A stretch of 64,000 bases of DNA from an uncultured Acidobacteriota bacterium (GCA_903916735.1 CAIWXX010000035.1:1-64000), one strand, 5' to 3'; shown: positions 1-64,000, counted from the stretch's first letter. Translations and numbers: made by a program. Notes: generated by a model not told the origin, from the sequence alone.

Positions 1-3000
1 AAAATCGTTCTTCCCGCCTTTCCCACCATAGCTTCCAGCTGCCGCATAGCCTCCACCACCGCTCTTTATCAGCACATTCCCCAATGTCCGGCCTGATGCC
101 TCTGTTACTCCATTAAGTCCGCCTCGATATCCACACCCGCTTACATCAATCTTGCTCATCGCATCTATCGATACCTTCGCCGCCTTTACGCTGAGCCCAT
201 ACTCCGTCGTGGGTGTCGATGCACTGTGTGTTAGCGTGCTCCCGTTCTCCAATCTCAGCTCGCCATCGACATAGAGCATTCCGTTTACAGCCAAAGTGGC
301 GCTAGTTAAAGTGAGGCTTTTAATTGACGCGCTATTGATGCTGATTGAGCTTCCTCTATCAATGCTCAGAGTCGCATCGAAGAAGAGCTCGTAGGAATCA
401 CCTACTCTGGCCACGGTCATCAGGTTGCCGTCGGCGGAGGCGATGTAGATCTGAGTGGCTGTATTCTTCATGACTCGGAAAGAAGTCGTGTTGTTTTTAT
501 TGGGCCTTAATCGCATCCCTGTCAGTGCATTTGGGGTGAACACTGCGTTGCGATCTTCCAATATATCTGGGCGCAATGCTGTGATCGTACCTCGACCACC
601 AGGGAGATCGACTGCCGATTTCGTCGCGACTCCTCCGTTGTCCAAACGCAACTGGCCAAGTTGCCCTGCCTGCTGCAGCAGCACTGTGCCGGGGGCGCCA
701 TTCAGGCTCGAGTTTGTGCCACCACCCTGACGCCCGCCACGCGCCGTGACGTGGGTTGGATCGAATTCCGTCGCATCGGTGTAATAGACGGCCACGCGGC
801 CGCCTCCACCGGCTCCCACGTTATCGCTGTTGCCGCCATCGGCCGCGATTCGTCCTGAGCCACGCAGCACCTGTGAATCGAGTCGAATCGATCCACCCGA
901 TCCGGCGCCGCCTCGAACGCTCTCCCCGCTCGCCGTGATCACTCCATCCAATACCACTGTCGCCGCGGTCATGCGCGCCATGCCGCCGCCGTTTCCACCG
1001 CGATCCGAGTTGTTGGCGCCGCCGCCCGATCCCAACTCATCCGGTTCATAGACCGATCCGTAAACCGCATTGGCTGTGCTGGTGCCGTAACCGGCGCCAC
1101 TTCCGCCAAAACTCCCGCCGGCTCGTTCGCCGCTACCGCCGGTTTCGCTGTTCCCCGCTGTGATCCCGGTTGGTTTCAGGTTGGCGCTGCTATTCCCACC
1201 CAGGTAGCCCAAACTATCCGCGTAAATCTTTCCATCGGATGCGATACTCAAATTACCGGCTATTGTGAATTCCAGCCGCCCCGACAACTTTCGACCTGTC
1301 GCCTTATGCGCGATAGAGCCTCCTTCGGCTACTATCAGATTCTGGAATTGGTGATGTCCATCAATCGTTACGGCCCCCTTCTTGACGATGACCGTCTGGC
1401 CTTCGTACATCGTGTTGCTTTCATCGACGGCGGCCCCGATTGGAACCACGACGCCGGAGGTAACGTCCAGAGTCACTGAGCTTTCGGCGATCTTGCCCGC
1501 CACATCGGTGGCTCGTGTTGAAACGGTCACATGGCTGCCATCAACCAAATCGGCCGGCAGGAGATACTGCCACTGATAGGGTTCCTGCGTGGCAGCGGTC
1601 AGCGCCACGCCATTAACCCACATTTCGACCTTATCTATTCCCACATCGTCGGTTGCCGAGGCCGTAATCTGGAGCTTTTCTCGCGAATAAACCAGCAACC
1701 CACGGCTTGGCGCCAGGATCTTCACCTGCGGAGGTTCATTGTCTTCGACCTTCACCGCCGTCACCGTCACCTCGTCCTGCGCTTCTTTATTCGTCACATC
1801 CACAGCCACAGCCCGCAATGAAATCGGCGTATCGGCCGGCACCGCCGGGACTGTGTAAACCACTTCGAAAGGTGGTTCGTTATCCGTTCCAATCAGGCTA
1901 TTGCCCGCATAGAACCGGACTTCCTTCACGCCGAGATCGTCTGAGGCCTCGGCATGCAGCGTCACATGTTCATGGTAGTGCACCTGAGCCGAAGCCGTCG
2001 GTGCCGTTAATTGCACCTGTGGCGACTGCGCGTCTTCCGGTACTTGCAGCAGGATACTCGAACTGGCCGCTCCTTGACCCGATGAATCAACCACACTCGC
2101 CAACACGATGATCGTCGTTTGCTGCGCCACGTTATATGGAATGGGCACCGTGAACTCGCCCGAGTACCGCGCGTTTCCAACCGTCCGGCTGAGGTCGACA
2201 TAGACTCCCTGGCCAATCGCCGTCACCTCGACCTTTTGTATCTGCACATCATCGCCGGCCGTGACCTGGAAATTGACGCTTTGGCGAGGCTTGACGCTGA
2301 GGCTTGCCGGGCCGGTCATGCTGACTTGCGGCGGGTCATCGCTGACAATGGTGAATGTGAAAGACGCACGTGCGCTGTGATTGCCGGCTCGATCTTCGGC
2401 CATGCCTTCGACGACCACATCATTGTTGCCGTTCGCAACAGCGTTTGGCACAGTGAGGTAGAACAGCCATGGGGTGGATGTCGCCGTCGTCTGTAACTCA
2501 CCATTCACGTAGTAATAAACCTTGCTCACATCGGTTGCGCCGTTCACATTGCCTGTGATCTGTACGCGACTCTTTTCCCGGAAAACGGTTCCTGAAGGCA
2601 CAACCATAGTCAGCACGGGCGCCACATTGTCCCGCGTATAGAAACTGCTGTGGAAGACCTGGGCCATGACATTGTTCTTCAGATCGGCATAGCCTCCAGC
2701 CTCAACGTCATAGCGCGCATTCGAATCAAAATAGGCATCCGGCCTGAAAGTGAGCACGCTGTTATTTTCGCTGAACGACTTGATGCCGCTCACAAGCGCA
2801 CCGTCGTTCTTCTTCAGCGTGAAGTATCCATCAACAATTTTTGCAGGATCGAGCGGCTCGCTGAAGTGTACGACAACATATGAATCTTCGGCCACCTGGA
2901 TTGAGTTGTTAGCCGGCTCGATGCTCGTCACGACCGGAAGTACATTATCAAATGTGGTCATGCGGAAGCTGTAGTCATACCAGAGCTTATTGCCCGAGAG

Positions 3001-6000
3001 ATCCTCAGCCTGCCCTCCGATCCAGAGGTTGCAAGTTGATTGCCCGACGAGCCGGTTCGGTCTGACTGTTAATGTGCGCTGATCCGTTCCAAGAGTGAGC
3101 GTCACACCCACGCGCGTCGTTCCCTGATATACAGCAATAACATTTTGGTTCAGCGTCGACGCGTTCATGGCCTTGCTGAAGACCACGGTGAATATCGTAT
3201 TGAGCGGAATTTCGACGCTGCCATTGGGCGGCGTTACCGAGGCGATCTGAGGCAGATTCTGATCCAGGGTCAGAGTGCCGATGTTGGCAACCTGGCCGTG
3301 GGTCGAGAGCATCCCTCCCATAAATCTGGCACAGCCACTTCGATCATAGCCATCGACGAAAACCGAGAATGCGCCCATCGGCACTATTGTGAACTCGAAG
3401 CTCCCATCATTATTGGTGGACATGAGTCGAGTGTAATTGGGGCCACTCAACTGCACGGTTGCTCGCGTGGCCGGAGTCAAATCGGCATTTTTCACGACTC
3501 CCCGCACTGTGCCGAACGAGATGAGCTTCAAATCGACATGAGCGACATCTCCTTCACCGGCAACACTGCCAGAGCCCGATGCGCCGAGGCCAGTAAATGG
3601 ATCACGCACACTCACTTGCACCGTCCCGGCTCTGATACGATCGAATCGATACACCCCCTGCTCATCCGTTGAGGCGTTGAATGTTTCATCTCCCATTTCC
3701 GAGTGAGCCGACAGCTTCACCTCTTCATCGGGCTGAGGGACACCTGCTCCGTTCGTCACGATTCCGGTGACGACACCGAGACCCTGCATGACGATATCGC
3801 CCTGATATTCATCGCCGTGATATTCAAGGTAACCGTTCATCTTGCCCCAACGCCGCCCATTCTGCTCCACGGCCTGCACCTTAAAGGCGCCCAGTGGAAT
3901 CATCTCGAAGTTGTACTTGCCGTCCTCATCGGCGGTGGTCTCGATCGCTCGATTCGTCCAGATCGACGACCAGGTGGATGATGAGACTGTCAGCCGCGCG
4001 AATGGAACGAGTATTTGGCCGTCGGGCATGAAGACGTTTCCTAATATGGTTCCCGTCCCTTGGGCCTGGATGTCGATCAGGTATTCCTGACCGTCGTAGT
4101 CGAGTCTGCCCGAGACGCGACCGGCCTGTCCGGTGCTCTTTTCCTTGGCTTCCAGATCTATCGGACCTTCTCCCACCTGGTAGAAAAGGAACTGCCCGGC
4201 ATCGTTGGTTGTCGTCGTCACTTCGTATGGATAATTTCCGGTGTTTCTCAATTTTACCGTGGCGCCGGCGATACCGTGTGTGTGTGACCCATCATAGAAA
4301 GTGCCTGACACAGTCCCGCGACCTTCCAGCCGCACATCCAGCGTCAGATTCTGACCATCCTGATTGACACGGCCCCACGCCTTGCCCTTTCGCCCACTGC
4401 GCATGTCGTACACTTCGAGCCGGAAATCTCCGACGGGGACGTATCTGAAGCTGTAGTTGCCGCTTTGATCACTCAGCCCGAAGCCAAATGGAGATCCTGA
4501 GCGGTAGTGATAAAGTATGAGCTGAGCGTTTGGGACGGGCATGCTGCCATCGACTGAAAGCACTCGTCCGGCAACGGTGGTCGTCGCTTCCAGGACAATA
4601 TTCACACTCGTTTCCGCCCCGTCACCAATCAACACCCCGGAAGCCCCGCCGCCACGATTGCTGGCTGAATCATAAGCGGTCAAGGACAGTGTGTTCTCGG
4701 TGACATTCTGGAATACGAAGCGACCTTCCAAATCGGAATTGACGACGAATCGCTCCTGTGGATAGCCCTGTGTTGTCAGCACCACGCGGGCGTTCTTCAC
4801 GGCCTCAGCGTTGATTGTGCGAACCTGCCCGCGAACCGTGCCTTTGCCTTTCAGACGAACATCCATCTGAACGGTCTGACCACCAAATCCCAAAGACCCA
4901 TAGGCCTGTGCCTTGTAGCCGTTCACCTGGTCTTCCACAGTCACGGTGAAATAACCAGGAGGCACCAACTGGAACTCGTAGTAGTCCTCGTCTTCGACGC
5001 TCTCGTACAACACCTGTGGGGGCAAGCCGCCATATTGCAACGAAACTTTTGCATTCTTCAGAATTTCATGTTCGCCTGGATCCAGCACTCGAACCCTGAC
5101 TTTTCCTTTGAGCGAATCCTCTTGCTTGTTGAACTTGAGAGTGACGAGCTGCTTTTCATTGTAAGCAAGGCGTCCATAATAGGAGCTTTCATGGGGGTAG
5201 AAGCCACTTCTAGCGGCGAGCGAAAAATCTCCGGCCAGCACATTGCTGAAGGTGTTTTCGCCTTTCTCACTAGTTGTGACGTACATTTTGCTGGTGCTAA
5301 ATCCGATGTGGTCGTAATCCTTGATTTCGATGATCGGGAATTGAAACTGAACATCGGCCATGACCGGAGTCTTACCATCCTCGGCCAAGGTCTTCACCGA
5401 CACTTCACCATTTCCACGCCAATGCAGGTCGCAAACGACGAAGTGGCCGGGGAATTGCGAGACAAAAGTGGAGAGACCTCCATCACGATCTTTTATGGAA
5501 ACCAGCCCATAACCGCCTTCTTCCAGGTCATTAAAAGCGAACCCGCCGATGTCATTAGTGCGCCTGCTGCCGCGGATGACGGGCACGCCGGACTTGCTTT
5601 GCCAGAGAATCACCTGAGTACGTGCAGCCGGCTGGCCATCTGCATAGAAAGCTCGCCCAGACACTCCTCCAAGCTTTATCTCGACATCCTTCACAAACAC
5701 GAGGCTCACGCGCATGACCTGCCCCTCGGCGGCAATTGAAACCGGCGCCGATACCTTGCGTTTGGCTTCCATATCGGCTGCAAACACCGTGTATTGTCCG
5801 GGCGGGATATCGGTGAACTCGAATTCTCCATTGACTGGAGTGATGGTGTTGAGGGCGGTATTTTCAATATAGACGACGATGCCTTGCCGTGGCTGTCCAT
5901 CCGGACCGACAACCCGGCCGCGAATGGTTCCGCCCCCCTGAAGCAGAACCGTCACATCCGGCGTTCTGCCTTCGATAAGGTTGCCGCCTGCCGTGCCTCC

Positions 6001-9000
6001 TATTTGATTTGTCCGTGGGTTGAGAGCATCCAGAGTGAACACCCCGAGTGGCACTTCATTGAAGACAAAGACTCCCTGGGTATCCGTGCGAACCACATCG
6101 AAGGCACTCCCGGAACGGCTCAACTTGACCTGGGTCTGAACAGGCTTATGAGCCGAGTCAAGAACTCGGCCGCGCACGGTTCCGGTTTTCCCGGCGTAGA
6201 GGCGCAATTCCGCATTGGCGGTTTCTCCCGGGGCTGTGAGAGCCAGGGATAGTGAACCTTGAGCATGCGATGTGGCGGCATAGAGGCTCACACGGCCAAG
6301 CGGCACATCATCGAAATGGAACTCACCGTTTATATCAGTCCCTGCCCTCAGCTCATTGTACATTTCACCACCACCCTGCATCGCAGTCTGCATATCACCG
6401 AGGTTCTCGACGACGGCCTTCACCCAAATGCCGGCAACGGGGGTGGAGGTTCCAGCCATAACGACACGGCCGCGTACCGTGCCACGACCACGGATCGCCA
6501 GATTGATGTTCAGGCGTTCTCCATGTGTCCGGATTTTCGCCTTCACCCACTCACGTCTGTGGTTGGCTTCGTCTATCGCATCCAGAGTGAAGGAATCTTG
6601 TAGGATTTGCACAAAATCAAACTGGTAATTGCCTTGATTGTCAGTATGCGTTGTACTGGTGCGATAGAGAAGCTTATTAGAATTAATCAGCTGAGATAGT
6701 TGTATAAGGATATTGGGCAGCGGCTGGCCATTCGGGCCCACAACCTGGCCGAAAACCATCCCGCCTTCACTTTGAATAGTGGATTGAATAGGCATCTCGA
6801 CCGGGTCGGGCGAGAGAGATAGTCCTTTCCGGTCTTTCATCCCTTTGACAATCACTTTGGATTCAACGAAGGGCGAAACAGGGCTATCCACGCCGAGCAC
6901 GACGATGCGGGGCGAATTCTGCACGAAGGCCGACAGGACGCGCTTGCGGGGGACTTCATAGCGAGCGTCGACATCCTTCGCGAGGACATCATCGACATCG
7001 CGATTGAAAAACAGCGCAACGGCCTGGCCAAGCGAATCCGTATTGCAATCCTGCACAGTCGCAATAAGCTGCAATGGCGGTTCGACGACCGCTGTGACCT
7101 GGCCGGTCACATGGGAATCGATCGTCCCATCATGAGTCCAATCGAGCTTCAGGATAAACTCCTGGGTATCCTTTTGCGCGAGAAGGCTCGCGAGCATTCC
7201 TGAGCGGCATTCGACATTCTGGAAGCGCACTTCACGAAACCCATGTGCGCCATCGGGAACAACGAGCACCAGGTCAAAGCTGCCTTGTGCATCTCCGATA
7301 ACCTCCACCCGATACCCGGCTTCATCCACGCGACCCGCGACGGCCAATTCCGCATTGCCGCCTCCACGCTCGATCAAATCAAAACGCTCGGCAAATGGAA
7401 TCTCACAAAGGACTCCCGCCGGCGCGATCGAAAGCCGGTTTTCGAGGCCGTCAACCAGTCGCAGGTGGCATGGTTTCTCTGAAGCAGTCGTTGAAAGCCC
7501 CGCCAGGAGGAACGGTTCACGGTACGAGGCGACAGTCGCAAAGTGCCTGAAGTAAGCCAGAAAACCGCGGCTTTGGATCGCGTCGTTCATCCAACCGGCC
7601 ATCTTTTCGGACACGTTCACGCTCTTGCTCGACTGGCGCCTCAGCTGGTCAAATGGGACATCGGGATTGCGATTGCCCAGCCAATCCAAAAGCAGAATCG
7701 GCATCGCATCTTCCCAGGACTCGCCGAAATCCACGCGCTGGCCGGCCCCCGCGAGCTCATAGGCGCGCGTCTGCACGATGTTTTTTCGAATGTATGGAAG
7801 GTGCGATGGCAGTATGTCAGGAGGCGTCACCGAGATGCTATAGGCTTCGCCCATAAGAAGCATCGCCGCTTCACGGACATCTGAGGGTATCTTCGATGTG
7901 AAAGACGGCATCACCAGCGTGTCCGGCGACAAAGGTATCCCCATCTCTCCGACTCCGGCCGTTAGCACGAACGATCCGGTCAGGCTACTCCCTTCGGCTA
8001 CAAATGCCGTGGCCGTCACTTTCCCCGTTTGTAGAGCAAGCATGTGAAACTTGCCAGTCTGTGATTCACCGGGCTTGATCGTTTCGAACTGCAACCGGTC
8101 TCCAGATAAAAGGCGGGCTCCAACTTGCCGGGTCTTGGGCAGGCTAAGACTCACCAGATTGGCATCCACGGGCGATGTGTTGGTCAGAGTCACATACATG
8201 TCGTACTCTTCGCCCTGGCGTACAACCGATGGATGACTGAACGTAATTGTCAGCTCGGGGTCTCGCACAACAACCATGCCCGTCGCCGAGCCTTTTACGG
8301 GAACATCGCCGGATGAGGTTCCACCCATCGTTCCTTTGAAATCCACTTTGACGGCATGAGTGCCGGTCTTGAGGCCCTCGGCGAGGAACTCGGCCTTGCC
8401 CATAAATGCGGCGAGGATGACTTCCTGGTCATCGGCCGTCCCAACCTTCCCATCAGGTCCCGGACAACGCACGGGAATGGCGGAGCCGGTTAGGCGAGGT
8501 GGATTGGTATGAGCTTCACGCAAGCCCGGTGGCAGATTGATGGTCGCTGAGAGATCTTTCAGAGTGATCGGGCTTCCGGAAGGCGCGTTGTTGGTAACGA
8601 TAAACATGATGCTGAAAAACTGATGCAGGAACCCGATGTTGCCGTTGAAAACCAACAAACCGGAGAATTGATGCTGCGGCCAACTTGGCGCATTGTCGTC
8701 CACCAGCAGTCCAGAAGTCGGATCCTGAAATCCAGGGATGTCCAAATCGAAATCGAAAGGCTCCAGTTCCTCCGGCTGAGCAAAATTGATACCAAAAGGC
8801 TTATCCGGCGTGAAAGGCGATGAGGTCTCTGGTTTGAAATCAAGGACGCGAGCCTGACCCTTATCATCAAATACGACAGGAAAATCCATCTTGACCGGAG
8901 TGCTTTCCAGCAAATACCCGATCGAAAAGTTATATACCGTGAAGTTTTCATCGGTGATGATGATGCCTCGATCGCGGATCTCCTGGAGAGTCAGTGGACG

Positions 9001-9429
9001 TACTTCGACCGATGTGATGACGACATCGATGACGTTCATTGTTACATGATCCGGCTCCGCGCGCAGCAACACCATGTTGTCTTTTTCCAAGCGGATGTTC
9101 TCAAGCGCATAGCTGCCCCTGATCGGCAACCCCGGCAAAGTGAATGGATGGCCGGGGAGGGTGGTGAGCGTCAGGGCGCGATTCAGGCCGGGGCCGCGCA
9201 GAGAGGCCTTGACCACCGTTCCGGGCAGAGGTGTCGCCTGCCCGGCGGAAAAAACGGTTTGGACCTGACTGGCAACTCCCACCGGAACCGTCATCGTTGC
9301 CGGGGCAACTTCGAGGCTGGCGCCAAGCACCTTGAGCTGTCCGGTGGCAAGAGGATCGTCCCCTTGCAACGGCTGCACAAACGCAGCTAAAAGCATCATC
9401 GCCATGATAACCGCTGATCTTCTCATCAT
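1..9429 (-). CDS. Giant secreted multi-domain repeat protein (3'-truncated by window edge)
   Basis: Reading the minus strand from the ATG at 9429 gives an uninterrupted frame of about 3143 codons that is still open at base 1. An AGGTGGTG ribosome site lies just upstream. Residues 1-23 are a Sec signal peptide ending near LQG/DD. Residues about 390-480 look like a CARDB-type beta domain. From about 885 to 1980 there are some 12-13 tandem carboxypeptidase-regulatory-like repeats, most opening with GTVRGRV or a variant. Two SbsA/Big_5 Ig-like domains follow (about 2058-2260, motifs TPPNGS and EPANNS), then three or four bacterial Ig repeats (about 2270-2660). After that comes a glycine-rich beta-helix-like tract (about 2740-2950) with GGSG and GGGG runs. 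It is probably a cell-surface or exported adhesin-like protein; substrate and partner are unknown. The secretin operon upstream could be its exporter, which is inference only. Confidence 0.85.
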   Translation of the reverse strand, partial: MMRRSAVIMAMMLLAAFVQPLQGDDPLATGQLKVLGASLEVAPATMTVPVGVASQVQTVFSAGQATPLPGTVVKASLRGPGLNRALTLTTLPGHPFTLPGLPIRGSYALENIRLEKDNMVLLRAEPDHVTMNVIDVVITSVEVRPLTLQEIRDRGIIITDENFTVYNFSIGYLLESTPVKMDFPVVFDDKGQARVLDFKPETSSPFTPDKPFGINFAQPEELEPFDFDLDIPGFQDPTSGLLVDDNAPSWPQHQFSGLLVFNGNIGFLHQFFSIMFIVTNNAPSGSPITLKDLSATINLPPGLREAHTNPPRLTGSAIPVRCPGPDGKVGTADDQEVILAAFMGKAEFLAEGLKTGTHAVKVDFKGTMGGTSSGDVPVKGSATGMVVVRDPELTITFSHPSVVRQGEEYDMYVTLTNTSPVDANLVSLSLPKTRQVGARLLSGDRLQFETIKPGESQTGKFHMLALQTGKVTATAFVAEGSSLTGSFVLTAGVGEMGIPLSPDTLVMPSFTSKIPSDVREAAMLLMGEAYSISVTPPDILPSHLPYIRKNIVQTRAYELAGAGQRVDFGESWEDAMPILLLDWLGNRNPDVPFDQLRRQSSKSVNVSEKMAGWMNDAIQSRGFLAYFRHFATVASYREPFLLAGLSTTASEKPCHLRLVDGLENRLSIAPAGVLCEIPFAERFDLIERGGGNAELAVAGRVDEAGYRVEVIGDAQGSFDLVLVVPDGAHGFREVRFQNVECRSGMLASLLAQKDTQEFILKLDWTHDGTIDSHVTGQVTAVVEPPLQLIATVQDCNTDSLGQAVALFFNRDVDDVLAKDVDARYEVPRKRVLSAFVQNSPRIVVLGVDSPVSPFVESKVIVKGMKDRKGLSLSPDPVEMPIQSTIQSEGGMVFGQVVGPNGQPLPNILIQLSQLINSNKLLYRTSTTHTDNQGNYQFDFVQILQDSFTLDAIDEANHRREWVKAKIRTHGERLNINLAIRGRGTVRGRVVMAGTSTPVAGIWVKAVVENLGDMQTAMQGGGEMYNELRAGTDINGEFHFDDVPLGRVSLYAATSHAQGSLSLALTAPGETANAELRLYAGKTGTVRGRVLDSAHKPVQTQVKLSRSGSAFDVVRTDTQGVFVFNEVPLGVFTLDALNPRTNQIGGTAGGNLIEGRTPDVTVLLQGGGTIRGRVVGPDGQPRQGIVVYIENTALNTITPVNGEFEFTDIPPGQYTVFAADMEAKRKVSAPVSIAAEGQVMRVSLVFVKDVEIKLGGVSGRAFYADGQPAARTQVILWQSKSGVPVIRGSRRTNDIGGFAFNDLEEGGYGLVSIKDRDGGLSTFVSQFPGHFVVCDLHWRGNGEVSVKTLAEDGKTPVMADVQFQFPIIEIKDYDHIGFSTSKMYVTTSEKGENTFSNVLAGDFSLAARSGFYPHESSYYGRLAYNEKQLVTLKFNKQEDSLKGKVRVRVLDPGEHEILKNAKVSLQYGGLPPQVLYESVEDEDYYEFQLVPPGYFTVTVEDQVNGYKAQAYGSLGFGGQTVQMDVRLKGKGTVRGQVRTINAEAVKNARVVLTTQGYPQERFVVNSDLEGRFVFQNVTENTLSLTAYDSASNRGGGASGVLIGDGAETSVNIVLEATTTVAGRVLSVDGSMPVPNAQLILYHYRSGSPFGFGLSDQSGNYSFRYVPVGDFRLEVYDMRSGRKGKAWGRVNQDGQNLTLDVRLEGRGTVSGTFYDGSHTHGIAGATVKLRNTGNYPYEVTTTTNDAGQFLFYQVGEGPIDLEAKEKSTGQAGRVSGRLDYDGQEYLIDIQAQGTGTILGNVFMPDGQILVPFARLTVSSSTWSSIWTNRAIETTADEDGKYNFEMIPLGAFKVQAVEQNGRRWGKMNGYLEYHGDEYQGDIVMQGLGVVTGIVTNGAGVPQPDEEVKLSAHSEMGDETFNASTDEQGVYRFDRIRAGTVQVSVRDPFTGLGASGSGSVAGEGDVAHVDLKLISFGTVRGVVKNADLTPATRATVQLSGPNYTRLMSTNNDGSFEFTIVPMGAFSVFVDGYDRSGCARFMGGMLSTHGQVANIGTLTLDQNLPQIASVTPPNGSVEIPLNTIFTVVFSKAMNASTLNQNVIAVYQGTTRVGVTLTLGTDQRTLTVRPNRLVGQSTCNLWIGGQAEDLSGNKLWYDYSFRMTTFDNVLPVVTSIEPANNSIQVAEDSYVVVHFSEPLDPAKIVDGYFTLKKNDGALVSGIKSFSENNSVLTFRPDAYFDSNARYDVEAGGYADLKNNVMAQVFHSSFYTRDNVAPVLTMVVPSGTVFREKSRVQITGNVNGATDVSKVYYYVNGELQTTATSTPWLFYLTVPNAVANGNNDVVVEGMAEDRAGNHSARASFTFTIVSDDPPQVSMTGPASLSVKPRQSVNFQVTAGDDVQIQKVEVTAIGQGVYVDLSRTVGNARYSGEFTVPIPYNVAQQTTIIVLASVVDSSGQGAASSSILLQVPEDAQSPQVQLTAPTASAQVHYHEHVTLHAEASDDLGVKEVRFYAGNSLIGTDNEPPFEVVYTVPAVPADTPISLRAVAVDVTNKEAQDEVTVTAVKVEDNEPPQVKILAPSRGLLVYSREKLQITASATDDVGIDKVEMWVNGVALTAATQEPYQWQYLLPADLVDGSHVTVSTRATDVAGKIAESSVTLDVTSGVVVPIGAAVDESNTMYEGQTVIVKKGAVTIDGHHQFQNLIVAEGGSIAHKATGRKLSGRLEFTIAGNLSIASDGKIYADSLGYLGGNSSANLKPTGITAGNSETGGSGERAGGSFGGSGAGYGTSTANAVYGSVYEPDELGSGGGANNSDRGGNGGGMARMTAATVVLDGVITASGESVRGGAGSGGSIRLDSQVLRGSGRIAADGGNSDNVGAGGGGRVAVYYTDATEFDPTHVTARGGRQGGGTNSSLNGAPGTVLLQQAGQLGQLRLDNGGVATKSAVDLPGGRGTITALRPDILEDRNAVFTPNALTGMRLRPNKNNTTSFRVMKNTATQIYIASADGNLMTVARVGDSYELFFDATLSIDRGSSISINSASIKSLTLTSATLAVNGMLYVDGELRLENGSTLTHSASTPTTEYGLSVKAAKVSIDAMSKIDVSGCGYRGGLNGVTEASGRTLGNVLIKSGGGGYAAAGSYGGKGGKNDF

Positions 9430-10392
9430 GATTCACCACCTGTAGCGATCACATCCGCCGGTTTTTGATTTCCATCGTTGGGCATAGTGGCCATCAATAC
9501 TGTCCCTGCCAAAACGAAGGGAGTTTCATGAGATGCTGGTCGAATATATAAGGATACGACGAGTCAATCGTAACCTTTCCAGTGACAAGGAATCTTCGCC
9601 ACGTGAATTTCCCACTTCGATTGCCGTTTCGCTCACTCATATTTGGCAGCAACCGGCAGGCAACAAACGTGATCCACCCTAGTGATTGCCCCCGCTATCA
9701 GCCGAATCGGGCTCAAAAAGCCGGCATAAACAGCAATCAGCAACACAGATTGGTACATCCGGCACATATGGCGCGGCATGAATGGAGTATTCATATATAA
9801 ACCTCGACCCCACGAAGCGGATACATAAGTTGTGGATCATAATTGATGTGAAACAGAATTGTCAACAGAGAGTTGAGAAATAATAAAAGGTTCAGAAATA
9901 TTTATGATTGTAGATTTTTTCCATCAGAGGGCTTTTCGATTGACTGAGATATGTCAAATTGGATCGGGAATGGATTAGGCCGGGACGATCTAACCCTTTG
10001 CCTTCACTCCTAGCCCCTTGCTGAATTCAGGACCATTCTGCCGCGATTCACAACGCTTTGGTTCTCAGAACTTCCGAGACGCTTTGTTAGGACATCATCA
10101 TGCAGCATGACGATATTTGTAAAACGTCAGGCGGGCAAAAGCCGCCTTTCGCGTTCTATGCCTGATTCAGACCTGGATTTCAGAAAGCCGTGTGAGATCT
10201 TTAGTGTCTAAAAGTGCAAGATCCCACCCGAACCTCTTAGGAATGCAGGAAGTAAGGAAACCAGGAACGACCCCGACCATTGCCGGCACACCCGCCTTCC
10301 GTTCCTGCATTCCTCCCTTCCTGACTTCCTGGGAGGTCTGGAGTCGCTCTGTGGTGCGGCCACCGCCTTTGGTTCTGGCTCCGCCAGGGGGT
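9430..10392. other. 963 bp intergenic region without a convincing gene
   Basis: Neither strand shows a supported coding frame. The stretch 9790-9960 is distinctly AT-rich compared with its surroundings. The minus strand has TATATA-like sequence near 9546-9553 that could serve as a -10 for the giant gene, without a clear -35. The R2 inverted repeat copy A lies at 10233-10336, just beyond the stop of the secretin gene. Confidence 0.6.
10233..10336. repeat. R2 copy A: AGGAA-rich long inverted repeat
   Basis: The left arm begins CCTCTTAGGAATGCAGGAAG. The reverse complement of the right arm begins CCTCCCAGGAAGTCAGGAAG, so the two ~36 bp arms pair imperfectly around a ~30 bp centre. A second copy with the same edges lies at 63034-63141, and both are preceded by CCCGAA. 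Copy A sits about 57 bp beyond the secretin stop codon, where it could act as a transcript-end structure. No T-tract follows, so a simple intrinsic terminator is not supported. Confidence 0.65.
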
Positions 10393-13017
10393 TTAGGGTT
10401 CTTTTCCGTCGGCTTTCGTTACTGTCAACGTCGGAGCTTGAAAAGAAGCGGGCAATTCCTGGAGGCGCAGGTCAAGCACATGCATTTCCGACGAGCTGAC
10501 TGTAACCTCGCCGGCCGCAATGGCTTTCACTTGCACAACGGCAAGCTTTTCCTGACGCACATTGCTCGCCATGCCTCCCAGTATCACAGAGAGTTTCAAT
10601 TTGCCCGTCGCATTATCAATGACAGGCGTGACATTGCCCCCATGAGCACGTACGAAATCTCCTGTGTCAACACGTTCGATATGCAATTTGTCGGCCGGAA
10701 AACGCAGCTCGCCATCCAGCATCTGAAACTCCTTCACATTCTCTATGATCAGATCCAGAGTCTGGGACTGGCCTACAGCAAGGGTCTGTGAGCTACTGAC
10801 AAGTGAAAGGCGAGCTGTCGATTCCTGCTCAGAGACGGCCGATTTATCTTGTTCTTGAGATGGCAGAGGTGGGGCCGATTCATCCACCTGGGATGGATTT
10901 TCCTGTTCGCTGCGTTCAGATGGAGGAGGTGTCGCCTCTTCCGCCGGAATCTCCTGCGTGCCGCCAGTGACGGCAGGCTCTTCTCGCGAGGCCGGTTCGT
11001 TGGGAATTTGCGATGATGAGTCGGGTTCTTGAGAAGAAGGCCGTATTCCCTCATGCATCTCAGCCGGGGCTGTTTGTGTTCCGCCTGCAGCCGGCACGGC
11101 TCCAGGCTGCGTCTTTGCCGGAGTTTTTGGTGGGGACGGTTGAGGCTTGACAGAGGGCACAACAACCGGCGTTTCCTTTTTCTCCTTGTCAAAAGGCGAT
11201 GCCGGCAGGCTTTCCTTCAGCCCGATGTTTTCCTCAGTGCCCACGTAATAAGAGCGTAGATCATCTTCGTCGATATCCGGAAACTTGATGATGTGCGGAG
11301 TGATTGTCAGGATAATATCGGTCTGTTCAATTTCTTTGTCGTTACTACTAAAGATCTCCTTGACGATCGGCAGGTTCACAAGGCCCGGCAAGCCCTTCAC
11401 AGAGCTGCGTTCGTTATCTCGTAAAAGCCCCGCCAGAATTCCCGTCTCATTATCCTGCAGACGAATCACCGATTTGACATTTCGGGTTCCAATGGTGGGA
11501 GGCCGTGTGTCGGTGCCGGCCTCGGTGATAAAGGTCAACTCGAATTCCAATTTCATCGTGATCCAGCCATCGTGATGCACTCGCGGCGTGAGCTTGATCA
11601 TGATCCCGATGTCGGCATAGTTATAGGAGTTAATCGGGTTCTGATTGAGGGTACTCGTGGAAGAAGTGCCGTAATTGGGAACAAAAGAGGTCTGCAGGAT
11701 TGGCACCTTATCGCCCAAATGGACGACCTCTTCTTCCTGATCGACGACCCTGAGCTGTGGCTTCGCCTTGACCTTGGTCAGGCTGTCCTCCTGCATCAAT
11801 TTGTAAGCCACGGAGGGCAGGTTGAAGAAAAAATCCGATAGGTTAAGATGCTTGAGTTGTGTTCCGCGAACCGGCGATCCGGACGTCACCTTCGAAAGAT
11901 CAGTCACAGGCCATGGATTGAGAAACTCGCTAACATAATACTGGGACAACTCGACGCCATATTTCTTCATTCGCCGGCGATTGACTTCCAGAATCTCAAC
12001 ATCGATCAAGAGCTCTGCGCGGGCCTTGTCGAGCGTACGGATCAGCTTCTCGGCCACGGCTATTTTATTCGGAGTATCCCGCAGAGTGATGCTGTTGAGT
12101 GTTTCGTTGGTTCCGACTGTTTTAATTCCGACCAGTTCCCTGACTTCCTTCTCGACTTGCTTCAAATCAGCATTGGAGAGGAAAAAAGTGCGCATCACGA
12201 GCTCGTTGTATTCCGCTTTCTTCTTTGGATCGTCTGGGATGACGATGATTGTGCGTTCATCAATGACTTTGTAAAAATTTCTGGTCTGGATAAGGACCTT
12301 CTCGAGGGCCTCCTTGAAGCTGACTCGATCCAGGTCGACCGTCAGCTTCTGGCTCTGAAAATTCTTATCAAACAGGATCCGGACTCCTGAGAGACTCTGA
12401 AGAGCGCGGAGGATCACAGCGAGATCGGCTTCCCCCATTTTCAAATTAAAAGGTTCATTTTCCGGCTGAAGCTTCGGGGCTCGCTCGCTCTCGCTTTGAG
12501 CCACCTTTTCTTTGAGCACTTCCAGATCGGATGATTCTTCCTTCTTCTTTTCCTCGGCGAGGCGCTTCAGCAAACCATCCTTCTGCCGCCGTGCTTCGTT
12601 GTTACCGGGGTTATTTTCCAAAGCCTTGTTGAACTCGAACAAAGCGACTCGGGCGTCACCGGCCTCCAGCATCTCCTGGCCGCGATGAAGGTGGTAATTC
12701 GAAGCCGAGACCAAAGATCTGCCCAACGCGAATCGATACCGGACGTTTTCGGGTTCGCTCTGGAGTGCCCTCATGTAATACTGAACCGCCTGATCGATTT
12801 CATTCTTCTGATAGGCTTCTTCGCCTTTTCGAAACGCCGTTCGACTGGCACAGGTCGCTGTGAGAAGTAGTATTGCCAGGGAAATTCCGAATCGTCCCAG
12901 CTTGGATGGAGCGCAAAGCGGATCGTGACATCTTTCACGTTGCAGCTCTGTCTTGTTCCTTGTGCAGGGGTTGTGCTGCATGGAATGTTGAGATCTTGGA
13001 TAGGAATCGGTGCTCAT
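10393..13017 (-). CDS. Secretin (GspD/PilQ type) with TPR N-terminus and cohesin-like C-terminus
   Basis: Outer-membrane secretin, about 874 residues. In order it has a hydrophobic N-terminal segment ending in LTATC (a weak lipobox), a TPR-like region (about residues 50-150), a charged coiled coil, N0/STN and N1 domains (FNLKMGEADLAVILRALQ onward) and the secretin core. The core shows VPILQTSFVP and a C-terminal GLLRDNE...KGLPGL signature ending in DIILTITPHII. A long Pro/Glu/Ser-rich linker (about 600-730) leads to a ~135-residue cohesin-like beta domain (LIIENVKEFQMLDGELRFP). It is last in a three-gene operon after the PKD lipoprotein. The start is uncertain: an upstream TTG at 13029 and an ATG at 12981 are alternatives, and none has a strong ribosome site. 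No ATPase or pilin genes are nearby, so it works with components encoded elsewhere. Confidence 0.88.
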   Translation of the reverse strand: MSTDSYPRSQHSMQHNPCTRNKTELQRERCHDPLCAPSKLGRFGISLAILLLTATCASRTAFRKGEEAYQKNEIDQAVQYYMRALQSEPENVRYRFALGRSLVSASNYHLHRGQEMLEAGDARVALFEFNKALENNPGNNEARRQKDGLLKRLAEEKKKEESSDLEVLKEKVAQSESERAPKLQPENEPFNLKMGEADLAVILRALQSLSGVRILFDKNFQSQKLTVDLDRVSFKEALEKVLIQTRNFYKVIDERTIIVIPDDPKKKAEYNELVMRTFFLSNADLKQVEKEVRELVGIKTVGTNETLNSITLRDTPNKIAVAEKLIRTLDKARAELLIDVEILEVNRRRMKKYGVELSQYYVSEFLNPWPVTDLSKVTSGSPVRGTQLKHLNLSDFFFNLPSVAYKLMQEDSLTKVKAKPQLRVVDQEEEVVHLGDKVPILQTSFVPNYGTSSTSTLNQNPINSYNYADIGIMIKLTPRVHHDGWITMKLEFELTFITEAGTDTRPPTIGTRNVKSVIRLQDNETGILAGLLRDNERSSVKGLPGLVNLPIVKEIFSSNDKEIEQTDIILTITPHIIKFPDIDEDDLRSYYVGTEENIGLKESLPASPFDKEKKETPVVVPSVKPQPSPPKTPAKTQPGAVPAAGGTQTAPAEMHEGIRPSSQEPDSSSQIPNEPASREEPAVTGGTQEIPAEEATPPPSERSEQENPSQVDESAPPLPSQEQDKSAVSEQESTARLSLVSSSQTLAVGQSQTLDLIIENVKEFQMLDGELRFPADKLHIERVDTGDFVRAHGGNVTPVIDNATGKLKLSVILGGMASNVRQEKLAVVQVKAIAAGEVTVSSSEMHVLDLRLQELPASFQAPTLTVTKADGKEP

Positions 13018-13128
13018 GGGGGTTTTCAAATGTGCATAGTGCGAAATCGATGGTGCGCTTCAGAGCATTTCAGTGATCCTCATGGGTGTCAGGGAATCCG
13101 GATATTTCTTAAAAATTCACTTTCCCTT

Positions 13129-14568
13129 TCACTCCACGACCACGTCTTTCAGCACTTCTCCTTTGCTGCCAAGATTGTCCGTCACGACGAGCCGGATTTT
13201 ATAGGTCTTCTTCTCTGGGAAGATATGTGTCACAGTTGTCGTTGAAATTGTAAGAGGCGCACTCCCATCGCCGAAATCCCAGGCATACGATACGATGTAT
13301 CCATCGGAATCGTAACTGGAGCCGGCGTCGAAATCGTACTTCAGCGGTTGACCATCGGTCGACTTGAAATACGTATAGCTTGCAATCGGCGCCTGGTTGA
13401 CGCCAACCGTCACGGTTTGCGCTGTTTCATCCGTTTGGCCATCATTATCCGTCACGGTGAGGTGAATCTGGAATGTCCCGGCATGGTCGTAGCTGTGCGT
13501 GACGACTTCACCATCACGATTTGTGCCATCTCCAAAATCCCATTCCCATTTCTTGATCCAGCCGTCCGAATCGGTGCTGGACGAGGCATCGAAACGAATT
13601 TCCGCATTGACTGTGGGGTTGGTGGGGAAAAAATCAAAAGAGGCGACAGGCGCTTCATTTTCAACCACAGAAAATGTTTTGGTAACGACGGCGGAGACAG
13701 CTCCCAGGTTATCTTTCACCTGGAGGGAAACTTCGTATTCACCACTTGTGGAACAAGAACGATGTATCTTGCAGCCTCCATCTTTGTAACCATCATTGAA
13801 TGACCAGGAGTATTGCACAATTTTGCCATCCGTATCGGTGCTGGCACTGGCATCGAAATTCACCTGGTCTCCGACTTTTGGGCTTAGAGGCCAATATGTG
13901 AAGCTGGCCGTCGGGGGGGTGTTCTCAGATACTTCAATTGTGATGGTTGCACTCTGACCCAGCGAACTAACTGTGACATCGGCGGTTGCCTTCGTCCTTA
14001 GAACGTTGATGGCGATTCCCTGGTAATCATCGGTGTAAATCGGATTCTGGGGTTTTTCGAAGGTGCCGGTGGTTGTTTCGAACGAAACAGGAATATGGGT
14101 GAAGGGATTGCCCTTGTTGTCGGCAACTTCCGCCTTGATTGTAACCGGGCCACCGGCAGCCGGGAGTGAGGTTGGCGTTGCCTTGAGGGTAATTTTTGCT
14201 TGAGTGGAGTATTCGATATCAATCGACAGTTCGCCCACAGCTATTCCAGAACGCGCTTTGATGTTTGCCTCACCACGCTGATTGCCACTGACAAATGTAA
14301 CGATGGCCCGCCCATCCCGAAGCTCAACGCTGGGCGGCAGAGAGCCGAGGCTGGTCGTGAATGTCACAAGAGTTCCATCCCGTATCGGTTCGCCATTTCC
14401 CGAGTAGCCGGTTACCGTGATCTGTGCGGTATCACCGCCTGTTCGCAGAAACGAGCGATTCGACGCCAGAACAATCGTTGAATCTTTATCGGCCACAGTG
14501 GGCACATCGTGACAGCCGAATAAAATGATCGCTAAAAGAATGGAGAGGGACGCAAGAATCTGTTTCAT
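13129..14568 (-). CDS. Lipoprotein with invasin-like Ig and three PKD domains
   Basis: A 479-residue predicted lipoprotein. The signal peptide ends in the lipobox LFGC (Cys19). Two Big_1/invasin-like Ig domains span about residues 30-215, recognisable by VTFTTSLGSL and VSFETTTGTF. Three PKD repeats follow (about 215-305, 305-395 and 395-479) with D-x-DG and WDFGDG cores; in the first the motif is degenerate (WSFNDG). GAGGCGG sits just before the ATG. The stop is about 110 bp before the secretin gene. Its place between a PilP/GspC-like protein and a secretin suggests a periplasmic scaffold or accessory of that machine, which is inference. It contains no enzyme motif. Confidence 0.85.
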   Translation of the reverse strand: MKQILASLSILLAIILFGCHDVPTVADKDSTIVLASNRSFLRTGGDTAQITVTGYSGNGEPIRDGTLVTFTTSLGSLPPSVELRDGRAIVTFVSGNQRGEANIKARSGIAVGELSIDIEYSTQAKITLKATPTSLPAAGGPVTIKAEVADNKGNPFTHIPVSFETTTGTFEKPQNPIYTDDYQGIAINVLRTKATADVTVSSLGQSATITIEVSENTPPTASFTYWPLSPKVGDQVNFDASASTDTDGKIVQYSWSFNDGYKDGGCKIHRSCSTSGEYEVSLQVKDNLGAVSAVVTKTFSVVENEAPVASFDFFPTNPTVNAEIRFDASSSTDSDGWIKKWEWDFGDGTNRDGEVVTHSYDHAGTFQIHLTVTDNDGQTDETAQTVTVGVNQAPIASYTYFKSTDGQPLKYDFDAGSSYDSDGYIVSYAWDFGDGSAPLTISTTTVTHIFPEKKTYKIRLVVTDNLGSKGEVLKDVVVE

Positions 14569-14656
14569 TGTTCCGCCTCGAATTGATTCATAAGCTCATC
14601 GAGCTGAAACCGGCGATTAACCTGCAACCGGTACCTCCATCTAGAAGCAGGCAGGG

Positions 14657-15274
14657 TTATTTATGTGTGACTGAAAAGGATGCCGTATTATGGAAATTCC
14701 GATCTTCAAGCAACACTGTTTCCGGGTCGATATGTTTCACAATGTACTTTTGTTCAAGCAGATCTCCTTCCCGCAGAGTAAGAATTTCGCTTTTCAATCC
14801 AAACAAAGCCACCAATTCACCCCGGAAGACGGTGCCGATGAAATGAGCTTCAGGACGAATTTCAGGAGGAGGAGGTGGTGGTGGTAGTGGAGGCGGCAAG
14901 GGCACGACCGGTGGCGCCGGCAGCGTATCAGTGTATCTGAACAGATTCCTGTGGATCAAAGTGACGAAAACGGGCTCCATCTCAAGTAGCAGGCTGGGAA
15001 CTGGATTTGCATTCATGGATCGGAATCGAGCCGGCAGTTGGATCACCACCGGAGCCGATCGCCGACTCAACTTGGATGGAGGTGCTGAGACGCGAGTTAA
15101 ATTAGCGGAGATTCTCGTTTCCGGCTCCAGTTGCGATGATCTCTTATAGAATGCGAGGAGTGAGATCGCGACAAGCAAAGCAACGAGAAGCGTCAAACGA
15201 CGATTGCCCGGCAAGATGCCAACAATGTGATTTCTCGCGTGAATCATGCGTATTGATTTCAAACGCCGTCTCAT
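14657..15274 (-). CDS. PilP/GspC-like inner-membrane pilotin-type protein
   Basis: A 205-residue protein with one N-terminal transmembrane helix (about residues 24-44) and a periplasmic region. A proline linker (PPPLPPPPPPP, about 125-137) precedes a C-terminal beta domain of about 65 residues (FIGTVFRGELVALFGLK, then LREGDLLEQKYIVKHID). This architecture matches the HR domain of GspC or the PilP fold, which contacts the secretin N0 domain. It is first in the operon with the PKD lipoprotein and the secretin. The ATG at 15274 has only a weak ribosome site, and an internal ATG at codon 10 is possible. A sigma70-like promoter at 15472-15500 reads into it. The family assignment rests on architecture and neighbours. 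Confidence 0.6.
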   Translation of the reverse strand: MRRRLKSIRMIHARNHIVGILPGNRRLTLLVALLVAISLLAFYKRSSQLEPETRISANLTRVSAPPSKLSRRSAPVVIQLPARFRSMNANPVPSLLLEMEPVFVTLIHRNLFRYTDTLPAPPVVPLPPPLPPPPPPPEIRPEAHFIGTVFRGELVALFGLKSEILTLREGDLLEQKYIVKHIDPETVLLEDRNFHNTASFSVTHK

Positions 15275-15471
15275 ATCACAAGATCCGCGCCGGCCGCAGG
15301 TGACGTATCACAACTGTCCGTGGCCAACATCCGGAGCCATTTTTGGAAGGGAACCATCAAAGAGACGTCACTAACAGCAGTAACCAATACAGTATGCCTC
15401 ATGAGGGATGTTACCGATTCGACATAACCATGCATATTGCTACTCCGCGGAACAGAAGCATAAGACCCGGA

Positions 15472-15500
15472 TCATAAGAGAATAGAAACCGGCTTGTCAA
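15472..15500 (-). promoter_or_regulatory. Sigma70-like promoter beside R1 copy 1
   Basis: On the minus strand TTGACA (15500-15495) is followed by a 17 bp spacer and TTATGA (15477-15472). It reads into the PilP-like/PKD/secretin operon with a leader of about 190 bases. The -35 begins 19 bp from the end of R1 copy 1 (15519). Confidence 0.55.
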
Positions 15501-15518
15501 CACCAGAATTGTGACACC

Positions 15519-15716
15519 TATCCGCGAGTAAGCACACGCCTATTGAGACAAAATGGCTTCGGAGCCTCTGCGGCTCGCGAGGATGCTCACCCTCCCCTCC
15601 ATATATCAAGCATTCCCCTGAACGATGGTTTGGGAGGTCGAGAGGCTCCTGCCGATCCGTCATGCCGGGTCTATCGAGACTATCTGATGGCTTGCCGCCA
15701 TTCCTTATCCGCGGAT
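15519..15716 (-). repeat. R1 copy 1: MITE-like element with terminal inverted repeats
   Basis: A ~198 bp element in inverted orientation, sharing with copies 2-4 the core GGCGGCAAGCCATCAGATAG and the ends ATCCGCGGATAAG / ATCCGCGAGTAAG (terminal inverted repeat, 11 of 13 identical). It contains internal dyads around GGCAGGAGCC and CCTCGCGAGG. Copy 1 diverges slightly in the middle (CTCGACCTCC in place of CGCCCTCC). It has no coding capacity for a transposase. It lies between two genes of the same strand, just upstream of a promoter. Confidence 0.85.
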
Positions 15717-15728
15717 TGGATGCTAATG

Positions 15729-15755
15729 AAGAGAGAGAGAGAGAGGCAGAGAGAG
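15729..15755. repeat. GA-dinucleotide microsatellite
   Basis: A run of GA repeats, interrupted once by GC, immediately beyond the outer end of R1 copy 1. It lies in the 671 bp gap (15275-15945), which otherwise holds only R1 copy 1, its promoter and the dyad at 15917. No gene is seen there. Confidence 0.7.
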
Positions 15756-15916
15756 ATCAGAGGCGGCGCAATAAAAGCACGGAGGAGATCGGGTGTTGTG
15801 ATGCTCTCCTCAGCGAAAAGGCGAACAGTATGATTGACTTCCGGCCTATCCCGTTCTGTATCCACGAGGCTGTTGCCGTGTGATAGAGCGCCGCCGGTGA
15901 AGCTGTTACAAGCACA

Positions 15917-15932
15917 TTCTACGATCGTAGAA
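15917..15932. promoter_or_regulatory. Dyad D1: TTCTACGATCGTAGAA
   Basis: Perfect 16 bp palindrome 14 bp beyond the stop of the STAS response regulator. It shares TTCTAC/GTAGAA arms with four other dyads at 20807, 23208, 29355 and 53825. This is the only intergenic member and the only one with a CG at the inner arm. Confidence 0.45.
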
Positions 15933-15945
15933 TATCATGAAAGCC

Positions 15946-16713
15946 TTACGAGAACGCCGTCGGCAGTTCGGTCCGGCTGGCGATGAGCTTGATTTTCGCC
16001 GTTTCGAAATATTGTCCCAGTTGGCTCTTGAACCCCTCGCTTGCTGAAAGGAAGATGACAAATTCTATGCCCTTCTGGAGAGAAGCGGCCGAAGAAATCA
16101 GCACGCTCATATCCTCGGAAGAGAGCATATCCGAGGTTGAAAAATCCACGACAAACTTGCGTCCACCCGCCGCCAGCAGGCGCCGAATATAGGAAAAGGC
16201 AAGTTTCACGCCGATGGAAAGACGGTCGGATGGGATGGCGAAAACATGGATGCCCCCAATTTCCTCGTAGGAAATAATCCGGCGGTCGATATCGGTCTTG
16301 ATCTTGTCGGTGGGGCTGAGAGAGAAATCAACTTGCGGGAAAAGAACTTTCAGCTTGTCTTCAAAAACTTCAAGGTTGAAAGGCTTGATGATATAGCCCT
16401 TGGCCCCGAGAGAGAGAACTTTCCTTATTGAATCGGCTTCCGAAAGAGCTGTCAACATGATGACAGGGATATTCCACAGTTCATCGTCATCGCGGAGTTT
16501 CAACAGCATTCCAGGGCCATCCAGCACCGGCATGACCATGTCCAGCAGGATCACATCGGGGCGATCGGCCACCGCTGCCATGTAGCCGTCGTGGCCATTC
16601 GTTGCGACGATGACTTCGTAACCGGCATTCAGCAGAGAGAACTTGATCTTGACGAGTTGCGTAGTACTGTCTTCAACAACCAGAACCTTCAGCGTCAACA
16701 TGCTAAATTGCAT
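15946..16713 (-). CDS. Response regulator with STAS-like output domain
   Basis: A 255-residue cytoplasmic protein. The receiver domain (about residues 8-122) has the acidic pair E14/D15, phospho-acceptor Asp58 (VILLDMVMP), T/A in IMLTAL and the lysine of GYIIKPF. After a linker (about 125-165), residues about 165-250 look like a STAS fold (KFVVDFSTSDMLSSEDMSVL), the type found in anti-sigma-factor antagonists. Phosphorylation could thus gate a partner-switch interaction, and such partners (RsbU/W/V-like) are encoded at 42467-44386. It is a close paralogue of the next regulator upstream and lacks that protein's PDZ domain. The start may be the ATG at 16713 or the one at 16701. Confidence 0.75.
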   Translation of the reverse strand: MQFSMLTLKVLVVEDSTTQLVKIKFSLLNAGYEVIVATNGHDGYMAAVADRPDVILLDMVMPVLDGPGMLLKLRDDDELWNIPVIMLTALSEADSIRKVLSLGAKGYIIKPFNLEVFEDKLKVLFPQVDFSLSPTDKIKTDIDRRIISYEEIGGIHVFAIPSDRLSIGVKLAFSYIRRLLAAGGRKFVVDFSTSDMLSSEDMSVLISSAASLQKGIEFVIFLSASEGFKSQLGQYFETAKIKLIASRTELPTAFS

Positions 16714-16899
16714 TCTATCGAGTTAGAGAGCCGCCTTCAATGATCGAGTGTCATTCTCCACCCCGTGGCACAGCGCATCGCAGGAGGAGATTCGCATTAT
16801 TTCCGCTCCTCTGCCGTCACCCGACCATGGCTCATTCAGTTCTGGTGCGACTGCAGGATTCCGGTGATTAGTCCTTGACGGCGAGCCGCCGTTCCACTC

Positions 16900-17973
16900 T
16901 CAGGCTTTCTCGAAGCGCTCTTCAACCGTTACCTGGACGGTGATTGTCTTGCTCGCCCTGAGGAGTTTGATTTCGATGGTGGTCCCTGGCGCCGTGCCGG
17001 CAATGATCCCATAGAGATCGAAGTGAGTCCGAATGGCATTCCCGGCGATATGAGTGATGACATCCTCGATCTCGATCCCGACTCTTTCGGCCGGCGAGTT
17101 CGCCTGAATCACATCGACCAGGGCTCCAGTCAACCCAAGCGCATTCACCCACTCTTTTTGTTTCATCCGCAAGGGGCCGGGAATCACGCCCAAGTAGCCT
17201 TCCCTCCCAGTATGCCGTCCAAGGAAGACATTCTCGGCGAAATACAGGCTTGGAAAGATCCTCAATCCGGCGGTTTCCTTGAATTGGTAAAACTGAGTCC
17301 GGAGCGCTTCGGTCGATGCGATAAGGCTGACGGTTTCTTTGCCATTCTGCAGAGAAGCAACCGACGAACCCAACACCGTAATATCTTCGGACGGGAAAAC
17401 GGGATAGGCGGAAAAATCGAGCACAAACCGCTGTTCGTTAACGGCTATCAGCCGTCGGATATAAGAAAAAACCAGCTTGATGCCGATCTTCAAAGAATCG
17501 GGCACAATCGAGAAAACGTGCCCCCAATTCCGCTCCTCGTATCGGACGACCTTCTTCTCGATGCTTGCCTGGATTTTCTCCTTCGGGCTGAGCTCATGAC
17601 CCGCATCGAGAAATATTTTCTTAATCTGGTCCTCGAATACGTCGATGATGAATGGCTTGACGATATAGCCCTTGACCCCCATTGACAGCACCTTCTTAAC
17701 GGCTTGGACATCGGAATTCGCGGTCAACATGATGACTGGAATTTCGCGAAGGTCGGCATGGTCATGCATTTTCATCAACATTCCAGGGCCGTCTAGCAAC
17801 GGCATGTTCATGTCGAGAAGGATGATGTCCGGGTGTTGGGTCAGAGCGCCCTGGTAACCGTCGATCCCATTATTCGCAACGAAGACCTCATAGCCGGCAT
17901 TCATCAATGCCTGCCGCGTCCGCATCAGCTGCGTCACACTGTCTTCGACAACGAGCACCTTCAGTGAATACAT
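16900..17973 (-). CDS. Response regulator: receiver, STAS-like and PDZ domains
   Basis: A 357-residue protein. Residues 4-118 form a receiver with E10/D11, phospho-acceptor Asp54 (IILLDMNMP), Thr84 and Lys106. Residues about 150-250 are STAS-like (RFVLDFSAYPVFPSEDITVL), aligning along their length with the neighbouring regulator. Residues about 265-350 form a PDZ domain (YLGVIPG, then GALVDVIQANSPAERVGI and GDVITHIAG-like IEDVITHIAG). The protein has no signal peptide, so this PDZ is cytoplasmic, which is unusual since bacterial PDZ domains are mostly periplasmic. It lies 186 bp upstream of its paralogue on the same strand; the pair probably arose by tandem duplication with PDZ gain or loss. 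No cognate intact kinase is adjacent, only a decayed one. Confidence 0.8.
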   Translation of the reverse strand: MYSLKVLVVEDSVTQLMRTRQALMNAGYEVFVANNGIDGYQGALTQHPDIILLDMNMPLLDGPGMLMKMHDHADLREIPVIMLTANSDVQAVKKVLSMGVKGYIVKPFIIDVFEDQIKKIFLDAGHELSPKEKIQASIEKKVVRYEERNWGHVFSIVPDSLKIGIKLVFSYIRRLIAVNEQRFVLDFSAYPVFPSEDITVLGSSVASLQNGKETVSLIASTEALRTQFYQFKETAGLRIFPSLYFAENVFLGRHTGREGYLGVIPGPLRMKQKEWVNALGLTGALVDVIQANSPAERVGIEIEDVITHIAGNAIRTHFDLYGIIAGTAPGTTIEIKLLRASKTITVQVTVEERFEKA

Positions 17974-17978
17974 AACCT

Positions 17979-18242
17979 ACCACGAATTGTATAGAAATTG
18001 CCGGTAACGCACAACCGACGTCCCCTTCGGAACGGGCTCCTCGTGATTGATCCATAATCATCAGCTCTGGTACGGATTGACGGTGACGCCTATTTCTTTT
18101 TGCAGTTGGGGCGAGAATTTTCAGGCCTGTGCCTTTCTCCGATGATATCCCAATTGTTCGGACATCCACATCGATTCGGAAGAGCTTTTCCTGATCAGCG
18201 GCGCTCAGGCCGCAACCTGTATCGATGACGCATATTTCCATG
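17979..18242 (-). pseudogene. Decayed histidine kinase ATPase fragment
   Basis: The minus frame from the ATG at 18242 reads MEICVIDTGCGL then EKLFRIDV and SSEKGTGLKIL. These match the N/G1 and G2 boxes of a HATPase_c domain. After GTGLKIL the frame loses similarity. Resemblance resumes in another frame (QLQKEIGVTV) and then in a third place (VPKGTSVVRYRQFL), where kinases have GKGSTF. At least two frameshifts are needed. The DHp/H-box half is absent: upstream sequence is repeat R3 copy a. It probably once encoded the kinase for the regulators next to it. Confidence 0.5.
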
Positions 18243-18261
18243 AATTCACCGCTCCTCCGAA

Positions 18262-18356
18262 GGAAACCCTCAATCAAAACGCATCCGGAAATTTTTATTT
18301 TCTTTACTTTTTACTCCCCAAAACCGGCGCATTATTGGCGACTTGGGCCTGGGCTT
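18262..18356. repeat. R3 copy a
   Basis: About 95 bp matching 24358-24456 (copy b), starting GAAACC.TCA.TCAAAACGC, with a T-rich middle and the shared block CCGGCGCATTATTG. In copy b the block forms an 8 bp hairpin (AAGCCGGC/GCCGGCTT); in this copy the hairpin is degenerate. It abuts the kinase remnant. Confidence 0.55.
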
Positions 18357-18493
18357 GCCCATCTTCTCAATGGCCTTTTTTCTTCTCTCTAAAGCCTCCG
18401 TCAGGGGTTGGCAATGATGATTCCTGTGAGGTGGGCTCACCATACATTCTTCTTGGGAGCGAACCAAATGCGGACAACCAGCCGCTTGGCAGC

Positions 18494-18522
18494 TTGCCTG
18501 CCGCGAAAGGCTACGCTATATT
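18494..18522 (+). promoter_or_regulatory. Promoter of rpiB, probably leaderless
   Basis: TTGCCT (18494-18499), a 17 bp spacer and TATATT (18517-18522). The rpiB ATG begins 8 bases after the -10, where transcription would start, and no ribosome site precedes it. Confidence 0.5.
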
Positions 18523-18529
18523 GCGCGGT

Positions 18530-18964
18530 ATGATGGCTATTGGTTCGGATCATGCGGGATTTCAGCTCAAGAATGAGCTTAAGAAGTACCTCGATGAACA
18601 CTCAATCGAATATGTCGACGTCGGTTGCCCGGACGAACAATCCTGTGACTATCCCGACATCGCCCGTGCGGTCGCAGCCGGTGTCTCCACCGGGCAGTAC
18701 GAACGAGGAATCCTGATCTGCGGAAGCGGCATCGGGATGTCCATCGCCGCAAACAGATTTCCGAAAGTCCGTGCAGCCCTCTGCGTCGATGAAAACATGG
18801 CCCGGGTGAGCCGGCAGCACAACGATAGCAATATTCTGGTGCTGGGATCACGGTTCACTCCGACAAACACCGCTTGCACGATTTTAGCAGCCTGGATGTC
18901 GACGGGCTTCGACGGCGGCCGGCACTTGAGGCGGGTACTTAAAATAGACGGCGGAGAAAATTGA
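18530..18964 (+). CDS. rpiB: Ribose-5-phosphate isomerase B
   Basis: A 144-residue RpiB/LacAB-family isomerase interconverting ribose 5-phosphate and ribulose 5-phosphate in the non-oxidative pentose phosphate pathway. Family features seen are the N-terminal MAIGSDHAGFQLK, the catalytic-cysteine loop ILICGSGIGMSI, and ARVSRQHNDSNILVLGSR near the C-terminus. The frame is open further upstream, but homology and length (the family is about 145-150) fix the start at ATG 18530 or 18533. Neither has a ribosome site. A promoter ends 7 bases before, so translation is probably leaderless. It is a monocistronic unit flanked by the TPR gene. Ribulose 5-phosphate also leads toward the heptose made by the LPS operon nearby. 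Confidence 0.92.
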   Translation: MMAIGSDHAGFQLKNELKKYLDEHSIEYVDVGCPDEQSCDYPDIARAVAAGVSTGQYERGILICGSGIGMSIAANRFPKVRAALCVDENMARVSRQHNDSNILVLGSRFTPTNTACTILAAWMSTGFDGGRHLRRVLKIDGGEN

Positions 18965-19184
18965 ACCAACACGAGCCAATGAAGAGGCATCTCGCATCCA
19001 TGGGGATCGGTACAATTGATGGGATGAGCGGAACTGAATTCCTACGAATCGGGCATTCATCCTTCAGTATCACCGAAAAGATCCTTCTAAGAAACCGTCG
19101 ATGAAGAGTAAAAAACACCACATTCGGACATTGCTCTTCGTCGAGGCGCCTTGCGATGTCCGCTATAATTTACGGGGAGTGTTA

Positions 19185-20105
19185 ATGATGAGAAAAAGCC
19201 TTTGCATTATCGTCAGCCTGCTTTTCGCGGTGGCCGTGTTTGCTCAGACAACGGGGCGCTTAACCGGTGTCGTCAAGGCCAAAGGGGGAGCGCCCATCGC
19301 CGGGGCATCCGTCACGATCACGTCGAAGGATAATTCCAAAATTTCATTCGCCATAAAATCCGACAACAAAGGGATCTATTCGCAAATCGGGTTGACACCG
19401 GGTTCCTACGTTGTTGAAGTCAGCATGGCCGGCTATATGCCGTCGAGCGCCGAATGGAAGGTTAAGCTTGGTGAAGCGACGGTTCTCGATTTTGAGCTTA
19501 TCGAGATGCCGAAAGCTGTGTCGGCCGTCAAAGAGGGACCGGGTATCGCCGATTACAAGCAGGCTGCTCAATTGTTCGATGCCGGCAAATTTCAGGAAGC
19601 GCTCGATCCTCTGAACAGGGCTCTGACAGCCGATCCGAAAAATCCGGTGTTTCTTGGGAAGCTTGGAATCATTGACGAGAAACTCGGAAAAATGGCCGAT
19701 GCCGAAGCCGCCTTCGCCCGGGTTGTGGAAGTGGATCCATCAAGTTTCGCCGGCTGGTTCAACCTCGGTCACATCAGGTTCGGATTGAAGAACTACGCGG
19801 GAGCAGCCGAGGCCCTGGAGCAAGCCACGAAGATCAACTCGAACGAGGCTGAGGCTTTCTACAATCTCGGCTCGGCGCGTTTCAACGAATCGAAAATCCC
19901 TGAAGCCGTCGCCGCTTTTGAAAGGGCGATTCACATCAAACCGGATCATGCTTTGGCTCACTATTGGCTTGGAAACGGCTATGTGAACGTCGGAAAAATG
20001 TCGGAGGCGAAGATCGAGTTTCAGAAATTTATTGAGCTCGCATCGCCCTCTGATCCGCTCGTGCCGCAGGCAAAAGCCATGTTGGATGCCCTCGCAAAAA
20101 TGTAG
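19185..20105 (+). CDS. Secreted carboxypeptidase-regulatory-like / TPR protein
   Basis: A 306-residue protein with a signal peptide (LCIIVSLLFAVAVFAQ). A carboxypeptidase-regulatory-like beta domain covers about residues 22-110 (GRLTGVVKAKGGAPIAGASV). Four to five TPR units follow from about 130 to the end (AAQLFDAGKFQEAL, AGWFNLGHIRFGLKNYAGAA and others). The frame continues upstream to 19101, but GGGGAG lies just before ATG 19185/19188 and a TATAAT at 19164-19169 would place the transcript start about 9 bases before the ATG. It is probably a periplasmic scaffold; the exact partner is unknown. It shares its N-terminal domain type with the giant protein at 1-9429. Confidence 0.85.
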   Translation: MMRKSLCIIVSLLFAVAVFAQTTGRLTGVVKAKGGAPIAGASVTITSKDNSKISFAIKSDNKGIYSQIGLTPGSYVVEVSMAGYMPSSAEWKVKLGEATVLDFELIEMPKAVSAVKEGPGIADYKQAAQLFDAGKFQEALDPLNRALTADPKNPVFLGKLGIIDEKLGKMADAEAAFARVVEVDPSSFAGWFNLGHIRFGLKNYAGAAEALEQATKINSNEAEAFYNLGSARFNESKIPEAVAAFERAIHIKPDHALAHYWLGNGYVNVGKMSEAKIEFQKFIELASPSDPLVPQAKAMLDALAKM

Positions 20106-20251
20106 CAACGCCTTCCGCTCCATCGAATGATTTCGCTCGAAGGTGAAAGCAGGGAGTGAAATCGCAGATGGATGAGAACCCATCTGTGTTCATCCGCGTT
20201 CAACTGTGGTTTCATAAGAAGATATTGATCGAGGATGATCCGCCTGAGGCG

Positions 20252-21220
20252 CTATCGGAAGCTCTCGATGAGCTCATCCGCAGTTACGACGGCTGTGCCG
20301 ATTCGTCCCACGACAATCCCGGCAGCGTGATTCGCGAGAACGGCGGCATCGAGCCAGCTGGCGCCGGCGGACCGCGCGAGGGCGAAAGCAGCGATCACCG
20401 TATCCCCTGCGCCCGTGACATCGTAGACTTCGCGGCCACGAGCGGGGATGTGCACCGGTTCCGGCTCACTTCGATCAAAAAGGCTCATCCCATCCTCGCC
20501 TCGCGTGATCAGCAGGTACGGGCACCGCAGATGACTCATGATGCGGCGGCCGGCGCGATTGAGGCTTCCAAGATCCTCAATCGCAATACCGCTCATATGT
20601 TCAGCTTCGGTGACGTTCGGAGTGATGATCGTCGTATTTTTATAAAGCTGGTAATGAGGCACCTTGGGATCTATCAGGACGGGGATTTCCCGGCGCCTTC
20701 GCGCCGCGTGCATTGTGGCCGGCGTGATGACGCCTTTGGCGTAATCGGAGACGAGCACGGCCTGAGCATCCGGTAGCGAGGCAAGAAGGTTCCCCACAAG
20801 TTTTTTTTCTACAACTGTAGAAATGCGCTTGCGGCTCTCGCGGTCAATCCTGATCATTTGCTGGCTGTGCGCAATGATGCGGCTTTTGACGGTAGTGGGA
20901 CGGTCGGCGTCCTGTACGATCCCAGCCGTCGATAAGCCGTTTTCGCGGAGGGCCGACAGGAGGCGTTCTCCGTTGTTGTCCTCACCGACAACCGACACGA
21001 GCACCGGGTCGCCTCCCAGCGAAACAATATTATGAGCAACGTTCCCGGCACCTCCCAGGCGGAGCTCTTCCGATTCGATTTCCACAACCGGTACCGGAGC
21101 TTCGGGCGAGATCCGCGATACTTTCCCGCGAATGAAAAGGTCCAGCATGAGATCGCCGAGGACGCAGACTCTGACCCCTCGGAACCGAGAGACAAGTTCC
21201 CTAGCGGTTTTCCGTTCCAT
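20252..21220 (-). CDS. hldA: D-glycero-beta-D-manno-heptose-7-phosphate kinase
   Basis: A 322-residue PfkB/ribokinase-family kinase of the RfaE domain I type, phosphorylating heptose 7-phosphate at C1 in ADP-heptose synthesis for LPS core. Seen are the N-terminal VCVLGDLMLDLFIRGKVSRISPEAPVPV signature (in part), GGAGNVAHNIVSLGG, and the DVTGAGDTV anion-hole/catalytic motif near the C-terminus. It lacks the cytidylyltransferase half of E. coli HldE, so the adenylyl transfer step must be encoded elsewhere. Its start overlaps the end of the ligase gene by 20 bp, implying translational coupling. Dyad D2 (20807-20822) lies inside, encoding STVVEK with codons unlike the rest of the gene. Confidence 0.92.
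   Translation of the reverse strand: MERKTARELVSRFRGVRVCVLGDLMLDLFIRGKVSRISPEAPVPVVEIESEELRLGGAGNVAHNIVSLGGDPVLVSVVGEDNNGERLLSALRENGLSTAGIVQDADRPTTVKSRIIAHSQQMIRIDRESRKRISTVVEKKLVGNLLASLPDAQAVLVSDYAKGVITPATMHAARRRREIPVLIDPKVPHYQLYKNTTIITPNVTEAEHMSGIAIEDLGSLNRAGRRIMSHLRCPYLLITRGEDGMSLFDRSEPEPVHIPARGREVYDVTGAGDTVIAAFALARSAGASWLDAAVLANHAAGIVVGRIGTAVVTADELIESFR
20807..20822. promoter_or_regulatory. Dyad D2: TTCTACAACTGTAGAA
   Basis: Imperfect 16 bp palindrome with perfect TTCTACA/TGTAGAA arms, inside the hldA coding sequence and preceded by a run of T. The core CTACAACTGTAG recurs on the other strand at 53828-53839. Confidence 0.45.
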
Positions 21221-22361
21221 AGCCTTCTCGAGCCAAAAACATAAGCGTCAAGATAAAAAGAAAGAGCATTTTAATCTCAGAATCTTCAAAATTATACTCG
21301 AAAAATCCCGAAACGAACAGGCCGACAACACAAAAGAGCGCAGCAGCGGGGTAACCGGCAACCTGGGGGAGTCTCCGGATCAGGCGAAAGCTGGCAACAG
21401 CCGCGGCCGCCATCAGATAGAGCCATGCGGCCAGAGCAGGGAGCCCCCGCTCAGCGGCGATCTGAATGATGTTGTTGTGGAGGTGAACTGCTCCTGGAGT
21501 CGCTTCAGGCTCCTTATATTGCGGATAAACAAGCCCAACCACATCGGGCCCAACCCCAAATAGAGGATAATCATGGACCATTTTCAGGCCGCTTTTGATC
21601 ATCAAAACGCGATCATGATTGCTCTTCATCGACGGATTAAAGATGCTGAAAACTCGCTGCCGGTACTCGCCAGGCGCCAGAAGAAGAATCATCGCCAAAA
21701 TTGGAGGGACCAACACCGTCAGAATTGGCTTTCTCACGGCCAGTAGGACGATCACGCCTACCAGGAATGCGATCCAGGAGGAACGGGTCAGCGAGGCGGC
21801 ACAGCCGGCCAGGACCACCGGCAGAACAGAGGCCGAAATCCATCTCAACGTGCCCTTCTCATAAAGGAGCATGGCGAAGGCTATTCCTCCAACCAGCATC
21901 ATCTGCTCGGCGAACGTCATGTAATGACTCATGAACCCCGTCGAGCGTTCCCCGTCTGAGGTCCAGTACTGGTAGAGAGCATAGAGAGCGCTTGCCACGG
22001 CGCCGATGTAAATAGCCAGGATGAGGTACCGCAGGCGCAGCATGTTTCCTTTGAAATAGGCAATTATGAAGGGTATCGCAAAAAGGAGCAGGCTCTTGAT
22101 GTCGGACAGACTATGCTGCAGATTAAGAGAAAAAACGGCGGAGATCATCGAAAATCCGGAGTAGAGAATCAAAGGGATTGTGATGACTCCGGCGTCCGAC
22201 AGGCGATGCCCTCGGAAAGTCAGCACTACGAGAAGGAAGAGAATTGAAAGGCAGATCTGAGTTGCCGCGATGGAGACGGTCATCGAGAGCGCGAACAGCA
22301 TGATGAAAATCTGCGGAAGTGTCCTGAGCAAGAGCGGATGATCGCGCCATGAAGTCTTCAT
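21201..22361 (-). CDS. waaL: O-antigen ligase / Wzy-type membrane polymerase
   Basis: A 386-residue multi-spanning protein of the Wzy_C/O-antigen ligase family with about 10-12 hydrophobic helices. It has the large periplasmic loop signature DYPLFGVGPD followed by VHLHNNIIQIAAERG, including the conserved histidine. The frame is open 400 bases further upstream, but a very strong GGAGGGGG precedes ATG 22361, which starts MKTSWRDHP, and the upstream part is not protein-like. It is third in an operon with a heptosyltransferase and heptose kinase, which supports a role in LPS assembly at the periplasmic face. Whether it ligates O-antigen to core or polymerises it cannot be told from sequence. Confidence 0.85.
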   Translation of the reverse strand: MKTSWRDHPLLLRTLPQIFIMLFALSMTVSIAATQICLSILFLLVVLTFRGHRLSDAGVITIPLILYSGFSMISAVFSLNLQHSLSDIKSLLLFAIPFIIAYFKGNMLRLRYLILAIYIGAVASALYALYQYWTSDGERSTGFMSHYMTFAEQMMLVGGIAFAMLLYEKGTLRWISASVLPVVLAGCAASLTRSSWIAFLVGVIVLLAVRKPILTVLVPPILAMILLLAPGEYRQRVFSIFNPSMKSNHDRVLMIKSGLKMVHDYPLFGVGPDVVGLVYPQYKEPEATPGAVHLHNNIIQIAAERGLPALAAWLYLMAAAAVASFRLIRRLPQVAGYPAAALFCVVGLFVSGFFEYNFEDSEIKMLFLFILTLMFLAREGYGTENR

Positions 22362-22476
22362 TCCCCCTCCATTCAATCCTTCAATCCCTGGCCCTTCATG
22401 TTCATGAGCTGCGATCATATCATCGTTGATGCCGGGAAGAGCATCGTGAGGCGCTTCGCTTTTTCGCCGTTCAAGT

Positions 22477-23568
22477 TCAGACGACGCAAGCAGGATCGCC
22501 GTAAAGCCACGCGGGAAGAAAAGCGGCCGGTTCCACTTTCTCCATGTGCTTCTCCAACCGGCTGTCAACCGCTTCCAGGATCCGTCGTGAATCAATTCGC
22601 CCATAACAGCGATGATCCCCGAAGATACATCTTCGCTGATCACAGGGGCGGCATTCGAGGTTTTCTTCGATGATCGTTGCACGGCTGCTCCATGGGCCGC
22701 TGATTCGCGGGAGGTTTGGTCCGAAGAGAGCCACAATCGGAGTCGCCGTCGTTGCGGCAATATGCATAGGGCCGCTGTCTGCGCCGACGAAAATACGACT
22801 GGCGGCGATGATGGCCCTCAGGTCCAGGACCGAGGTCTTTCCAACAACGGGGACAGCCGCTTTTTGCAAAGAATCACTCACATCATCTGCAAGGCTGGCC
22901 GAGTCCTCAGCCCCGAGAAAAATGGGCTGCAACCCACGCATCGCAAGCCCTTCGGCGACGGCGGCGACCCGATCCCGCCCCCAGTTGCGAAATGAATTTT
23001 GGGGAGGGATATGAACTGATGCCAGACCCGAATACCCACTTTCCTTCGCACGCCGGAGAAGTGTCGCGACCAGACTTTGAGAATCCTCCCCCGGCGACGC
23101 CATGTCGACGGCAGGGACCATTTCGCCGGGATGGATCCCCAATGGTTCCAGAAGCCGGATCTGTTGCATGACGCTGTGGAAGCGGAAGCCGCGGAGATTT
23201 CTCTTGATTCTACAATTGTAGAAAAAAATCGACTGCGGGCCAGTATAGCCGATCCGAAGCGGCGCCCCTGTGGCGCGCGTGACGACACCGCTTCGAGGGC
23301 CCCCGTGGAAATCAATCGCCACGTCGTAGTGTCGTTTTCTCATCTCGGTCATAAAGCCGATATGCTCATGGGGGGCTTTCTTCATCAGGACTCTATCATA
23401 GACAATCACATCATTGATGCATGGGAATCCCTCGACAAGACCCCTCCACTCCGGTTCCACGAGATAGTCGATCCCCGCATCAGGGAAGTGCTTCCTCAGA
23501 AGCTTGACGGCCGGAGTCGTCAGAATGATATCTCCGAGGAGCCGGAAACGAAGGATCAGAATCCTCAA
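22477..23568 (-). CDS. Family 9 glycosyltransferase (heptosyltransferase)
   Basis: A 363-residue GT-B enzyme that transfers a heptose-type sugar from an ADP-sugar to lipid A/core on the cytoplasmic face. It has the N-terminal MRILILRFRLLGDIILTTPA, the C-terminal donor-site motif FVGADSGPMHIAAT, and VALFGPN. A cysteine cluster (CRPCDQRRCIFGDHRC) before the C-terminus is common in this family. It starts 12 bp after the Trm112-like gene and runs ahead of the ligase gene by 115 bp. Dyad D3 falls inside (codons for FYNCRI). The paralogue at 57228 is closer to WaaF; this one is nearer RfaF/RfaQ-like members, but acceptor specificity is not determined. Confidence 0.88.
   Translation of the reverse strand: MRILILRFRLLGDIILTTPAVKLLRKHFPDAGIDYLVEPEWRGLVEGFPCINDVIVYDRVLMKKAPHEHIGFMTEMRKRHYDVAIDFHGGPRSGVVTRATGAPLRIGYTGPQSIFFYNCRIKRNLRGFRFHSVMQQIRLLEPLGIHPGEMVPAVDMASPGEDSQSLVATLLRRAKESGYSGLASVHIPPQNSFRNWGRDRVAAVAEGLAMRGLQPIFLGAEDSASLADDVSDSLQKAAVPVVGKTSVLDLRAIIAASRIFVGADSGPMHIAATTATPIVALFGPNLPRISGPWSSRATIIEENLECRPCDQRRCIFGDHRCYGRIDSRRILEAVDSRLEKHMEKVEPAAFLPAWLYGDPACVV
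23208..23223. promoter_or_regulatory. Dyad D3: TTCTACAATTGTAGAA
   Basis: Perfect 16 bp palindrome inside the glycosyltransferase gene, followed by a run of A. It is read in a different codon frame from D2, D4 and D5, so protein conservation alone does not explain the recurrence. Confidence 0.5.
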
Positions 23569-23580
23569 GCGCGCTCGATC

Positions 23581-23751
23581 TCACTCCTCGATCTTCGCTT
23601 CGTCAATGAGCATGATCGGAATGTCTTCTCGTATCGGATAAACACGTTTGCATTTTTGGCACTTCAGCCCCGACTGATCGGGCTTAAGTTCCAAACCCGT
23701 TTTGCACAGCGGGCAAGCCAGAATTTCGAGCAGCTCTGGATCAATGGGCAT
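23581..23751 (-). CDS. Trm112/YcaR-family zinc-ribbon protein
   Basis: A 56-residue protein on the minus strand, short enough to be easily missed. It begins MPIDPELLEILACPLCK and continues with LKCQKCKRVYPIREDIPIML, the full signature of the YcaR/UPF0434 branch of Trm112. Cys13, Cys16, Cys31 and Cys34 make a zinc ribbon. A strong GAGGAGGAG ribosome site precedes the ATG. It is the first gene of the LPS operon. In Gram-negatives YcaR is often encoded next to lpxK/kdsB, so the association with LPS genes is typical even though its biochemical role there is unclear. In eukaryotes Trm112 activates methyltransferases. Confidence 0.9.
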   Translation of the reverse strand: MPIDPELLEILACPLCKTGLELKPDQSGLKCQKCKRVYPIREDIPIMLIDEAKIEE

Positions 23752-24019
23752 ATCTCCTCCTCAATGAGTGTGCAGCCGACTGACGTTCGCCGAAGTTCGC
23801 TGATCGCCTGATAAAAACTCTAACCGGACCCGAGCATTTCTCTCGCGAAGGCTCTCTAACGTGCCCCCCAGATGCCACACAGGATTATGACCTCGCAGGG
23901 CACTCATGGCATTTTCACCAATGATAAGCCAATCACATCGGCTTTCATGTCCTCATTCTCACGCAGGCCTCATATCATTGCAATCGCTGTCTTTTAACCA
24001 TGTGCCATGAAGCACGGAT

Positions 24020-24047
24020 CTTATACTAGAACACAAATGCCTATCAA
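24020..24047 (-). promoter_or_regulatory. Sigma70-like promoter beside R1 copy 2
   Basis: On the minus strand TTGATA (24047-24042), a 16 bp spacer, then TATAAG (24025-24020). It reads toward the Trm112/heptosyltransferase operon with a leader of about 260 bases. The -35 starts 20 bp from the left end of R1 copy 2 (24067). No gene is seen between 23752 and 24818. Confidence 0.5.
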
Positions 24048-24066
24048 GGGGCCCCGGTCATCCGAA

Positions 24067-24271
24067 ATCCGTGGATAAGGAATGGCGGCAAGCCATCAGA
24101 TAGTCTCGATAGACCCGGCATGACGGCTCGGCAGGAGCCTCGCCCTCCCAAACCATCGATCAGGGGAATGCTTGATATGCGGAGGGGAAGGCTCGGCATC
24201 CTCGCGAGGGCCGTGCCGTAGAGGCTCCGCAGCCATTTTGTCGCAATAGGCGTGTGCTTACTCGCGGATAG
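24067..24271 (+). repeat. R1 copy 2: MITE-like element
   Basis: A ~205 bp element in forward orientation, nearly identical to copy 3 over its whole length. The left end reads ATCCGTGGATAAGG (one change in the palindrome ATCCGCGGAT); the right end is CTCGCGGATAG. It contains the shared blocks GGCGGCAAGCCATCAGATAG and GGCTCGGCAGGAGCCTCG. Here it is the left end that faces the nearby promoter. Confidence 0.88.
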
Positions 24272-24357
24272 GGGGTCACCCATCAGGGTAGCGTCAAAAT
24301 CAAGCCGGTGCCTCATCAAAAGACTTAAATTGGCGAAATCCAAGTAATACGGCCAAA

Positions 24358-24456
24358 GGGAAACCGTCATCAAAACGCTTCCAGAAATTATGGCTTTTTT
24401 TTACTTCGTAAAGCCGGCGCATTATTGCCGGCTTGGACGTGGCCTTGGATTAGCCC
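24358..24456. repeat. R3 copy b with hairpin
   Basis: About 95 bp matching 18262-18356. It has GGGAAACCGTCATCAAAACG, a run of eight T, then an 8 bp stem AAGCCGGC/GCCGGCTT with loop GCATTATT. The rest of 24272-24818 shows no gene on either strand. Confidence 0.55.
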
Positions 24457-24818
24457 CATTCCCCCGATGAAGTCACAGCAGCTTCATCGCACTCGTCGTG
24501 CGCAGCACTGAGCAATCTCTATGGCATGACCGCAGAGTGATTGCATGCCTTCCGTGCATCGGTCAAATGCCCGATTAAATTGACTCCGATTACGAAAGGC
24601 ATTCCTTCAAATAGAGCAACAGCCTTGTTGACACCTGCCGATTCCCACATCTCTGATAGATCCAACGAAAGATTTTTTCAACCTGTTCTTTGAAAACGCG
24701 CTCAAAGAGACCTTCCCTCGCGGGATTCATGCCATTGCCTGTCTCGGGGCCTAACATCCTGTCCCGAGCTCAGAATCGGCGACCAGCGGCGCATTTGTTA
24801 ACAGGCTGTTCGTCGATC

Positions 24819-25505
24819 TCAATTGGTCCGGACTCTGGGAGCTAGAAAAACATAGCCGCCGTCAAAGACGTAAAGGGTTTGAGGTCCTGTGGATGAGTCG
24901 AGATATGGAGACGTAATCGTTGTGGCATTGACAAAAGGAATGTACCTATTAAATCGGGTTAGAAAATCAAAAAATGGATCTGATCCATGGAACTTCGCGA
25001 TCGTGCGGCTCACGTCAGGGATGCGTATTTCATCTCTGCCGACCAGTTCATCAATCCGGTGCGAAGAATGGAGGCCTGCATACGTCAGGAAACTCTTGAA
25101 TACCAGAAAGTGGCCCCGAATCGCCCACTGGCGGGTAGTCACCTTGATCGAGTATTCGGTTCCCGGGTACCCATTTGCGGGCCGGAAAACGAGATGACCC
25201 GGATGGGAGCTGAGAGTCCCGACTTTGTTGGCGCCGGCGATCGGTTGATAAGAGAGATCCAAAACAACGGAAAAAGCGATGAAGAGGGCCATGAGGAAGC
25301 AGAATCCCCAGCATATCAAGGACACTAACAGGTGTGTGCCCGGAGTTTCCAGCTTATAGCCTGGAACGCGACGAATAAGGCGAAAGAGAGAGCGGATTGA
25401 TAGGAGGAGTCTCCGAACGGCGTGATAGAAAAAGATGAAGCAGAGGACTCCAATCAGAATTTCGGCGAGATGAGTTAATACAAAGCGGAGAACTGCATCA
25501 ATCAT
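24819..25505 (-). CDS. Membrane protein of unknown function
   Basis: A 228-residue protein that I do not recognise. Two hydrophobic helices (about residues 10-35 and 60-90) flank a basic loop (RRLLLSIRSLFRLIRRV). A C-terminal soluble region of about 130 residues follows, with several Gly/Pro turns and no cysteine or metal motif. The start is placed at ATG 25505 because AGGAG sits 8 bases before it; an in-frame ATG at 25544 has no such site. It stands alone, with 222 bp to the next gene upstream. The DNA on its downstream side is the repeat-rich gap 23752-24818. Confidence 0.6.
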   Translation of the reverse strand: MIDAVLRFVLTHLAEILIGVLCFIFFYHAVRRLLLSIRSLFRLIRRVPGYKLETPGTHLLVSLICWGFCFLMALFIAFSVVLDLSYQPIAGANKVGTLSSHPGHLVFRPANGYPGTEYSIKVTTRQWAIRGHFLVFKSFLTYAGLHSSHRIDELVGRDEIRIPDVSRTIAKFHGSDPFFDFLTRFNRYIPFVNATTITSPYLDSSTGPQTLYVFDGGYVFLAPRVRTN

Positions 25506-25727
25506 TCTATTTCTCCTGGATGATACTCTCTGATCCATCGACATTACGACAGTGGTAAAGCGGTGAGGCGCCTACCAGGAACATTTTTTCTAGAATCATT
25601 GTGGGCGTGAACTCCAACGGGCGGCTCCCAAATCGTCCATGTCTCGCACTCAAAGATTCGGTCGCCGGAAAATGATCATGTTCTCAAAAAATGGCAGGCT
25701 ATTCATCACAATCTTCCATTATTCGGC

Positions 25728-27197
25728 TTAGCACCTTTCCGTTCCAAAAAGGCGCCGTGAGACCTCATGTGCCAGGCTCACGCCCTGCTCCCGAGATTGG
25801 AAAACGCCGTCAATCTGCAGACCATGAAGTTCACGAAGGACCTGCCCCATGGCTCGCCCCGGCACGAAACCGGCTTCAAGCAAGTCGCGGCCTCGAACAA
25901 GGGGCTTGAGCGTTTCACGGTTGATGGAATACTCGCGGAATTTCGACTGAAGCCATTGAGCCCGTTCATCGAGCTCGCGGATGATGTCGACGTGACGGCC
26001 GGCGCGATCGGCTTGATCGAAGAACACGAGCAGATCGGTTTCACCTCCGACATCTGCAGCCAGCCGGGCAAAGGCCTTCCGCGTCACATGCGATCGGCCG
26101 GCCCACAACTCCTGCGGCCGGAGATGTGTCTTGACCAAAACGCAGATCAGGTGTTGCAGGTCCAGGCCCTGATAGCTGGAAATTCGAAATCGTTTGAGGA
26201 ATTGCCCAGCCATGTGCGCGCCGAGAACGTCATGCCGGACCGACGTCAGGCAGAGCCGCCCATGCTTGTAATCCCAGACTGTTGTATCGGGCTTGGCGAC
26301 GTCATGGAGAAGGGCGGTCAGCTGCATCGCCAGCCGGCGGGAGTCATCGATTGCGAAAAGACGCGAAAGCGCTTGTGCCTGATTCATCACAAGGAGAGTG
26401 TGGTGAAAAACGGTGTGATGCCCGAATTCGTCCGACTCGGGATGAAAGATGGCGTCCTGAATGCAGAGCGACATCGCATAGATCTCGCGGAATAACTGCC
26501 TGAGGGCTCCGAGCTTGAGCATTTCGTGAAACCCGCGACCTGGGAGCCGGGCACGAAGCATCAATTTGATCATTTCATCACTGATCCGCTCGACGCTCAG
26601 GCCGAGCAGATCCACGCTTCTGCAGATCTCGTACAGCGACGAGTCGACCGAAAAATCGAGTGTCGCGGCGAATCGAGCTAGCCGCACGACACGAAGCGGA
26701 TCATCCGTAAAGGTCCGGGGATTAGTGATGCAAATGCGCTTTGCGCTGATGTCCTCAGCTCCGCCAAAGGGATCGATCAGAAGGCCGTCAGACAGCCGGA
26801 CCGCCATGCTGTTCATCCGGAAATCACGTCGTTCCAGATCCGCTTCGATCGGCAATGACGGGTCACAGTTGATGAAAAAATTGCGGTGGTTCCTGACCTT
26901 CGAATCCAGGATCATATCGGTGCGCGGGAGAGAGATATCGTAGGTAACAGGAAAATCAGTCCCATTCGTCGTTGTGAATTTGATGACGCCGAAGCTCCTC
27001 CCGACGCAATCCACACGTCCATACGGTCGCAGACGATCGATGATCGTATCGATCGGAACGCCGGTGACCAGCAAGTCCCATTCCCGACTCTGGCGGCCCA
27101 TCAGCACGTCCCTGATTGTCCCGCCGACAAGATAGACCTGATCAGCGAACAGGCCGAGGAAAAGTTCGCGATGCGGGAATTCAACGTGCATCGTCAT
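25728..27197 (-). CDS. cca: CCA-adding enzyme / poly(A) polymerase family with HD domain
   Basis: A 489-residue class II nucleotidyltransferase that adds or repairs the tRNA 3' CCA end, or acts as a poly(A) polymerase. The head has VYLVGGTIRDVLMG and then REWDLLVTG where the family usually has D-x-D; the first acid here is Glu. ERRDFRMNSMAV and the DDPLRVVRLARFAA signature follow. An HD phosphohydrolase domain lies at about residues 260-400 (FHHTLLVM, LLHDVAKP). Head, neck and HD order matches bacterial Cca with HD. No neighbouring tRNA gene is visible. A few hundred bases on its downstream side are empty. Confidence 0.88.
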   Translation of the reverse strand: MTMHVEFPHRELFLGLFADQVYLVGGTIRDVLMGRQSREWDLLVTGVPIDTIIDRLRPYGRVDCVGRSFGVIKFTTTNGTDFPVTYDISLPRTDMILDSKVRNHRNFFINCDPSLPIEADLERRDFRMNSMAVRLSDGLLIDPFGGAEDISAKRICITNPRTFTDDPLRVVRLARFAATLDFSVDSSLYEICRSVDLLGLSVERISDEMIKLMLRARLPGRGFHEMLKLGALRQLFREIYAMSLCIQDAIFHPESDEFGHHTVFHHTLLVMNQAQALSRLFAIDDSRRLAMQLTALLHDVAKPDTTVWDYKHGRLCLTSVRHDVLGAHMAGQFLKRFRISSYQGLDLQHLICVLVKTHLRPQELWAGRSHVTRKAFARLAADVGGETDLLVFFDQADRAGRHVDIIRELDERAQWLQSKFREYSINRETLKPLVRGRDLLEAGFVPGRAMGQVLRELHGLQIDGVFQSREQGVSLAHEVSRRLFGTERC

Positions 27198-27654
27198 GAT
27201 GGAAACCCCGTCACCAGCTCACATTGGACACTGATGCCTCTCTTAACCGGAATCCCACGAACTGCATGGCTTTCCCACTCGGCCGCTTTCAGATCGTGGC
27301 GATGAGCCGTCATCCACCTGGTTGAAGTCGCCATCCGAGAGAGTCGCATCATTTTCTGCATTGTATGAAAACTCACTGATCCCTACAAGGAACGTTTTTA
27401 CTTGACTGCCGAATTTTTCGCAAGTGCTTTCATGGCACACAGGTTCGGCGCCGCGCTTCTTCTCCTTCTAGATTGCGAGGCTGTCATTTTGCCGGACTCA
27501 TCTGAAAAAGGATGCCGACAACGTCACTCGCCACCACAAAGACACGCCGCTCGTTGGATTCGACCCGGTACATCTCAGCGAGTACGGGTACGAAATCGGG
27601 AATGTGGATCGATGCGAGACTGGAGGCTGAGCTGTGGATCAGGAGCGGGATGAT
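27198..27654. other. 457 bp intergenic region
   Basis: No supported gene, repeat or promoter is seen. After the stop of the Fis-type gene the same minus frame stays open for another 56 codons (ending at about 27487) with a protein-like stretch around MYRVESNERRVFVVASDVVG. It has no ribosome site and is not called. Confidence 0.5.
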
Positions 27655-27918
27655 CTACTTGTGGCCGTGGTTTTTATTATTATTGAGTCCCAGCAGACGC
27701 ATTTTGGATTGGAGAGTATTTCGGTGAAGCCCGAGAATTTTCGCCGCTTTGCATTGATTGTGTTTAGTCATATCCAGTGCGACACAGACGAAGGATTTCT
27801 CGAACTCCCTCCTGGCCTCATCAAGATAAATGCCACGTTCCAGCATTTCACGGACGAGAGTTTCAGTCCGGCTCTTCAAGGAGTGCTTTTTCCCGTCGCT
27901 ACTTTTGCTTTCTTCCAT
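27655..27918 (-). CDS. Fis-type helix-turn-helix protein
   Basis: An 87-residue protein whose C-terminal half (about residues 38-78) is a HTH_8/Fis domain: EKSFVCVALDMTKHNQCKAA then KILGLHRNTLQSKMRLLGL. This is the DNA-binding module of Fis and of NtrC-type activators. There is no AAA+ or receiver domain, so it is a stand-alone DNA-binding protein. The N-terminal 30 residues are charged. AGGAGG lies 8 bases before the ATG. The gene overlaps the end of cvpA by 20 bp, so it is probably cotranscribed with purC and cvpA. It could be a nucleoid protein or a local regulator. Confidence 0.8.
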   Translation of the reverse strand: MEESKSSDGKKHSLKSRTETLVREMLERGIYLDEARREFEKSFVCVALDMTKHNQCKAAKILGLHRNTLQSKMRLLGLNNNKNHGHK

Positions 27919-28453
27919 GTGGAGCCTCCTGATGTTTGCCTGAATTTTCCTTTTTCAATCTATCCAACTCCGCCGACATGCATCGTGCGACTTCCTGCGG
28001 AAAGAGACTTCGTGCCTTGCCGATCAACTCGACGCCGACGGGGAAGACGCGGCTTTTGTCGAGCGGATGAGTACGCAGCGGGAAGGCCAGGGCCGCGATG
28101 ATGAGCCCGGCGCAAAGAAGGGCTCCGCGAAGCGCGCCAAACAAGCATCCGAAGAGCCGATGGCTTGCCGACAGCACCTTCGTCCCCGACATGCGGGAGA
28201 TGATAAACATGATCATCCCGCCAAGGAGGATGGGCGCGAGAAAGACCGCTAGGAATCCGAAAAAAGATGCTGCTTCTGGATAGGCGAAGAAGCTGCCTGT
28301 TCGGGCAGCGACCACAGGATAATACAGAAGAGCCCCGATGAAGCCGGCCAGAACGATCCCAAGCAAGATGATCTCCTTCACGAGCCCACGAAAGATTCCT
28401 GCGAGAACACAGTATCCGGCTATGACCGCCAGAATGGTATCAAATGTTGTCAT
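27899..28453 (-). CDS. cvpA: CvpA-family membrane protein
   Basis: A 184-residue membrane protein with four or five helices. The N-terminal signature TTFDTILAVIAGYCVLAGIF leads to FRGLVKEIILLGIVLAGFIGA, typical of the CvpA family (envelope integrity; named for colicin V production). The ATG at 28453 overlaps the end of purC by 14 bp, which suggests coupling, and gives the usual family length. An in-frame ATG at 28495 would add residues that lack similarity. cvpA next to a purine gene is a common arrangement (cvpA-purF in enterobacteria; here purC). Confidence 0.82.
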   Translation of the reverse strand: MTTFDTILAVIAGYCVLAGIFRGLVKEIILLGIVLAGFIGALLYYPVVAARTGSFFAYPEAASFFGFLAVFLAPILLGGMIMFIISRMSGTKVLSASHRLFGCLFGALRGALLCAGLIIAALAFPLRTHPLDKSRVFPVGVELIGKARSLFPQEVARCMSAELDRLKKENSGKHQEAPHGRKQK

Positions 28454-29378
28454 GGCCACAGCACGAGGCTGAATTCTCCCCAAGTGAAAGTTCACGGCCG
28501 ACCAGCAACCGATAGGCCTCCAGGTATTTCGACCGCGTTTTGGAAATGATGTCGGGAGGCAGCGCGGGCGCCGGGGGCTTCTTGTTCCATCTGCTCACTT
28601 CAAGGAAATCCCTGACAAACTGCTTGTCGAAGCTGTTCTGAGGCCGGCCACGGCGATATTCATTCAGCGGCCAGAAGCGGGAAGAGTCAGGAGTGAGGAC
28701 TTCATCGATCAGGAAAAGATGATCGCCGTCGAGACCAAACTCAAATTTCGTATCGGCGATTATGATCCCGCGTTCCAAGGCATACGCGGCCGCTTTCGCA
28801 TAAATCGCGATGGACAGATTTTTCAAGCGGTGCGTCAGGTCGGATCCGATTTTTTTCTCCATGTAGGCTTCATCAACATTGATGTCATGGCCGACATCGG
28901 CCTTGGTCGCCGGAGAAAAAAACGGTTCGGGAAGTAGATCGGATTCGACGAGGCTCGGTGGGAGACGAGTCCCACCAATCGAGCCGCTCGTCCGGTATTC
29001 CTTCCAGCCGGAGCCGGTCAGATAGCCACGGACGACGCATTCGAACGGGATGACCGATGTCCGGCGGACGATGATGGACCGTCCGGAGAGAAGATCGGTG
29101 TGCGTGACGAGCGACATCGGAAACCGGCACACATCGGATTCAATGATGTGGTTCGGGACGATCTCCTTTGTCATGTCGAACCAGAAGAGGGATAGCTGAT
29201 TGAGAAGAATCCCCTTCTGGGGAATAGGACTGCCGAGGATACAGTCAAAAGCGGAAACCCGGTCGGTCGCGATGATCAACAGACGATCCGGAGACACCGC
29301 ATAGACATCGCGTACTTTGCCACGCCGTACAAGTTCGAGCGACGATAGATTTGTTTCCACAACTGTAGTAAAACGCAT
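28440..29378 (-). CDS. purC: SAICAR synthetase
   Basis: A 312-residue phosphoribosylaminoimidazole-succinocarboxamide synthase that joins CAIR and aspartate using ATP in purine biosynthesis. Seen are RRGKVRDVYAV near the N-terminus, IATDRVSAFDCILGSPIPQKG, RRTSVIPFECVVRGYLTGSG, IADTKFEFGLD and LIDEVLTPDSSRFWP. These are the full set of family signatures. The length suits the single-domain ~300-residue form. An ATG at 29396 is an alternative start; neither has a good ribosome site. Dyad D4 overlaps codons 3-8. It is first in the purC-cvpA-fis-like group. Confidence 0.93.
   Translation of the reverse strand: MRFTTVVETNLSSLELVRRGKVRDVYAVSPDRLLIIATDRVSAFDCILGSPIPQKGILLNQLSLFWFDMTKEIVPNHIIESDVCRFPMSLVTHTDLLSGRSIIVRRTSVIPFECVVRGYLTGSGWKEYRTSGSIGGTRLPPSLVESDLLPEPFFSPATKADVGHDINVDEAYMEKKIGSDLTHRLKNLSIAIYAKAAAYALERGIIIADTKFEFGLDGDHLFLIDEVLTPDSSRFWPLNEYRRGRPQNSFDKQFVRDFLEVSRWNKKPPAPALPPDIISKTRSKYLEAYRLLVGRELSLGENSASCCGHDNI
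29355..29370. promoter_or_regulatory. Dyad D4: TTCCACAACTGTAGTA (degenerate)
   Basis: Shares the core ACAACTGTAG with D2, with one change in each arm. It lies immediately inside the start of purC (codons for TTVVE), the position where an operator would block early transcription. Confidence 0.35.
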
Positions 29379-29659
29379 AAAATCATTGAACCACATCCTC
29401 AGCCGATGTGGTTTCCCACCTCCGGATGGGCAAGTCTAGAGAAATGAGCTGTGAGAGTCAAATCAGAAAGGGATCAACTGTCGCGCGGTCACATCATCGT
29501 CTTTGCTCGTGTCCGTTCCCGTTCCCGACGTCTATTGTGAGACCCGCCGAATCAAGTCGGGAATGGAAATCACCACTAGTCCGTGGATGGGTTTCTCGAT
29601 ACGAAGTCGAGCGAATCCGGAGGCTTCATCACGGATCGCGGCGCCGGCGCGATGCCGAA

Positions 29660-29862
29660 ATCCGCGGATAAAAAATGGCGGCAAGCCATCAGATAGTCTC
29701 GATAGACCCGGCATGACGGCTCGGCAGGAGCCTCGCCCTCCCAAACCATCGATCAGGGGAATACTTGATATACGGAGGGGAGGGCTCGGCATCCTCGCGA
29801 GCCGTGCTGCAGAGGCTCCGCAGCCATTCTGTCGCAATAGGCAGGTGCTTACTCGCGGATAG
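29660..29862 (+). repeat. R1 copy 3: MITE-like element
   Basis: A ~203 bp forward copy with left end ATCCGCGGATAAAA and right end CTCGCGGATAG. It is nearly identical to copy 2 apart from scattered substitutions and a few missing bases near CCTCGCGAGCC. It lies in the 637 bp gap between divergent purC and the TonB receptor gene; the right end faces the receptor promoter. Confidence 0.88.
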
Positions 29863-29879
29863 TGGCGATGTGATCGCGC

Positions 29880-29908
29880 TTTACAGAATGGGCCTTTTTT
29901 GGTAGGGT
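29880..29908 (+). promoter_or_regulatory. Sigma70-like promoter beside R1 copy 3
   Basis: TTTACA (29880-29885), a 17 bp spacer and TAGGGT (29903-29908), reading into the TonB receptor gene. The -35 starts 18 bp from the R1 right end (29862). The -10 match is poor, so the call is tentative. Confidence 0.4.
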
Positions 29909-29911
29909 GTC

Positions 29912-30000
29912 GGAAGGTCTCCGAGCCTGCTCGGCTACGTCACACTGATATGCCGGCGGGCCGATAGGGTGACGCTGGAAACGGCGCTGCCTTTCGTGCT
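29912..30000 (+). promoter_or_regulatory. Possible structured 5' leader of the TonB receptor mRNA
   Basis: Contains CCGAG-CCTG-CTCGG, a perfect 5 bp hairpin, and CGCTG-GAAA-CGGCG, a 5 bp stem with a GNRA tetraloop, between the putative promoter and the AAGGAGG ribosome site. I could not match it to the cobalamin, TPP, FMN or molybdenum-cofactor riboswitch consensus. Confidence 0.3.
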
Positions 30001-30015
30001 GAAAAAGGAGGATGC

Positions 30016-31980
30016 ATGCAACGAACTGACCGTGTCTGTCTCAAACATCTCTTTTCCCTCGCCGTCACGGCACTTTTCATTTTCGCTTTCTCGGTGTTCG
30101 CTCAGGAAGCGACCACAACAAACGAATCCAAGGAACCTGAGAAAAAGGAAGAGAAAGCCAAGACGCCGCCGCCTGTCACCGAATCCATCACCGTCGAAGC
30201 CACAGCACCTAAAGAGCTGCCCTATTCGTCGACATCCATAATTAACGAAGTCACTCTCAAAGAGACTCACCCTAAAGATGTATCGGATGTCCTCTCGATG
30301 ACGACCGGGACCTTTGTTTCCGTCGGGGGTAAAAACGAATGGAGCATCAAAATCCGCGGCCTCGATACGTCGCGGAGCACGATGGTCTATGATGGAATTC
30401 CTGTCTACGAGCCCTATTACAACTCTTACGATCTGAAATCGTTCCTCGCCTACGATATCGGATCATTGAAGATAGTAAAAGGCGCTTCATCGGTCCTTTA
30501 CGGGCCTAATACACTCGGTGGAATCGTCGAACTGACGACTCTCCGCCCTAACCCGCCTTCTCTGCATCTCTCCACATTCGCCGGCAGCAACAGCACGTAT
30601 GGCCAATCGGGCAGCGGGTCTATCAAGCTGGGCGATCTCACGTTCGTCGGCTCGGCCACTCATGAAAAATCAAACGGGTTCAACTATCTCAAAAATGGTG
30701 AGAAGACCGAGCGCCAGAACAGCGACTACGAAAGAAGCGGCATCGACACCAAGGTCTATCTTTATCCGTGGAGCAACTCCGAGATTCTGGGAGAAGTGGA
30801 ATACACCAAGATGGACTATGGCATTCCATGGACAACAGATAGCTCTTCGTCAAAAAGATACTGGCGATTCAACGACTGGTATCGCGTCGCGACCAATGTC
30901 GGAGGCACTTTCCCAATTCTCGAGACGGGCAATCTTAAGGTGAGAACCTATTATGTCAAGTACTATAACGTTTTGGATAGCTACACGAGCCCGTCCATCA
31001 ACAAGTTGCAGTATGAATCGACATACGACAATCACTCTTACGGAGCATTCGCTCTGGGCACGGTCCCTGTCGGCGATCGACAGGAAGTTCGGGCCAGCTT
31101 GACCATCCATTCCGATCACGCAAAGACCCAGGCCAGCACGACCGCGCCATGGCTTGACTTTAATCAGAATATCGCTTCGGGCGGAGTCGAAGATAATTTC
31201 AAGCTGACCGAACAGTGGAGTGTCATGGGCGGATTCAGCGTCGATCACCTGTCCAAAGAGGAAGGCAAAGGCAACAATAAGACAACCGTCAACCCGATTG
31301 CCGGCGTCAAGTTCAACCCACGCGACGACTTGGATCTGCACTTCACTGTCTGCCAGAAATCCAGGTTCCCGTCGATGAGGAGCCTCTACAGCTCGACAGC
31401 CGGGAACCCCGATCTGAGTGACGAGAGGGGCACCAATGTCGAATTCGGGTTCACATGGAGCGGATGGTTGAAGCTGAGCAGCGCGATTTTCAACAACAAT
31501 ATCCATGACATGATCGACAGGAAGTTCCTGCCCGACGGCACGTTCGTATATTTCAACTACAAGAAGGCACGGCTGCGTGGGTTTGAGCTCGAGCTGGAAA
31601 AATCGATGAACTGGTTTACGTTCTCCACATCCTACACATACCTGGATGCACGCAACATCACCGAATCGCGGCCTCTGGATATCACGCCCAAGAATCAGTT
31701 CAATGCCGCCTTCACAGTCACACCCCACAACTACTTCTCTGCCACGATCTGGGGCCTGGCCGTATCCAAGTCGGAAGTCAAGAATTCAAACATCATCACC
31801 CCTGTCGCCGGCTACGCCATAATCAATGCCACGATCCAGAAGGAATTTTTCCAGATGGTCAATGGCTGGGTGAAAATCGAAAACATGCTCAACAAAGACT
31901 ATGTCACAGAGCCCGGATATCCCATGAAAGCCAGGACATTCTCAATCGGTCTGGATCTCCGACTGGGCGGAAACCGGTAA
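30016..31980 (+). CDS. TonB-dependent outer-membrane receptor
   Basis: A 654-residue receptor. The signal peptide ends FSVFAQ/EA. A Pro/Lys/Glu-rich spacer precedes the plug domain (about residues 65-180: ESITVEA, the TonB-box-like segment, then VSDVLSMTTGTFVSVGG, IRGLDTSRSTMVYDGIPV and VLYGPNTLGGIV). The barrel ends in an aromatic-rich strand with GLDLRLGG. A strong AAGGAGG precedes the ATG. Genes for a CcsA-like protein, ResB and a CxxCH protein follow on the same strand, with 23 bp to the first. A substrate cannot be read from the sequence. The linkage to cytochrome assembly suggests a metal or haem-related ligand, which is inference. Confidence 0.9.
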   Translation: MQRTDRVCLKHLFSLAVTALFIFAFSVFAQEATTTNESKEPEKKEEKAKTPPPVTESITVEATAPKELPYSSTSIINEVTLKETHPKDVSDVLSMTTGTFVSVGGKNEWSIKIRGLDTSRSTMVYDGIPVYEPYYNSYDLKSFLAYDIGSLKIVKGASSVLYGPNTLGGIVELTTLRPNPPSLHLSTFAGSNSTYGQSGSGSIKLGDLTFVGSATHEKSNGFNYLKNGEKTERQNSDYERSGIDTKVYLYPWSNSEILGEVEYTKMDYGIPWTTDSSSSKRYWRFNDWYRVATNVGGTFPILETGNLKVRTYYVKYYNVLDSYTSPSINKLQYESTYDNHSYGAFALGTVPVGDRQEVRASLTIHSDHAKTQASTTAPWLDFNQNIASGGVEDNFKLTEQWSVMGGFSVDHLSKEEGKGNNKTTVNPIAGVKFNPRDDLDLHFTVCQKSRFPSMRSLYSSTAGNPDLSDERGTNVEFGFTWSGWLKLSSAIFNNNIHDMIDRKFLPDGTFVYFNYKKARLRGFELELEKSMNWFTFSTSYTYLDARNITESRPLDITPKNQFNAAFTVTPHNYFSATIWGLAVSKSEVKNSNIITPVAGYAIINATIQKEFFQMVNGWVKIENMLNKDYVTEPGYPMKARTFSIGLDLRLGGNR

Positions 31981-32003
31981 CGAGAGATGATGACCCGGCG
32001 ACA

Positions 32004-32753
32004 ATGAAACTCCATCAGGTTTTCTTCATTTATTATGCCGCGGGGGCCTGCTACATCGCCTCCGCGGCGACATCCCGCTCGAAGGCAGCTTTGGTTCGTT
32101 TCATTCTTCCTGCCGGCATACTCCTCAATATCCTCTTTCTCGCCGGCCGCGCCTTCTCCGCGGGGATTTTCCTGCCGCTCGCCATCGTCGAAGAACCGTA
32201 CATCCTCCCGCTCTGCCTCGCGGTTCTTCACGAACTGACTCGCCGAAAGCTCTCAGAGGACAATCATGCCCCTGCTCTGATTCCGCTGGTTGCTCTCTTC
32301 TGGTGTGCGTCGCTTTTCTGCCAGCGATGGATCCTTCCGCCATCGGCCAAATCAGACACTCTTTTTTGTTTTCTCTTTTTCTTGACCGAAACGGCAGCCC
32401 ATGCGTGCTTCTTTGCAGCGGCATGGTTCGCTGCCCGGCACATCTGGAGAGACGATGCCGGAAAGCTCTATCACTCGATCGCCGTGTGGGGGTTCGTGCT
32501 TTTCAGTGCATCGCAGATCTCCGGGGCCATCTGGTGTTACCTTGGTTGGTCGGCGCCCTTCATGTGGAGTAACCGCCATTTGCAAACCGCGGCCGTATGG
32601 GTTCTCTATGCAAACTACATCCACCTCCGTTTCATCGAAGGGTGGAGTCATCGGAAGAAAGCCTGGTTGCTCATGGCAGGAGCCACGATTGTGCTCACAT
32701 TCGCAATATGGGGGCTTCTGGTCGAGCTCACGATGCATCGGGTTGGTGGATGA
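32004..32753 (+). CDS. Divergent CcsA/CcmC-like cytochrome c assembly protein
   Basis: A 249-residue membrane protein with about seven or eight helices. Late in the sequence comes GAIWCYLGWSAPFMWSNRHL, then WVLYANYIHLR. This lines up with the CcsA/CcmC haem-handling WWD segment (WGxxWxWDPKET) and the following helix, but the Asp-Pro-Lys-Glu-Thr part is replaced by Ser-Asn-Arg-His. Histidines near AHACFF and LYHSIAVWG could be haem ligands. It ends two bases before the resB ATG. With ResB it would form a system II haem export and ligation complex. Family membership is supported by the motif and neighbour, not by strong overall identity. Confidence 0.6.
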   Translation: MKLHQVFFIYYAAGACYIASAATSRSKAALVRFILPAGILLNILFLAGRAFSAGIFLPLAIVEEPYILPLCLAVLHELTRRKLSEDNHAPALIPLVALFWCASLFCQRWILPPSAKSDTLFCFLFFLTETAAHACFFAAAWFAARHIWRDDAGKLYHSIAVWGFVLFSASQISGAIWCYLGWSAPFMWSNRHLQTAAVWVLYANYIHLRFIEGWSHRKKAWLLMAGATIVLTFAIWGLLVELTMHRVGG

Positions 32754-32754
32754 G

Positions 32755-33534
32755 ATGATGAAGAAATTTTGGAAAATTCTGGCCGGTGTGGAGTCGACCT
32801 TCTGGCTACTGATGCTGATCATGTCCAACCTGATCGTGGGATCCTTCTACATGAAGTACAGCCCGAAAGCTCTCTTCACACTCAACCATCTCCCGTTTCC
32901 GGAATGGATGAGAACGTTTGGCGCTTCGAATCTCGGGGATTCCTGGTGGCTGTGGACGCTGGGTCTCCTGATGGCTCTTCTGGCCGTCAACACAGCCGCA
33001 TGCGTGATCGACCGGTTGCTCACTCTGCTGCCTCAATATGGAAAGACGAGCCTGCCGGCTTTCAGCCTCAAGCTGACTCCGACTGTTGTTCACATCTTCT
33101 TCTTCATTGCCGTCGGCGGGCATATGCTCTCGACATTGACCGCGACCTATAGTTCGATGCCCATCGAGCAGGGGGCGATCATGGACCTGGATCAAACACA
33201 TCGATGCCGGGTTGATACAATCGAACGCGATTTCTACACATCACCGGCAGCTATCAATGGCTTCCTTAAGCAGGCACGGGTCACTCTCACTTTGGAATGC
33301 GCCGGGAACCAAGAATCGCGGTCTGCTCAATTTCTGAAGCCGCTCTTCTGGGGAGGATACACACTCCATCTGGACTCGGCCGGAAAAGACAGGAATAGCG
33401 GGAATCTGTTGTTGGTCGCTCGGCGAGATATCGGCGTCCGGTTGATTATTCCCTGTTTCATTATCAATGTCCTCCTGCTCCTCTTTTACTATACGATGAG
33501 CAATGGTGGATTTCGCTCGAACTCCGAATCTTGA
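32755..33534 (+). CDS. resB: ResB-like cytochrome c biogenesis protein
   Basis: A 259-residue membrane protein. Helices lie at about residues 10-32, 62-85 and 105-125, with a periplasmic domain (about 130-225) and a C-terminal helix (LIIPCFIINVLLLLFYYTM). The layout and the opening VESTFWLLMLIMSNLIVGSFY match ResB/Ccs1, but it is shorter than the usual 400-500 residues. ResB works with CcsA in system II to attach haem to CxxCH apocytochromes outside the inner membrane. The ATG at 32755 lies just past the CcsA-like stop. The frame stays open upstream only inside that gene. Confidence 0.75.
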   Translation: MMKKFWKILAGVESTFWLLMLIMSNLIVGSFYMKYSPKALFTLNHLPFPEWMRTFGASNLGDSWWLWTLGLLMALLAVNTAACVIDRLLTLLPQYGKTSLPAFSLKLTPTVVHIFFFIAVGGHMLSTLTATYSSMPIEQGAIMDLDQTHRCRVDTIERDFYTSPAAINGFLKQARVTLTLECAGNQESRSAQFLKPLFWGGYTLHLDSAGKDRNSGNLLLVARRDIGVRLIIPCFIINVLLLLFYYTMSNGGFRSNSES

Positions 33535-33592
33535 GGCTGCCGCATTTTGCAGCTCTTCGCTTCAACACGTCCGATTCAAAGGAGAAATCATA

Positions 33593-34681
33593 ATGAATAA
33601 AAGATTCCTGGGAGTGATTGCCCTACTGGCAGTCGCCTCTTGGGGTACCGACGCGATCGCTGCCATTCGCGTGACAGGGTGCGTGAAAGACCCGATGACG
33701 CTCGAACAGACGGATATCGCGCTCTTCCATCAGCACACTCGAATCGTGAAGCTTTTCTTCCCTGACGGAACCTATCGCGGAACAACCGATATAGCCGGCG
33801 CCGGCCTGAGGGAAATTCTCGAAAAGGCCGACATCACCAAGAAATCCGATGACGGCTTCGATCGCCCCTTGGACACTTATATTCTGGTCAAAGGGCGTGG
33901 GGGCGAACGGGCGCTCTTTTCCTATGGAGAGATTTTTCTTTCCGATGATCAGGATCAGTTTCTTCTTGCGGATCGCATGCGGCCTGTCATCCCTCATCAT
34001 CATGCCAACCCCACCGAACTGGGATGGGATAGAGAAGCGTGGCTGGATTCATCAGCTCGTGAGAAACTGGAGATGAAAAAATGCATGGGTTGTCATGATG
34101 GTCATCAACAGGTGAAATTGTCGCTGCCGGCCGGAATGTGCCTGGTGCCGACGCATGATAAAAATACACATCGCTTCATTGCGGACGTCGCGGAAATCTC
34201 CGTCTGCCAGGCGGGTGTCACTGTTTCAAAAAGCGACTCAAAGGATAAATCGCTCTGGGTGGATCGTCCTGTGCTGGTGCTGAAAGACGGCCACGAAGTT
34301 CCGATCGGACCTGATTCCCTCAACGGCCTGCCGACAATTGAATGGCAAGATGCATCCGTTGGCATGGGGAGGGGCTTCCAGGGAATACGCCAATGGAAGG
34401 GTGCGAGCCTCCTGGGGCTGCTGAATCGAAACGTGGGAGCGAATCCGGATTATGGAACATTCGCGATCCTCGTGACGGCTTCAGATGGATACCGATGCCT
34501 ATACTCTGGCGGTGAAATGGCGTATTCGCCTCTTGGCGAGACGCTCATATTGGCCGACACCGTCGATGGCAAGCCGATGGACAAGGATAGTGGGCGTTTC
34601 CGGACTGTGACAAAGGAAGATTTCTTCATCGATCGCAGTGTCCGATTGGTCAAAGAGATTCGAATTCTGCCGATTCAGTAA
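33593..34681 (+). CDS. Secreted protein with CxxCH haem motif and two molybdopterin-domain-like repeats
   Basis: A 362-residue protein with signal peptide (LGVIALLAVASWGTDAIA). Residues about 25-125 (VTGCVKDPMTLEQTDIALF, then GAGLREILEKADI) and about 255-362 (GFQGIRQWKGASLLGLLNR, LILADTVDGKP) each resemble the sulfite-oxidase-type molybdopterin-binding fold. Both are short and lack an obvious cofactor Cys environment. Between them is Cys164-Met-Gly-Cys-His168, a c-type haem attachment site, preceded by a His-rich PHHHANP. AAAGGAG precedes ATG 33593. The frame reaches back to 33503 inside resB. It is the likely client of the CcsA/ResB pair. Enzyme activity is unproven. Confidence 0.65.
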   Translation: MNKRFLGVIALLAVASWGTDAIAAIRVTGCVKDPMTLEQTDIALFHQHTRIVKLFFPDGTYRGTTDIAGAGLREILEKADITKKSDDGFDRPLDTYILVKGRGGERALFSYGEIFLSDDQDQFLLADRMRPVIPHHHANPTELGWDREAWLDSSAREKLEMKKCMGCHDGHQQVKLSLPAGMCLVPTHDKNTHRFIADVAEISVCQAGVTVSKSDSKDKSLWVDRPVLVLKDGHEVPIGPDSLNGLPTIEWQDASVGMGRGFQGIRQWKGASLLGLLNRNVGANPDYGTFAILVTASDGYRCLYSGGEMAYSPLGETLILADTVDGKPMDKDSGRFRTVTKEDFFIDRSVRLVKEIRILPIQ

Positions 34682-34692
34682 TAGTGAATTCC

Positions 34693-34746
34693 AGGCGAGG
34701 TTCCTAGGAAAGACAATAGCAGTGTCGCTCTGAAGGAGCCTCGCCT
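34693..34746. repeat. Inverted repeat between convergent genes
   Basis: Arms AGGCGAGGTTCCT (34693-34705) and AGGAGCCTCGCCT (34734-34746) pair over 13 bp with one G-T. The right arm matches the R1 core AGGAGCCTCGCC, so this may be a decayed R1 fragment. It sits 12 bp after the stop of the CxxCH gene, facing cheR. No T-run follows. Confidence 0.5.
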
Positions 34747-34864
34747 TCAGCTTCCCGACAACATTGCAGAATTGACGCCGGAGAGCGAGCTTATGGCGGA
34801 ATCACAGGGCCTTTATGGCACAGAGTGCCTCGATCAGCGTGACAATTTCCAAGAAGGGTATCCA

Positions 34865-35713
34865 TCATATTTGTGTTTTCATCTGGTAGAAAACGGATCG
34901 TAGGTAGCGTTTGGGTTCGAATTCAGGGCAAAGCCCGGTGATTGATTCAGTCGAGCCGATGATCAGGACGCCATCTTTGGCGAGAAATTTGCCGATATTC
35001 CTGAACAGGCGGATCTTATCGGATTCAGTAAAATAGATCGCAACATTGCGACAAAAAACAATGTCAAAAGGAGCCGGAAAGGCAAATGGTTCCAGAAGGT
35101 TCATGATCCGGAATGTGGCCAATGCGCGGATTTCGTCCCGGATCTTCCAACGGTCTCTATCCTGCGTGAAATTCCTAGCGACCTTATCGGCAGGCAATCC
35201 TCGATCCAGTTCCAGTTTGCTGAAATGGCCATAACTGGCCTGGGCAACCGCCTTGTCGGAGATATCCGTGCCCAGGATGCGTACGTCGTAGCCGTTGAAG
35301 TCTCCGAGCAGTTCCCTGAGTATGATACCGGTGCTGTAGGCTTCCTGTCCGGTCGAGCACGCGGCGCTCCAGATTCGTATCGGCACCGGTCGCAGGCCTG
35401 ACTTGTTGCGCCGATCGACAAGCTCGGGAATCAGCTTATGCTGGAGCAGCTCGAAGGGGGACGTGTCCCGGAAAAAGGAGGTCTCGTTGGTTGTGATGGC
35501 ATCGATGACCTTCCGCCTCACCGTATTTGTGAGATCCGATTTTGTCTTGTAATAGAGTTCCGAGAAACTGCCGGCGCCGGTCTCCTGAAGCAATTGGCCC
35601 AGGCGGGTTTCGAGCAGATAGCCTTTGGTTTCGTCCAGATAGATGCCACATATCTCATGTATGTAGCGCAACCAGATGCTCAGCTCGTCGCGTGTGATGG
35701 CAACAGCTCTCAC
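34865..35713 (-). CDS. cheR: Chemotaxis protein methyltransferase CheR
   Basis: A 282-residue SAM-dependent methyltransferase that methylates glutamates of chemoreceptors. It has the N-terminal helical CheR domain (about residues 10-75) and the Rossmann domain with IRIWSAACSTGQEAYS, ILGTDIS and FDIVFCRNVAIYF. It ends the eight-gene signalling operon. The start overlaps the cheB stop by 4 bp (ATGA type), so translation is coupled. The MCP of this operon lacks a CheR-binding NWETF-like tail, so CheR must dock directly on the helical bundle. Confidence 0.93.
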   Translation of the reverse strand: MRAVAITRDELSIWLRYIHEICGIYLDETKGYLLETRLGQLLQETGAGSFSELYYKTKSDLTNTVRRKVIDAITTNETSFFRDTSPFELLQHKLIPELVDRRNKSGLRPVPIRIWSAACSTGQEAYSTGIILRELLGDFNGYDVRILGTDISDKAVAQASYGHFSKLELDRGLPADKVARNFTQDRDRWKIRDEIRALATFRIMNLLEPFAFPAPFDIVFCRNVAIYFTESDKIRLFRNIGKFLAKDGVLIIGSTESITGLCPEFEPKRYLRSVFYQMKTQI

Positions 35714-36840
35714 GCTCTCCTTCCCCGGACAGTTGCAACGATCCGTGAAGCGATGGCATCCAGCGCCAGGACGCTATCCACGACCCCAGCGTCCACGGCT
35801 GATTTCGGCATGCCATACACGACACACGTTGGTTCATCCTGCGCGATCACATAGCAACCGTGCCGCTTCAGCAGGCGCAGCCCGAGTGTTCCATCATTGC
35901 CCATGCCCGTCAGGATCACCGCCATGGCGCGACCGGGGAATTTGTTGGCCGCGGATCGAAAGAGATAGTCCACCGCCGGCTTACAGTTATTTTCCGGTGG
36001 ATCGTCCGTGATCTGGATCTGAAGGCCGATATCAGAGCCTGGCTGCAGGCGCATTTGCTTCCCACCAGGGGCAATGTAGGCAGTGTTCGGCTCGACCTTC
36101 TCGCCCTGAGACGCCTCACGAACACGAATCCTGCATTTGGCCGCCAGGCTCTCCGCCAGTGATTGTGTAAAGACGGGGGGCATGTGCTGCACAATCAGCA
36201 GAGGGACGCCGATATCTCCCGGAATCTCAGGCAGGAGGCGCGCCAGGGCATTGGGGCCTCCGGTCGAGACTCCGATGAGAACCATTTCCGGCTTGTTGGT
36301 TGAGGTCAACCGGGCCATGCGCCCGGCAATATCATCGAGATTCTGCGGCGGCGCTTTGTGCGCTTCAATGACCTTCTCCACCGGCATGGTCGCTTTTGAA
36401 GTCGGCGGCTTTTGACGGAGGATATTTCGAATCTCCAGCCGATGGGATAGCGCCGCCACACGCATCGCGAGTTCCCGCCGGATGGTTTCGCGGCTCTCCT
36501 CCGCGTTACTCGTATCGGGCTTGGTGATGAAGTCGAAAGCGCCCTTTTCCAGGGCTTGCATCGTCAACTGCCCGCCTCTCCGGGTCAATGCACTGACGAC
36601 GATGATGGCCGGCGTTTCGTCGAATTGATGCAACGCGTCAAGAACCGCAAGGCCGTCCATCTCCGGCATTTCCATGTCGAGAGTCATCAGGTCAGGATGG
36701 AATTCCTTGACGCGCTGCAGTGCAAGCCTCCCGTTCGACACACTTCCAACGACCTCCACATTGGGGATCGTCGCAAGAACATCGGTCATCACGCGGCGGA
36801 ACAAGGCCGAATCGTCAACGACAAGAACTCTGAGGCTCAC
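35710..36840 (-). CDS. cheB: Protein-glutamate methylesterase CheB
   Basis: A 376-residue response regulator with methylesterase output. The receiver domain has D9/D10 and phospho-acceptor Asp55 (LMTLDMEMP). The catalytic domain (about residues 185-370) shows the serine loop IGVSTGGPNALARLLPEIP, LIVQHMPPVFT with the catalytic His, and ILTGMGNDGTLGL with the catalytic Asp. It removes methyl groups added by CheR, or deamidates receptor glutamines. It overlaps both neighbours by 4 bp. The CheA of this operon is the expected phosphodonor. Confidence 0.94.
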   Translation of the reverse strand: MSLRVLVVDDSALFRRVMTDVLATIPNVEVVGSVSNGRLALQRVKEFHPDLMTLDMEMPEMDGLAVLDALHQFDETPAIIVVSALTRRGGQLTMQALEKGAFDFITKPDTSNAEESRETIRRELAMRVAALSHRLEIRNILRQKPPTSKATMPVEKVIEAHKAPPQNLDDIAGRMARLTSTNKPEMVLIGVSTGGPNALARLLPEIPGDIGVPLLIVQHMPPVFTQSLAESLAAKCRIRVREASQGEKVEPNTAYIAPGGKQMRLQPGSDIGLQIQITDDPPENNCKPAVDYLFRSAANKFPGRAMAVILTGMGNDGTLGLRLLKRHGCYVIAQDEPTCVVYGMPKSAVDAGVVDSVLALDAIASRIVATVRGRRA

Positions 36841-37328
36841 AAGCTCTCCCGCTCCTTCGTTGATTTTTGATTGGCCAATTCATCGATGCTCATGAGTGCC
36901 TCGGGATCAAGCACGCCGACCAACCGGTGACCGCCCCGGCAGACGCCGCGCAGATTCCGAGATTGAACGCCACCCAGATTCGGCGGTGGTGGAGCGATGT
37001 CTTCAAGGCGCGTGGTGATCGTTTCGGCGACGCTGTCCACTAGAAAGCCGATCGGCTCGCTCTTCCACTCCATGATGAGAATCCGGCTGTCGGGGGTGAT
37101 CTTCGCGTTACCCAACTCCAACCGCGTAGCCAGATCGATCACGGTGACGATTCTGCCGCGCAGATTGCGAATCCCGACGACGTGATGTGGAGCGTGGTGG
37201 ACGGGGGTGATATCGCCGATCTTGACGACTTCCTGAACCAGTTGCGCATCGATTCCGAAAGCGGCTTCTCCCAGCAGGAAGGATGCCAGAAGAAGGCCGT
37301 CAGCAGTAATTGCCTGATCGACATTCAT
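36837..37328 (-). CDS. cheW: Chemotaxis adaptor CheW
   Basis: A 163-residue scaffold that couples the receptor to CheA. The SH3-like CheW fold shows LLASFLLGEAAFGIDAQLV, then HHVVGIRNLRGRIVTVIDLA, both highly conserved, and ILIMEWKSEPIGFLVD. It overlaps cheB by 4 bp and lies 16 bp after the MCP gene. The CheA in this operon also contains its own CheW-like domains, so this protein completes a standard MCP-CheW-CheA array. Confidence 0.93.
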   Translation of the reverse strand: MNVDQAITADGLLLASFLLGEAAFGIDAQLVQEVVKIGDITPVHHAPHHVVGIRNLRGRIVTVIDLATRLELGNAKITPDSRILIMEWKSEPIGFLVDSVAETITTRLEDIAPPPPNLGGVQSRNLRGVCRGGHRLVGVLDPEALMSIDELANQKSTKERESL

Positions 37329-37344
37329 GTGATCCCTACTCTTT

Positions 37345-39033
37345 CTACCCCGCCTTTATTTTAAACTGCGCAACCAGAGCACTGAGGTGTTCGGCCAGTC
37401 TCGACAATTCAGCTGCGCTGGTCTGCACCTGCTCGCCACCCTGGCGTATTTCGCCAACCGTCGAGTTGACAGCGGCGATGTCCTGAGCCATGGATTTCGA
37501 CACCGATGCTGTCTGGGCGACGCGTTGGTTCGCATCATTCACGCCGGCTGAGGCTTGTGCGATATTGGCGGCAACATCTTTCGTCACCGTGGCCTGTTCT
37601 TCGATTGCGGCGGCGATGTTGGCGACAATACCGCCCACGTCCTTGATCACGGCGGCGATCTTTTCAATGTCGGCAATGGCGCCGCCGGCCGAATTCTGAA
37701 CGCTAGAAATCTTGTTCTTAATGTCTTCGGTGGCTGTCGCCGTTTGCCGCGCCAGTTCCTTGATCTCGTTGGCGACGACTGCAAACCCCTTGCCTGCCGC
37801 GCCGGCGCGTGCCGCTTCAATGGTCGCATTCAGTGCCAGGAGATTCGTCTGCGAGGAAATATTGGTGATGGTCTCTGTCACCTTGCCGATCTCTTGAGCG
37901 GACTTCCCGAGGTGCTGCATCAATACCGAAATGCTCTGAGCCTGGGCCATCGCCTGCTCGCTGATGGATCTGGCCTTTTCGGAGTTCGAAGCGATATCAC
38001 CGACGGTGGCACTCATTTCTTCAGTCGCGCTGGCAACGGAAGCGAGGTTCGTCGATGCCTGTTCCATGCTCGCCGCGACGGAGACAGTGTTGGTGCTGGA
38101 TTCTTCGGCAGCCGCTGCGACTGTGGATACCCTGGCTGAGGCATCCTTCACTCCCGCCGCCGTCTGTCCCGAGATTGTGGAGAGCTCGGTTGAAGAGGAT
38201 GCCAACGTCTGAACTCCGCTTGTGACATCATGCACCAACTTACGCAGGTTCTCCTGCATGGATTGCATGGCTCTCGCCAAGTCGCCCATTTCATCACTCC
38301 GCGAGGTGGCATGTTTTGAAACATCGATCGAAAAGTTGCCCTTGGCCATTTCCGCAAAATGAAGAACAACACGTGATATCGGAAAGGCCACGCTGTGAGT
38401 GATTGTAGAGCCAAAGTAGGCTGCAATCGCCACGATGATACATACAGCGGCGACCAGGATCCAGCGGATTCGTACATAGATCGCCTGAGCCGCATCGCTC
38501 GCCTCTGTCATCCGCTTCGTCCGCCAATCGATGAACTCGTTCATGGCGATCCTAATCTTGGCCATCTTCTGTGCAGCCTCGACGGCGCAGAGTGAAACGG
38601 CTTCCGCGTCTTTCCCCTTATAGCTGGCGTCAATAATTGCGTTATTGACATCTCTGGTGGCTGCAATGGTCCCCTCTAAATTGGCCAACAACTGCTTCCC
38701 TGTCTCCGTTGTTGCCGAGGCTTTTAACACCTCCATATTCTTCTTGTAAGCCTCTCGAAGCTTTTCAATATCGGCTTTGGCATCCTGCTTGCCGGCCATG
38801 TCTTTGCTGGTAACGATCTTCCAGATGTTCAGTCTGATGTTATCGACCTGCGTGTTGACATCCTTGGCCAACGACATTTTGTTGGCCTCGTCTTGTATTG
38901 TTCCCATGGCTTGATTGATGGACGAGAGCCCCCACCATGCAATGGCGGCCAATATCAAGGTGAATGCCGCCACGATTCCGAATCCAAGTCCCAGCCGCTT
39001 GCCGAGTTTCATGTTCGTAAGATTCATAATCAT
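37345..39033 (-). CDS. Methyl-accepting chemotaxis protein
   Basis: A 562-residue inner-membrane receptor. A first helix at about residues 12-34 leads to a periplasmic four-helix-bundle (4HB_MCP) sensor (about 35-190), a second helix (about 192-215), HAMP (about 215-270) and the signalling coiled coil. The conserved hairpin tip reads [17 protein letters not shown] then [15 protein letters not shown]. There is no C-terminal CheR/CheB pentapeptide. AAGGAGAC precedes the ATG. It follows cheA after 191 bp. The ligand is not predictable from a 4HB domain. Confidence 0.92.
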
Positions 39034-39224
39034 TGTCTCCTTTTCCTGCAGATTAGGGTTTCCCTAATATTCGTTCTCTTTATATGTGTTACTTTCCGTG
39101 CCATTCCCAGACTCATCTCTCCCCCTGTGATTCTCGACATCGACCCGGGTGCAGATGCGACAGCACCCAACCGAGTCTCTCGGGCATCGGATACAATAGC
39201 AACTGTGTCATGCACGATGCTGCC

Positions 39225-42200
39225 TCAAGCGACCGCCGTCAGTGCATGGATGCTGGCCAGCAGTCTTTCCCGATCAAGTTTGATCTGATATTCATTGACG
39301 CCGGCGGCTTTGCCGTTAGCCATGTCTTCCTCGCTCGCGAGCGATGTCACGGCGATGACGGGCAATCGAGCTGTGCGAGCATCGGCGCGGATGCGCTGCG
39401 TCAACCCCAATCCTGTCAGTCGCGGCATTTCGATGTCTGTGACGACGGCGCGGACCTTATCCAGGTTTTGGAGAAGGAGCTCCCAGGCGGCTTCACCATC
39501 GGGCGCGTCGAGCACAATGAATCCGTCTTCCTCCATAAAACGCTTGACCTGAGTGCGGAAGAAATCGGAATCTTCCGCGAGCAGTATTGTCGGGGATTCC
39601 TGGCCGACAGTCATCTTGCGTAGCGCGGTCTTTGCCTTTCCCCATTCCGGGTAAACGGCGTCCACGATTTCGAAGAGATCGGCAATCAACGTTGTCCGAT
39701 CGCGGATGATTGTGGATCCTGCGATGCCTTTCTGTCGATGTGTCACTTGATCGATGACCACCTTGGCTTCAATCACATCCACGGGCATGGCGCCCAATAA
39801 GCCGACCTCACGGCCGTGGACGCTCGAGACGATCACCGCAAGATCTTTTATTTCGGCGATAGATTTGACCTTGGCGGTATCGGCAAGGGTCACAAGAGGC
39901 AGCGATGCGCCTCGGTATTGCATCGTCCGTTTCCCGCCGACCTCTTCGACCTGCTCAGGAGTGATCCGTTCGATGCGCTGAACCGTATCGAGTGGGATAG
40001 CGCATGGTTCATCGGCCGCGTTATGGAACAGGAACAGGGCATGAACATCCTGGAGTTTATCGCGCTCCGCCTCTCCTGCCAGTTCCATGGCCCGGCTCGA
40101 TCCGGTGATGGACAATAAGCCGGCCTTGGTCGCCAAGCCGGCAATATCCAAAATGAGCGCCACCGTGCCGTCGCCGAGGATCGTGGCGCCGGCGTATTCT
40201 CGCAGGCTTTTGAGTTGACTTCCGAGGGGCTTGACCACAATCTCTTCGGTATCATGGAACGTGCCGACTACAAGTCCATAGCTCATGGTGCCGGTTGAGA
40301 CGACGGCAATCTCCATGGCACTCGAAGCGCTGAAGCGTCGGCCGTCTGTGTGCCGGCGTGCAAGTTGCTCCGGCTGACTTTCCGACTGGCCGGCGCCATC
40401 AGTTTCGTTCGCCACAGGATGGCGCGGCGAACGGCGGTCGGCGAGTTGAGTGCGGCGGTCGATCTCCATGACACCGGTCATGGGATCAACATAAGTGTTT
40501 GCAACACCGAGAACCCGGTCGAATCTCACGAGAGGCAATAGCCGGTCACGCAACAGCAGCACTTCCGATCCGCCAACCACCTCTATTCGATTCTTCGTGT
40601 CTTCAGCGCGCAGGCGCAGCAGCTCTTCGATATTGATCTGTGGAATTGCAAATCGCTCGCTCTCGACTGAAACGATAAGCGAAGGAATGATGGCCAGCGT
40701 GAGCGGTAATTTGATCCGGAAAAGCGATCCTTTGCCGATGGCCGACGTGATTTCAACTTTGCCTCCAAGGCGGTCGAGGTTGGTTTTGACGACATCCATG
40801 CCGACGCCTCGGCCCGAGATATCCGAGACATTCTGAGATGTCGACAGGCCGGGCAGAAAGATGAGTGCCTGCTTGTCACGATCACTCATGCCCTGGAGTT
40901 TTTCCGCCGTGATCATCCCTTTTGCAAGAGCGGATTCCGCGATGCGGTTCGGGTCGATTCCTTTGCCGTCGTCTTCGATTTCGACGACAACCTGGCCGGC
41001 TTCATGTTTCGCTTCGATGCGAACCGTTCCCGCGCTCTTCTTTCCGCAGCGGGCACGGACCTCAGGAGTCTCGATGCCATGGTCGACTGCGTTGCGCACC
41101 ATGTGAGTCAGGGGATCGGACAGGCCTTCAATCAGGCTCTTGTCGAGGGCGACGTCTTTTCCGCGAATGTCGAGCTGGATGTCCTTGCCCAGGGATTGAG
41201 ACAGATCCCGCACGACCCGGGGGAATTTATTGAAGACGTTGCCGAGGGACTGGAGTCGGGTCTGCATGATGGCATCCTGGAGTTCAGCCGTCACCTGATT
41301 GATACGCTGGTCGGCCACCGACAGAGCCTGCAGGTTATTCTGAGCAACGGCCGCGCGCAACTGGTTGCGGCTGAGGACCAGTTCGCCTGCCAGGTTCATG
41401 AGTGCTTCGAGCAATCCGACATTGACACGCAGAGTATCCTCGACCGCGGTCGTCGCGGTGCCGGTGGCGGGCTGAGGCGCCGCCTTCTCTTCAGGACGCG
41501 CTTCCGGTTGGCGAGCAGCAGGCGAAGGGAGCGGCTCGGGGGGAGAAACAGGCACCTCGCTCGGCATGACGACCTTTACTATTTTTTTCTCTTTCATCTG
41601 TTTTGACGCCACTTTCTTTTTTGGCGACTGAGCAGCCGGCATGGTTGGGACTGCCGCCGGCTGGACAACACTGGGCGGCATGACCGGCGACGATGGATCG
41701 AAAAGGAGATGGATTCGTTCACGAGGCACAGTCTTGAAAAGCGTGTGGATGATGTTGGGGTCGATGATCGTGGCGAAAACCAGCTTCAGAGGAAGTCGGT
41801 TGCCGATAGGCCCGTCCAGCGTGCCCGCAGATTCATAATCCAGAGCGCAGTCCATGATCTCGCCGGTTGCCGTGAGATCATGGAACATGAGAAGTATGTT
41901 TTTGCCCTGACGTTCGATATCATGGATGAGATCCATATCCACGGAATAGATATAGCGACGCGCACGCCTGGCCCTTTCGAAATCCACCTGTGGAACGGCG
42001 ACGGCGGGGCCGCCTTCCGAAGGCTGCATTGACACCTGCGATGTCAGTGATGCTTTCTGATCGGGTGGCAGGTAGGAAGATGCCAGGCCGGTCAGGCTCA
42101 CCACAAGATCAGCAATGTCGGCGGTTTCAGAATCGGTGGCATTGTTGAGCATATCCCGGAGCTTGTCGAAGGCGGCCAACAGGACATTGGTGACCTCGGC

Positions 42201-42449
42201 GTTGGGTGTCATCTTCCTGGAGCGGAGCATGTCGAGCACGGTTTCGGCCTTGTGTGCCAGTTCCTTGACCTTGACGAGGCCGAAAAACCCGCTGCCTCCT
42301 TTGATCGAGTGGGCTGCGCGGAAGACCTTGTTGACGAGTTCCTCGTCGATCTGGGCTCCGCCGGTCTCGATCGTCAGCAGATCAGCTTCGATGTCAGCCA
42401 AATGCTCCCGTGATTCGTTGATGAAATCCTTGAGGAGATCGTCATTCAT
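39225..42449 (-). CDS. cheA: Hybrid histidine kinase CheA with two CheW-type domains and a receiver
   Basis: A 1074-residue kinase. It has Hpt (residues 1-110, phosphosite His47 in AAHSIKGGSGFFG), an unusual region (about 160-260, ARRYIYSVDMDLIHDIE), a Pro/Ala-rich linker and a dimerisation helix pair (about 330-395). HATPase_c (about 395-570) shows HMVRNAVDHGIE, DDGKGID and DISGRGVGMDVVK. A CheW-type regulatory region with an insertion (about 575-770), a second CheW-like domain (about 790-930) and a C-terminal receiver (954-1074, Asp1005 in VVTDIEMP) follow. The built-in receiver may be a phosphate sink or an output. GGGAGAAC precedes the ATG. It follows rsbV-like by 17 bp. Confidence 0.93.
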   Translation of the reverse strand: MNDDLLKDFINESREHLADIEADLLTIETGGAQIDEELVNKVFRAAHSIKGGSGFFGLVKVKELAHKAETVLDMLRSRKMTPNAEVTNVLLAAFDKLRDMLNNATDSETADIADLVVSLTGLASSYLPPDQKASLTSQVSMQPSEGGPAVAVPQVDFERARRARRYIYSVDMDLIHDIERQGKNILLMFHDLTATGEIMDCALDYESAGTLDGPIGNRLPLKLVFATIIDPNIIHTLFKTVPRERIHLLFDPSSPVMPPSVVQPAAVPTMPAAQSPKKKVASKQMKEKKIVKVVMPSEVPVSPPEPLPSPAARQPEARPEEKAAPQPATGTATTAVEDTLRVNVGLLEALMNLAGELVLSRNQLRAAVAQNNLQALSVADQRINQVTAELQDAIMQTRLQSLGNVFNKFPRVVRDLSQSLGKDIQLDIRGKDVALDKSLIEGLSDPLTHMVRNAVDHGIETPEVRARCGKKSAGTVRIEAKHEAGQVVVEIEDDGKGIDPNRIAESALAKGMITAEKLQGMSDRDKQALIFLPGLSTSQNVSDISGRGVGMDVVKTNLDRLGGKVEITSAIGKGSLFRIKLPLTLAIIPSLIVSVESERFAIPQINIEELLRLRAEDTKNRIEVVGGSEVLLLRDRLLPLVRFDRVLGVANTYVDPMTGVMEIDRRTQLADRRSPRHPVANETDGAGQSESQPEQLARRHTDGRRFSASSAMEIAVVSTGTMSYGLVVGTFHDTEEIVVKPLGSQLKSLREYAGATILGDGTVALILDIAGLATKAGLLSITGSSRAMELAGEAERDKLQDVHALFLFHNAADEPCAIPLDTVQRIERITPEQVEEVGGKRTMQYRGASLPLVTLADTAKVKSIAEIKDLAVIVSSVHGREVGLLGAMPVDVIEAKVVIDQVTHRQKGIAGSTIIRDRTTLIADLFEIVDAVYPEWGKAKTALRKMTVGQESPTILLAEDSDFFRTQVKRFMEEDGFIVLDAPDGEAAWELLLQNLDKVRAVVTDIEMPRLTGLGLTQRIRADARTARLPVIAVTSLASEEDMANGKAAGVNEYQIKLDRERLLASIHALTAVA

Positions 42450-42466
42450 GGCTGTTCTCCCGTCGG

Positions 42467-42778
42467 CTACCGCCCGGTGGCTTGGAGCCGATTGATGAGC
42501 CTCATGCTTTGAAGCAGCTGCAGGATGTCCGCTGAGACATTGATGACACGCATTCGGCAGTGCGCACGGCTGAGCGTATTGCAGGCGGCAATCAACAAGC
42601 CGATGCCGCTGGAATCCAGCATGACCGCTTTTCCGAGATCGAAGATGACCTCTTCAGCATTTTTTTCGAGTTCCTGTTTCAACGCCGCCTGCACATCCGG
42701 CACGATCGCGGCCGTCAAATCCCCCTGCAGCGTCACTAGGATCTGCTTTCCCGTACGTTCAATGGTGTGACTTGCCAT
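42467..42778 (-). CDS. STAS-domain anti-anti-sigma factor (RsbV/SpoIIAA type)
   Basis: A 103-residue single STAS domain. VIFDLGKAVMLDSSGIGLL contains the DSSG phosphorylation site (Ser in the D-S-S-G turn). In the family, the unphosphorylated form binds the kinase anti-sigma factor and releases its target. It overlaps the RsbW-like gene by 20 bp, which suggests strict stoichiometry. It stands directly ahead of cheA, so the switch output might be the chemotaxis-like system rather than a sigma factor; no sigma factor is encoded in this window. Confidence 0.9.
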   Translation of the reverse strand: MASHTIERTGKQILVTLQGDLTAAIVPDVQAALKQELEKNAEEVIFDLGKAVMLDSSGIGLLIAACNTLSRAHCRMRVINVSADILQLLQSMRLINRLQATGR

Positions 42779-43274
42779 GGTGGCTCAGCACTCCTTTCCT
42801 ATCCTTGAGAATCCAAAATGAGACCCGGTTACCTTTGCGGTTGAAGGTGATCCGGTCGGCGTAGGCAAAACCAATGCGTATGCCTCGCCCACAGGTGGCC
42901 ATGTCATCCGGACTGACTTCTCTCCTGGCCTGCCGCCAGTTGAAACCGGGACCTTGATCGGTGATTTGCACACAAACCCATTTTCTGCCGATCATCATGC
43001 ACACGCTCACCTTCTTATCGGCAATTTGACAATGACCATGAAGAATAGCGTTATTAAGGAACTCTCTTGTCAGCAAATCCGTCACAAAACCGAGCTTCTT
43101 CAGCGCGATTTTTTCGAGATGGAGTTTTATTTCCTGACAGACGGGATCCACTTCGGAGAGATGCGAGGAGATTAATCGATGAAATGCCGGCGAATGAACA
43201 TTCGTGGGTATGGGATGGTGAGTAGAAGATCGGTTTCGACGTGATTGATCGAGTCCGGATTTGGTGGGCTTCAT
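42759..43274 (-). CDS. Anti-sigma-type serine kinase (RsbW/SpoIIAB-like)
   Basis: A 171-residue HATPase_c_2 protein. REFLNNAILHGHC corresponds to the N box, TDQGPGFNW to the G1 box, and TCGRGIRIGFAYADRI to the G2 box. Such kinases phosphorylate the STAS antagonist and sequester a partner. The first 50 residues are variable and Ser/His-rich. The ATG overlaps the upstream phosphatase stop by 4 bp (ATGA), and its end overlaps the STAS gene by 20 bp. These three genes make a complete partner-switch module. Confidence 0.88.
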   Translation of the reverse strand: MKPTKSGLDQSRRNRSSTHHPIPTNVHSPAFHRLISSHLSEVDPVCQEIKLHLEKIALKKLGFVTDLLTREFLNNAILHGHCQIADKKVSVCMMIGRKWVCVQITDQGPGFNWRQARREVSPDDMATCGRGIRIGFAYADRITFNRKGNRVSFWILKDRKGVLSHHGKSHH

Positions 43275-44386
43275 ATATCCACGCCCATCAAGACGATGTC
43301 ATCGGCTATTTCGGCGGCTCCTGTCATGACAGCCATGATGGATTGCACGGCGGCAGCAAGAGATTCCTGCCGATACGCCCGGCAAGCTTCAGCCAGCCTG
43401 CTAATGCCCTCTTCGCGAGAGCCACCCGGTTCGATCAAACCATCGGAATACAGAAAGAGACGATCACCCGGCGGCACGATAATATCGCGGGTGTCAAAGT
43501 CCGCGTCTGAAAACACCCCGATGACATCGCCTTCCTGCCGCTGGATGGTGCATTGATCTTCCGAGCCGTGGAGGATGCAGGCAGGAGGATGACCGGCGTT
43601 GACGATCGAGAGGCGGCTTCTTTTCCGGTTGATGCGCGCATAGATCAAGGTGAAAAAGACACCATTCGGCAGAATCCGAACAAGAGCGTTGTTAACGGAG
43701 CGCACCACATCCCGAGGAGAATTGATCGCGAAAGCGTATTCCGACAGCAGAGCTTTCAGGGATGCGGTCCAAAATGATGCGGCTAAGTCATGGCCGCTGG
43801 CATCGGCGACGATATAGTCGGTGATATAAAGGCTCACCGGAATCACATCGTAAAAGTCGCCGCCGGCCTGGAGCACCTGGCGTAGCGATAGTTGGAAACG
43901 CGCTTCAGGCAAATCCTCAGGCCGCGGCATGAGTGCTTCTTGAGCCTTCGAGAGACGCTGAATTCTCTCCGCCTGCAATTCTGCCAGGCGGTCGAATGCC
44001 TGCTTGAGCCGCAGATGAGTGGAGACACGAGCGATGACTTCCTCGCCCGCCAGAGGCTTTGTGATGTAGTCGACCCCGCCGGCGTTGAACCCTTGCAGCT
44101 TCGCGGCAACCTCATCCATCGCGGAGATAAACAGAACCGGTATTCGCGATGTCGTGCCCTCTGCTTGCAGCCGCCGGCACACATCGAACCCGTTGCCGTC
44201 GGGAAGATTGACATCGAGCAAAATGAGATCTGGAAATTCCCGACTGATCGCGTTGAAGACACCAGCGACATCGACAACTGAAATGGTCTGGAATCCCGCT
44301 CCTTGCAGGATGCCCTGAAGCATCCTATTCGTCGCCATGTCGTCATCGACAATCAAAATCAGGGGAGTTTTTCGACCGAAATTCAT
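43271..44386 (-). CDS. Response regulator with PP2C phosphatase (RsbU/SpoIIE type)
   Basis: A 371-residue protein: receiver domain (about residues 7-122, acidic triad D14-D16, phospho-acceptor Asp58 in LILLDVNLP, Lys of YITKPL), a coiled-coil linker (about 122-160) and a PP2C/SpoIIE phosphatase domain. The latter has LQAGGDFYDVIPV, VADASGHDLAAS and LFLYSDGLIEPGG, the metal-binding aspartates of the family. It would dephosphorylate the STAS protein when its receiver is phosphorylated, possibly by the operon's CheA. It is the first gene of the operon. Confidence 0.92.
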   Translation of the reverse strand: MNFGRKTPLILIVDDDMATNRMLQGILQGAGFQTISVVDVAGVFNAISREFPDLILLDVNLPDGNGFDVCRRLQAEGTTSRIPVLFISAMDEVAAKLQGFNAGGVDYITKPLAGEEVIARVSTHLRLKQAFDRLAELQAERIQRLSKAQEALMPRPEDLPEARFQLSLRQVLQAGGDFYDVIPVSLYITDYIVADASGHDLAASFWTASLKALLSEYAFAINSPRDVVRSVNNALVRILPNGVFFTLIYARINRKRSRLSIVNAGHPPACILHGSEDQCTIQRQEGDVIGVFSDADFDTRDIIVPPGDRLFLYSDGLIEPGGSREEGISRLAEACRAYRQESLAAAVQSIMAVMTGAAEIADDIVLMGVDI

Positions 44387-44758
44387 GAGTCACTCAGTTG
44401 TCGGCTGAGAGATTGTCCGACAGGATTCTTGAGACGAGAAGCATGCACGCGAGAGGCAGACAGGCACGTCGTCAGTCGATGGATGGTCAAAACATCCCCT
44501 CTTTTCATGGGCTTTCTAACCTCTCGAAATATCTCAAAAATCCAGAGGACTTATTGCTGAAATCTATCGTATTGGAAATTCAATATCAATAGGCATCTCC
44601 ATCCCAGCAATCCCAACCTCAGAATTGAATCGGTACAGCCGTCGTTTTTCCGAGGAAAGAGCGGGCCGATACAAGATAAATTTGTGGGCTCTCAAACTAT
44701 TCACAAGTGAATTGATCTCTCATGTGGATCGGAGCTATAATATGAAGAAGTTGCAATC
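44387..44758. other. Divergent intergenic region, 372 bp
   Basis: Lies between the rsbU-like gene (minus) and the FecR-like gene (plus), so it should hold promoters for both. Only the plus-strand one is convincing (44712-44741). No gene or repeat is seen. Confidence 0.6.
44712..44741 (+). promoter_or_regulatory. Promoter of the FecR-like gene
   Basis: TTGATC (44712-44717), an 18 bp spacer and a perfect TATAAT (44736-44741). The expected start near 44748 leaves a leader of about 11 bases before the ATG at 44759. Confidence 0.6.
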
Positions 44759-46048
44759 ATGGCGACAAACAAGCGATATAATCCTCGATACACGGTCGAT
44801 TGGTGGCTCATCTCGGTTTCCACCATAAAACGGTCGATCATCGGGTTTATCCTGTTTGTGGTTGGGTTCAGCATCTACTTCGCCCTCCGTATGTATCTTG
44901 ATCATCGGACAGAGATCGCGCGAGCGGCTGCGGGCGACAGTGATATCAACAGGAAGCCGGAGAAGAGTGGCTATTTCCTCGATTTGGAAGGAGACATCAA
45001 GGTTAAGAAAAATGGGACATTCGAATGGCTCCCCGCCAACAAACGAATGAACCTCAACACCGGAGACCTCGTCAAGACAGGCGACAACTCCAGCGCTCAC
45101 ATACTCTCCTTCGATGGGACGGAATACACGGTCAAGAGTCAATCGCTAATGATGATTCAAAGCAGCAGCGAAGATTCTCAGACAAAGGTGCGGAATGTAG
45201 CGATCAAGCTCTCCAGCGGAGCCATCGATATGTCCACGGCCAAGAGGAATCAGGCCGGGTCATCCACAGAGCTGAATTCTCCGACGACATCAACCCGGCT
45301 GGGCGAGATGACACAGGCAGGTGTGACGGTCAATGCTGAAAGCGCAAAAACATCCGTTCAGATCTACCGAGGCGAAGGCGAGATTCGGAGCGGGGGCGCG
45401 AGCATGCGGCTGGCCCCTCTGGAAAGCGTGACCGTTTCGGATGGAGGGGCATTTGAATCAAAGGTGCGCATCCTGCCTCCTCCTGATCTCATTGAACCAT
45501 CGAATCTCAAGCAGATCGCGTCGCCGGATCTGAGTAAGGAGCTGGTGTACATAGCCTGGCGCCAGGTGGAAGGAGCCAAGTCCTTCCGGCTCTTGGTTTC
45601 GCCGACGCCGCTCTTTTCAACACCGCTTGTCGATTTCCATATGTCGGGCAAAGATCTGTCGGTTCGAGTGGCAGGACTCATCGTCGGGACTTATTTCTGG
45701 AAGGCTTATGCTGTCGATCAGAACGGAATCGAGGGGAGGCCGTCCGAGGTTCGTCGTTTCCGGATCATCGCGCAAGATCAGAGGGTGCAGAAGTTCGACG
45801 TCGTTCCACCGGCGCTGACGGTCGATGAACCGCGTCTGAGTGGAAATATTGCACTGATGCGCGGGCGAACCGAACCGGGCGCTCTTTTGACAATCAATGG
45901 AGAACAGGTGGACGTCGAAAGCGACGGGTCGTTTTTTCATCCGGCCATCCTGCCGCATTCCGGGCAGAATGAGCTGGTTGTCATCGCCCAAGATGCGAGC
46001 GGAAACGAAAACAAAATCACAAAGGTTGTTTACGCGGAGTTCTATTGA
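44759..46048 (+). CDS. FecR-domain membrane protein with Ig-like C-terminus
   Basis: A 429-residue protein with one transmembrane helix (about residues 27-46) and an extracytoplasmic remainder. A FecR-type beta domain runs about 70-235 (GDIKVKKNGTFEWLPANKRM, LNTGDLVKTGDNSSAHILSF). An Ig/FN3-like domain follows (about 245-335, VYIAWRQVEGAKSFRLLVS), then a C-terminal glucodextranase-B-like domain (about 345-429, RGRTEPGALLTINGEQV). There is no linked sigma factor, so this is not a classical FecIR pair. Its stop overlaps the start of the diguanylate cyclase gene, so the two are expressed together. It may be an envelope-anchored sensor or structural protein. Confidence 0.85.
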   Translation: MATNKRYNPRYTVDWWLISVSTIKRSIIGFILFVVGFSIYFALRMYLDHRTEIARAAAGDSDINRKPEKSGYFLDLEGDIKVKKNGTFEWLPANKRMNLNTGDLVKTGDNSSAHILSFDGTEYTVKSQSLMMIQSSSEDSQTKVRNVAIKLSSGAIDMSTAKRNQAGSSTELNSPTTSTRLGEMTQAGVTVNAESAKTSVQIYRGEGEIRSGGASMRLAPLESVTVSDGGAFESKVRILPPPDLIEPSNLKQIASPDLSKELVYIAWRQVEGAKSFRLLVSPTPLFSTPLVDFHMSGKDLSVRVAGLIVGTYFWKAYAVDQNGIEGRPSEVRRFRIIAQDQRVQKFDVVPPALTVDEPRLSGNIALMRGRTEPGALLTINGEQVDVESDGSFFHPAILPHSGQNELVVIAQDASGNENKITKVVYAEFY

Positions 46049-47478
46049 TCACGGATGATCGAGCTGTGAAAAACGTCTGCGCCATTTTCAAGAATGCACG
46101 GTCGAAGAGCACTCTGACGGCCCTGGCCCGACAAGCCGGCACGCGCATGAGCTTTTTCAAGGACAATGTCTCGCTGACGTCGGAACCCTATGATCTGATC
46201 CTCCTGGAGATCGAAGAGCGCAGATCCATGACAGAGCGGATCAAGCGTGTCCGCCGGCTCATGGGAGAAATTCCCATCATCACGTTTTCATCGAAGGACA
46301 TCCCTCGTCCGCCGCTCGATCACTTGAACCCGCCTCTTCGAGCTGATGTGATACGAGAGGCTGTGGATCGCACGTTGAATGCTTACGCGCGGGAAAAATT
46401 GCTGGCTGAATCCCGGGCGCGCCTGAAGCGGCTGGGACAGAAATTTGACACTCTCATCAACATTGTCAAAACAGCCAATTCCGTGTTGGATCCGAAACGC
46501 GTGACCGAGCTCATCATGGAGAACATCCAACATCTCATCCCAAGTGAAGCCTGGTCGATCCTGCTGATTGATGAGACCAATCAGGATCTCTTCTTCGAAC
46601 TTGCCAGAGGAGAAGAAGGGCGGACGGTCAGCCAGATGCGGATCAAGGTCGGCGAAGGGATAGCCGGCTGGGTTGCCGCCACCGGGCAACCAACGATCGT
46701 GAATGATGTGACGAAGGACAAGCGTTTTCTTCCGATCATCGATGAGAAATCCAATTTCAGGACGCGGGCCATTCTCTGCGCTCCGCTCATCAGCCGCGGC
46801 CGCACCCTGGGTGTTGTTGAAATCATCAACAAGCGCGAAGGGCACTCCTTCACTGACACGGATCTCGAGCTTCTACTGACGCTGGTCGAACCTGCGGCCA
46901 TCGCACTTCAAAACGCGATTCTCTACCAGCGTGCCAAGGAGCTCTCCATCACCGATGATTTAACCAAGCTGTACAATTCGCGCTATCTTCAGGAACACCT
47001 GGGGAAAGAGATCAAACGATGCCGACGGTATGGCAGCCAGGTCTCCTTGATCTTCCTTGATCTCGACGGATTCAAGGAGATCAACGACCATTTCGGCCAC
47101 ATGACGGGAGGGAAAGCGCTCATCGAAGTCGGCGCCGTCATCAAGAGCTGTGTGCGCGATGTCGATGTCACGGCCCGCTATGGAGGCGATGAATTTACAA
47201 TCGTCCTCACCGAAACGGACACGGACGGCGCGGTGACGATCGCCGAACGCATCCGATATCATATCGAGAATCAAGTCTTTCTGGCGGATGATGGCCTCAA
47301 TGTCCGGCTTTCCGCCAGCCTCGGCATCGCCACCTATCCGACGCACGGACAGACGCAGGAAGAGATCGTCAAGCTTGCGGACAAGGCGATGTATCGAATC
47401 AAGGGATCTTCGAAAAATGGAATCGCCGTCGCCTCTCCAGAGGACATTTTCACGTCGACGAGCGGAATTCTTATCTGA
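46045..47478 (+). CDS. Diguanylate cyclase: pseudo-receiver, GAF, GGDEF
   Basis: A 477-residue cytoplasmic protein making cyclic di-GMP. Residues 1-115 resemble a receiver (DLILLEIEE, PIITFSSKD) but have Glu in place of the phospho-acceptor Asp. GAF covers about 150-295 (VGEGIAGWVAATGQPTIVND) and GGDEF about 310-470. The active site is intact (GGDEF 380-384), and an inhibitory RxxD site (R371-D374) stands five residues before it. The start is a TTG overlapping the TGA of the FecR-like gene (TTGA), with GGAG upstream. Overlap implies coupled translation, so the FecR-like protein may control or tether the cyclase. Confidence 0.92.
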   Translation: MITDDRAVKNVCAIFKNARSKSTLTALARQAGTRMSFFKDNVSLTSEPYDLILLEIEERRSMTERIKRVRRLMGEIPIITFSSKDIPRPPLDHLNPPLRADVIREAVDRTLNAYAREKLLAESRARLKRLGQKFDTLINIVKTANSVLDPKRVTELIMENIQHLIPSEAWSILLIDETNQDLFFELARGEEGRTVSQMRIKVGEGIAGWVAATGQPTIVNDVTKDKRFLPIIDEKSNFRTRAILCAPLISRGRTLGVVEIINKREGHSFTDTDLELLLTLVEPAAIALQNAILYQRAKELSITDDLTKLYNSRYLQEHLGKEIKRCRRYGSQVSLIFLDLDGFKEINDHFGHMTGGKALIEVGAVIKSCVRDVDVTARYGGDEFTIVLTETDTDGAVTIAERIRYHIENQVFLADDGLNVRLSASLGIATYPTHGQTQEEIVKLADKAMYRIKGSSKNGIAVASPEDIFTSTSGILI

Positions 47479-47683
47479 TTCTCACACGCACTCTTGCTGT
47501 TTCCAAGAAAACCTCTCACCGACATCGCTGTGCGATGCCCCGAATTTTGCTGCGATCCCCGGCGAAGACACCGCAATCCTCGGCTCAGCCGCGGATTGGG
47601 GAGGCATATGTATCTGATTGACGACGATCACAAAAAGGTGTCATGATGAAAAGCTCGAATGAAGTCATGATGAGGGAGTGTGA

Positions 47684-48712
47684 ATGAGCTTTGTGAAATC
47701 GGTGCTCGGTTATTTCAGCTCTGATCTTGCGATCGATCTCGGCACCGCCAATACACTTGTCTATGCAAAGGGACGCGGAACTGTTGTCGACGAACCATCC
47801 ATTGTCGCGATCAACAAACTGACCGGAAAGGTCGAAGCCGTCGGGACCGCTGCAAAAGAGATGTTGGGCAGGACTCCCGGCAACATCGCCGCCATCCGGC
47901 CGATGAAGGACGGGGTCATCGCCGATTTCGAGACAACCGAGAAGATGCTCGGTTACTTCATTCGCAAGGCGCACGAGCGAAACCACTGGATTCGCCCGCG
48001 GATCGTCATCGGCGTTCCTTCCGAAATTACACAGGTGGAAAAACGCGCCGTGAGGGACGCTGCTCTGAAAGCGAAGGCCAGCGAGGTCTATCTTGTCGAA
48101 CAAGCCATGGTCGCCGCCATTGGCGCCGGGCTTCCCATCACAGAACCGGCCGGCAATATGATCGTGGATATCGGCGGCGGGACAACCGACGTCGCCGTCA
48201 TCAGCCTCGCCGGGATCGTTTACTCCCGATCCGTCCGAGTGGCGGGAAATGAGATGGACGACGCCATCATCCAATACATCAAACGCAAGTACAGCCTGCT
48301 CATCGGGGAGCGAACTGCCGAGCAGATCAAAATGCAGATTGGGTCAGCCTATCCTTTGAGCGAACCGCTCACAATGGAAATCAAAGGCCGCAATCTCATT
48401 GAAGGAATACCGAAGACACTTGTGATCACCGACGAAGAGGTGCGTGAAGCCCTGTCTGAAACAGTCGGAGTTATCGTGGAAGCCGTCAAGGTTGCGCTGG
48501 AAAAGACACCACCCGAGCTCTCGGCTGACATCGTCGATCGCGGGATCGTCATGACCGGAGGTGGCTCTCTCCTGAAGAATCTGGACAAGCGGTTGAGGGA
48601 AGAAACTCAATTGCCGGTGACGATCGCCGAAGACCCGCTAAAATCCGTCGTCGTCGGCACGGGCAAGATGCTGTGGGATTTCGGCCTGCTGAGAAAAATA
48701 TCGTTCGAATGA
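47684..48712 (+). CDS. mreB: Rod-shape actin homologue MreB
   Basis: A 342-residue bacterial actin that forms membrane-associated filaments directing lateral-wall synthesis. Seen are [19 protein letters not shown] (phosphate 1), [32 protein letters not shown] (phosphate 2) and [18 protein letters not shown] (adenosine site). Length is typical. GAGGGAG precedes the ATG. It leads the mre-rod cluster, but a hairpin with a T-run follows before mreC, so mreB may be made in excess of the rest. Confidence 0.96.
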
Positions 48713-48760
48713 ATTTGCGCTCGAATTCCAACATCGAATCCACGACTCGCCTTCCTGAAG

Positions 48761-48789
48761 GCTTCCCCATAAGCCAATGGGGCGTTTTT
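48761..48789 (+). terminator. Hairpin with T-run between mreB and mreC
   Basis: CCCCAT-AAGCCA-ATGGGG followed by CGTTTTT. A 6 bp GC-rich stem and five T fit a weak intrinsic terminator or attenuator. It lies 49 bp after the mreB stop and 23 bp before the mreC start. Confidence 0.6.
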
Positions 48790-48811
48790 CGTCTGGAGCT
48801 CAAATCCTGAT

Positions 48812-49666
48812 ATGCCGCTTCATATTGCCCGTAAGAGAGAGGTCATTCTCTTGCTGGCGCTCCAAATCGCGCATCTGATCATCATCTCGGCTCAGGTTCC
48901 ACTCCATGGAAGAACAACCGTTCTCGAAGCCGCCGTTTTCAACCTGCTCTCGCCCTTCCAGAGAGCCACGGCCGCAACTCTGACCGGGATCGCGTCCTTC
49001 TACCACGACTACATTGGACTGCGACACGCACGGACGGAGAACATCGATATGAGGAAACGCCTGGATCAAGCGCTCCTCGAACTGAACCGGCTCAGAACAA
49101 AGCAACAAGATGTGCAGCGGCTCGAACAACTTCTTCGTTTGGGTGAAACCCTGCCTTACGAAATGGAACCCGCACGGGTGATTGGGGCTGATTCGCTGAA
49201 CCCTATGAAAACGCTCTTCATCAATAAGGGGCTTCTTGCCCGTATCCGTCATAATTGCCCCGTCATATCGCCCGAAGGATTTCTTGTCGGGAGGGTCGTC
49301 ACCCCGATCGCTCCTTCTCAGGCGACTGTGCAGCTGTTAACGGACAGCGAAGCAAGTGTCGGCGCAATTCTTGCCAATAGCCGGACTTATGCGATTGTCA
49401 GCGGAATCGGCAATGGACGCTGTCTGCTGCGATTCGTTCCGAGCATTGTCGACGTGGCTCCGCAGGAGGAGGTCGTCACATCCGGGCTTGATCAGATCTA
49501 TCCGCGAGGAATTCTTATTGGCCGAGTGGTGTCGAGCTTGACAACCGGCTCCGTGTTCAAGGATATCACCATCCAGCCGGTCATCACCCCCAACCAGCTG
49601 GAATATGTTCTCGTCCTGACGGGTGAAAAGCCCTCTGGCCCGGACGCCACAGCGAATCCGAATTGA
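48812..49666 (+). CDS. mreC: Cell-shape protein MreC
   Basis: A 284-residue bitopic protein. An N-terminal helix (about residues 10-30) is followed by a coiled coil (about 65-105, ENIDMRKRLDQALLELNRLR). The periplasmic beta domains contain VIGADSLNPMKTLFINKG, then VISPEGFLVGRVV and TSGLDQIYPRGILIGRVVS, which are family signatures. It links MreB filaments to PBP2/RodA. Lacking a strong ribosome site, it may depend on readthrough from mreB. Confidence 0.92.
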   Translation: MPLHIARKREVILLLALQIAHLIIISAQVPLHGRTTVLEAAVFNLLSPFQRATAATLTGIASFYHDYIGLRHARTENIDMRKRLDQALLELNRLRTKQQDVQRLEQLLRLGETLPYEMEPARVIGADSLNPMKTLFINKGLLARIRHNCPVISPEGFLVGRVVTPIAPSQATVQLLTDSEASVGAILANSRTYAIVSGIGNGRCLLRFVPSIVDVAPQEEVVTSGLDQIYPRGILIGRVVSSLTTGSVFKDITIQPVITPNQLEYVLVLTGEKPSGPDATANPN

Positions 49667-49723
49667 ATATGAATTGATGCCTTTTGCATCATACTTAGCG
49701 TATGATGGCCTTGGGATTGTCTG

Positions 49724-50221
49724 ATGGCTGAGAAAATTGTTCATATCAATTACGTGCGCATCGCGGGAGCGCTTGTCCTAGCGATCACGATTCAGGTCGT
49801 CCTCGGGCACATCTGGGGCAGGGCGCACTTTTATCTCAATCCCCTGACAATTGTCGTGCTGTTCGCTGCCATCCAGGGATCACCCATCGCCGGGATGATA
49901 TCTGGAAGCCTGGCCGGCGTCTTTCAGGATTCTTTTTCAGGGCAATTGATTGGAGTCTCGTCATTCAGCAAAACACTCATCGGCTACGCCATGGGTGTGC
50001 TCAATATTAAGCTCGTCATCCGGAGTGTTTTTTTTCTCGCCCCCTTGATCTTCCTCGCCTCATGTGCTGAGATGCTCTTCGCAGTCCTTCTTGACCGGAT
50101 TGTGCAAGTCCGGCCCATCGTTACTGGAAGTTCAATTCTAACCGTTGCCTGTGGAAATGCTCTGATCGGAACAACTATTATTAAGCTCGGCGATCAGATC
50201 GCTCATGCCAAGAAAAAATAG
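49724..50221 (+). CDS. mreD: Cell-shape protein MreD
   Basis: A 165-residue membrane protein with about five helices. The family pattern is HFYLNPLTIVVLFAAIQGSP, then GMISGSLAGVFQDSFSG and GVSSFSKTLIGYAMGVLNIK. It partners with MreC in the elongasome. It ends 3 bases before mrdA. The call is supported by position as well as sequence, since MreD is poorly conserved. Confidence 0.9.
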   Translation: MAEKIVHINYVRIAGALVLAITIQVVLGHIWGRAHFYLNPLTIVVLFAAIQGSPIAGMISGSLAGVFQDSFSGQLIGVSSFSKTLIGYAMGVLNIKLVIRSVFFLAPLIFLASCAEMLFAVLLDRIVQVRPIVTGSSILTVACGNALIGTTIIKLGDQIAHAKKK

Positions 50222-50224
50222 CCG

Positions 50225-52048
50225 ATGAAAATTTACGACGACCTCAAACCCCTTGAATCGAGACTGTGGCTCATTGAGGTGACCATAATCGTCTGCTTCA
50301 CAATCCTCTGCTGCAGCTTCTGGTACTTGCAGGTGCTTCGATCCGAATACTACAGGACATTAAGCGAAGAAAACCGCATTCGCGAAGCCGTCATTCCGGC
50401 TCCACGCGGTCTTGTGTTGGATCGGGAAAACCGCATTCTGGTGGAAAACAGACCTTCTTTCAGCATCGTCCTGCAGCGAGAGAGCATCACAGACCTGGCG
50501 CAAACCTTGGAAAACATTCGACGGGTGCCTTTTCTCGATATCACTGCTGTGCTGGCAAGGCTGAACAAGTATCGAGGCCTCCCTTCTTTCGTCCCGATTA
50601 TCATCAAAGAGGACGTGGGTCCGGCCGAGGTGGCTTTTATCGAGGCACGGAGGCTCGAGTTGCCCGAACTGGCGGTGAAAGTTGAGTTCAAGCGATACTA
50701 TCGCGACACAGCGGCGACGTCGCATATCCTCGGGTATGTCAACGAGATTAACGAATCTCAGCTCCATTATCCTGCATACAAAAGCCTGCGTCCTGGCGAT
50801 CTCGTGGGCCAGGCAGGCATTGAAAAACGATATGATTCGCTTCTCCGCGGGGTCGATGGCCGCGCACGCGAAGTCGTCAACTCACGAGGGCGGAAGATAG
50901 CCGAGCTGGATCGGACTGAACCCATCCCCGGACATACTCTAGTCCTGACGGTCGACACGGAACTGATGAAAGTCCTGGAAGAAGCCATGCGCGGGAAAGT
51001 CGGAAGCGCCGTCGTCCTGGATGCGCGGTCGGGAGAATTGCTGGCAATGGTTTCCATGCCCGCCTATGATCCGAATGCTTTCGCGGGGCATTTTTCGCGC
51101 GAAGACTGGAGCAGCATTCTGTTGGATCCGAACCATCCTCTTCAGAACCGCGCCATCCACAACCTTTACTCACCCGGCTCCGTTTTCAAACTGACCGTGG
51201 CACTGGCGGCGCTCCAGGAAGGCGTCATCACACCCTCCACAGCATTCTTCTGTCCCGGTTATGTCTCCGTCTATGGGCACACCTTCCATTGCAATAAGGC
51301 AGGCGGCCATGGAGCGATGGACTTGAAGAGTGCCATAGTCAATTCATGCAATGTGTATTTCTATCAGGTCGGGAAGAAACTCGGGATCGAGCGGATCGCC
51401 AAATATGCGCATCTGCTCGGGTTCGGCGAGCCGACCGGCGTCGATCTGCCGGGAGAAGAGCCGGGACTCATCCCGGATCCCGAATGGAAAAAACGTGTTC
51501 ACGGCGCCGATTGGTACGGAGGCGAGACGATCTCCGTCGCCATTGGGCAAGGATCGCTGCTGGTCAGTCCCATGCAGATGGCTTATCATGCCGCGCTGGT
51601 GGCAACATCCGGCAGCACTTTCCGGCCGCATCTTCTGCGGTCCTATGCCGACTCAAATGGACAGGTTTACCCTCATGAGGTAACCGAAGGCCGGCGTTCG
51701 CTTGCAATCGACAATCAGTATTTCGATACGGTGCGTAAGGCCATGTGGGGTGTTGTCAACCAGGGTGGAACCGGCTATCGAGCAGCCGTTCAAGGGCATG
51801 ACGTTTGCGGCAAGACTGGAACCGTCCAACTCGCCAGCAAGACCAACATCAGAAATCCCAAAGCACCCCCATCCGAGTTGGCTGTACATTCCTGGTTCAT
51901 TGGATTCGCTCCACTCGACGCCCCCGAAATCGCCGTCGCGGTATTTATCGAACACGGCGGGGCAGGCGGGGAAGCCGCTGCGCCCATTGCAAGAGTCGCA
52001 TTCGAAACCTATTTCGCACTCCATGATCGATCGAAAGCTTCTAGTTAA
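50225..52048 (+). CDS. mrdA: Penicillin-binding protein 2 (elongasome transpeptidase)
   Basis: A 607-residue class B PBP. An N-terminal helix (about residues 18-38) is followed by the dimerisation/pedestal domain (RIREAVIPAPRGLVLDRENR) and the transpeptidase domain. The active-site SxxK is Ser319-Val-Phe-Lys322 (SPGSVFKLT), the SxN is SCN in IVNSCNVYFYQ, and the KTG lies near residue 530 (CGKTGTVQL). It cross-links peptidoglycan during lateral growth together with RodA, whose gene overlaps it by 26 bp. Confidence 0.95.
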   Translation: MKIYDDLKPLESRLWLIEVTIIVCFTILCCSFWYLQVLRSEYYRTLSEENRIREAVIPAPRGLVLDRENRILVENRPSFSIVLQRESITDLAQTLENIRRVPFLDITAVLARLNKYRGLPSFVPIIIKEDVGPAEVAFIEARRLELPELAVKVEFKRYYRDTAATSHILGYVNEINESQLHYPAYKSLRPGDLVGQAGIEKRYDSLLRGVDGRAREVVNSRGRKIAELDRTEPIPGHTLVLTVDTELMKVLEEAMRGKVGSAVVLDARSGELLAMVSMPAYDPNAFAGHFSREDWSSILLDPNHPLQNRAIHNLYSPGSVFKLTVALAALQEGVITPSTAFFCPGYVSVYGHTFHCNKAGGHGAMDLKSAIVNSCNVYFYQVGKKLGIERIAKYAHLLGFGEPTGVDLPGEEPGLIPDPEWKKRVHGADWYGGETISVAIGQGSLLVSPMQMAYHAALVATSGSTFRPHLLRSYADSNGQVYPHEVTEGRRSLAIDNQYFDTVRKAMWGVVNQGGTGYRAAVQGHDVCGKTGTVQLASKTNIRNPKAPPSELAVHSWFIGFAPLDAPEIAVAVFIEHGGAGGEAAAPIARVAFETYFALHDRSKASS

Positions 52049-53111
52049 TCTCGACTGGCTGCTTCTGCTGTCGGTGCTGCTCCTCGCCTCGATCGGTGTC
52101 GGTTTGGTTGCATCGGCATCGCAGAGTCTGACCCCTCACTATGCGCAGAGGCAGGCGGCCTGGTGCATCATCGGGCTCGTCTCGATGCTCGTCGCGATGT
52201 CCATCGATTATCATCGACTGATTGACCGGGCTGTTCTCTTTTACTTGCCGATCGTCGCTGCGCTGGTTTATCTCATCATCTTCGGACGGATTATTTCAGG
52301 CGCCCAGAGCTGGATCGTCATCGGCTCAGCTCGATTCCAGCCATCGGAATTTGCCAAGGTGACGGTGGCTCTAATGCTGGCCAAATATTTCGCGGACTTT
52401 CGCCAGAATATAGTCTCGCGACGCGAGCTAGGCACGGTGGCCTGGATCGTTGGAATTCCATTGCTGCTGACGGCGGCCCAGCCTGATCTGGGGACAGCGG
52501 CGACTCTTTTTCCATTGGCTGGGGCCGCTCTCATCCTGGCGGGTACTCGCTTCAAATGGCTCGTCGCCATTGGACTCTTCGGAATTCTCTTCTGCTTTGC
52601 TTCGTGGGGCCTCTTCCTCAAGGACTATCAAAAGGCCCGGATCGTAAGTTTTCTCACGCCGGAAGCCGATCCACGGGGAAGCGGCTATCATTCCATTCAG
52701 AGCCGTATCGCCGTTGGAAGCGGCGGCTTTTATGGGAAGGGCTATAAGCAGGGCAGTCAGAGCAGCCTGGAGTTTTTACCGGCGAGACATACGGATTTCG
52801 TCTTTTCGGTCCTTGCCGAGGAGGAAGGCTTCATCGGCACGATTTCGGTGCTCGGGCTCTATTCGCTGCTCCTGTTCCGCGGTTTTCGGACAGCCCGGCA
52901 TGCGCGAGATCGAAGCGGCATGTATCTAGCCGCCTGCCTGACTACACTCCTCGCCTTCCACATTATCATCAATATCGGCATGGTCGCCGGCCTCCTGCCG
53001 ATCACTGGAATACCAGTGCCATTTCTGAGCTATGGAGGAAGCTTTCTGCTTGTCACATTCACTTCAATCGGGCTCATCATGAACGTTCGCATCCGGCGAA
53101 CGGTGAACTGA
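52023..53111 (+). CDS. rodA: SEDS glycosyltransferase RodA
   Basis: A 362-residue membrane protein with about ten helices. It polymerises glycan strands with PBP2. Seen are the family segments QPDLGTAATLFPLAGAALI, YHSIQSRIAVGSGGFYGKG, HTDFVFSVLAEEEGF and GIPVPFLSYGGS. The Asp in HTDFVF is at the expected place for the catalytic residue of SEDS enzymes. The frame is open upstream within mrdA, but ATG 52023 (MIDRKLLVNLDW) gives the right length. It overlaps mrdA by 26 bp. Confidence 0.95.
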   Translation: MIDRKLLVNLDWLLLLSVLLLASIGVGLVASASQSLTPHYAQRQAAWCIIGLVSMLVAMSIDYHRLIDRAVLFYLPIVAALVYLIIFGRIISGAQSWIVIGSARFQPSEFAKVTVALMLAKYFADFRQNIVSRRELGTVAWIVGIPLLLTAAQPDLGTAATLFPLAGAALILAGTRFKWLVAIGLFGILFCFASWGLFLKDYQKARIVSFLTPEADPRGSGYHSIQSRIAVGSGGFYGKGYKQGSQSSLEFLPARHTDFVFSVLAEEEGFIGTISVLGLYSLLLFRGFRTARHARDRSGMYLAACLTTLLAFHIIINIGMVAGLLPITGIPVPFLSYGGSFLLVTFTSIGLIMNVRIRRTVN

Positions 53112-53195
53112 CCCCAGAGTGGCGGCAAAAGTGCCGACACTATCTTCGGGAAAGAAGCGCTGATCTCCACCAGCGAACAAAGAGTTTTGCAATCA

Positions 53196-55631
53196 ATGCT
53201 GAAAATAGAAGAGATGCTGCTGAGCATCGAGAAACCGGCTCGTTATGTCGGAGGCGAAGTCAACTCCATTGTGAAGCCTGATACCGAGGCCCGGATGGCA
53301 CTGTGTTTTCCGGATGTCTACGAGATCGGTATGAGCCATCTCGGATTGAAGATCCTCTACTCTTTGATTAACGCCGAACCGGATCTGGCAGCCGAAAGGT
53401 GCTTTGCGCCGTGGCCCGACATGGCCGATGCCATGCGAACGCACGGCCTCCCGCTCACGACACTTGAAACACAGCGGCCCTTGCGCGATTGCGACATCGT
53501 CGGCATGTCGCTTCAATATGAGCTTTCTGCAACCACCATCCTCGAGATGCTCGATCTGGCTGGCATTCCCTTGCGGTCTTCGGGTCGCACCGCTTCCGAT
53601 CCGATCATCCTCGGAGGCGGGCCGTGCGCCTTCAACCCGGAGCCATTAGCAGACTTTTTCGATGCCTTTCTGATTGGCGATGGAGAAGAAGTTGCGACCG
53701 TCATTCTTCGTCGAGTGGCGGCAGCTCGGAAAAAAGCGCGCTCCCGGAAAGACATACTCCAAGAGATTGCAACCATCGCCGGGGTCTATGTGCCCTCGCA
53801 GGTCTCGCTTCAGGAAGGCCTTTTTACTACAGTTGTAGAAAAAATTATTCCCAAATGCACACTCCATCAACTGGATGCCTTTCCCTTCCCTGCTCAAACG
53901 GTCGTCCCCTGCATCCCGGTGACTCACGACCGGGCCGCCATCGAGATCATGCGCGGCTGCCCTCAGCGATGCCGCTTTTGCCAGGCAGGGGTCATTTATC
54001 GCCCGACACGGTTCCGTGATCCCAACTCCGTCATCGACAGCGCCCTCAAAAGCATCGCCTCCACCGGTTACGACGAGGTGGGGTTATGCTCGCTCAGTTC
54101 GGGTGACTATCCCTATCTCGAAGCCGTCTCGACGGTTCTCATGGAGCAGCTCGGAGGAAAAAAGACATCTCTCTCGCTCTCGTCACTTCGAGCATCGGCA
54201 CTCAGCGAAAACCTCTCCTTCCAGGTTTCCCGCGGAAAGCGCACTGGTTTTACAATAGCTCCGGAAGCTGGTTCGCAAAGACTTCGTGATGTCATCGCCA
54301 AGAACATCACAGAGCCGATGATCATGGATGGGTGCCGCGAAGCGTTTGAAGCCGGATGGTCAAACCTCAAGCTATACTTCATGATCGGATTGCCGACCGA
54401 AACGATGGAGGATGTCGAAGCAATCGTGGAGCTCACTCGAAAGATCGTCCGACCCTTTCCAGGGAAAGGCGTCACAGTCAGCGTATCGTCATTCGTCCCG
54501 AAGCCGCATACGCCCTTTCAATGGGCCGCGCAGGATTCACCTGATCTCCTGCACGAAAAGCAGGAACTGCTTCGAGAGAAGCTGCGGCGAGTGAAAGGGA
54601 CGCGTTTCAAGTACCATCAGATCGAGATGAGTCTGCTGGAAGCACTGATTGCCAGGGGCGACCGGCGGATCGGGAATGTCATCGAAGAAGCCTGGCGGCT
54701 AGGCCAGAGATTTGACGGCTGGACGGAGCAGTTCAAGGCCGATCGCTGGAAGGAAGCCATCCAGCGTGCAGGGATTAACCCCAATCTCTATACCGGTGCG
54801 ATCCCGCTGGACGAGCCTCTTCCGTGGGATCATATCGGAACGGTGTTGACGAAGGAGGAGCTTAAGCGGGAGTGGGGAAAGGCGCATTCAGGAATCCCGA
54901 CTCTCTCGTGCCTCGACGTGAACTGCGCCGAATGTGCTGCCTGCGCAACCCGTGAAGGTGGCGCTCTCCGGTTCAATCGTCTTCCCATCGAGCCGCTGCC
55001 GGCCCCGTCCACGCAGGCACGCCTCGGACCACACATCTACCGCGGGATTTTTCAAAAAGCCGGCCCGGCGGCTTTCTTCTCTCACCTCGACATGGGCCAC
55101 GCTCTCCGCATGGCCTTCCGGCGCAGCGGCCTGCGGCTGGCATTCACCGAAGGGTTCACGCCTCTTCCGAAGGTCAGCTATGGACCTCCGCTGCCGGTCG
55201 GTGTGGAAGGGTTTCACGAGATGATCGATTTCGGCCTTGCCGAAGAGGTCGATCCCCAAAAAGCCTTGTCCTCCATCAATACGCAAATGCCGGAAGGGAT
55301 GAGATTCTTGCGGATCACCGGAATCCCCGGCCTGAAGTCGCATATATCGAGAGATATTTCGGCGGCTGTCTATGAAACCGAAGATCCATGCTGCGAGTTT
55401 ACCGAAACCGGCGGCAGCGCTCTTCATGAGAGGGGCGCTCTATGGGCGTCCCGATCGGTTTCAGGCCGTCTCTACATGCTTGTCCACCCGGAAGCGAAGA
55501 TCACCGCCGTTTTCAAAGCGGCGTCTGGGCAGGAACGCTCGCGATCCGCTTTCCGTCGCACAGCGATTGTGTTGCAGGGTGAGGATTGGAATCAATTCCT
55601 GCCCCCGCCTCGCGCATCAACTGAATCATGA
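53196..55631 (+). CDS. Radical SAM protein fused to DUF2344 (TIGR03960/TIGR03936 type)
   Basis: An 811-residue two-part protein. The N-terminal ~590 residues are a B12-binding-like/radical SAM enzyme with Cys255-x3-Cys259-x2-Cys262 (RGCPQRCRFCQAG) and FTIAPEAGSQRLRDVI. The C-terminal ~210 residues (YRGIFQKAGPAAFFSHLDM, FTEGFTPLPKVSYGPPLPVG) are DUF2344. The two are separate or fused in different phyla and regularly precede rng. A function in RNA or ribosome modification is often suspected, without proof. The start is ATG 53196; a TTG at 53187 is possible. Dyad D5 lies inside, coding for TTVVEK. Confidence 0.92.
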   Translation: MLKIEEMLLSIEKPARYVGGEVNSIVKPDTEARMALCFPDVYEIGMSHLGLKILYSLINAEPDLAAERCFAPWPDMADAMRTHGLPLTTLETQRPLRDCDIVGMSLQYELSATTILEMLDLAGIPLRSSGRTASDPIILGGGPCAFNPEPLADFFDAFLIGDGEEVATVILRRVAAARKKARSRKDILQEIATIAGVYVPSQVSLQEGLFTTVVEKIIPKCTLHQLDAFPFPAQTVVPCIPVTHDRAAIEIMRGCPQRCRFCQAGVIYRPTRFRDPNSVIDSALKSIASTGYDEVGLCSLSSGDYPYLEAVSTVLMEQLGGKKTSLSLSSLRASALSENLSFQVSRGKRTGFTIAPEAGSQRLRDVIAKNITEPMIMDGCREAFEAGWSNLKLYFMIGLPTETMEDVEAIVELTRKIVRPFPGKGVTVSVSSFVPKPHTPFQWAAQDSPDLLHEKQELLREKLRRVKGTRFKYHQIEMSLLEALIARGDRRIGNVIEEAWRLGQRFDGWTEQFKADRWKEAIQRAGINPNLYTGAIPLDEPLPWDHIGTVLTKEELKREWGKAHSGIPTLSCLDVNCAECAACATREGGALRFNRLPIEPLPAPSTQARLGPHIYRGIFQKAGPAAFFSHLDMGHALRMAFRRSGLRLAFTEGFTPLPKVSYGPPLPVGVEGFHEMIDFGLAEEVDPQKALSSINTQMPEGMRFLRITGIPGLKSHISRDISAAVYETEDPCCEFTETGGSALHERGALWASRSVSGRLYMLVHPEAKITAVFKAASGQERSRSAFRRTAIVLQGEDWNQFLPPPRASTES
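53825..53840. promoter_or_regulatory. Dyad D5: TACTACAGTTGTAGAA
   Basis: Reverse complement of the D2 core (CTACAACTGTAG) with one changed base at the outer arm, preceded by a T-run and followed by an A-run. It is inside the radical SAM gene, about 630 bases from its start. Confidence 0.45.
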
Positions 55632-55710
55632 CAGATGGAAGCACGGCCTGCTGCTGCGCACGTTCAATCACGTGCCGCGCTGCCGACATCCATCAAGGAA
55701 ATGCAAAAAA

Positions 55711-57219
55711 TTGAGTAAAGAACTGATCATTTCAACCACGCCCGAGGAGAGCATTGCAGGCATCCTCGAAGATGGCGAAGTCGTTGAGCTCTTCGTTGAG
55801 CGCGAGCGGCATCGGTCGCTCGTCGGCAACATTTACAAGGGGAAAGTGCAGCGAGTGCTTCCCGGCATGCAGGCGGCGTTCGTCGATATTGGGCTTGAAC
55901 GGGACGGCTTCCTCTATGTGACCGAGGTCTGGGAGGAAATGGAGGATGTCGAGATCGACGAAGCCCCGGCGCCTCCATCTCAGGCGACCACCATCGAAGA
56001 GATGCTGAAGCCGGGCCAGCAAGTGCTCGTGCAGGTCGCCAAAGCGCCCATGGCCGCCAAGGGAGCGCGCCTGACGTCCCACATTTCACTGCCGGGCCGA
56101 TATGTCGTCTACTTGCCGACTGTGGCGCACATCGGCGTTTCCCGCAAGATCGAGTCTGCCGATGAAAGATCGCGCCTCCGAGGCATCATTAGGAAGAATC
56201 GTTCCATCATCCCTGGTGGGTTCATCGTCCGCACAGCCACCGAAGGAAAAACCGAAGAGGATATCCTTGCCGACATGAGACTCCATGCCCGGACATGGGA
56301 AGAAATTCGGAAGAAAGATGAAACAGCATCGCCTCCGGCCTGCATCCATCGAGATCTCGGACTCACCGAGAAGCTCATGCGGGATGTCGTGACGGCCGAC
56401 GTTTCGGCCATTCGAATTGACGACGAGGAGGAATATCTCCGATGTGTGGAACTGCTCGAAACAATCAACCCCGGCATGGCCCGGCGGGTGCGTCTTCATA
56501 CGAAGGAGAGCGATATCCTGGACGACTTCGGCATCACGCAAGAAATCGAAAAAAGCCTGAAGAGTAATGTCTCGCTGAAGTCGGGTGGCCACCTTGTCAT
56601 CAACCAGACCGAAGCACTTGTCGCCATAGATGTCAACACCGGGAAATTTGTCGGGAAGAAGAATTTTGAAGAGACGATTTTCCAGACGAATGTCGAAGCC
56701 GCTGTGGAAGTGGCGCGGCAGATCCGACTGCGCAATCTCGGCGGCATACTCGTGCTCGATCTCATCGACATGGAGAGCCGCAAGAATCGCCAACGGGTGA
56801 TGAAAACACTGGAAGCGGAGCTCAATAAGGATCGACAGCCGACGGTTTTGCTGCCGATCAACGATTTCGGACTTGCTCTCATTACGCGCAAGCGTGTACA
56901 GTCGAGCCTCGAAAAGGCCCTCTGCCAGCCATGCCCGTGCTGCTCGGGAAGCGGTCTGATCAAATCTGTGGAAACAGTCGCCTACGGCATGGCGCGCGAA
57001 ATCCGCAAACTGCGCAGCCATATCGACAGTCGTGAGATTGTCGCGCGTGTTCATCCAGATGTCGCGCAGGCGCTTAAAACGGCTGAGAAGTCCGTCCTGC
57101 ACGAGCTCGAGCGCGATCTCCATAGGACGATCGTGATACGGAGTGACGCAGGACTCAACCGGGACCAATATATCATCGGAGACTCCGGCAAGAAGGCCCC
57201 GGCGCCCGCCGATTCATAA
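55711..57219 (+). CDS. rng: Ribonuclease G/E family endoribonuclease
   Basis: A 502-residue RNase G-type enzyme for rRNA maturation and mRNA turnover. An S1 domain near the N-terminus (SLVGNIYKGKVQRVLPGMQA, AFVDIGLERDGFLY) carries an acidic insertion. RHxLTxxLxxL-like THISLPGRYVVYLP, the catalytic aspartates in VAIDVNTGKF and LVLDLIDME, and the zinc-link CxxC (CQPCPCCSGSGLI) follow. It lacks the long C-terminal scaffold of RNase E. The likely start is TTG 55711 (LSKELIIST), with AAGGAA upstream; no ATG fits. The gene order rodA, radical SAM, rng is conserved in many bacteria. Confidence 0.93.
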   Translation: MSKELIISTTPEESIAGILEDGEVVELFVERERHRSLVGNIYKGKVQRVLPGMQAAFVDIGLERDGFLYVTEVWEEMEDVEIDEAPAPPSQATTIEEMLKPGQQVLVQVAKAPMAAKGARLTSHISLPGRYVVYLPTVAHIGVSRKIESADERSRLRGIIRKNRSIIPGGFIVRTATEGKTEEDILADMRLHARTWEEIRKKDETASPPACIHRDLGLTEKLMRDVVTADVSAIRIDDEEEYLRCVELLETINPGMARRVRLHTKESDILDDFGITQEIEKSLKSNVSLKSGGHLVINQTEALVAIDVNTGKFVGKKNFEETIFQTNVEAAVEVARQIRLRNLGGILVLDLIDMESRKNRQRVMKTLEAELNKDRQPTVLLPINDFGLALITRKRVQSSLEKALCQPCPCCSGSGLIKSVETVAYGMAREIRKLRSHIDSREIVARVHPDVAQALKTAEKSVLHELERDLHRTIVIRSDAGLNRDQYIIGDSGKKAPAPADS

Positions 57220-57227
57220 GCGTTGAC

Positions 57228-58187
57228 ATGCGAATCCTCGTGCGTGCCCCGAACTGGCTGGGAGACGCCATTCTGTCTCTGCCGGCTGTGCGCGCGGTCA
57301 GGAAGCATGCCGATCAACTCATCATCATGGCCAAACCTCCAGTGGTCGATCTCTATCACGGTCTGGCCGATCGAATTTTGGATGCACGGTGGCCTCTTCG
57401 TGCCGCCATTAAGAACATTCAGGAGTGCGCCCCTGATTCCGTGCTCCTTTTTCAGAACTCTTTTTATTCGGCACTCGTGCCGCGCCTTGCGGGTTGCCGC
57501 GACATATGGGGATATGACACATATGGGCGGAAATTTCTATTGTCGCGCGCCGTCAAACCGCCACGTGACATCTACTCAGATCACCAGATCTATTACCACT
57601 GGCGGCTCGCCACAAGCCTCGGGCTGGCACAAGGCGAGCCTCAGCTCAGCTTGCAGATATCCGACGTCGCTGTCTTGGATGGCACCTGCCCCTGGATCGG
57701 GATGAGTCCGGGCGCAAAATACGGCGAGGCCAAAAGATGGCCGGCGACGTCCTATGTTCGCCTCGGCATGGCTCTCGCCGCGCGCGGCTATCGAATCGCG
57801 CTCTTTGGATCCGGCACAGAAATGCAGGCATGCCAGTCGATAGCGGAGGCGATTGGAGTGGCGGCGCAGAATCTGGCCGGGCGGACAACTGTCCCGCAGC
57901 TTATCGCCGGAGTATCCCAATGCTCTCTCCTTGTGACAAATGACTCGGGACCTCTTCACATCGCATCGGCACTCCGAGTGCCTGTGGTCGCGATTTTCGG
58001 GAGCACCGAGCCTCGATCAACCGGCCCCTTCGGCACACATTCCATCGTCCTGCGGCGTGATCTCCCCTGCTCGCCCTGTCATCTCCGAGCCTGCCCGATC
58101 GATCATCGCTGTATGACTCGTATCCATCCCGAAGAGGTTCTCGATGCCGTGATTCGTCTTTCAAGGGTGACGAGTTTGGAGCACTGA
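57228..58187 (+). CDS. waaF: ADP-heptose:LPS heptosyltransferase (WaaF-like)
   Basis: A 319-residue family 9 GT-B enzyme. It begins MRILVRAPNWLGDAILSLPA. SPGAKYGEAKRWP closely matches the WaaF donor-site signature (PGAEFGPAKRWP). LLVTNDSGPLHIASALRVPV and a Cys cluster (CSPCHLRACPIDHRC) follow. It adds the second heptose of the inner core. It starts 8 bp after rng, at the end of the cell-shape operon, linking LPS core synthesis to wall growth. The paralogue at 22477 is the other heptosyltransferase. Confidence 0.92.
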   Translation: MRILVRAPNWLGDAILSLPAVRAVRKHADQLIIMAKPPVVDLYHGLADRILDARWPLRAAIKNIQECAPDSVLLFQNSFYSALVPRLAGCRDIWGYDTYGRKFLLSRAVKPPRDIYSDHQIYYHWRLATSLGLAQGEPQLSLQISDVAVLDGTCPWIGMSPGAKYGEAKRWPATSYVRLGMALAARGYRIALFGSGTEMQACQSIAEAIGVAAQNLAGRTTVPQLIAGVSQCSLLVTNDSGPLHIASALRVPVVAIFGSTEPRSTGPFGTHSIVLRRDLPCSPCHLRACPIDHRCMTRIHPEEVLDAVIRLSRVTSLEH

Positions 58188-58226
58188 GCCTCGGGCCGAC
58201 GAAGACAGAGCGAAGAAGCAGCCATT

Positions 58227-58254
58227 TTGAACTTTTGTGTCAATCCCCTATAAT
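58227..58254 (+). promoter_or_regulatory. Promoter of the HExxH protein gene, probably leaderless
   Basis: TTGAAC (58227-58232), a 16 bp spacer and a perfect TATAAT (58249-58254). The GTG start codon is at 58261, 7 bases beyond, where RNA synthesis would begin. Confidence 0.6.
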
Positions 58255-58260
58255 GCGCCG

Positions 58261-59562
58261 GTGAAGTGGGTAGCGCTCGTTTTATTTATCAACCTCATTC
58301 TCCCTGTCTCTTCGACGATCGCACAGGTTCCAGAGGGCGAGGATCCCGATAATGATTTGCAATCACTTCTAGGCACACTGGGCATCGGCGAATCGATGTC
58401 CGAGCAGAGTCTTGAAAAACGCGTCGAAGAGATCGGTGAATTGAAGCTGCTCCATCCGCTGCCCGTCAAATTCGTCAGCAAAGCCGAGCTCAAAGCGTAT
58501 CTCCAAAGGGAGTTTGATGAAGAGTATCCTCAGGAAGAGGCATCGCACGAAGCGGCGTTTCTCGAATTCCTCGGATTAATTCCGAGGGGATACAACCTTC
58601 GCTCAGAGCGGGAGCAGATGCTCTATGAAAATGTGGCGGGGTTTTATGATGAGAAAAGTCCCACGAAGGCTCTGTATGCCGTTAGCAGCAGCAAGGAAAT
58701 AGACTTCGTGAACTCGCTGATCCTGTCGCATGAAATCCGCCATGCCATCCAGGATCAGCACTTCGATCTCAATCGCCGGCTGCCGGACCTCAGCGACTTC
58801 GATGACCGCAAACTGGCGCCTCTGGCTTTATATGAAGGCGACGCCACCTACATCATGATGCGGTTCATGGGAGTCAGCGGATTTTCCGGGATCAGCGAGA
58901 GAGAAGAAAACGATCGCCCCGGGGATGGGCCGTTCGGTGACGTTGGCTCCCTGATGGGGGCGGCCGCGGCGATGGCGGGTGGATCCTATGCCGCCGCCCC
59001 CGAAGTGCTGCAGCGACAACTCCTCCTGCCATACATCGAAGGCGAGAAATTTATCGAAGCCGTTCATCGCCGGGGGGGCATGAGCGCCGTCAACCTAACC
59101 CTGGCTTCACCGCCGACGACGAGTGAACAGGTGCTCCATCCAGAAAAATATTTCACGCACGAACAGGGCTCGAACTTGAAGTTCGATGCCTCCTCGGAGT
59201 TTCAACATCAGAGACCCATCTCGGAAGGCGTGCTGGGCGAGTTTTATATTCAATGCCTTTTTACCGAGAGAATCCGTGAGAAAACCGCAGCAGGATGGAG
59301 TGGAGATTATTACCAGTATTATGCCGATGCATTGGGCAAACGGACGCTGATCTGGAAGCTGGCATGGGATACACCGCAAGACGCTCAGGAGTTTTGTGAT
59401 GCATGGCCAGTGCGTTGCGGCACCCCTCTCACATCGCGCGGGAGATTCATCGATGGAAGGGATAATGATGGCGTGGCTCTTCGCATCGTCCACGACGGTG
59501 CCTCAACAACTCTCATCAAGAGCGATGATCACCGGATGATTGCCCGACTTTCAATTCAGTAG
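58261..59562 (+). CDS. Secreted HExxH putative metallopeptidase
   Basis: A 433-residue protein starting at GTG. A signal peptide (WVALVLFINLILPVSSTIAQ) is followed by a helical region (about 25-120) and a zinc-peptidase-like core. His157-Glu158-x-x-His161 (ILSHEIRHAIQDQHF) is the zinc site, and Glu192 in YEGDATY would be the third ligand, as in gluzincins. The remainder (about 210-433) is helical with ADALGKRTLIWKL. The frame opens upstream to 58237, but the GTG is where the hydrophobic core starts and where the promoter places the transcript. I do not know a characterised family member. Activity is inferred from the motif only. Confidence 0.7.
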   Translation: MKWVALVLFINLILPVSSTIAQVPEGEDPDNDLQSLLGTLGIGESMSEQSLEKRVEEIGELKLLHPLPVKFVSKAELKAYLQREFDEEYPQEEASHEAAFLEFLGLIPRGYNLRSEREQMLYENVAGFYDEKSPTKALYAVSSSKEIDFVNSLILSHEIRHAIQDQHFDLNRRLPDLSDFDDRKLAPLALYEGDATYIMMRFMGVSGFSGISEREENDRPGDGPFGDVGSLMGAAAAMAGGSYAAAPEVLQRQLLLPYIEGEKFIEAVHRRGGMSAVNLTLASPPTTSEQVLHPEKYFTHEQGSNLKFDASSEFQHQRPISEGVLGEFYIQCLFTERIREKTAAGWSGDYYQYYADALGKRTLIWKLAWDTPQDAQEFCDAWPVRCGTPLTSRGRFIDGRDNDGVALRIVHDGASTTLIKSDDHRMIARLSIQ

Positions 59563-59760
59563 TGATGCCGATGTGCGATTTGCCTCTTTTTCATCTGCTC
59601 CAACCTCCACCCGATAGTGACCATCCGGTTGCTGAAGAAGAGGGATATCAATCACATTAACAATCAAGGGCGGCCGGCTGAGATCAATGCCGACCCGGGA
59701 TGCAATGGCGCCGCATCCTCTCGACGACACCCGACTTTTATTTCGCAAGGATAAGAAAAC

Positions 59761-60321
59761 ATGATTCAAGCAACACAACTTCGAAAGGGCATGACTATCG
59801 TTCATGAAGGCCAGCTCTACAAGATAATGACCATTCAACATATCACGCCCGGCAACTGGCGCGGAATGGTGCAGGTCAAGATGAGGAACCTCAAGACCGG
59901 CAATCAGCTCGAACACAGGTTCCGCTCCGAAGACCGCGTTGATAAGGCACAGATGGACGGCGTTGAAATGGAATATCTTTACCATGACGGCACCGACTAT
60001 CACTTTATGAATACCGAAACATACGAGCAGATCACGATTTCCGAGGAACAACTCGGGGACAACGTTTACTTCCTAATTCCCAATGTCCACCTCACGGTGG
60101 ATTTCTATGAGAAGCAGCCGATTGGTATCGAGCCTCCGCCGTCGGTGAATATGAAAGTGATGGAAACCGAGCCCACAATGAAGGGCGTCGCCCAGGGCAA
60201 CGTTACGAAGCCGGCGAAGCTTGAAACAGGGCTCACCATTCAAGTGCCGATGTTCATAATGGAAGGTGAAATCATCACGGTCGACACCACAGAATTGAAA
60301 TACCTCTCGCGTGCAAAGTAG
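59761..60321 (+). CDS. efp: Translation elongation factor P
   Basis: A 186-residue three-domain EF-P that relieves ribosome stalling at polyproline. The KOW domain has LRKGMTIVHEGQLYKI. The OB domains show VKMRNLKTGNQLEHRFRSED and TKPAKLETGLTIQVPMFI. The tip loop that usually carries the modified Lys34 reads TPGNWRGM, with Trp33-Arg34. Lysylation or hypusine-like modification is therefore not possible at that site; rhamnosylation of Arg or no modification are alternatives. AAGGAT precedes the ATG. Polyproline runs occur in this window (PilP-like linker). Confidence 0.95.
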   Translation: MIQATQLRKGMTIVHEGQLYKIMTIQHITPGNWRGMVQVKMRNLKTGNQLEHRFRSEDRVDKAQMDGVEMEYLYHDGTDYHFMNTETYEQITISEEQLGDNVYFLIPNVHLTVDFYEKQPIGIEPPPSVNMKVMETEPTMKGVAQGNVTKPAKLETGLTIQVPMFIMEGEIITVDTTELKYLSRAK

Positions 60322-60515
60322 GGATTGAGGTTTTGGTGCACAGGTCTCGTGCCACAATCAAAGGCGGAAAAGTAAAATTTGCACAAGATCGCCTTTTCCG
60401 AATGTGATTATCTTTCTATTATTTCTCCTCTGACGCGGCTCTGGGCCGCCGACACGCTTCCCTATCGTGTGACTTGATCGACTCTTGCCGTTATCTTGAA
60501 GCTCGTGAGCCGGCG

Positions 60516-61982
60516 TCAACGCTCCGGCAGATTCGTACCTTTGCTTTCAGCATCTCCAATGGCGAATAAGCTGAGGTAGTTGTCCCACGGATAGGGGCTT
60601 GGAGTGTGATAGGCACAATTGATCACGCCAATTGAGGATCCTGGGAATTCATGAAGCAAGGGCCGAAACAGTTCCACCTCGCTCCAGAGGTTGATCGCTT
60701 GAGCCCTGAGCTCCACCTCTCCCGTTGTGGCATTGATCGCATAGAAGCCCACAGCCTGTTCGTACAGGTTGTAGCCGCCACTTTGCGCGTAGAATTCAAC
60801 CGTATGAGCCTGGGAAAGAAGGAGCGTCTGGCCGGTCGCGACGCATGAGCTCCAGAAGTCATCCTCCCACTGGAGCTTGGAGTCTGGATCGTAAATGATC
60901 TTGTGGGCAGGCACTGGAATGGCGACCGGAAGGCTCTTCAGAGTTCCACCATGTTTATTGAGCCGTTTGATGGAATAGTCATAGGTGAACATATCCAATC
61001 TCTGCCGGCTCTCAGGGATCAGTGTGCGATGTCGGACAAAGAGCAGTGTGTCCGTTGATGAATCAGGATAAGGAGTCAAGACCAGCTCGCTGAAAGTATG
61101 CGGAGAATCAGCGGCGTCTTTCCCAATTTGCTTCAAAGCGGCCTTGTGAGCCGGGCTGCCGGACACCGAGTAGACGAGGGCTCTATTCTCCCGAACATTC
61201 AACCAACCGGTTGCAGGCTTGTAAAGGCTCGCTGTCACGGGCACGAGCCAGGAAGATCCATTCCAGAGAGGCGAAAACCCAATCCCATAAACATCTTTTC
61301 CATCGGACGGCAACGCAAGACGGGCTACGCTCCCGATCAATCCGCCGTCCTGCAGATTGCATTCGAGAAAGTAGACTCGGCTGTCGTAGCCTCCTTTGGA
61401 GCTGCTTTGGCCCAACGCCAGACTCGGAACAACACCGATCGATCCGCCCCGATTCGAAGCAAACAGGGCCTCATCAGTAATGTACCAGCCGGCGGAGGTG
61501 GTGAGAGTGAATATCTCCTTCCATTCGCTGGTCAGCGCGCCAGCAGAGTTAAATCGGGCAACTTGGACTGATGCACTATCTGTGGTCGTACCAGAATTTT
61601 CGAAGAGGACGAAGAGAAGGCCATAGGGCGCACTCGGCTGACGAGATGCCGCCCCGGAATTGTCAATCCATAAGCAGGCTGCGGCTCTGGCCCAACCCAT
61701 GTCAGAAGCGATGATTCGCGATGAAGAAGTGCTGCCGGTCTTCCCGAGAGAGAAACTCCTCAGGTTGGAATCCAATACGTTCGTGAACCTGTTTCGCGCG
61801 AATGCAATCGCTTGTGTCGACGACACCGGCGTCCAATCGAGGATGCCCTGGTAGGTTTGAAATCCTTTGGGCGGGATCTTCTTTAAAGGATACGTCGCGC
61901 CAGTGCCATGAACCGGGCCGACGACGAGGATGGAGAAAAAGACCAGGATGATTACTGGAGATGACAAGAAATTGCGATTCAT
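60516..61982 (-). CDS. Secreted beta-rich protein of unknown function
   Basis: A 488-residue protein starting at ATG 61982, with a strong AGAGGAGAG upstream. A signal peptide (VIILVFFSILVVGPVHG) is followed by a beta-rich body of about 460 residues, with blade-like repeats spaced about 50-60 residues (YGLLFVLFENSGTTTDSASV, YGIGFSPLWNGSSWLVPVTA, TLLFVRHRTL). It looks like a beta-propeller, but no family motif is recognised. Three cysteines are present in the mature part. It is monocistronic, with a promoter adjacent to R1 copy 4. Confidence 0.7.
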   Translation of the reverse strand: MNRNFLSSPVIILVFFSILVVGPVHGTGATYPLKKIPPKGFQTYQGILDWTPVSSTQAIAFARNRFTNVLDSNLRSFSLGKTGSTSSSRIIASDMGWARAAACLWIDNSGAASRQPSAPYGLLFVLFENSGTTTDSASVQVARFNSAGALTSEWKEIFTLTTSAGWYITDEALFASNRGGSIGVVPSLALGQSSSKGGYDSRVYFLECNLQDGGLIGSVARLALPSDGKDVYGIGFSPLWNGSSWLVPVTASLYKPATGWLNVRENRALVYSVSGSPAHKAALKQIGKDAADSPHTFSELVLTPYPDSSTDTLLFVRHRTLIPESRQRLDMFTYDYSIKRLNKHGGTLKSLPVAIPVPAHKIIYDPDSKLQWEDDFWSSCVATGQTLLLSQAHTVEFYAQSGGYNLYEQAVGFYAINATTGEVELRAQAINLWSEVELFRPLLHEFPGSSIGVINCAYHTPSPYPWDNYLSLFAIGDAESKGTNLPER

Positions 61983-62110
61983 CTTCACTCTCCTCTGAGA
62001 TAATATTTGTTTTCGCGAGTCATACGGCCATGCGCAATCCGATTCGGGAGAGCGCGGCTGAGGATTAACCACAAAGAATGGCCCATTAGTGAATCCGGGG
62101 TCATGAGCAG

Positions 62111-62139
62111 AACATAAATCCCTCCCGGTCCAAAGTCAA
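62111..62139 (-). promoter_or_regulatory. Sigma70-like promoter beside R1 copy 4
   Basis: On the minus strand TTGACT (62139-62134), a 17 bp spacer, then TATGTT (62116-62111). It reads into the secreted beta-rich protein gene with a leader of about 120 bases. The -35 begins 20 bp from the R1 right end (62159). Confidence 0.55.
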
Positions 62140-62158
62140 TGGAGCAATGAGCTGCCCC

Positions 62159-62358
62159 TATCCGCAAGTAAAATTGAGGTTTCTGTGTGAAAAATGCGTC
62201 GGAGCCTTAGCGGCACGGCTCGCGAGGACACTCGCCCTCCCATTCCGTCATCAAGGATCACATGATCAATGGATTAGGAGGGCGAGGCTCCTGCCGAGCC
62301 ATCATGCCGTGTCTATCGAGACTATCTGATGGCTTGCCGCCATTCCTTATCCGCGGAT
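62159..62358 (-). repeat. R1 copy 4: most diverged copy
   Basis: A ~200 bp element in inverted orientation. The left 120 bp match the other copies closely (ATCCGCGGATAAGG end, AAGCCATCAGATAGTCTCGA). The right third is diverged (no CAATAGGCGTGTGC block) but the terminus ACTTGCGGATAG is kept. It lies between divergent genes, with its right end toward the secreted-protein promoter. Confidence 0.82.
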
Positions 62359-62623
62359 TTCGGGAGCCGCAGAGCATATGTCCGAAAATGCGCAAGAGAA
62401 CGTGTGTTTCGACATTTGAACCCGCTGTTTCAGCGCCATCAGGCTTTCTGGTCCAGCTGTTTGCTCCGAGGAGTGTCGCCGAGCAGTCCTTGTTCAGTCT
62501 CCGCATACTGTCCAATGCAAAGGCGCGGTTGTGGGAGGTTCACACAAGTAATATCGCCCCCAGATGGCTAATGTTGGACTATACTCTACGCGAAGGCTTT
62601 TCGGCTCTGGAGGAACAAGCGCG

Positions 62624-62827
62624 ATGGATGGACGAAATCGTCAGGATATCCGCCCCGGACTTGAAGTCTGCATCGTCTTGAAGCAAGATCAGCGCACCGG
62701 AAAGCGGACGAAAGGTATTGTAAAAGACATCCTGACAAAGTCCCACACACATCCTCACGGAATAAAAGTCAGATTGGAGGATGGGCGGGTAGGACGAGTG
62801 CAAGGATTCCAAACGTCGGCGACCTAA
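62624..62827 (+). CDS. YwbE-family small protein
   Basis: A 67-residue protein beginning MDGRNRQDIRPGLEVCIVLK, then QDQRTGKRTKGIVKDIL and HPHGIKVRLEDGRVGRV. This is the complete YwbE (DUF2196) signature, a single small SH3/KOW-like beta domain of unknown role, suspected to bind RNA. GGAGG lies about 10 bases before the ATG. The frame is open 60 bases further upstream but without similarity. It stands alone on the plus strand, beyond R1 copy 4. Confidence 0.9.
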   Translation: MDGRNRQDIRPGLEVCIVLKQDQRTGKRTKGIVKDILTKSHTHPHGIKVRLEDGRVGRVQGFQTSAT

Positions 62828-63379
62828 CCGCTCCTACAGAGGGCGATCAGATGCCATCGATTGATATTGTCGGTCCAGTAGCGATGCAGAAAAGGGATGA
62901 CGCCGTCAATATTGCACAGATGGCCCGGATCCCGCGATAAGGGCACATCTTCTCGAATGGGGGTGAAATGGATGAACCTAACGCGGCATAGCCGCAACCA
63001 AACAAGCCGGCTTCGACAACCATCGCTCCCGAACCTCTCAGGAATGCATGAAGAGAAGAAAGCAGGAAAGGATTTTTATCTCGACCAGCAGTGGTTTCAT
63101 AAGCCATTCCTACATTCCTTTCTTCCTGGCTTCCTGAGAGGAATTCACGATTATGCCCTGTCACTGGTCTTGTCATTTTGTGCACAGAGTTGACTGGTCA
63201 GGTATTAATGCCGGCCTTTTCCAAGGCCTTGGAATCGCCAAGGTTGTCAATCGAGGAAGCGTCGATGGTGATATTAAACAGGCTAATTTTTCAGCAGTCG
63301 TGCCTCGTCCTGTAATTTCTGCCCGCATGCGTCATGGCCATCGCAGCCCCGGAAGCGGGCGTCGTAGCAAACGCCGTTT
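62828..63379. other. 552 bp region with R2 copy B, no gene seen
   Basis: Open frames here have no ribosome site and no protein-like composition. The R2 inverted repeat is at 63034-63141. The downstream edge abuts the stop of the FIST-like gene. Confidence 0.6.
63034..63141. repeat. R2 copy B: AGGAA-rich long inverted repeat
   Basis: Left arm CCTCTCAGGAATGCATGAAG; the reverse complement of the right arm is CCTCTCAGGAAGCCAGGAAG. The outer 11 bases are a perfect inverted repeat. Same edges as copy A (10233), with a different centre (GTGGTTTCATAAG). Confidence 0.65.
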
Positions 63380-64000
63380 TCAGACAAGTTGGTGCAGGGA
63401 GATGTAGGCCATGGTCTGATTGAGGAGCTGATATGCCACCTCGCCGAAGGTGATCGGCCCCGTGATACCACCGGTCTGCTTGCCCTCAAGTTCCGAATAG
63501 AGGTAGTTCAGTATGCAGTTGCATGAGAAAAAGATGCTGTCCAGGTTGTGGCTGGGCATGTGCGATGTGAACGAGCTGACGTAATCCCCCACCGCTTTCG
63601 CGTGCCTGTATTCGACCCCCTTGAACACCGGCGCATAGAAGTTGACGGTCTTCGTCGCATCATCGATGTTCTGGAAGCTTGTGTTGATCATAGCCCCGCT
63701 GTAGTTGGCCACGAGGGGCAGGTGGGTATCGAGACCCTTGGCCACGATATACTTGGCGAAGTCTTCCTTCTTCCCATTGATGAAGGCGTCGGTGGCGCTG
63801 AAACTGTCGGTAGGGAAGGTGATCGTATCCCCACTGCCCTGCTCAAAAATATTCAGGATGTTAATCTCGGCGTACGTACGCTCCGGGAGCTCGACATGCA
63901 TCACCACGGCACGGTCCTCGAAAACCTTGCTGTTTTCGCCGAGGAAGACCTTCGCGGATATTTTGCCTAGATCGCCGAGATGCACCCCGGAAATCCAGCC
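63380..64000 (-). CDS. FIST-like sensor protein, 5' end outside window
   Basis: The frame is open at base 64000 and ends at a TGA at 63380, giving at least 206 residues. The last 50 residues (SIFFSCNCILNYLYSELEG, then TGPITFGEVAYQLLNQT) resemble the FIST C domain signature FSCxxR...GFxxyGEia, as in DUF6976-type proteins. FIST domains are thought to sense small ligands and are often coupled to GGDEF, MCP or kinase domains. The visible part shows no output domain; one could precede it. There is no neighbour to inform its role. Confidence 0.5.
   Translation of the reverse strand, partial: GWISGVHLGDLGKISAKVFLGENSKVFEDRAVVMHVELPERTYAEINILNIFEQGSGDTITFPTDSFSATDAFINGKKEDFAKYIVAKGLDTHLPLVANYSGAMINTSFQNIDDATKTVNFYAPVFKGVEYRHAKAVGDYVSSFTSHMPSHNLDSIFFSCNCILNYLYSELEGKQTGGITGPITFGEVAYQLLNQTMAYISLHQLV

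Follow-up and report, generated by a model that had tools for sequence, protein, structure and literature searches.

A conserved operon of a TonB-dependent receptor, a reduced CcsA/ResB-like pair and a tandem SUOX-fold protein with a putative c-haem site, in an uncultured Acidobacteriota bacterium

The four genes and their products

The window analysed here, the whole stretch of 64,000 nucleotides, contains an operon-like run of four consecutive genes on the plus strand (30016-34681), encoding a TonB receptor, a CcsA-like protein, a ResB-like protein and a protein with a CxxCH motif (Table 1). The gaps between them are 23 bp, 1 bp and 58 bp, in agreement with the consecutive plus-strand genes and short spacing given in the original prediction. 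The open reading frame of the fourth gene opens at 33503, overlapping resB. However, a Shine-Dalgarno-like sequence (AAAGGAGAAATC) lies just upstream of 33593 and the protein beginning there has a signal peptide, so that 33593 is the likely start. In the window, the fourth gene is flanked by the CcsA/ResB genes and by chemotaxis genes.

Table 1. Position of the operon genes and of their main features, counted from the first letter of the window.
Feature	Position	Strand	Basis
TonB-dependent outer-membrane receptor, 654 aa, signal peptide, plug and barrel	30016..31980	+	PF07715 and PF00593 over cut-off
Mini-CcsA, 249-aa polytopic membrane protein, CcsA family without WWD motif	32004..32753	+	TIGR03144/PF01578 sub-threshold; AF2; alignment to canonical CcsA
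Mini-CcsA segment at the place of WWD, GWSAPFMWSNRHLQTA instead of AWGRYWGWDPKEVWSL	32544..32591	+	Alignments
Mini-CcsA His207, histidine of YxHxR taken as TM-His2	32622..32624	+	Invariant in 20/20
Mini-ResB, 259 aa, four predicted TM segments, short periplasmic loop	32755..33534	+	PF05140 sub-threshold; aligned with canonical 450-aa ResB
Mini-ResB His113, taken as TM-His1	33091..33093	+	Invariant in 20/20
Predicted secreted tandem SUOX-fold protein with putative c-haem site, 362 aa	33593..34681	+	Signal peptide; AF2 and Foldseek
Tandem protein, SUOX-like repeat 1, residues 24-135	33662..33997	+	hhalign against repeat 2, E 3e-17
Tandem protein, CxxCH (CMGCH), residues 164-168, inter-domain linker	34082..34096	+	Motif position
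Tandem protein, SUOX-like repeat 2, residues 222-360	34256..34672	+	PF00174 alignment; hhalign

The receptor is clearly assigned, with PF00593 (119.5 bits) and PF07715 (67.4 bits) both over cut-off, and it has the plug and barrel required of a TonB-dependent receptor. It shares 42% identity with the receptor of the same operon in another genome (G016) and 26% with that of G044. The other three products score below their families' cut-offs: 27.0 against 29.9 bits (PF01578) and 41.8 against 187.6 bits (TIGR03144) for mini-CcsA, 18.1 against 24.6 bits (PF05140) for mini-ResB, and 18.5 against 24 bits (PF00174) for the CxxCH protein. Their identities were therefore tested through homologues and not by family name. 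The weak scores are backed by the occurrence of the four-gene operon in other phyla, by the homology of the two repeats of the fourth protein, and by homologues of this protein that do score over the PF00174 cut-off.

The System II cytochrome c synthetase is defined by a WWD motif, two periplasmic histidines (P-His) and two transmembrane histidines (TM-His), all of which are required for cytochrome c maturation (PMC6299221). In alignments to a canonical CcsA/ResB pair from the window's phylum (locus L035), mini-CcsA carries FxWS at the place of WxWD, and WxWD is absent from all 20 mini-CcsA homologues aligned. In the P-His comparison, whose exact columns are uncertain, a histidine at the P-His2 column is found in the window copy only and is not conserved among the 20 homologues, while H133 is present in 8 of them. 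TM-His1 (ResB H113) and TM-His2 (CcsA H207), by contrast, align with those of the canonical pair and are the same in all 20 homologues. Mini-ResB is about 190 residues shorter than its canonical counterpart, with most of the loss in the periplasmic part. The AF2 model of mini-CcsA (pLDDT 88) has CcsBA (7s9z) as its best fold match in the PDB, a weak one (prob 1.00 but E 0.06, TM 0.50), and searches of PDB sequences with the CcsA and ResB profiles gave no relative that was informative. The mini pair resembles CcsBA/ResBC in its homologous membrane domains, its gene pairing and both TM-His haem ligands, and differs from it in the missing WWD, the apparent lack of a conserved P-His2, the much reduced ResB periplasmic domain and the sub-threshold scores in all three families.

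For the fourth protein, which has a signal peptide and one TM-like segment (residues 5-23), the AF2 model (pLDDT 79 overall, below 50 in the linker) matches sulfite dehydrogenase, sulfite oxidase, YedY and PruR in Foldseek (E 8e-8, prob 1.00). The matches include SorA, SoxC, chicken sulfite oxidase and W-loaded YedY, and PruR structures match at a target TM of 0.63-0.76. Since phmmer found nothing for this protein in the PDB and its profile gave only weak SUOX matches there, the assignment of the fold rests on AF2 and Foldseek. hhalign recognised the two repeats as homologues of one another (98.9%, E 3e-17). Among 25 homologues there is no conserved cysteine outside CxxCH, hence no Mo-S(Cys) ligand. 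According to the model, the protein consists of two homologous SUOX-fold domains in tandem, without the Mo-ligating cysteine. Its CxxCH, a putative c-haem site, lies at the same position of the inter-repeat linker in 13 of the 16 operons that contain CcsA, ResB and the tandem protein, and this placement is kept in distant homologues. The double molybdopterin-type fold with a single CxxCH that had been proposed for this protein was borne out, as the predicted structure of the repeats is indeed related to a molybdopterin family. The same proposal called the arrangement unrecognised, and this stands, but the fold is a known one, that of SUOX and PruR proteins.

PruR is a periplasmic pterin binder of SUOX fold that lacks the Mo-ligating cysteine (PMC13259868). 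The tandem protein shares with it the fold, the secretion and the lack of this cysteine. However, PruR has only one domain, of some 170 aa, and is coupled to dcpA, whereas the tandem protein has two repeats in 362 aa, a CxxCH in the linker and a place in an operon with a TonB receptor. The overall fold is also that of sulfite oxidase, SorA and YedY (PF00174). Unlike these enzymes, the tandem protein is duplicated, has no Mo-Cys, and carries its putative haem site in a linker, not in a partner subunit or separate domain.

Occurrence in other genomes and Mo/W neighbours

The order TonB-CcsA-ResB-CxxCH protein is identical in G044, a genome from another family of the same phylum, where the genes are 1 bp apart. 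When 84,980 species genomes were scanned with the CcsA profile, 22 loci were obtained, distributed over Acidobacteriota, Desulfobacterota, Spirochaetota and Nitrospirota as well as further groups. At 16 loci (the window and 15 others), from at least four phyla, CcsA and ResB occur together with the tandem protein; several of these loci are close relatives, so that the independent cases are fewer. The search for a conserved neighbourhood suggested in the original prediction had a positive outcome, with the same cluster recurring in all four phyla named. In the CcsA tree, a cross-phylum pair that joins Desulfobacterales with Spirochaetes (support 96/96) is compatible with horizontal transfer. 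A search of the open-access literature, which mostly leaves subscription journals outside its coverage, gave no account of such an operon. We consider the four-gene set to be a real operon that is conserved and, as it seems, has not been described before.

A second sample, not anchored on CcsA, comprised 297 genomes of the window's phylum; Desulfobacterota were sampled through the CcsA-profile scan only. Tandem-protein matches at E <=1e-31 were found in 23 of the 297 genomes besides the window's own, one of them a fragment (G195). At seven loci (L015, L099, L101, L102, L105-L107) the tandem protein lies directly beside a TonB receptor where CcsA/ResB is absent, which indicates that receptor and tandem protein form the core, to which CcsA/ResB and the haem site were added. 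The role in TonB-dependent uptake given in the original prediction is in keeping with the findings. A strict coupling of CxxCH to CcsA/ResB was tested on the same sample and rejected. CxxCH copies occur without an adjacent pair (L103, L108, L109, L110), and pairs occur without any CxxCH protein (L036, L053 and the AOR-type loci). At these AOR-type loci (L028, L042, L050) the pair is found near a tungsten AOR, a Tat ferredoxin and a polyferredoxin. A second CcsA/ResB subtype is accompanied by FecBCD-type ABC importers (L034, L055, L056), and many relatives, including many Desulfobacterota, carry a fusion of the tandem protein with a TP_methylase domain.

Genes for molybdenum or tungsten (Mo/W) handling recur beside the operon in relatives; several were confirmed by family search, and the tally is post hoc and drawn partly from related lineages. 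The operon of G044/L041 has as neighbours a ModE-type regulator, MobA, TupA, MogA and MoaA, and the TonB receptor and tandem protein at L108 have a TupB-type permease, MoeA, MoaA and MoaC. Mop molbindin genes lie beside the operon homologues at L037, L053 and L054, TupA at L038, a TupA-like SBP and an FmdE-family protein at L054, ModA beside L046 of the Desulfuromonas lineage, and a ModE-type regulator at L036. In the genome of L037 the sole TOBE domain is the neighbour of the operon. Over 15 genomes, and again post hoc, four TOBE loci fall within 10 kb of the operon where 0.2 would be expected (Poisson p 6e-5). This genomic link holds in relatives and not in the window, whose 64,000 nucleotides contain no Mo/W gene; the TupABC genes of its genome are on another contig, and a search for a ModE homologue in that genome found none. 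When the regions upstream of all receptors were scanned for ModE-like palindromes, only L041 stood out; as the window's receptor did not, we claim no regulation by ModE for the window.

Possible functions of the operon

According to these data, we tentatively favour, at somewhat less than an even chance, a conserved operon for the TonB-dependent acquisition of Mo/W, or of a Mo/W compound, with redox handling in the periplasm. Found mostly in anaerobic lineages, it would acquire the metal as an oxyanion or as a thio- or organic complex. The receptor would take the Mo/W species into the periplasm, where the tandem SUOX-fold protein, having lost the catalytic-Mo cysteine, may bind the compound (or a pterin or Mo/W species) in its two clefts. 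The mini pair would keep only the membrane haem cage of TM-His1 and TM-His2 and act as a transmembrane conduit for haem or electrons, feeding the c-haem of the linker; the compound that had been captured could thereby be reduced or released and then imported in the ordinary way by TupABC or ModABC. In this scheme we infer the substrate, the attachment of haem and the flow of electrons. It is supported by the recurrent Mo/W neighbours in relatives, the TOBE excess, the SUOX fold shared with PruR and W-loaded YedY, the adjacency of receptor and tandem protein where CcsA/ResB is absent, and the retention of H113 and H207 while WWD was lost. It is weakened by the lack of Mo/W genes in the window, the palindrome confined to L041, the post hoc tally, and the FecBCD-linked subtype, since such importers usually serve siderophores, haem or cobalamin; the TP_methylase fusions hint at a tetrapyrrole instead. 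TupABC and ModABC with ModE and Mop, the known systems whose genes are found beside operon homologues, function in the cytoplasm or at the inner membrane, and the operon would supplement them with a receptor in the outer membrane and a protein in the periplasm.

In the original prediction the pair was a private System II synthetase, dedicated to attaching haem to the CxxCH protein next to it. The adjacency of the genes, the CxxCH copy in 13 of the 16 operons, the retention of both TM-His and, in the window CcsA, a histidine at the P-His2 column with another near P-His1 all agree with this. However, in CcsBA the change of WWXD to AAXA abolishes haem attachment (PMC6299221), and the motif is lost from every homologue aligned; moreover, the P-His2 histidine is peculiar to the window copy, the periplasmic domain of ResB is reduced, CxxCH and the pair each occur without the other, and a System I Ccm cluster for general maturation is present in the genome, with CcmF and CcmC identified by family search and CcmA, B and E recognised by eye in the same run of genes. 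Thus a dedicated synthetase is not accepted and we regard it as unlikely. A transmembrane haem or electron conduit is preferred for the mini pair: the TM-His that it keeps would fit this role, and the AOR-type loci, where it has a tungsten oxidoreductase and a Tat ferredoxin or polyferredoxin as neighbours, point to electron transfer as well. A catalytic Mo enzyme of the sulfite oxidase type with its own c-haem would agree with the fold matches to SorA, SoxC and chicken sulfite oxidase, and SorAB and SoxCD are known to include c-haem partners. This reading was rejected as very improbable, because the Mo-ligating cysteine is missing throughout the 25 homologues.

The nature of the imported compound can be read in other ways. 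The TP_methylase fusions and the FecBCD-linked subtype leave room for haem or iron-chelate uptake, or for that of a pterin. If the receptor imported a haem-like, tetrapyrrole or siderophore compound that the pair handled or reduced, this would agree with these two features, and the best NCBIfam subfamily matches of the receptor are haem/haemoglobin types, although all far below cut-off. TonB-dependent metallophore and haem uptake operons with inner-membrane reductases are also alike in having a receptor and a candidate haem-type redox protein in the membrane. However, the membrane part here is CcsA/ResB-like and the neighbours in relatives are Mo/W genes; the recurrent ModE, Mop, TupA, ModA and Moco genes and the doubled SUOX/pterin fold would be left unexplained, and no siderophore genes were seen in the window. 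Such uptake is rather improbable, if a little less so than a private synthetase. The PruR matches, in structures that likewise lack the Mo-Cys (PMC13259868), and the Moco genes near the operon in relatives would suit a tandem protein acting as a double PruR, capturing or sensing a pterin or molybdopterin brought in by the receptor; but no DcpA partner gene was seen, and no pterin-transporting TonB receptor was found in the literature searched. We regard this reading as quite unlikely. Still more doubtful is a combination of these elements, a TonB route for an extracellular compound of pterin or molybdopterin type (or a Mo/W-pterin), with PruR-like capture in tandem and reduction through a new CcsA/ResB-derived transmembrane haem conduit that lacks the synthetase site.

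As regards the favoured reading, Mo/W acquisition, the operon may be an outer-membrane route for Mo/W or a related compound. Uptake of these metals across the outer membrane is little described, and no TonB receptor for molybdate or tungstate was found in the open-access literature, with subscription journals mostly outside coverage; if the tie to ModE, Mop, Tup/Mod and Moco genes is true, the operon would be a concrete candidate. According to PMC13259868, it is unknown by what route pterins pass through the membrane. Moreover, a pair that keeps the membrane haem histidines and has no attachment motif would show that parts of System II have been reused beyond cytochrome c synthesis.

Surroundings of the operon and of its homologues

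The immediate downstream neighbour of the window operon is a chemotaxis cluster, and a very long ORF extends past the left end of the window. At homologous loci in other genomes (L numbers), an APC-family amino-acid permease is encoded downstream of the operon in L038, L040, L043 and others, as are ExbB/ExbD in some. One operon with a TonB outer-membrane receptor lies on a contig labelled as a Thermoplasmata archaeon (L039), which is probably a mis-binned bacterial contig.

Features in the window and at homologous loci
Feature	Location	Strand	Remark
CheR, CheB, CheW, MCP, CheA with receiver domain	window 34865-44386	minus	chemotaxis cluster
ORF, >3,100 codons	window 1-9405	minus	Ig-like/invasin-like look
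SUOX-fold/TP_methylase fusion	L032:6095-7816
SUOX-fold/TP_methylase fusion	L037:5440-7200
SUOX-fold/TP_methylase fusion	L038:11461-13203
Stand-alone TP_methylase	L032:10743-11603		signal-like N-terminus
Stand-alone TP_methylase	L096:8613-9494		signal-like N-terminus
FmdE-family (PF02663) protein	L032:9986-10708		carries CxxCH
APC permease	L043:10173-11507
APC permease	L038:13208-14533
APC permease	L040:11657-12982
CcsA/ResB of the window kind with neighbouring genes	L028:4099-9880
TonB receptors, CcsA/ResB and FecBCD-type importer	L034:5058-14560

TP_methylase domains

The tandem SUOX-fold protein shares one chain with a TP_methylase (PF00590) domain in L032, L037, L038, L043, L045-L049 and L057. 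A likely signal peptide precedes these fusions, which suggests a secreted member of this SAM-dependent family. The FmdE-family protein adjoins CcsA/ResB, TP_methylase and a TupA-like binding protein.

Two kinds of CcsA/ResB pair

CcsA/ResB pairs of the window kind have redox genes nearby in L028, L030, L042 and L050: a Tat-signal ferredoxin in this group, a tungsten aldehyde:ferredoxin oxidoreductase in the first three, and a polyferredoxin in L029, L030 and L050. A second subtype (L034, L055, L056) occurs with TonB receptors and a FecBCD-type ABC importer; L055 and L056 also carry radical SAM genes.
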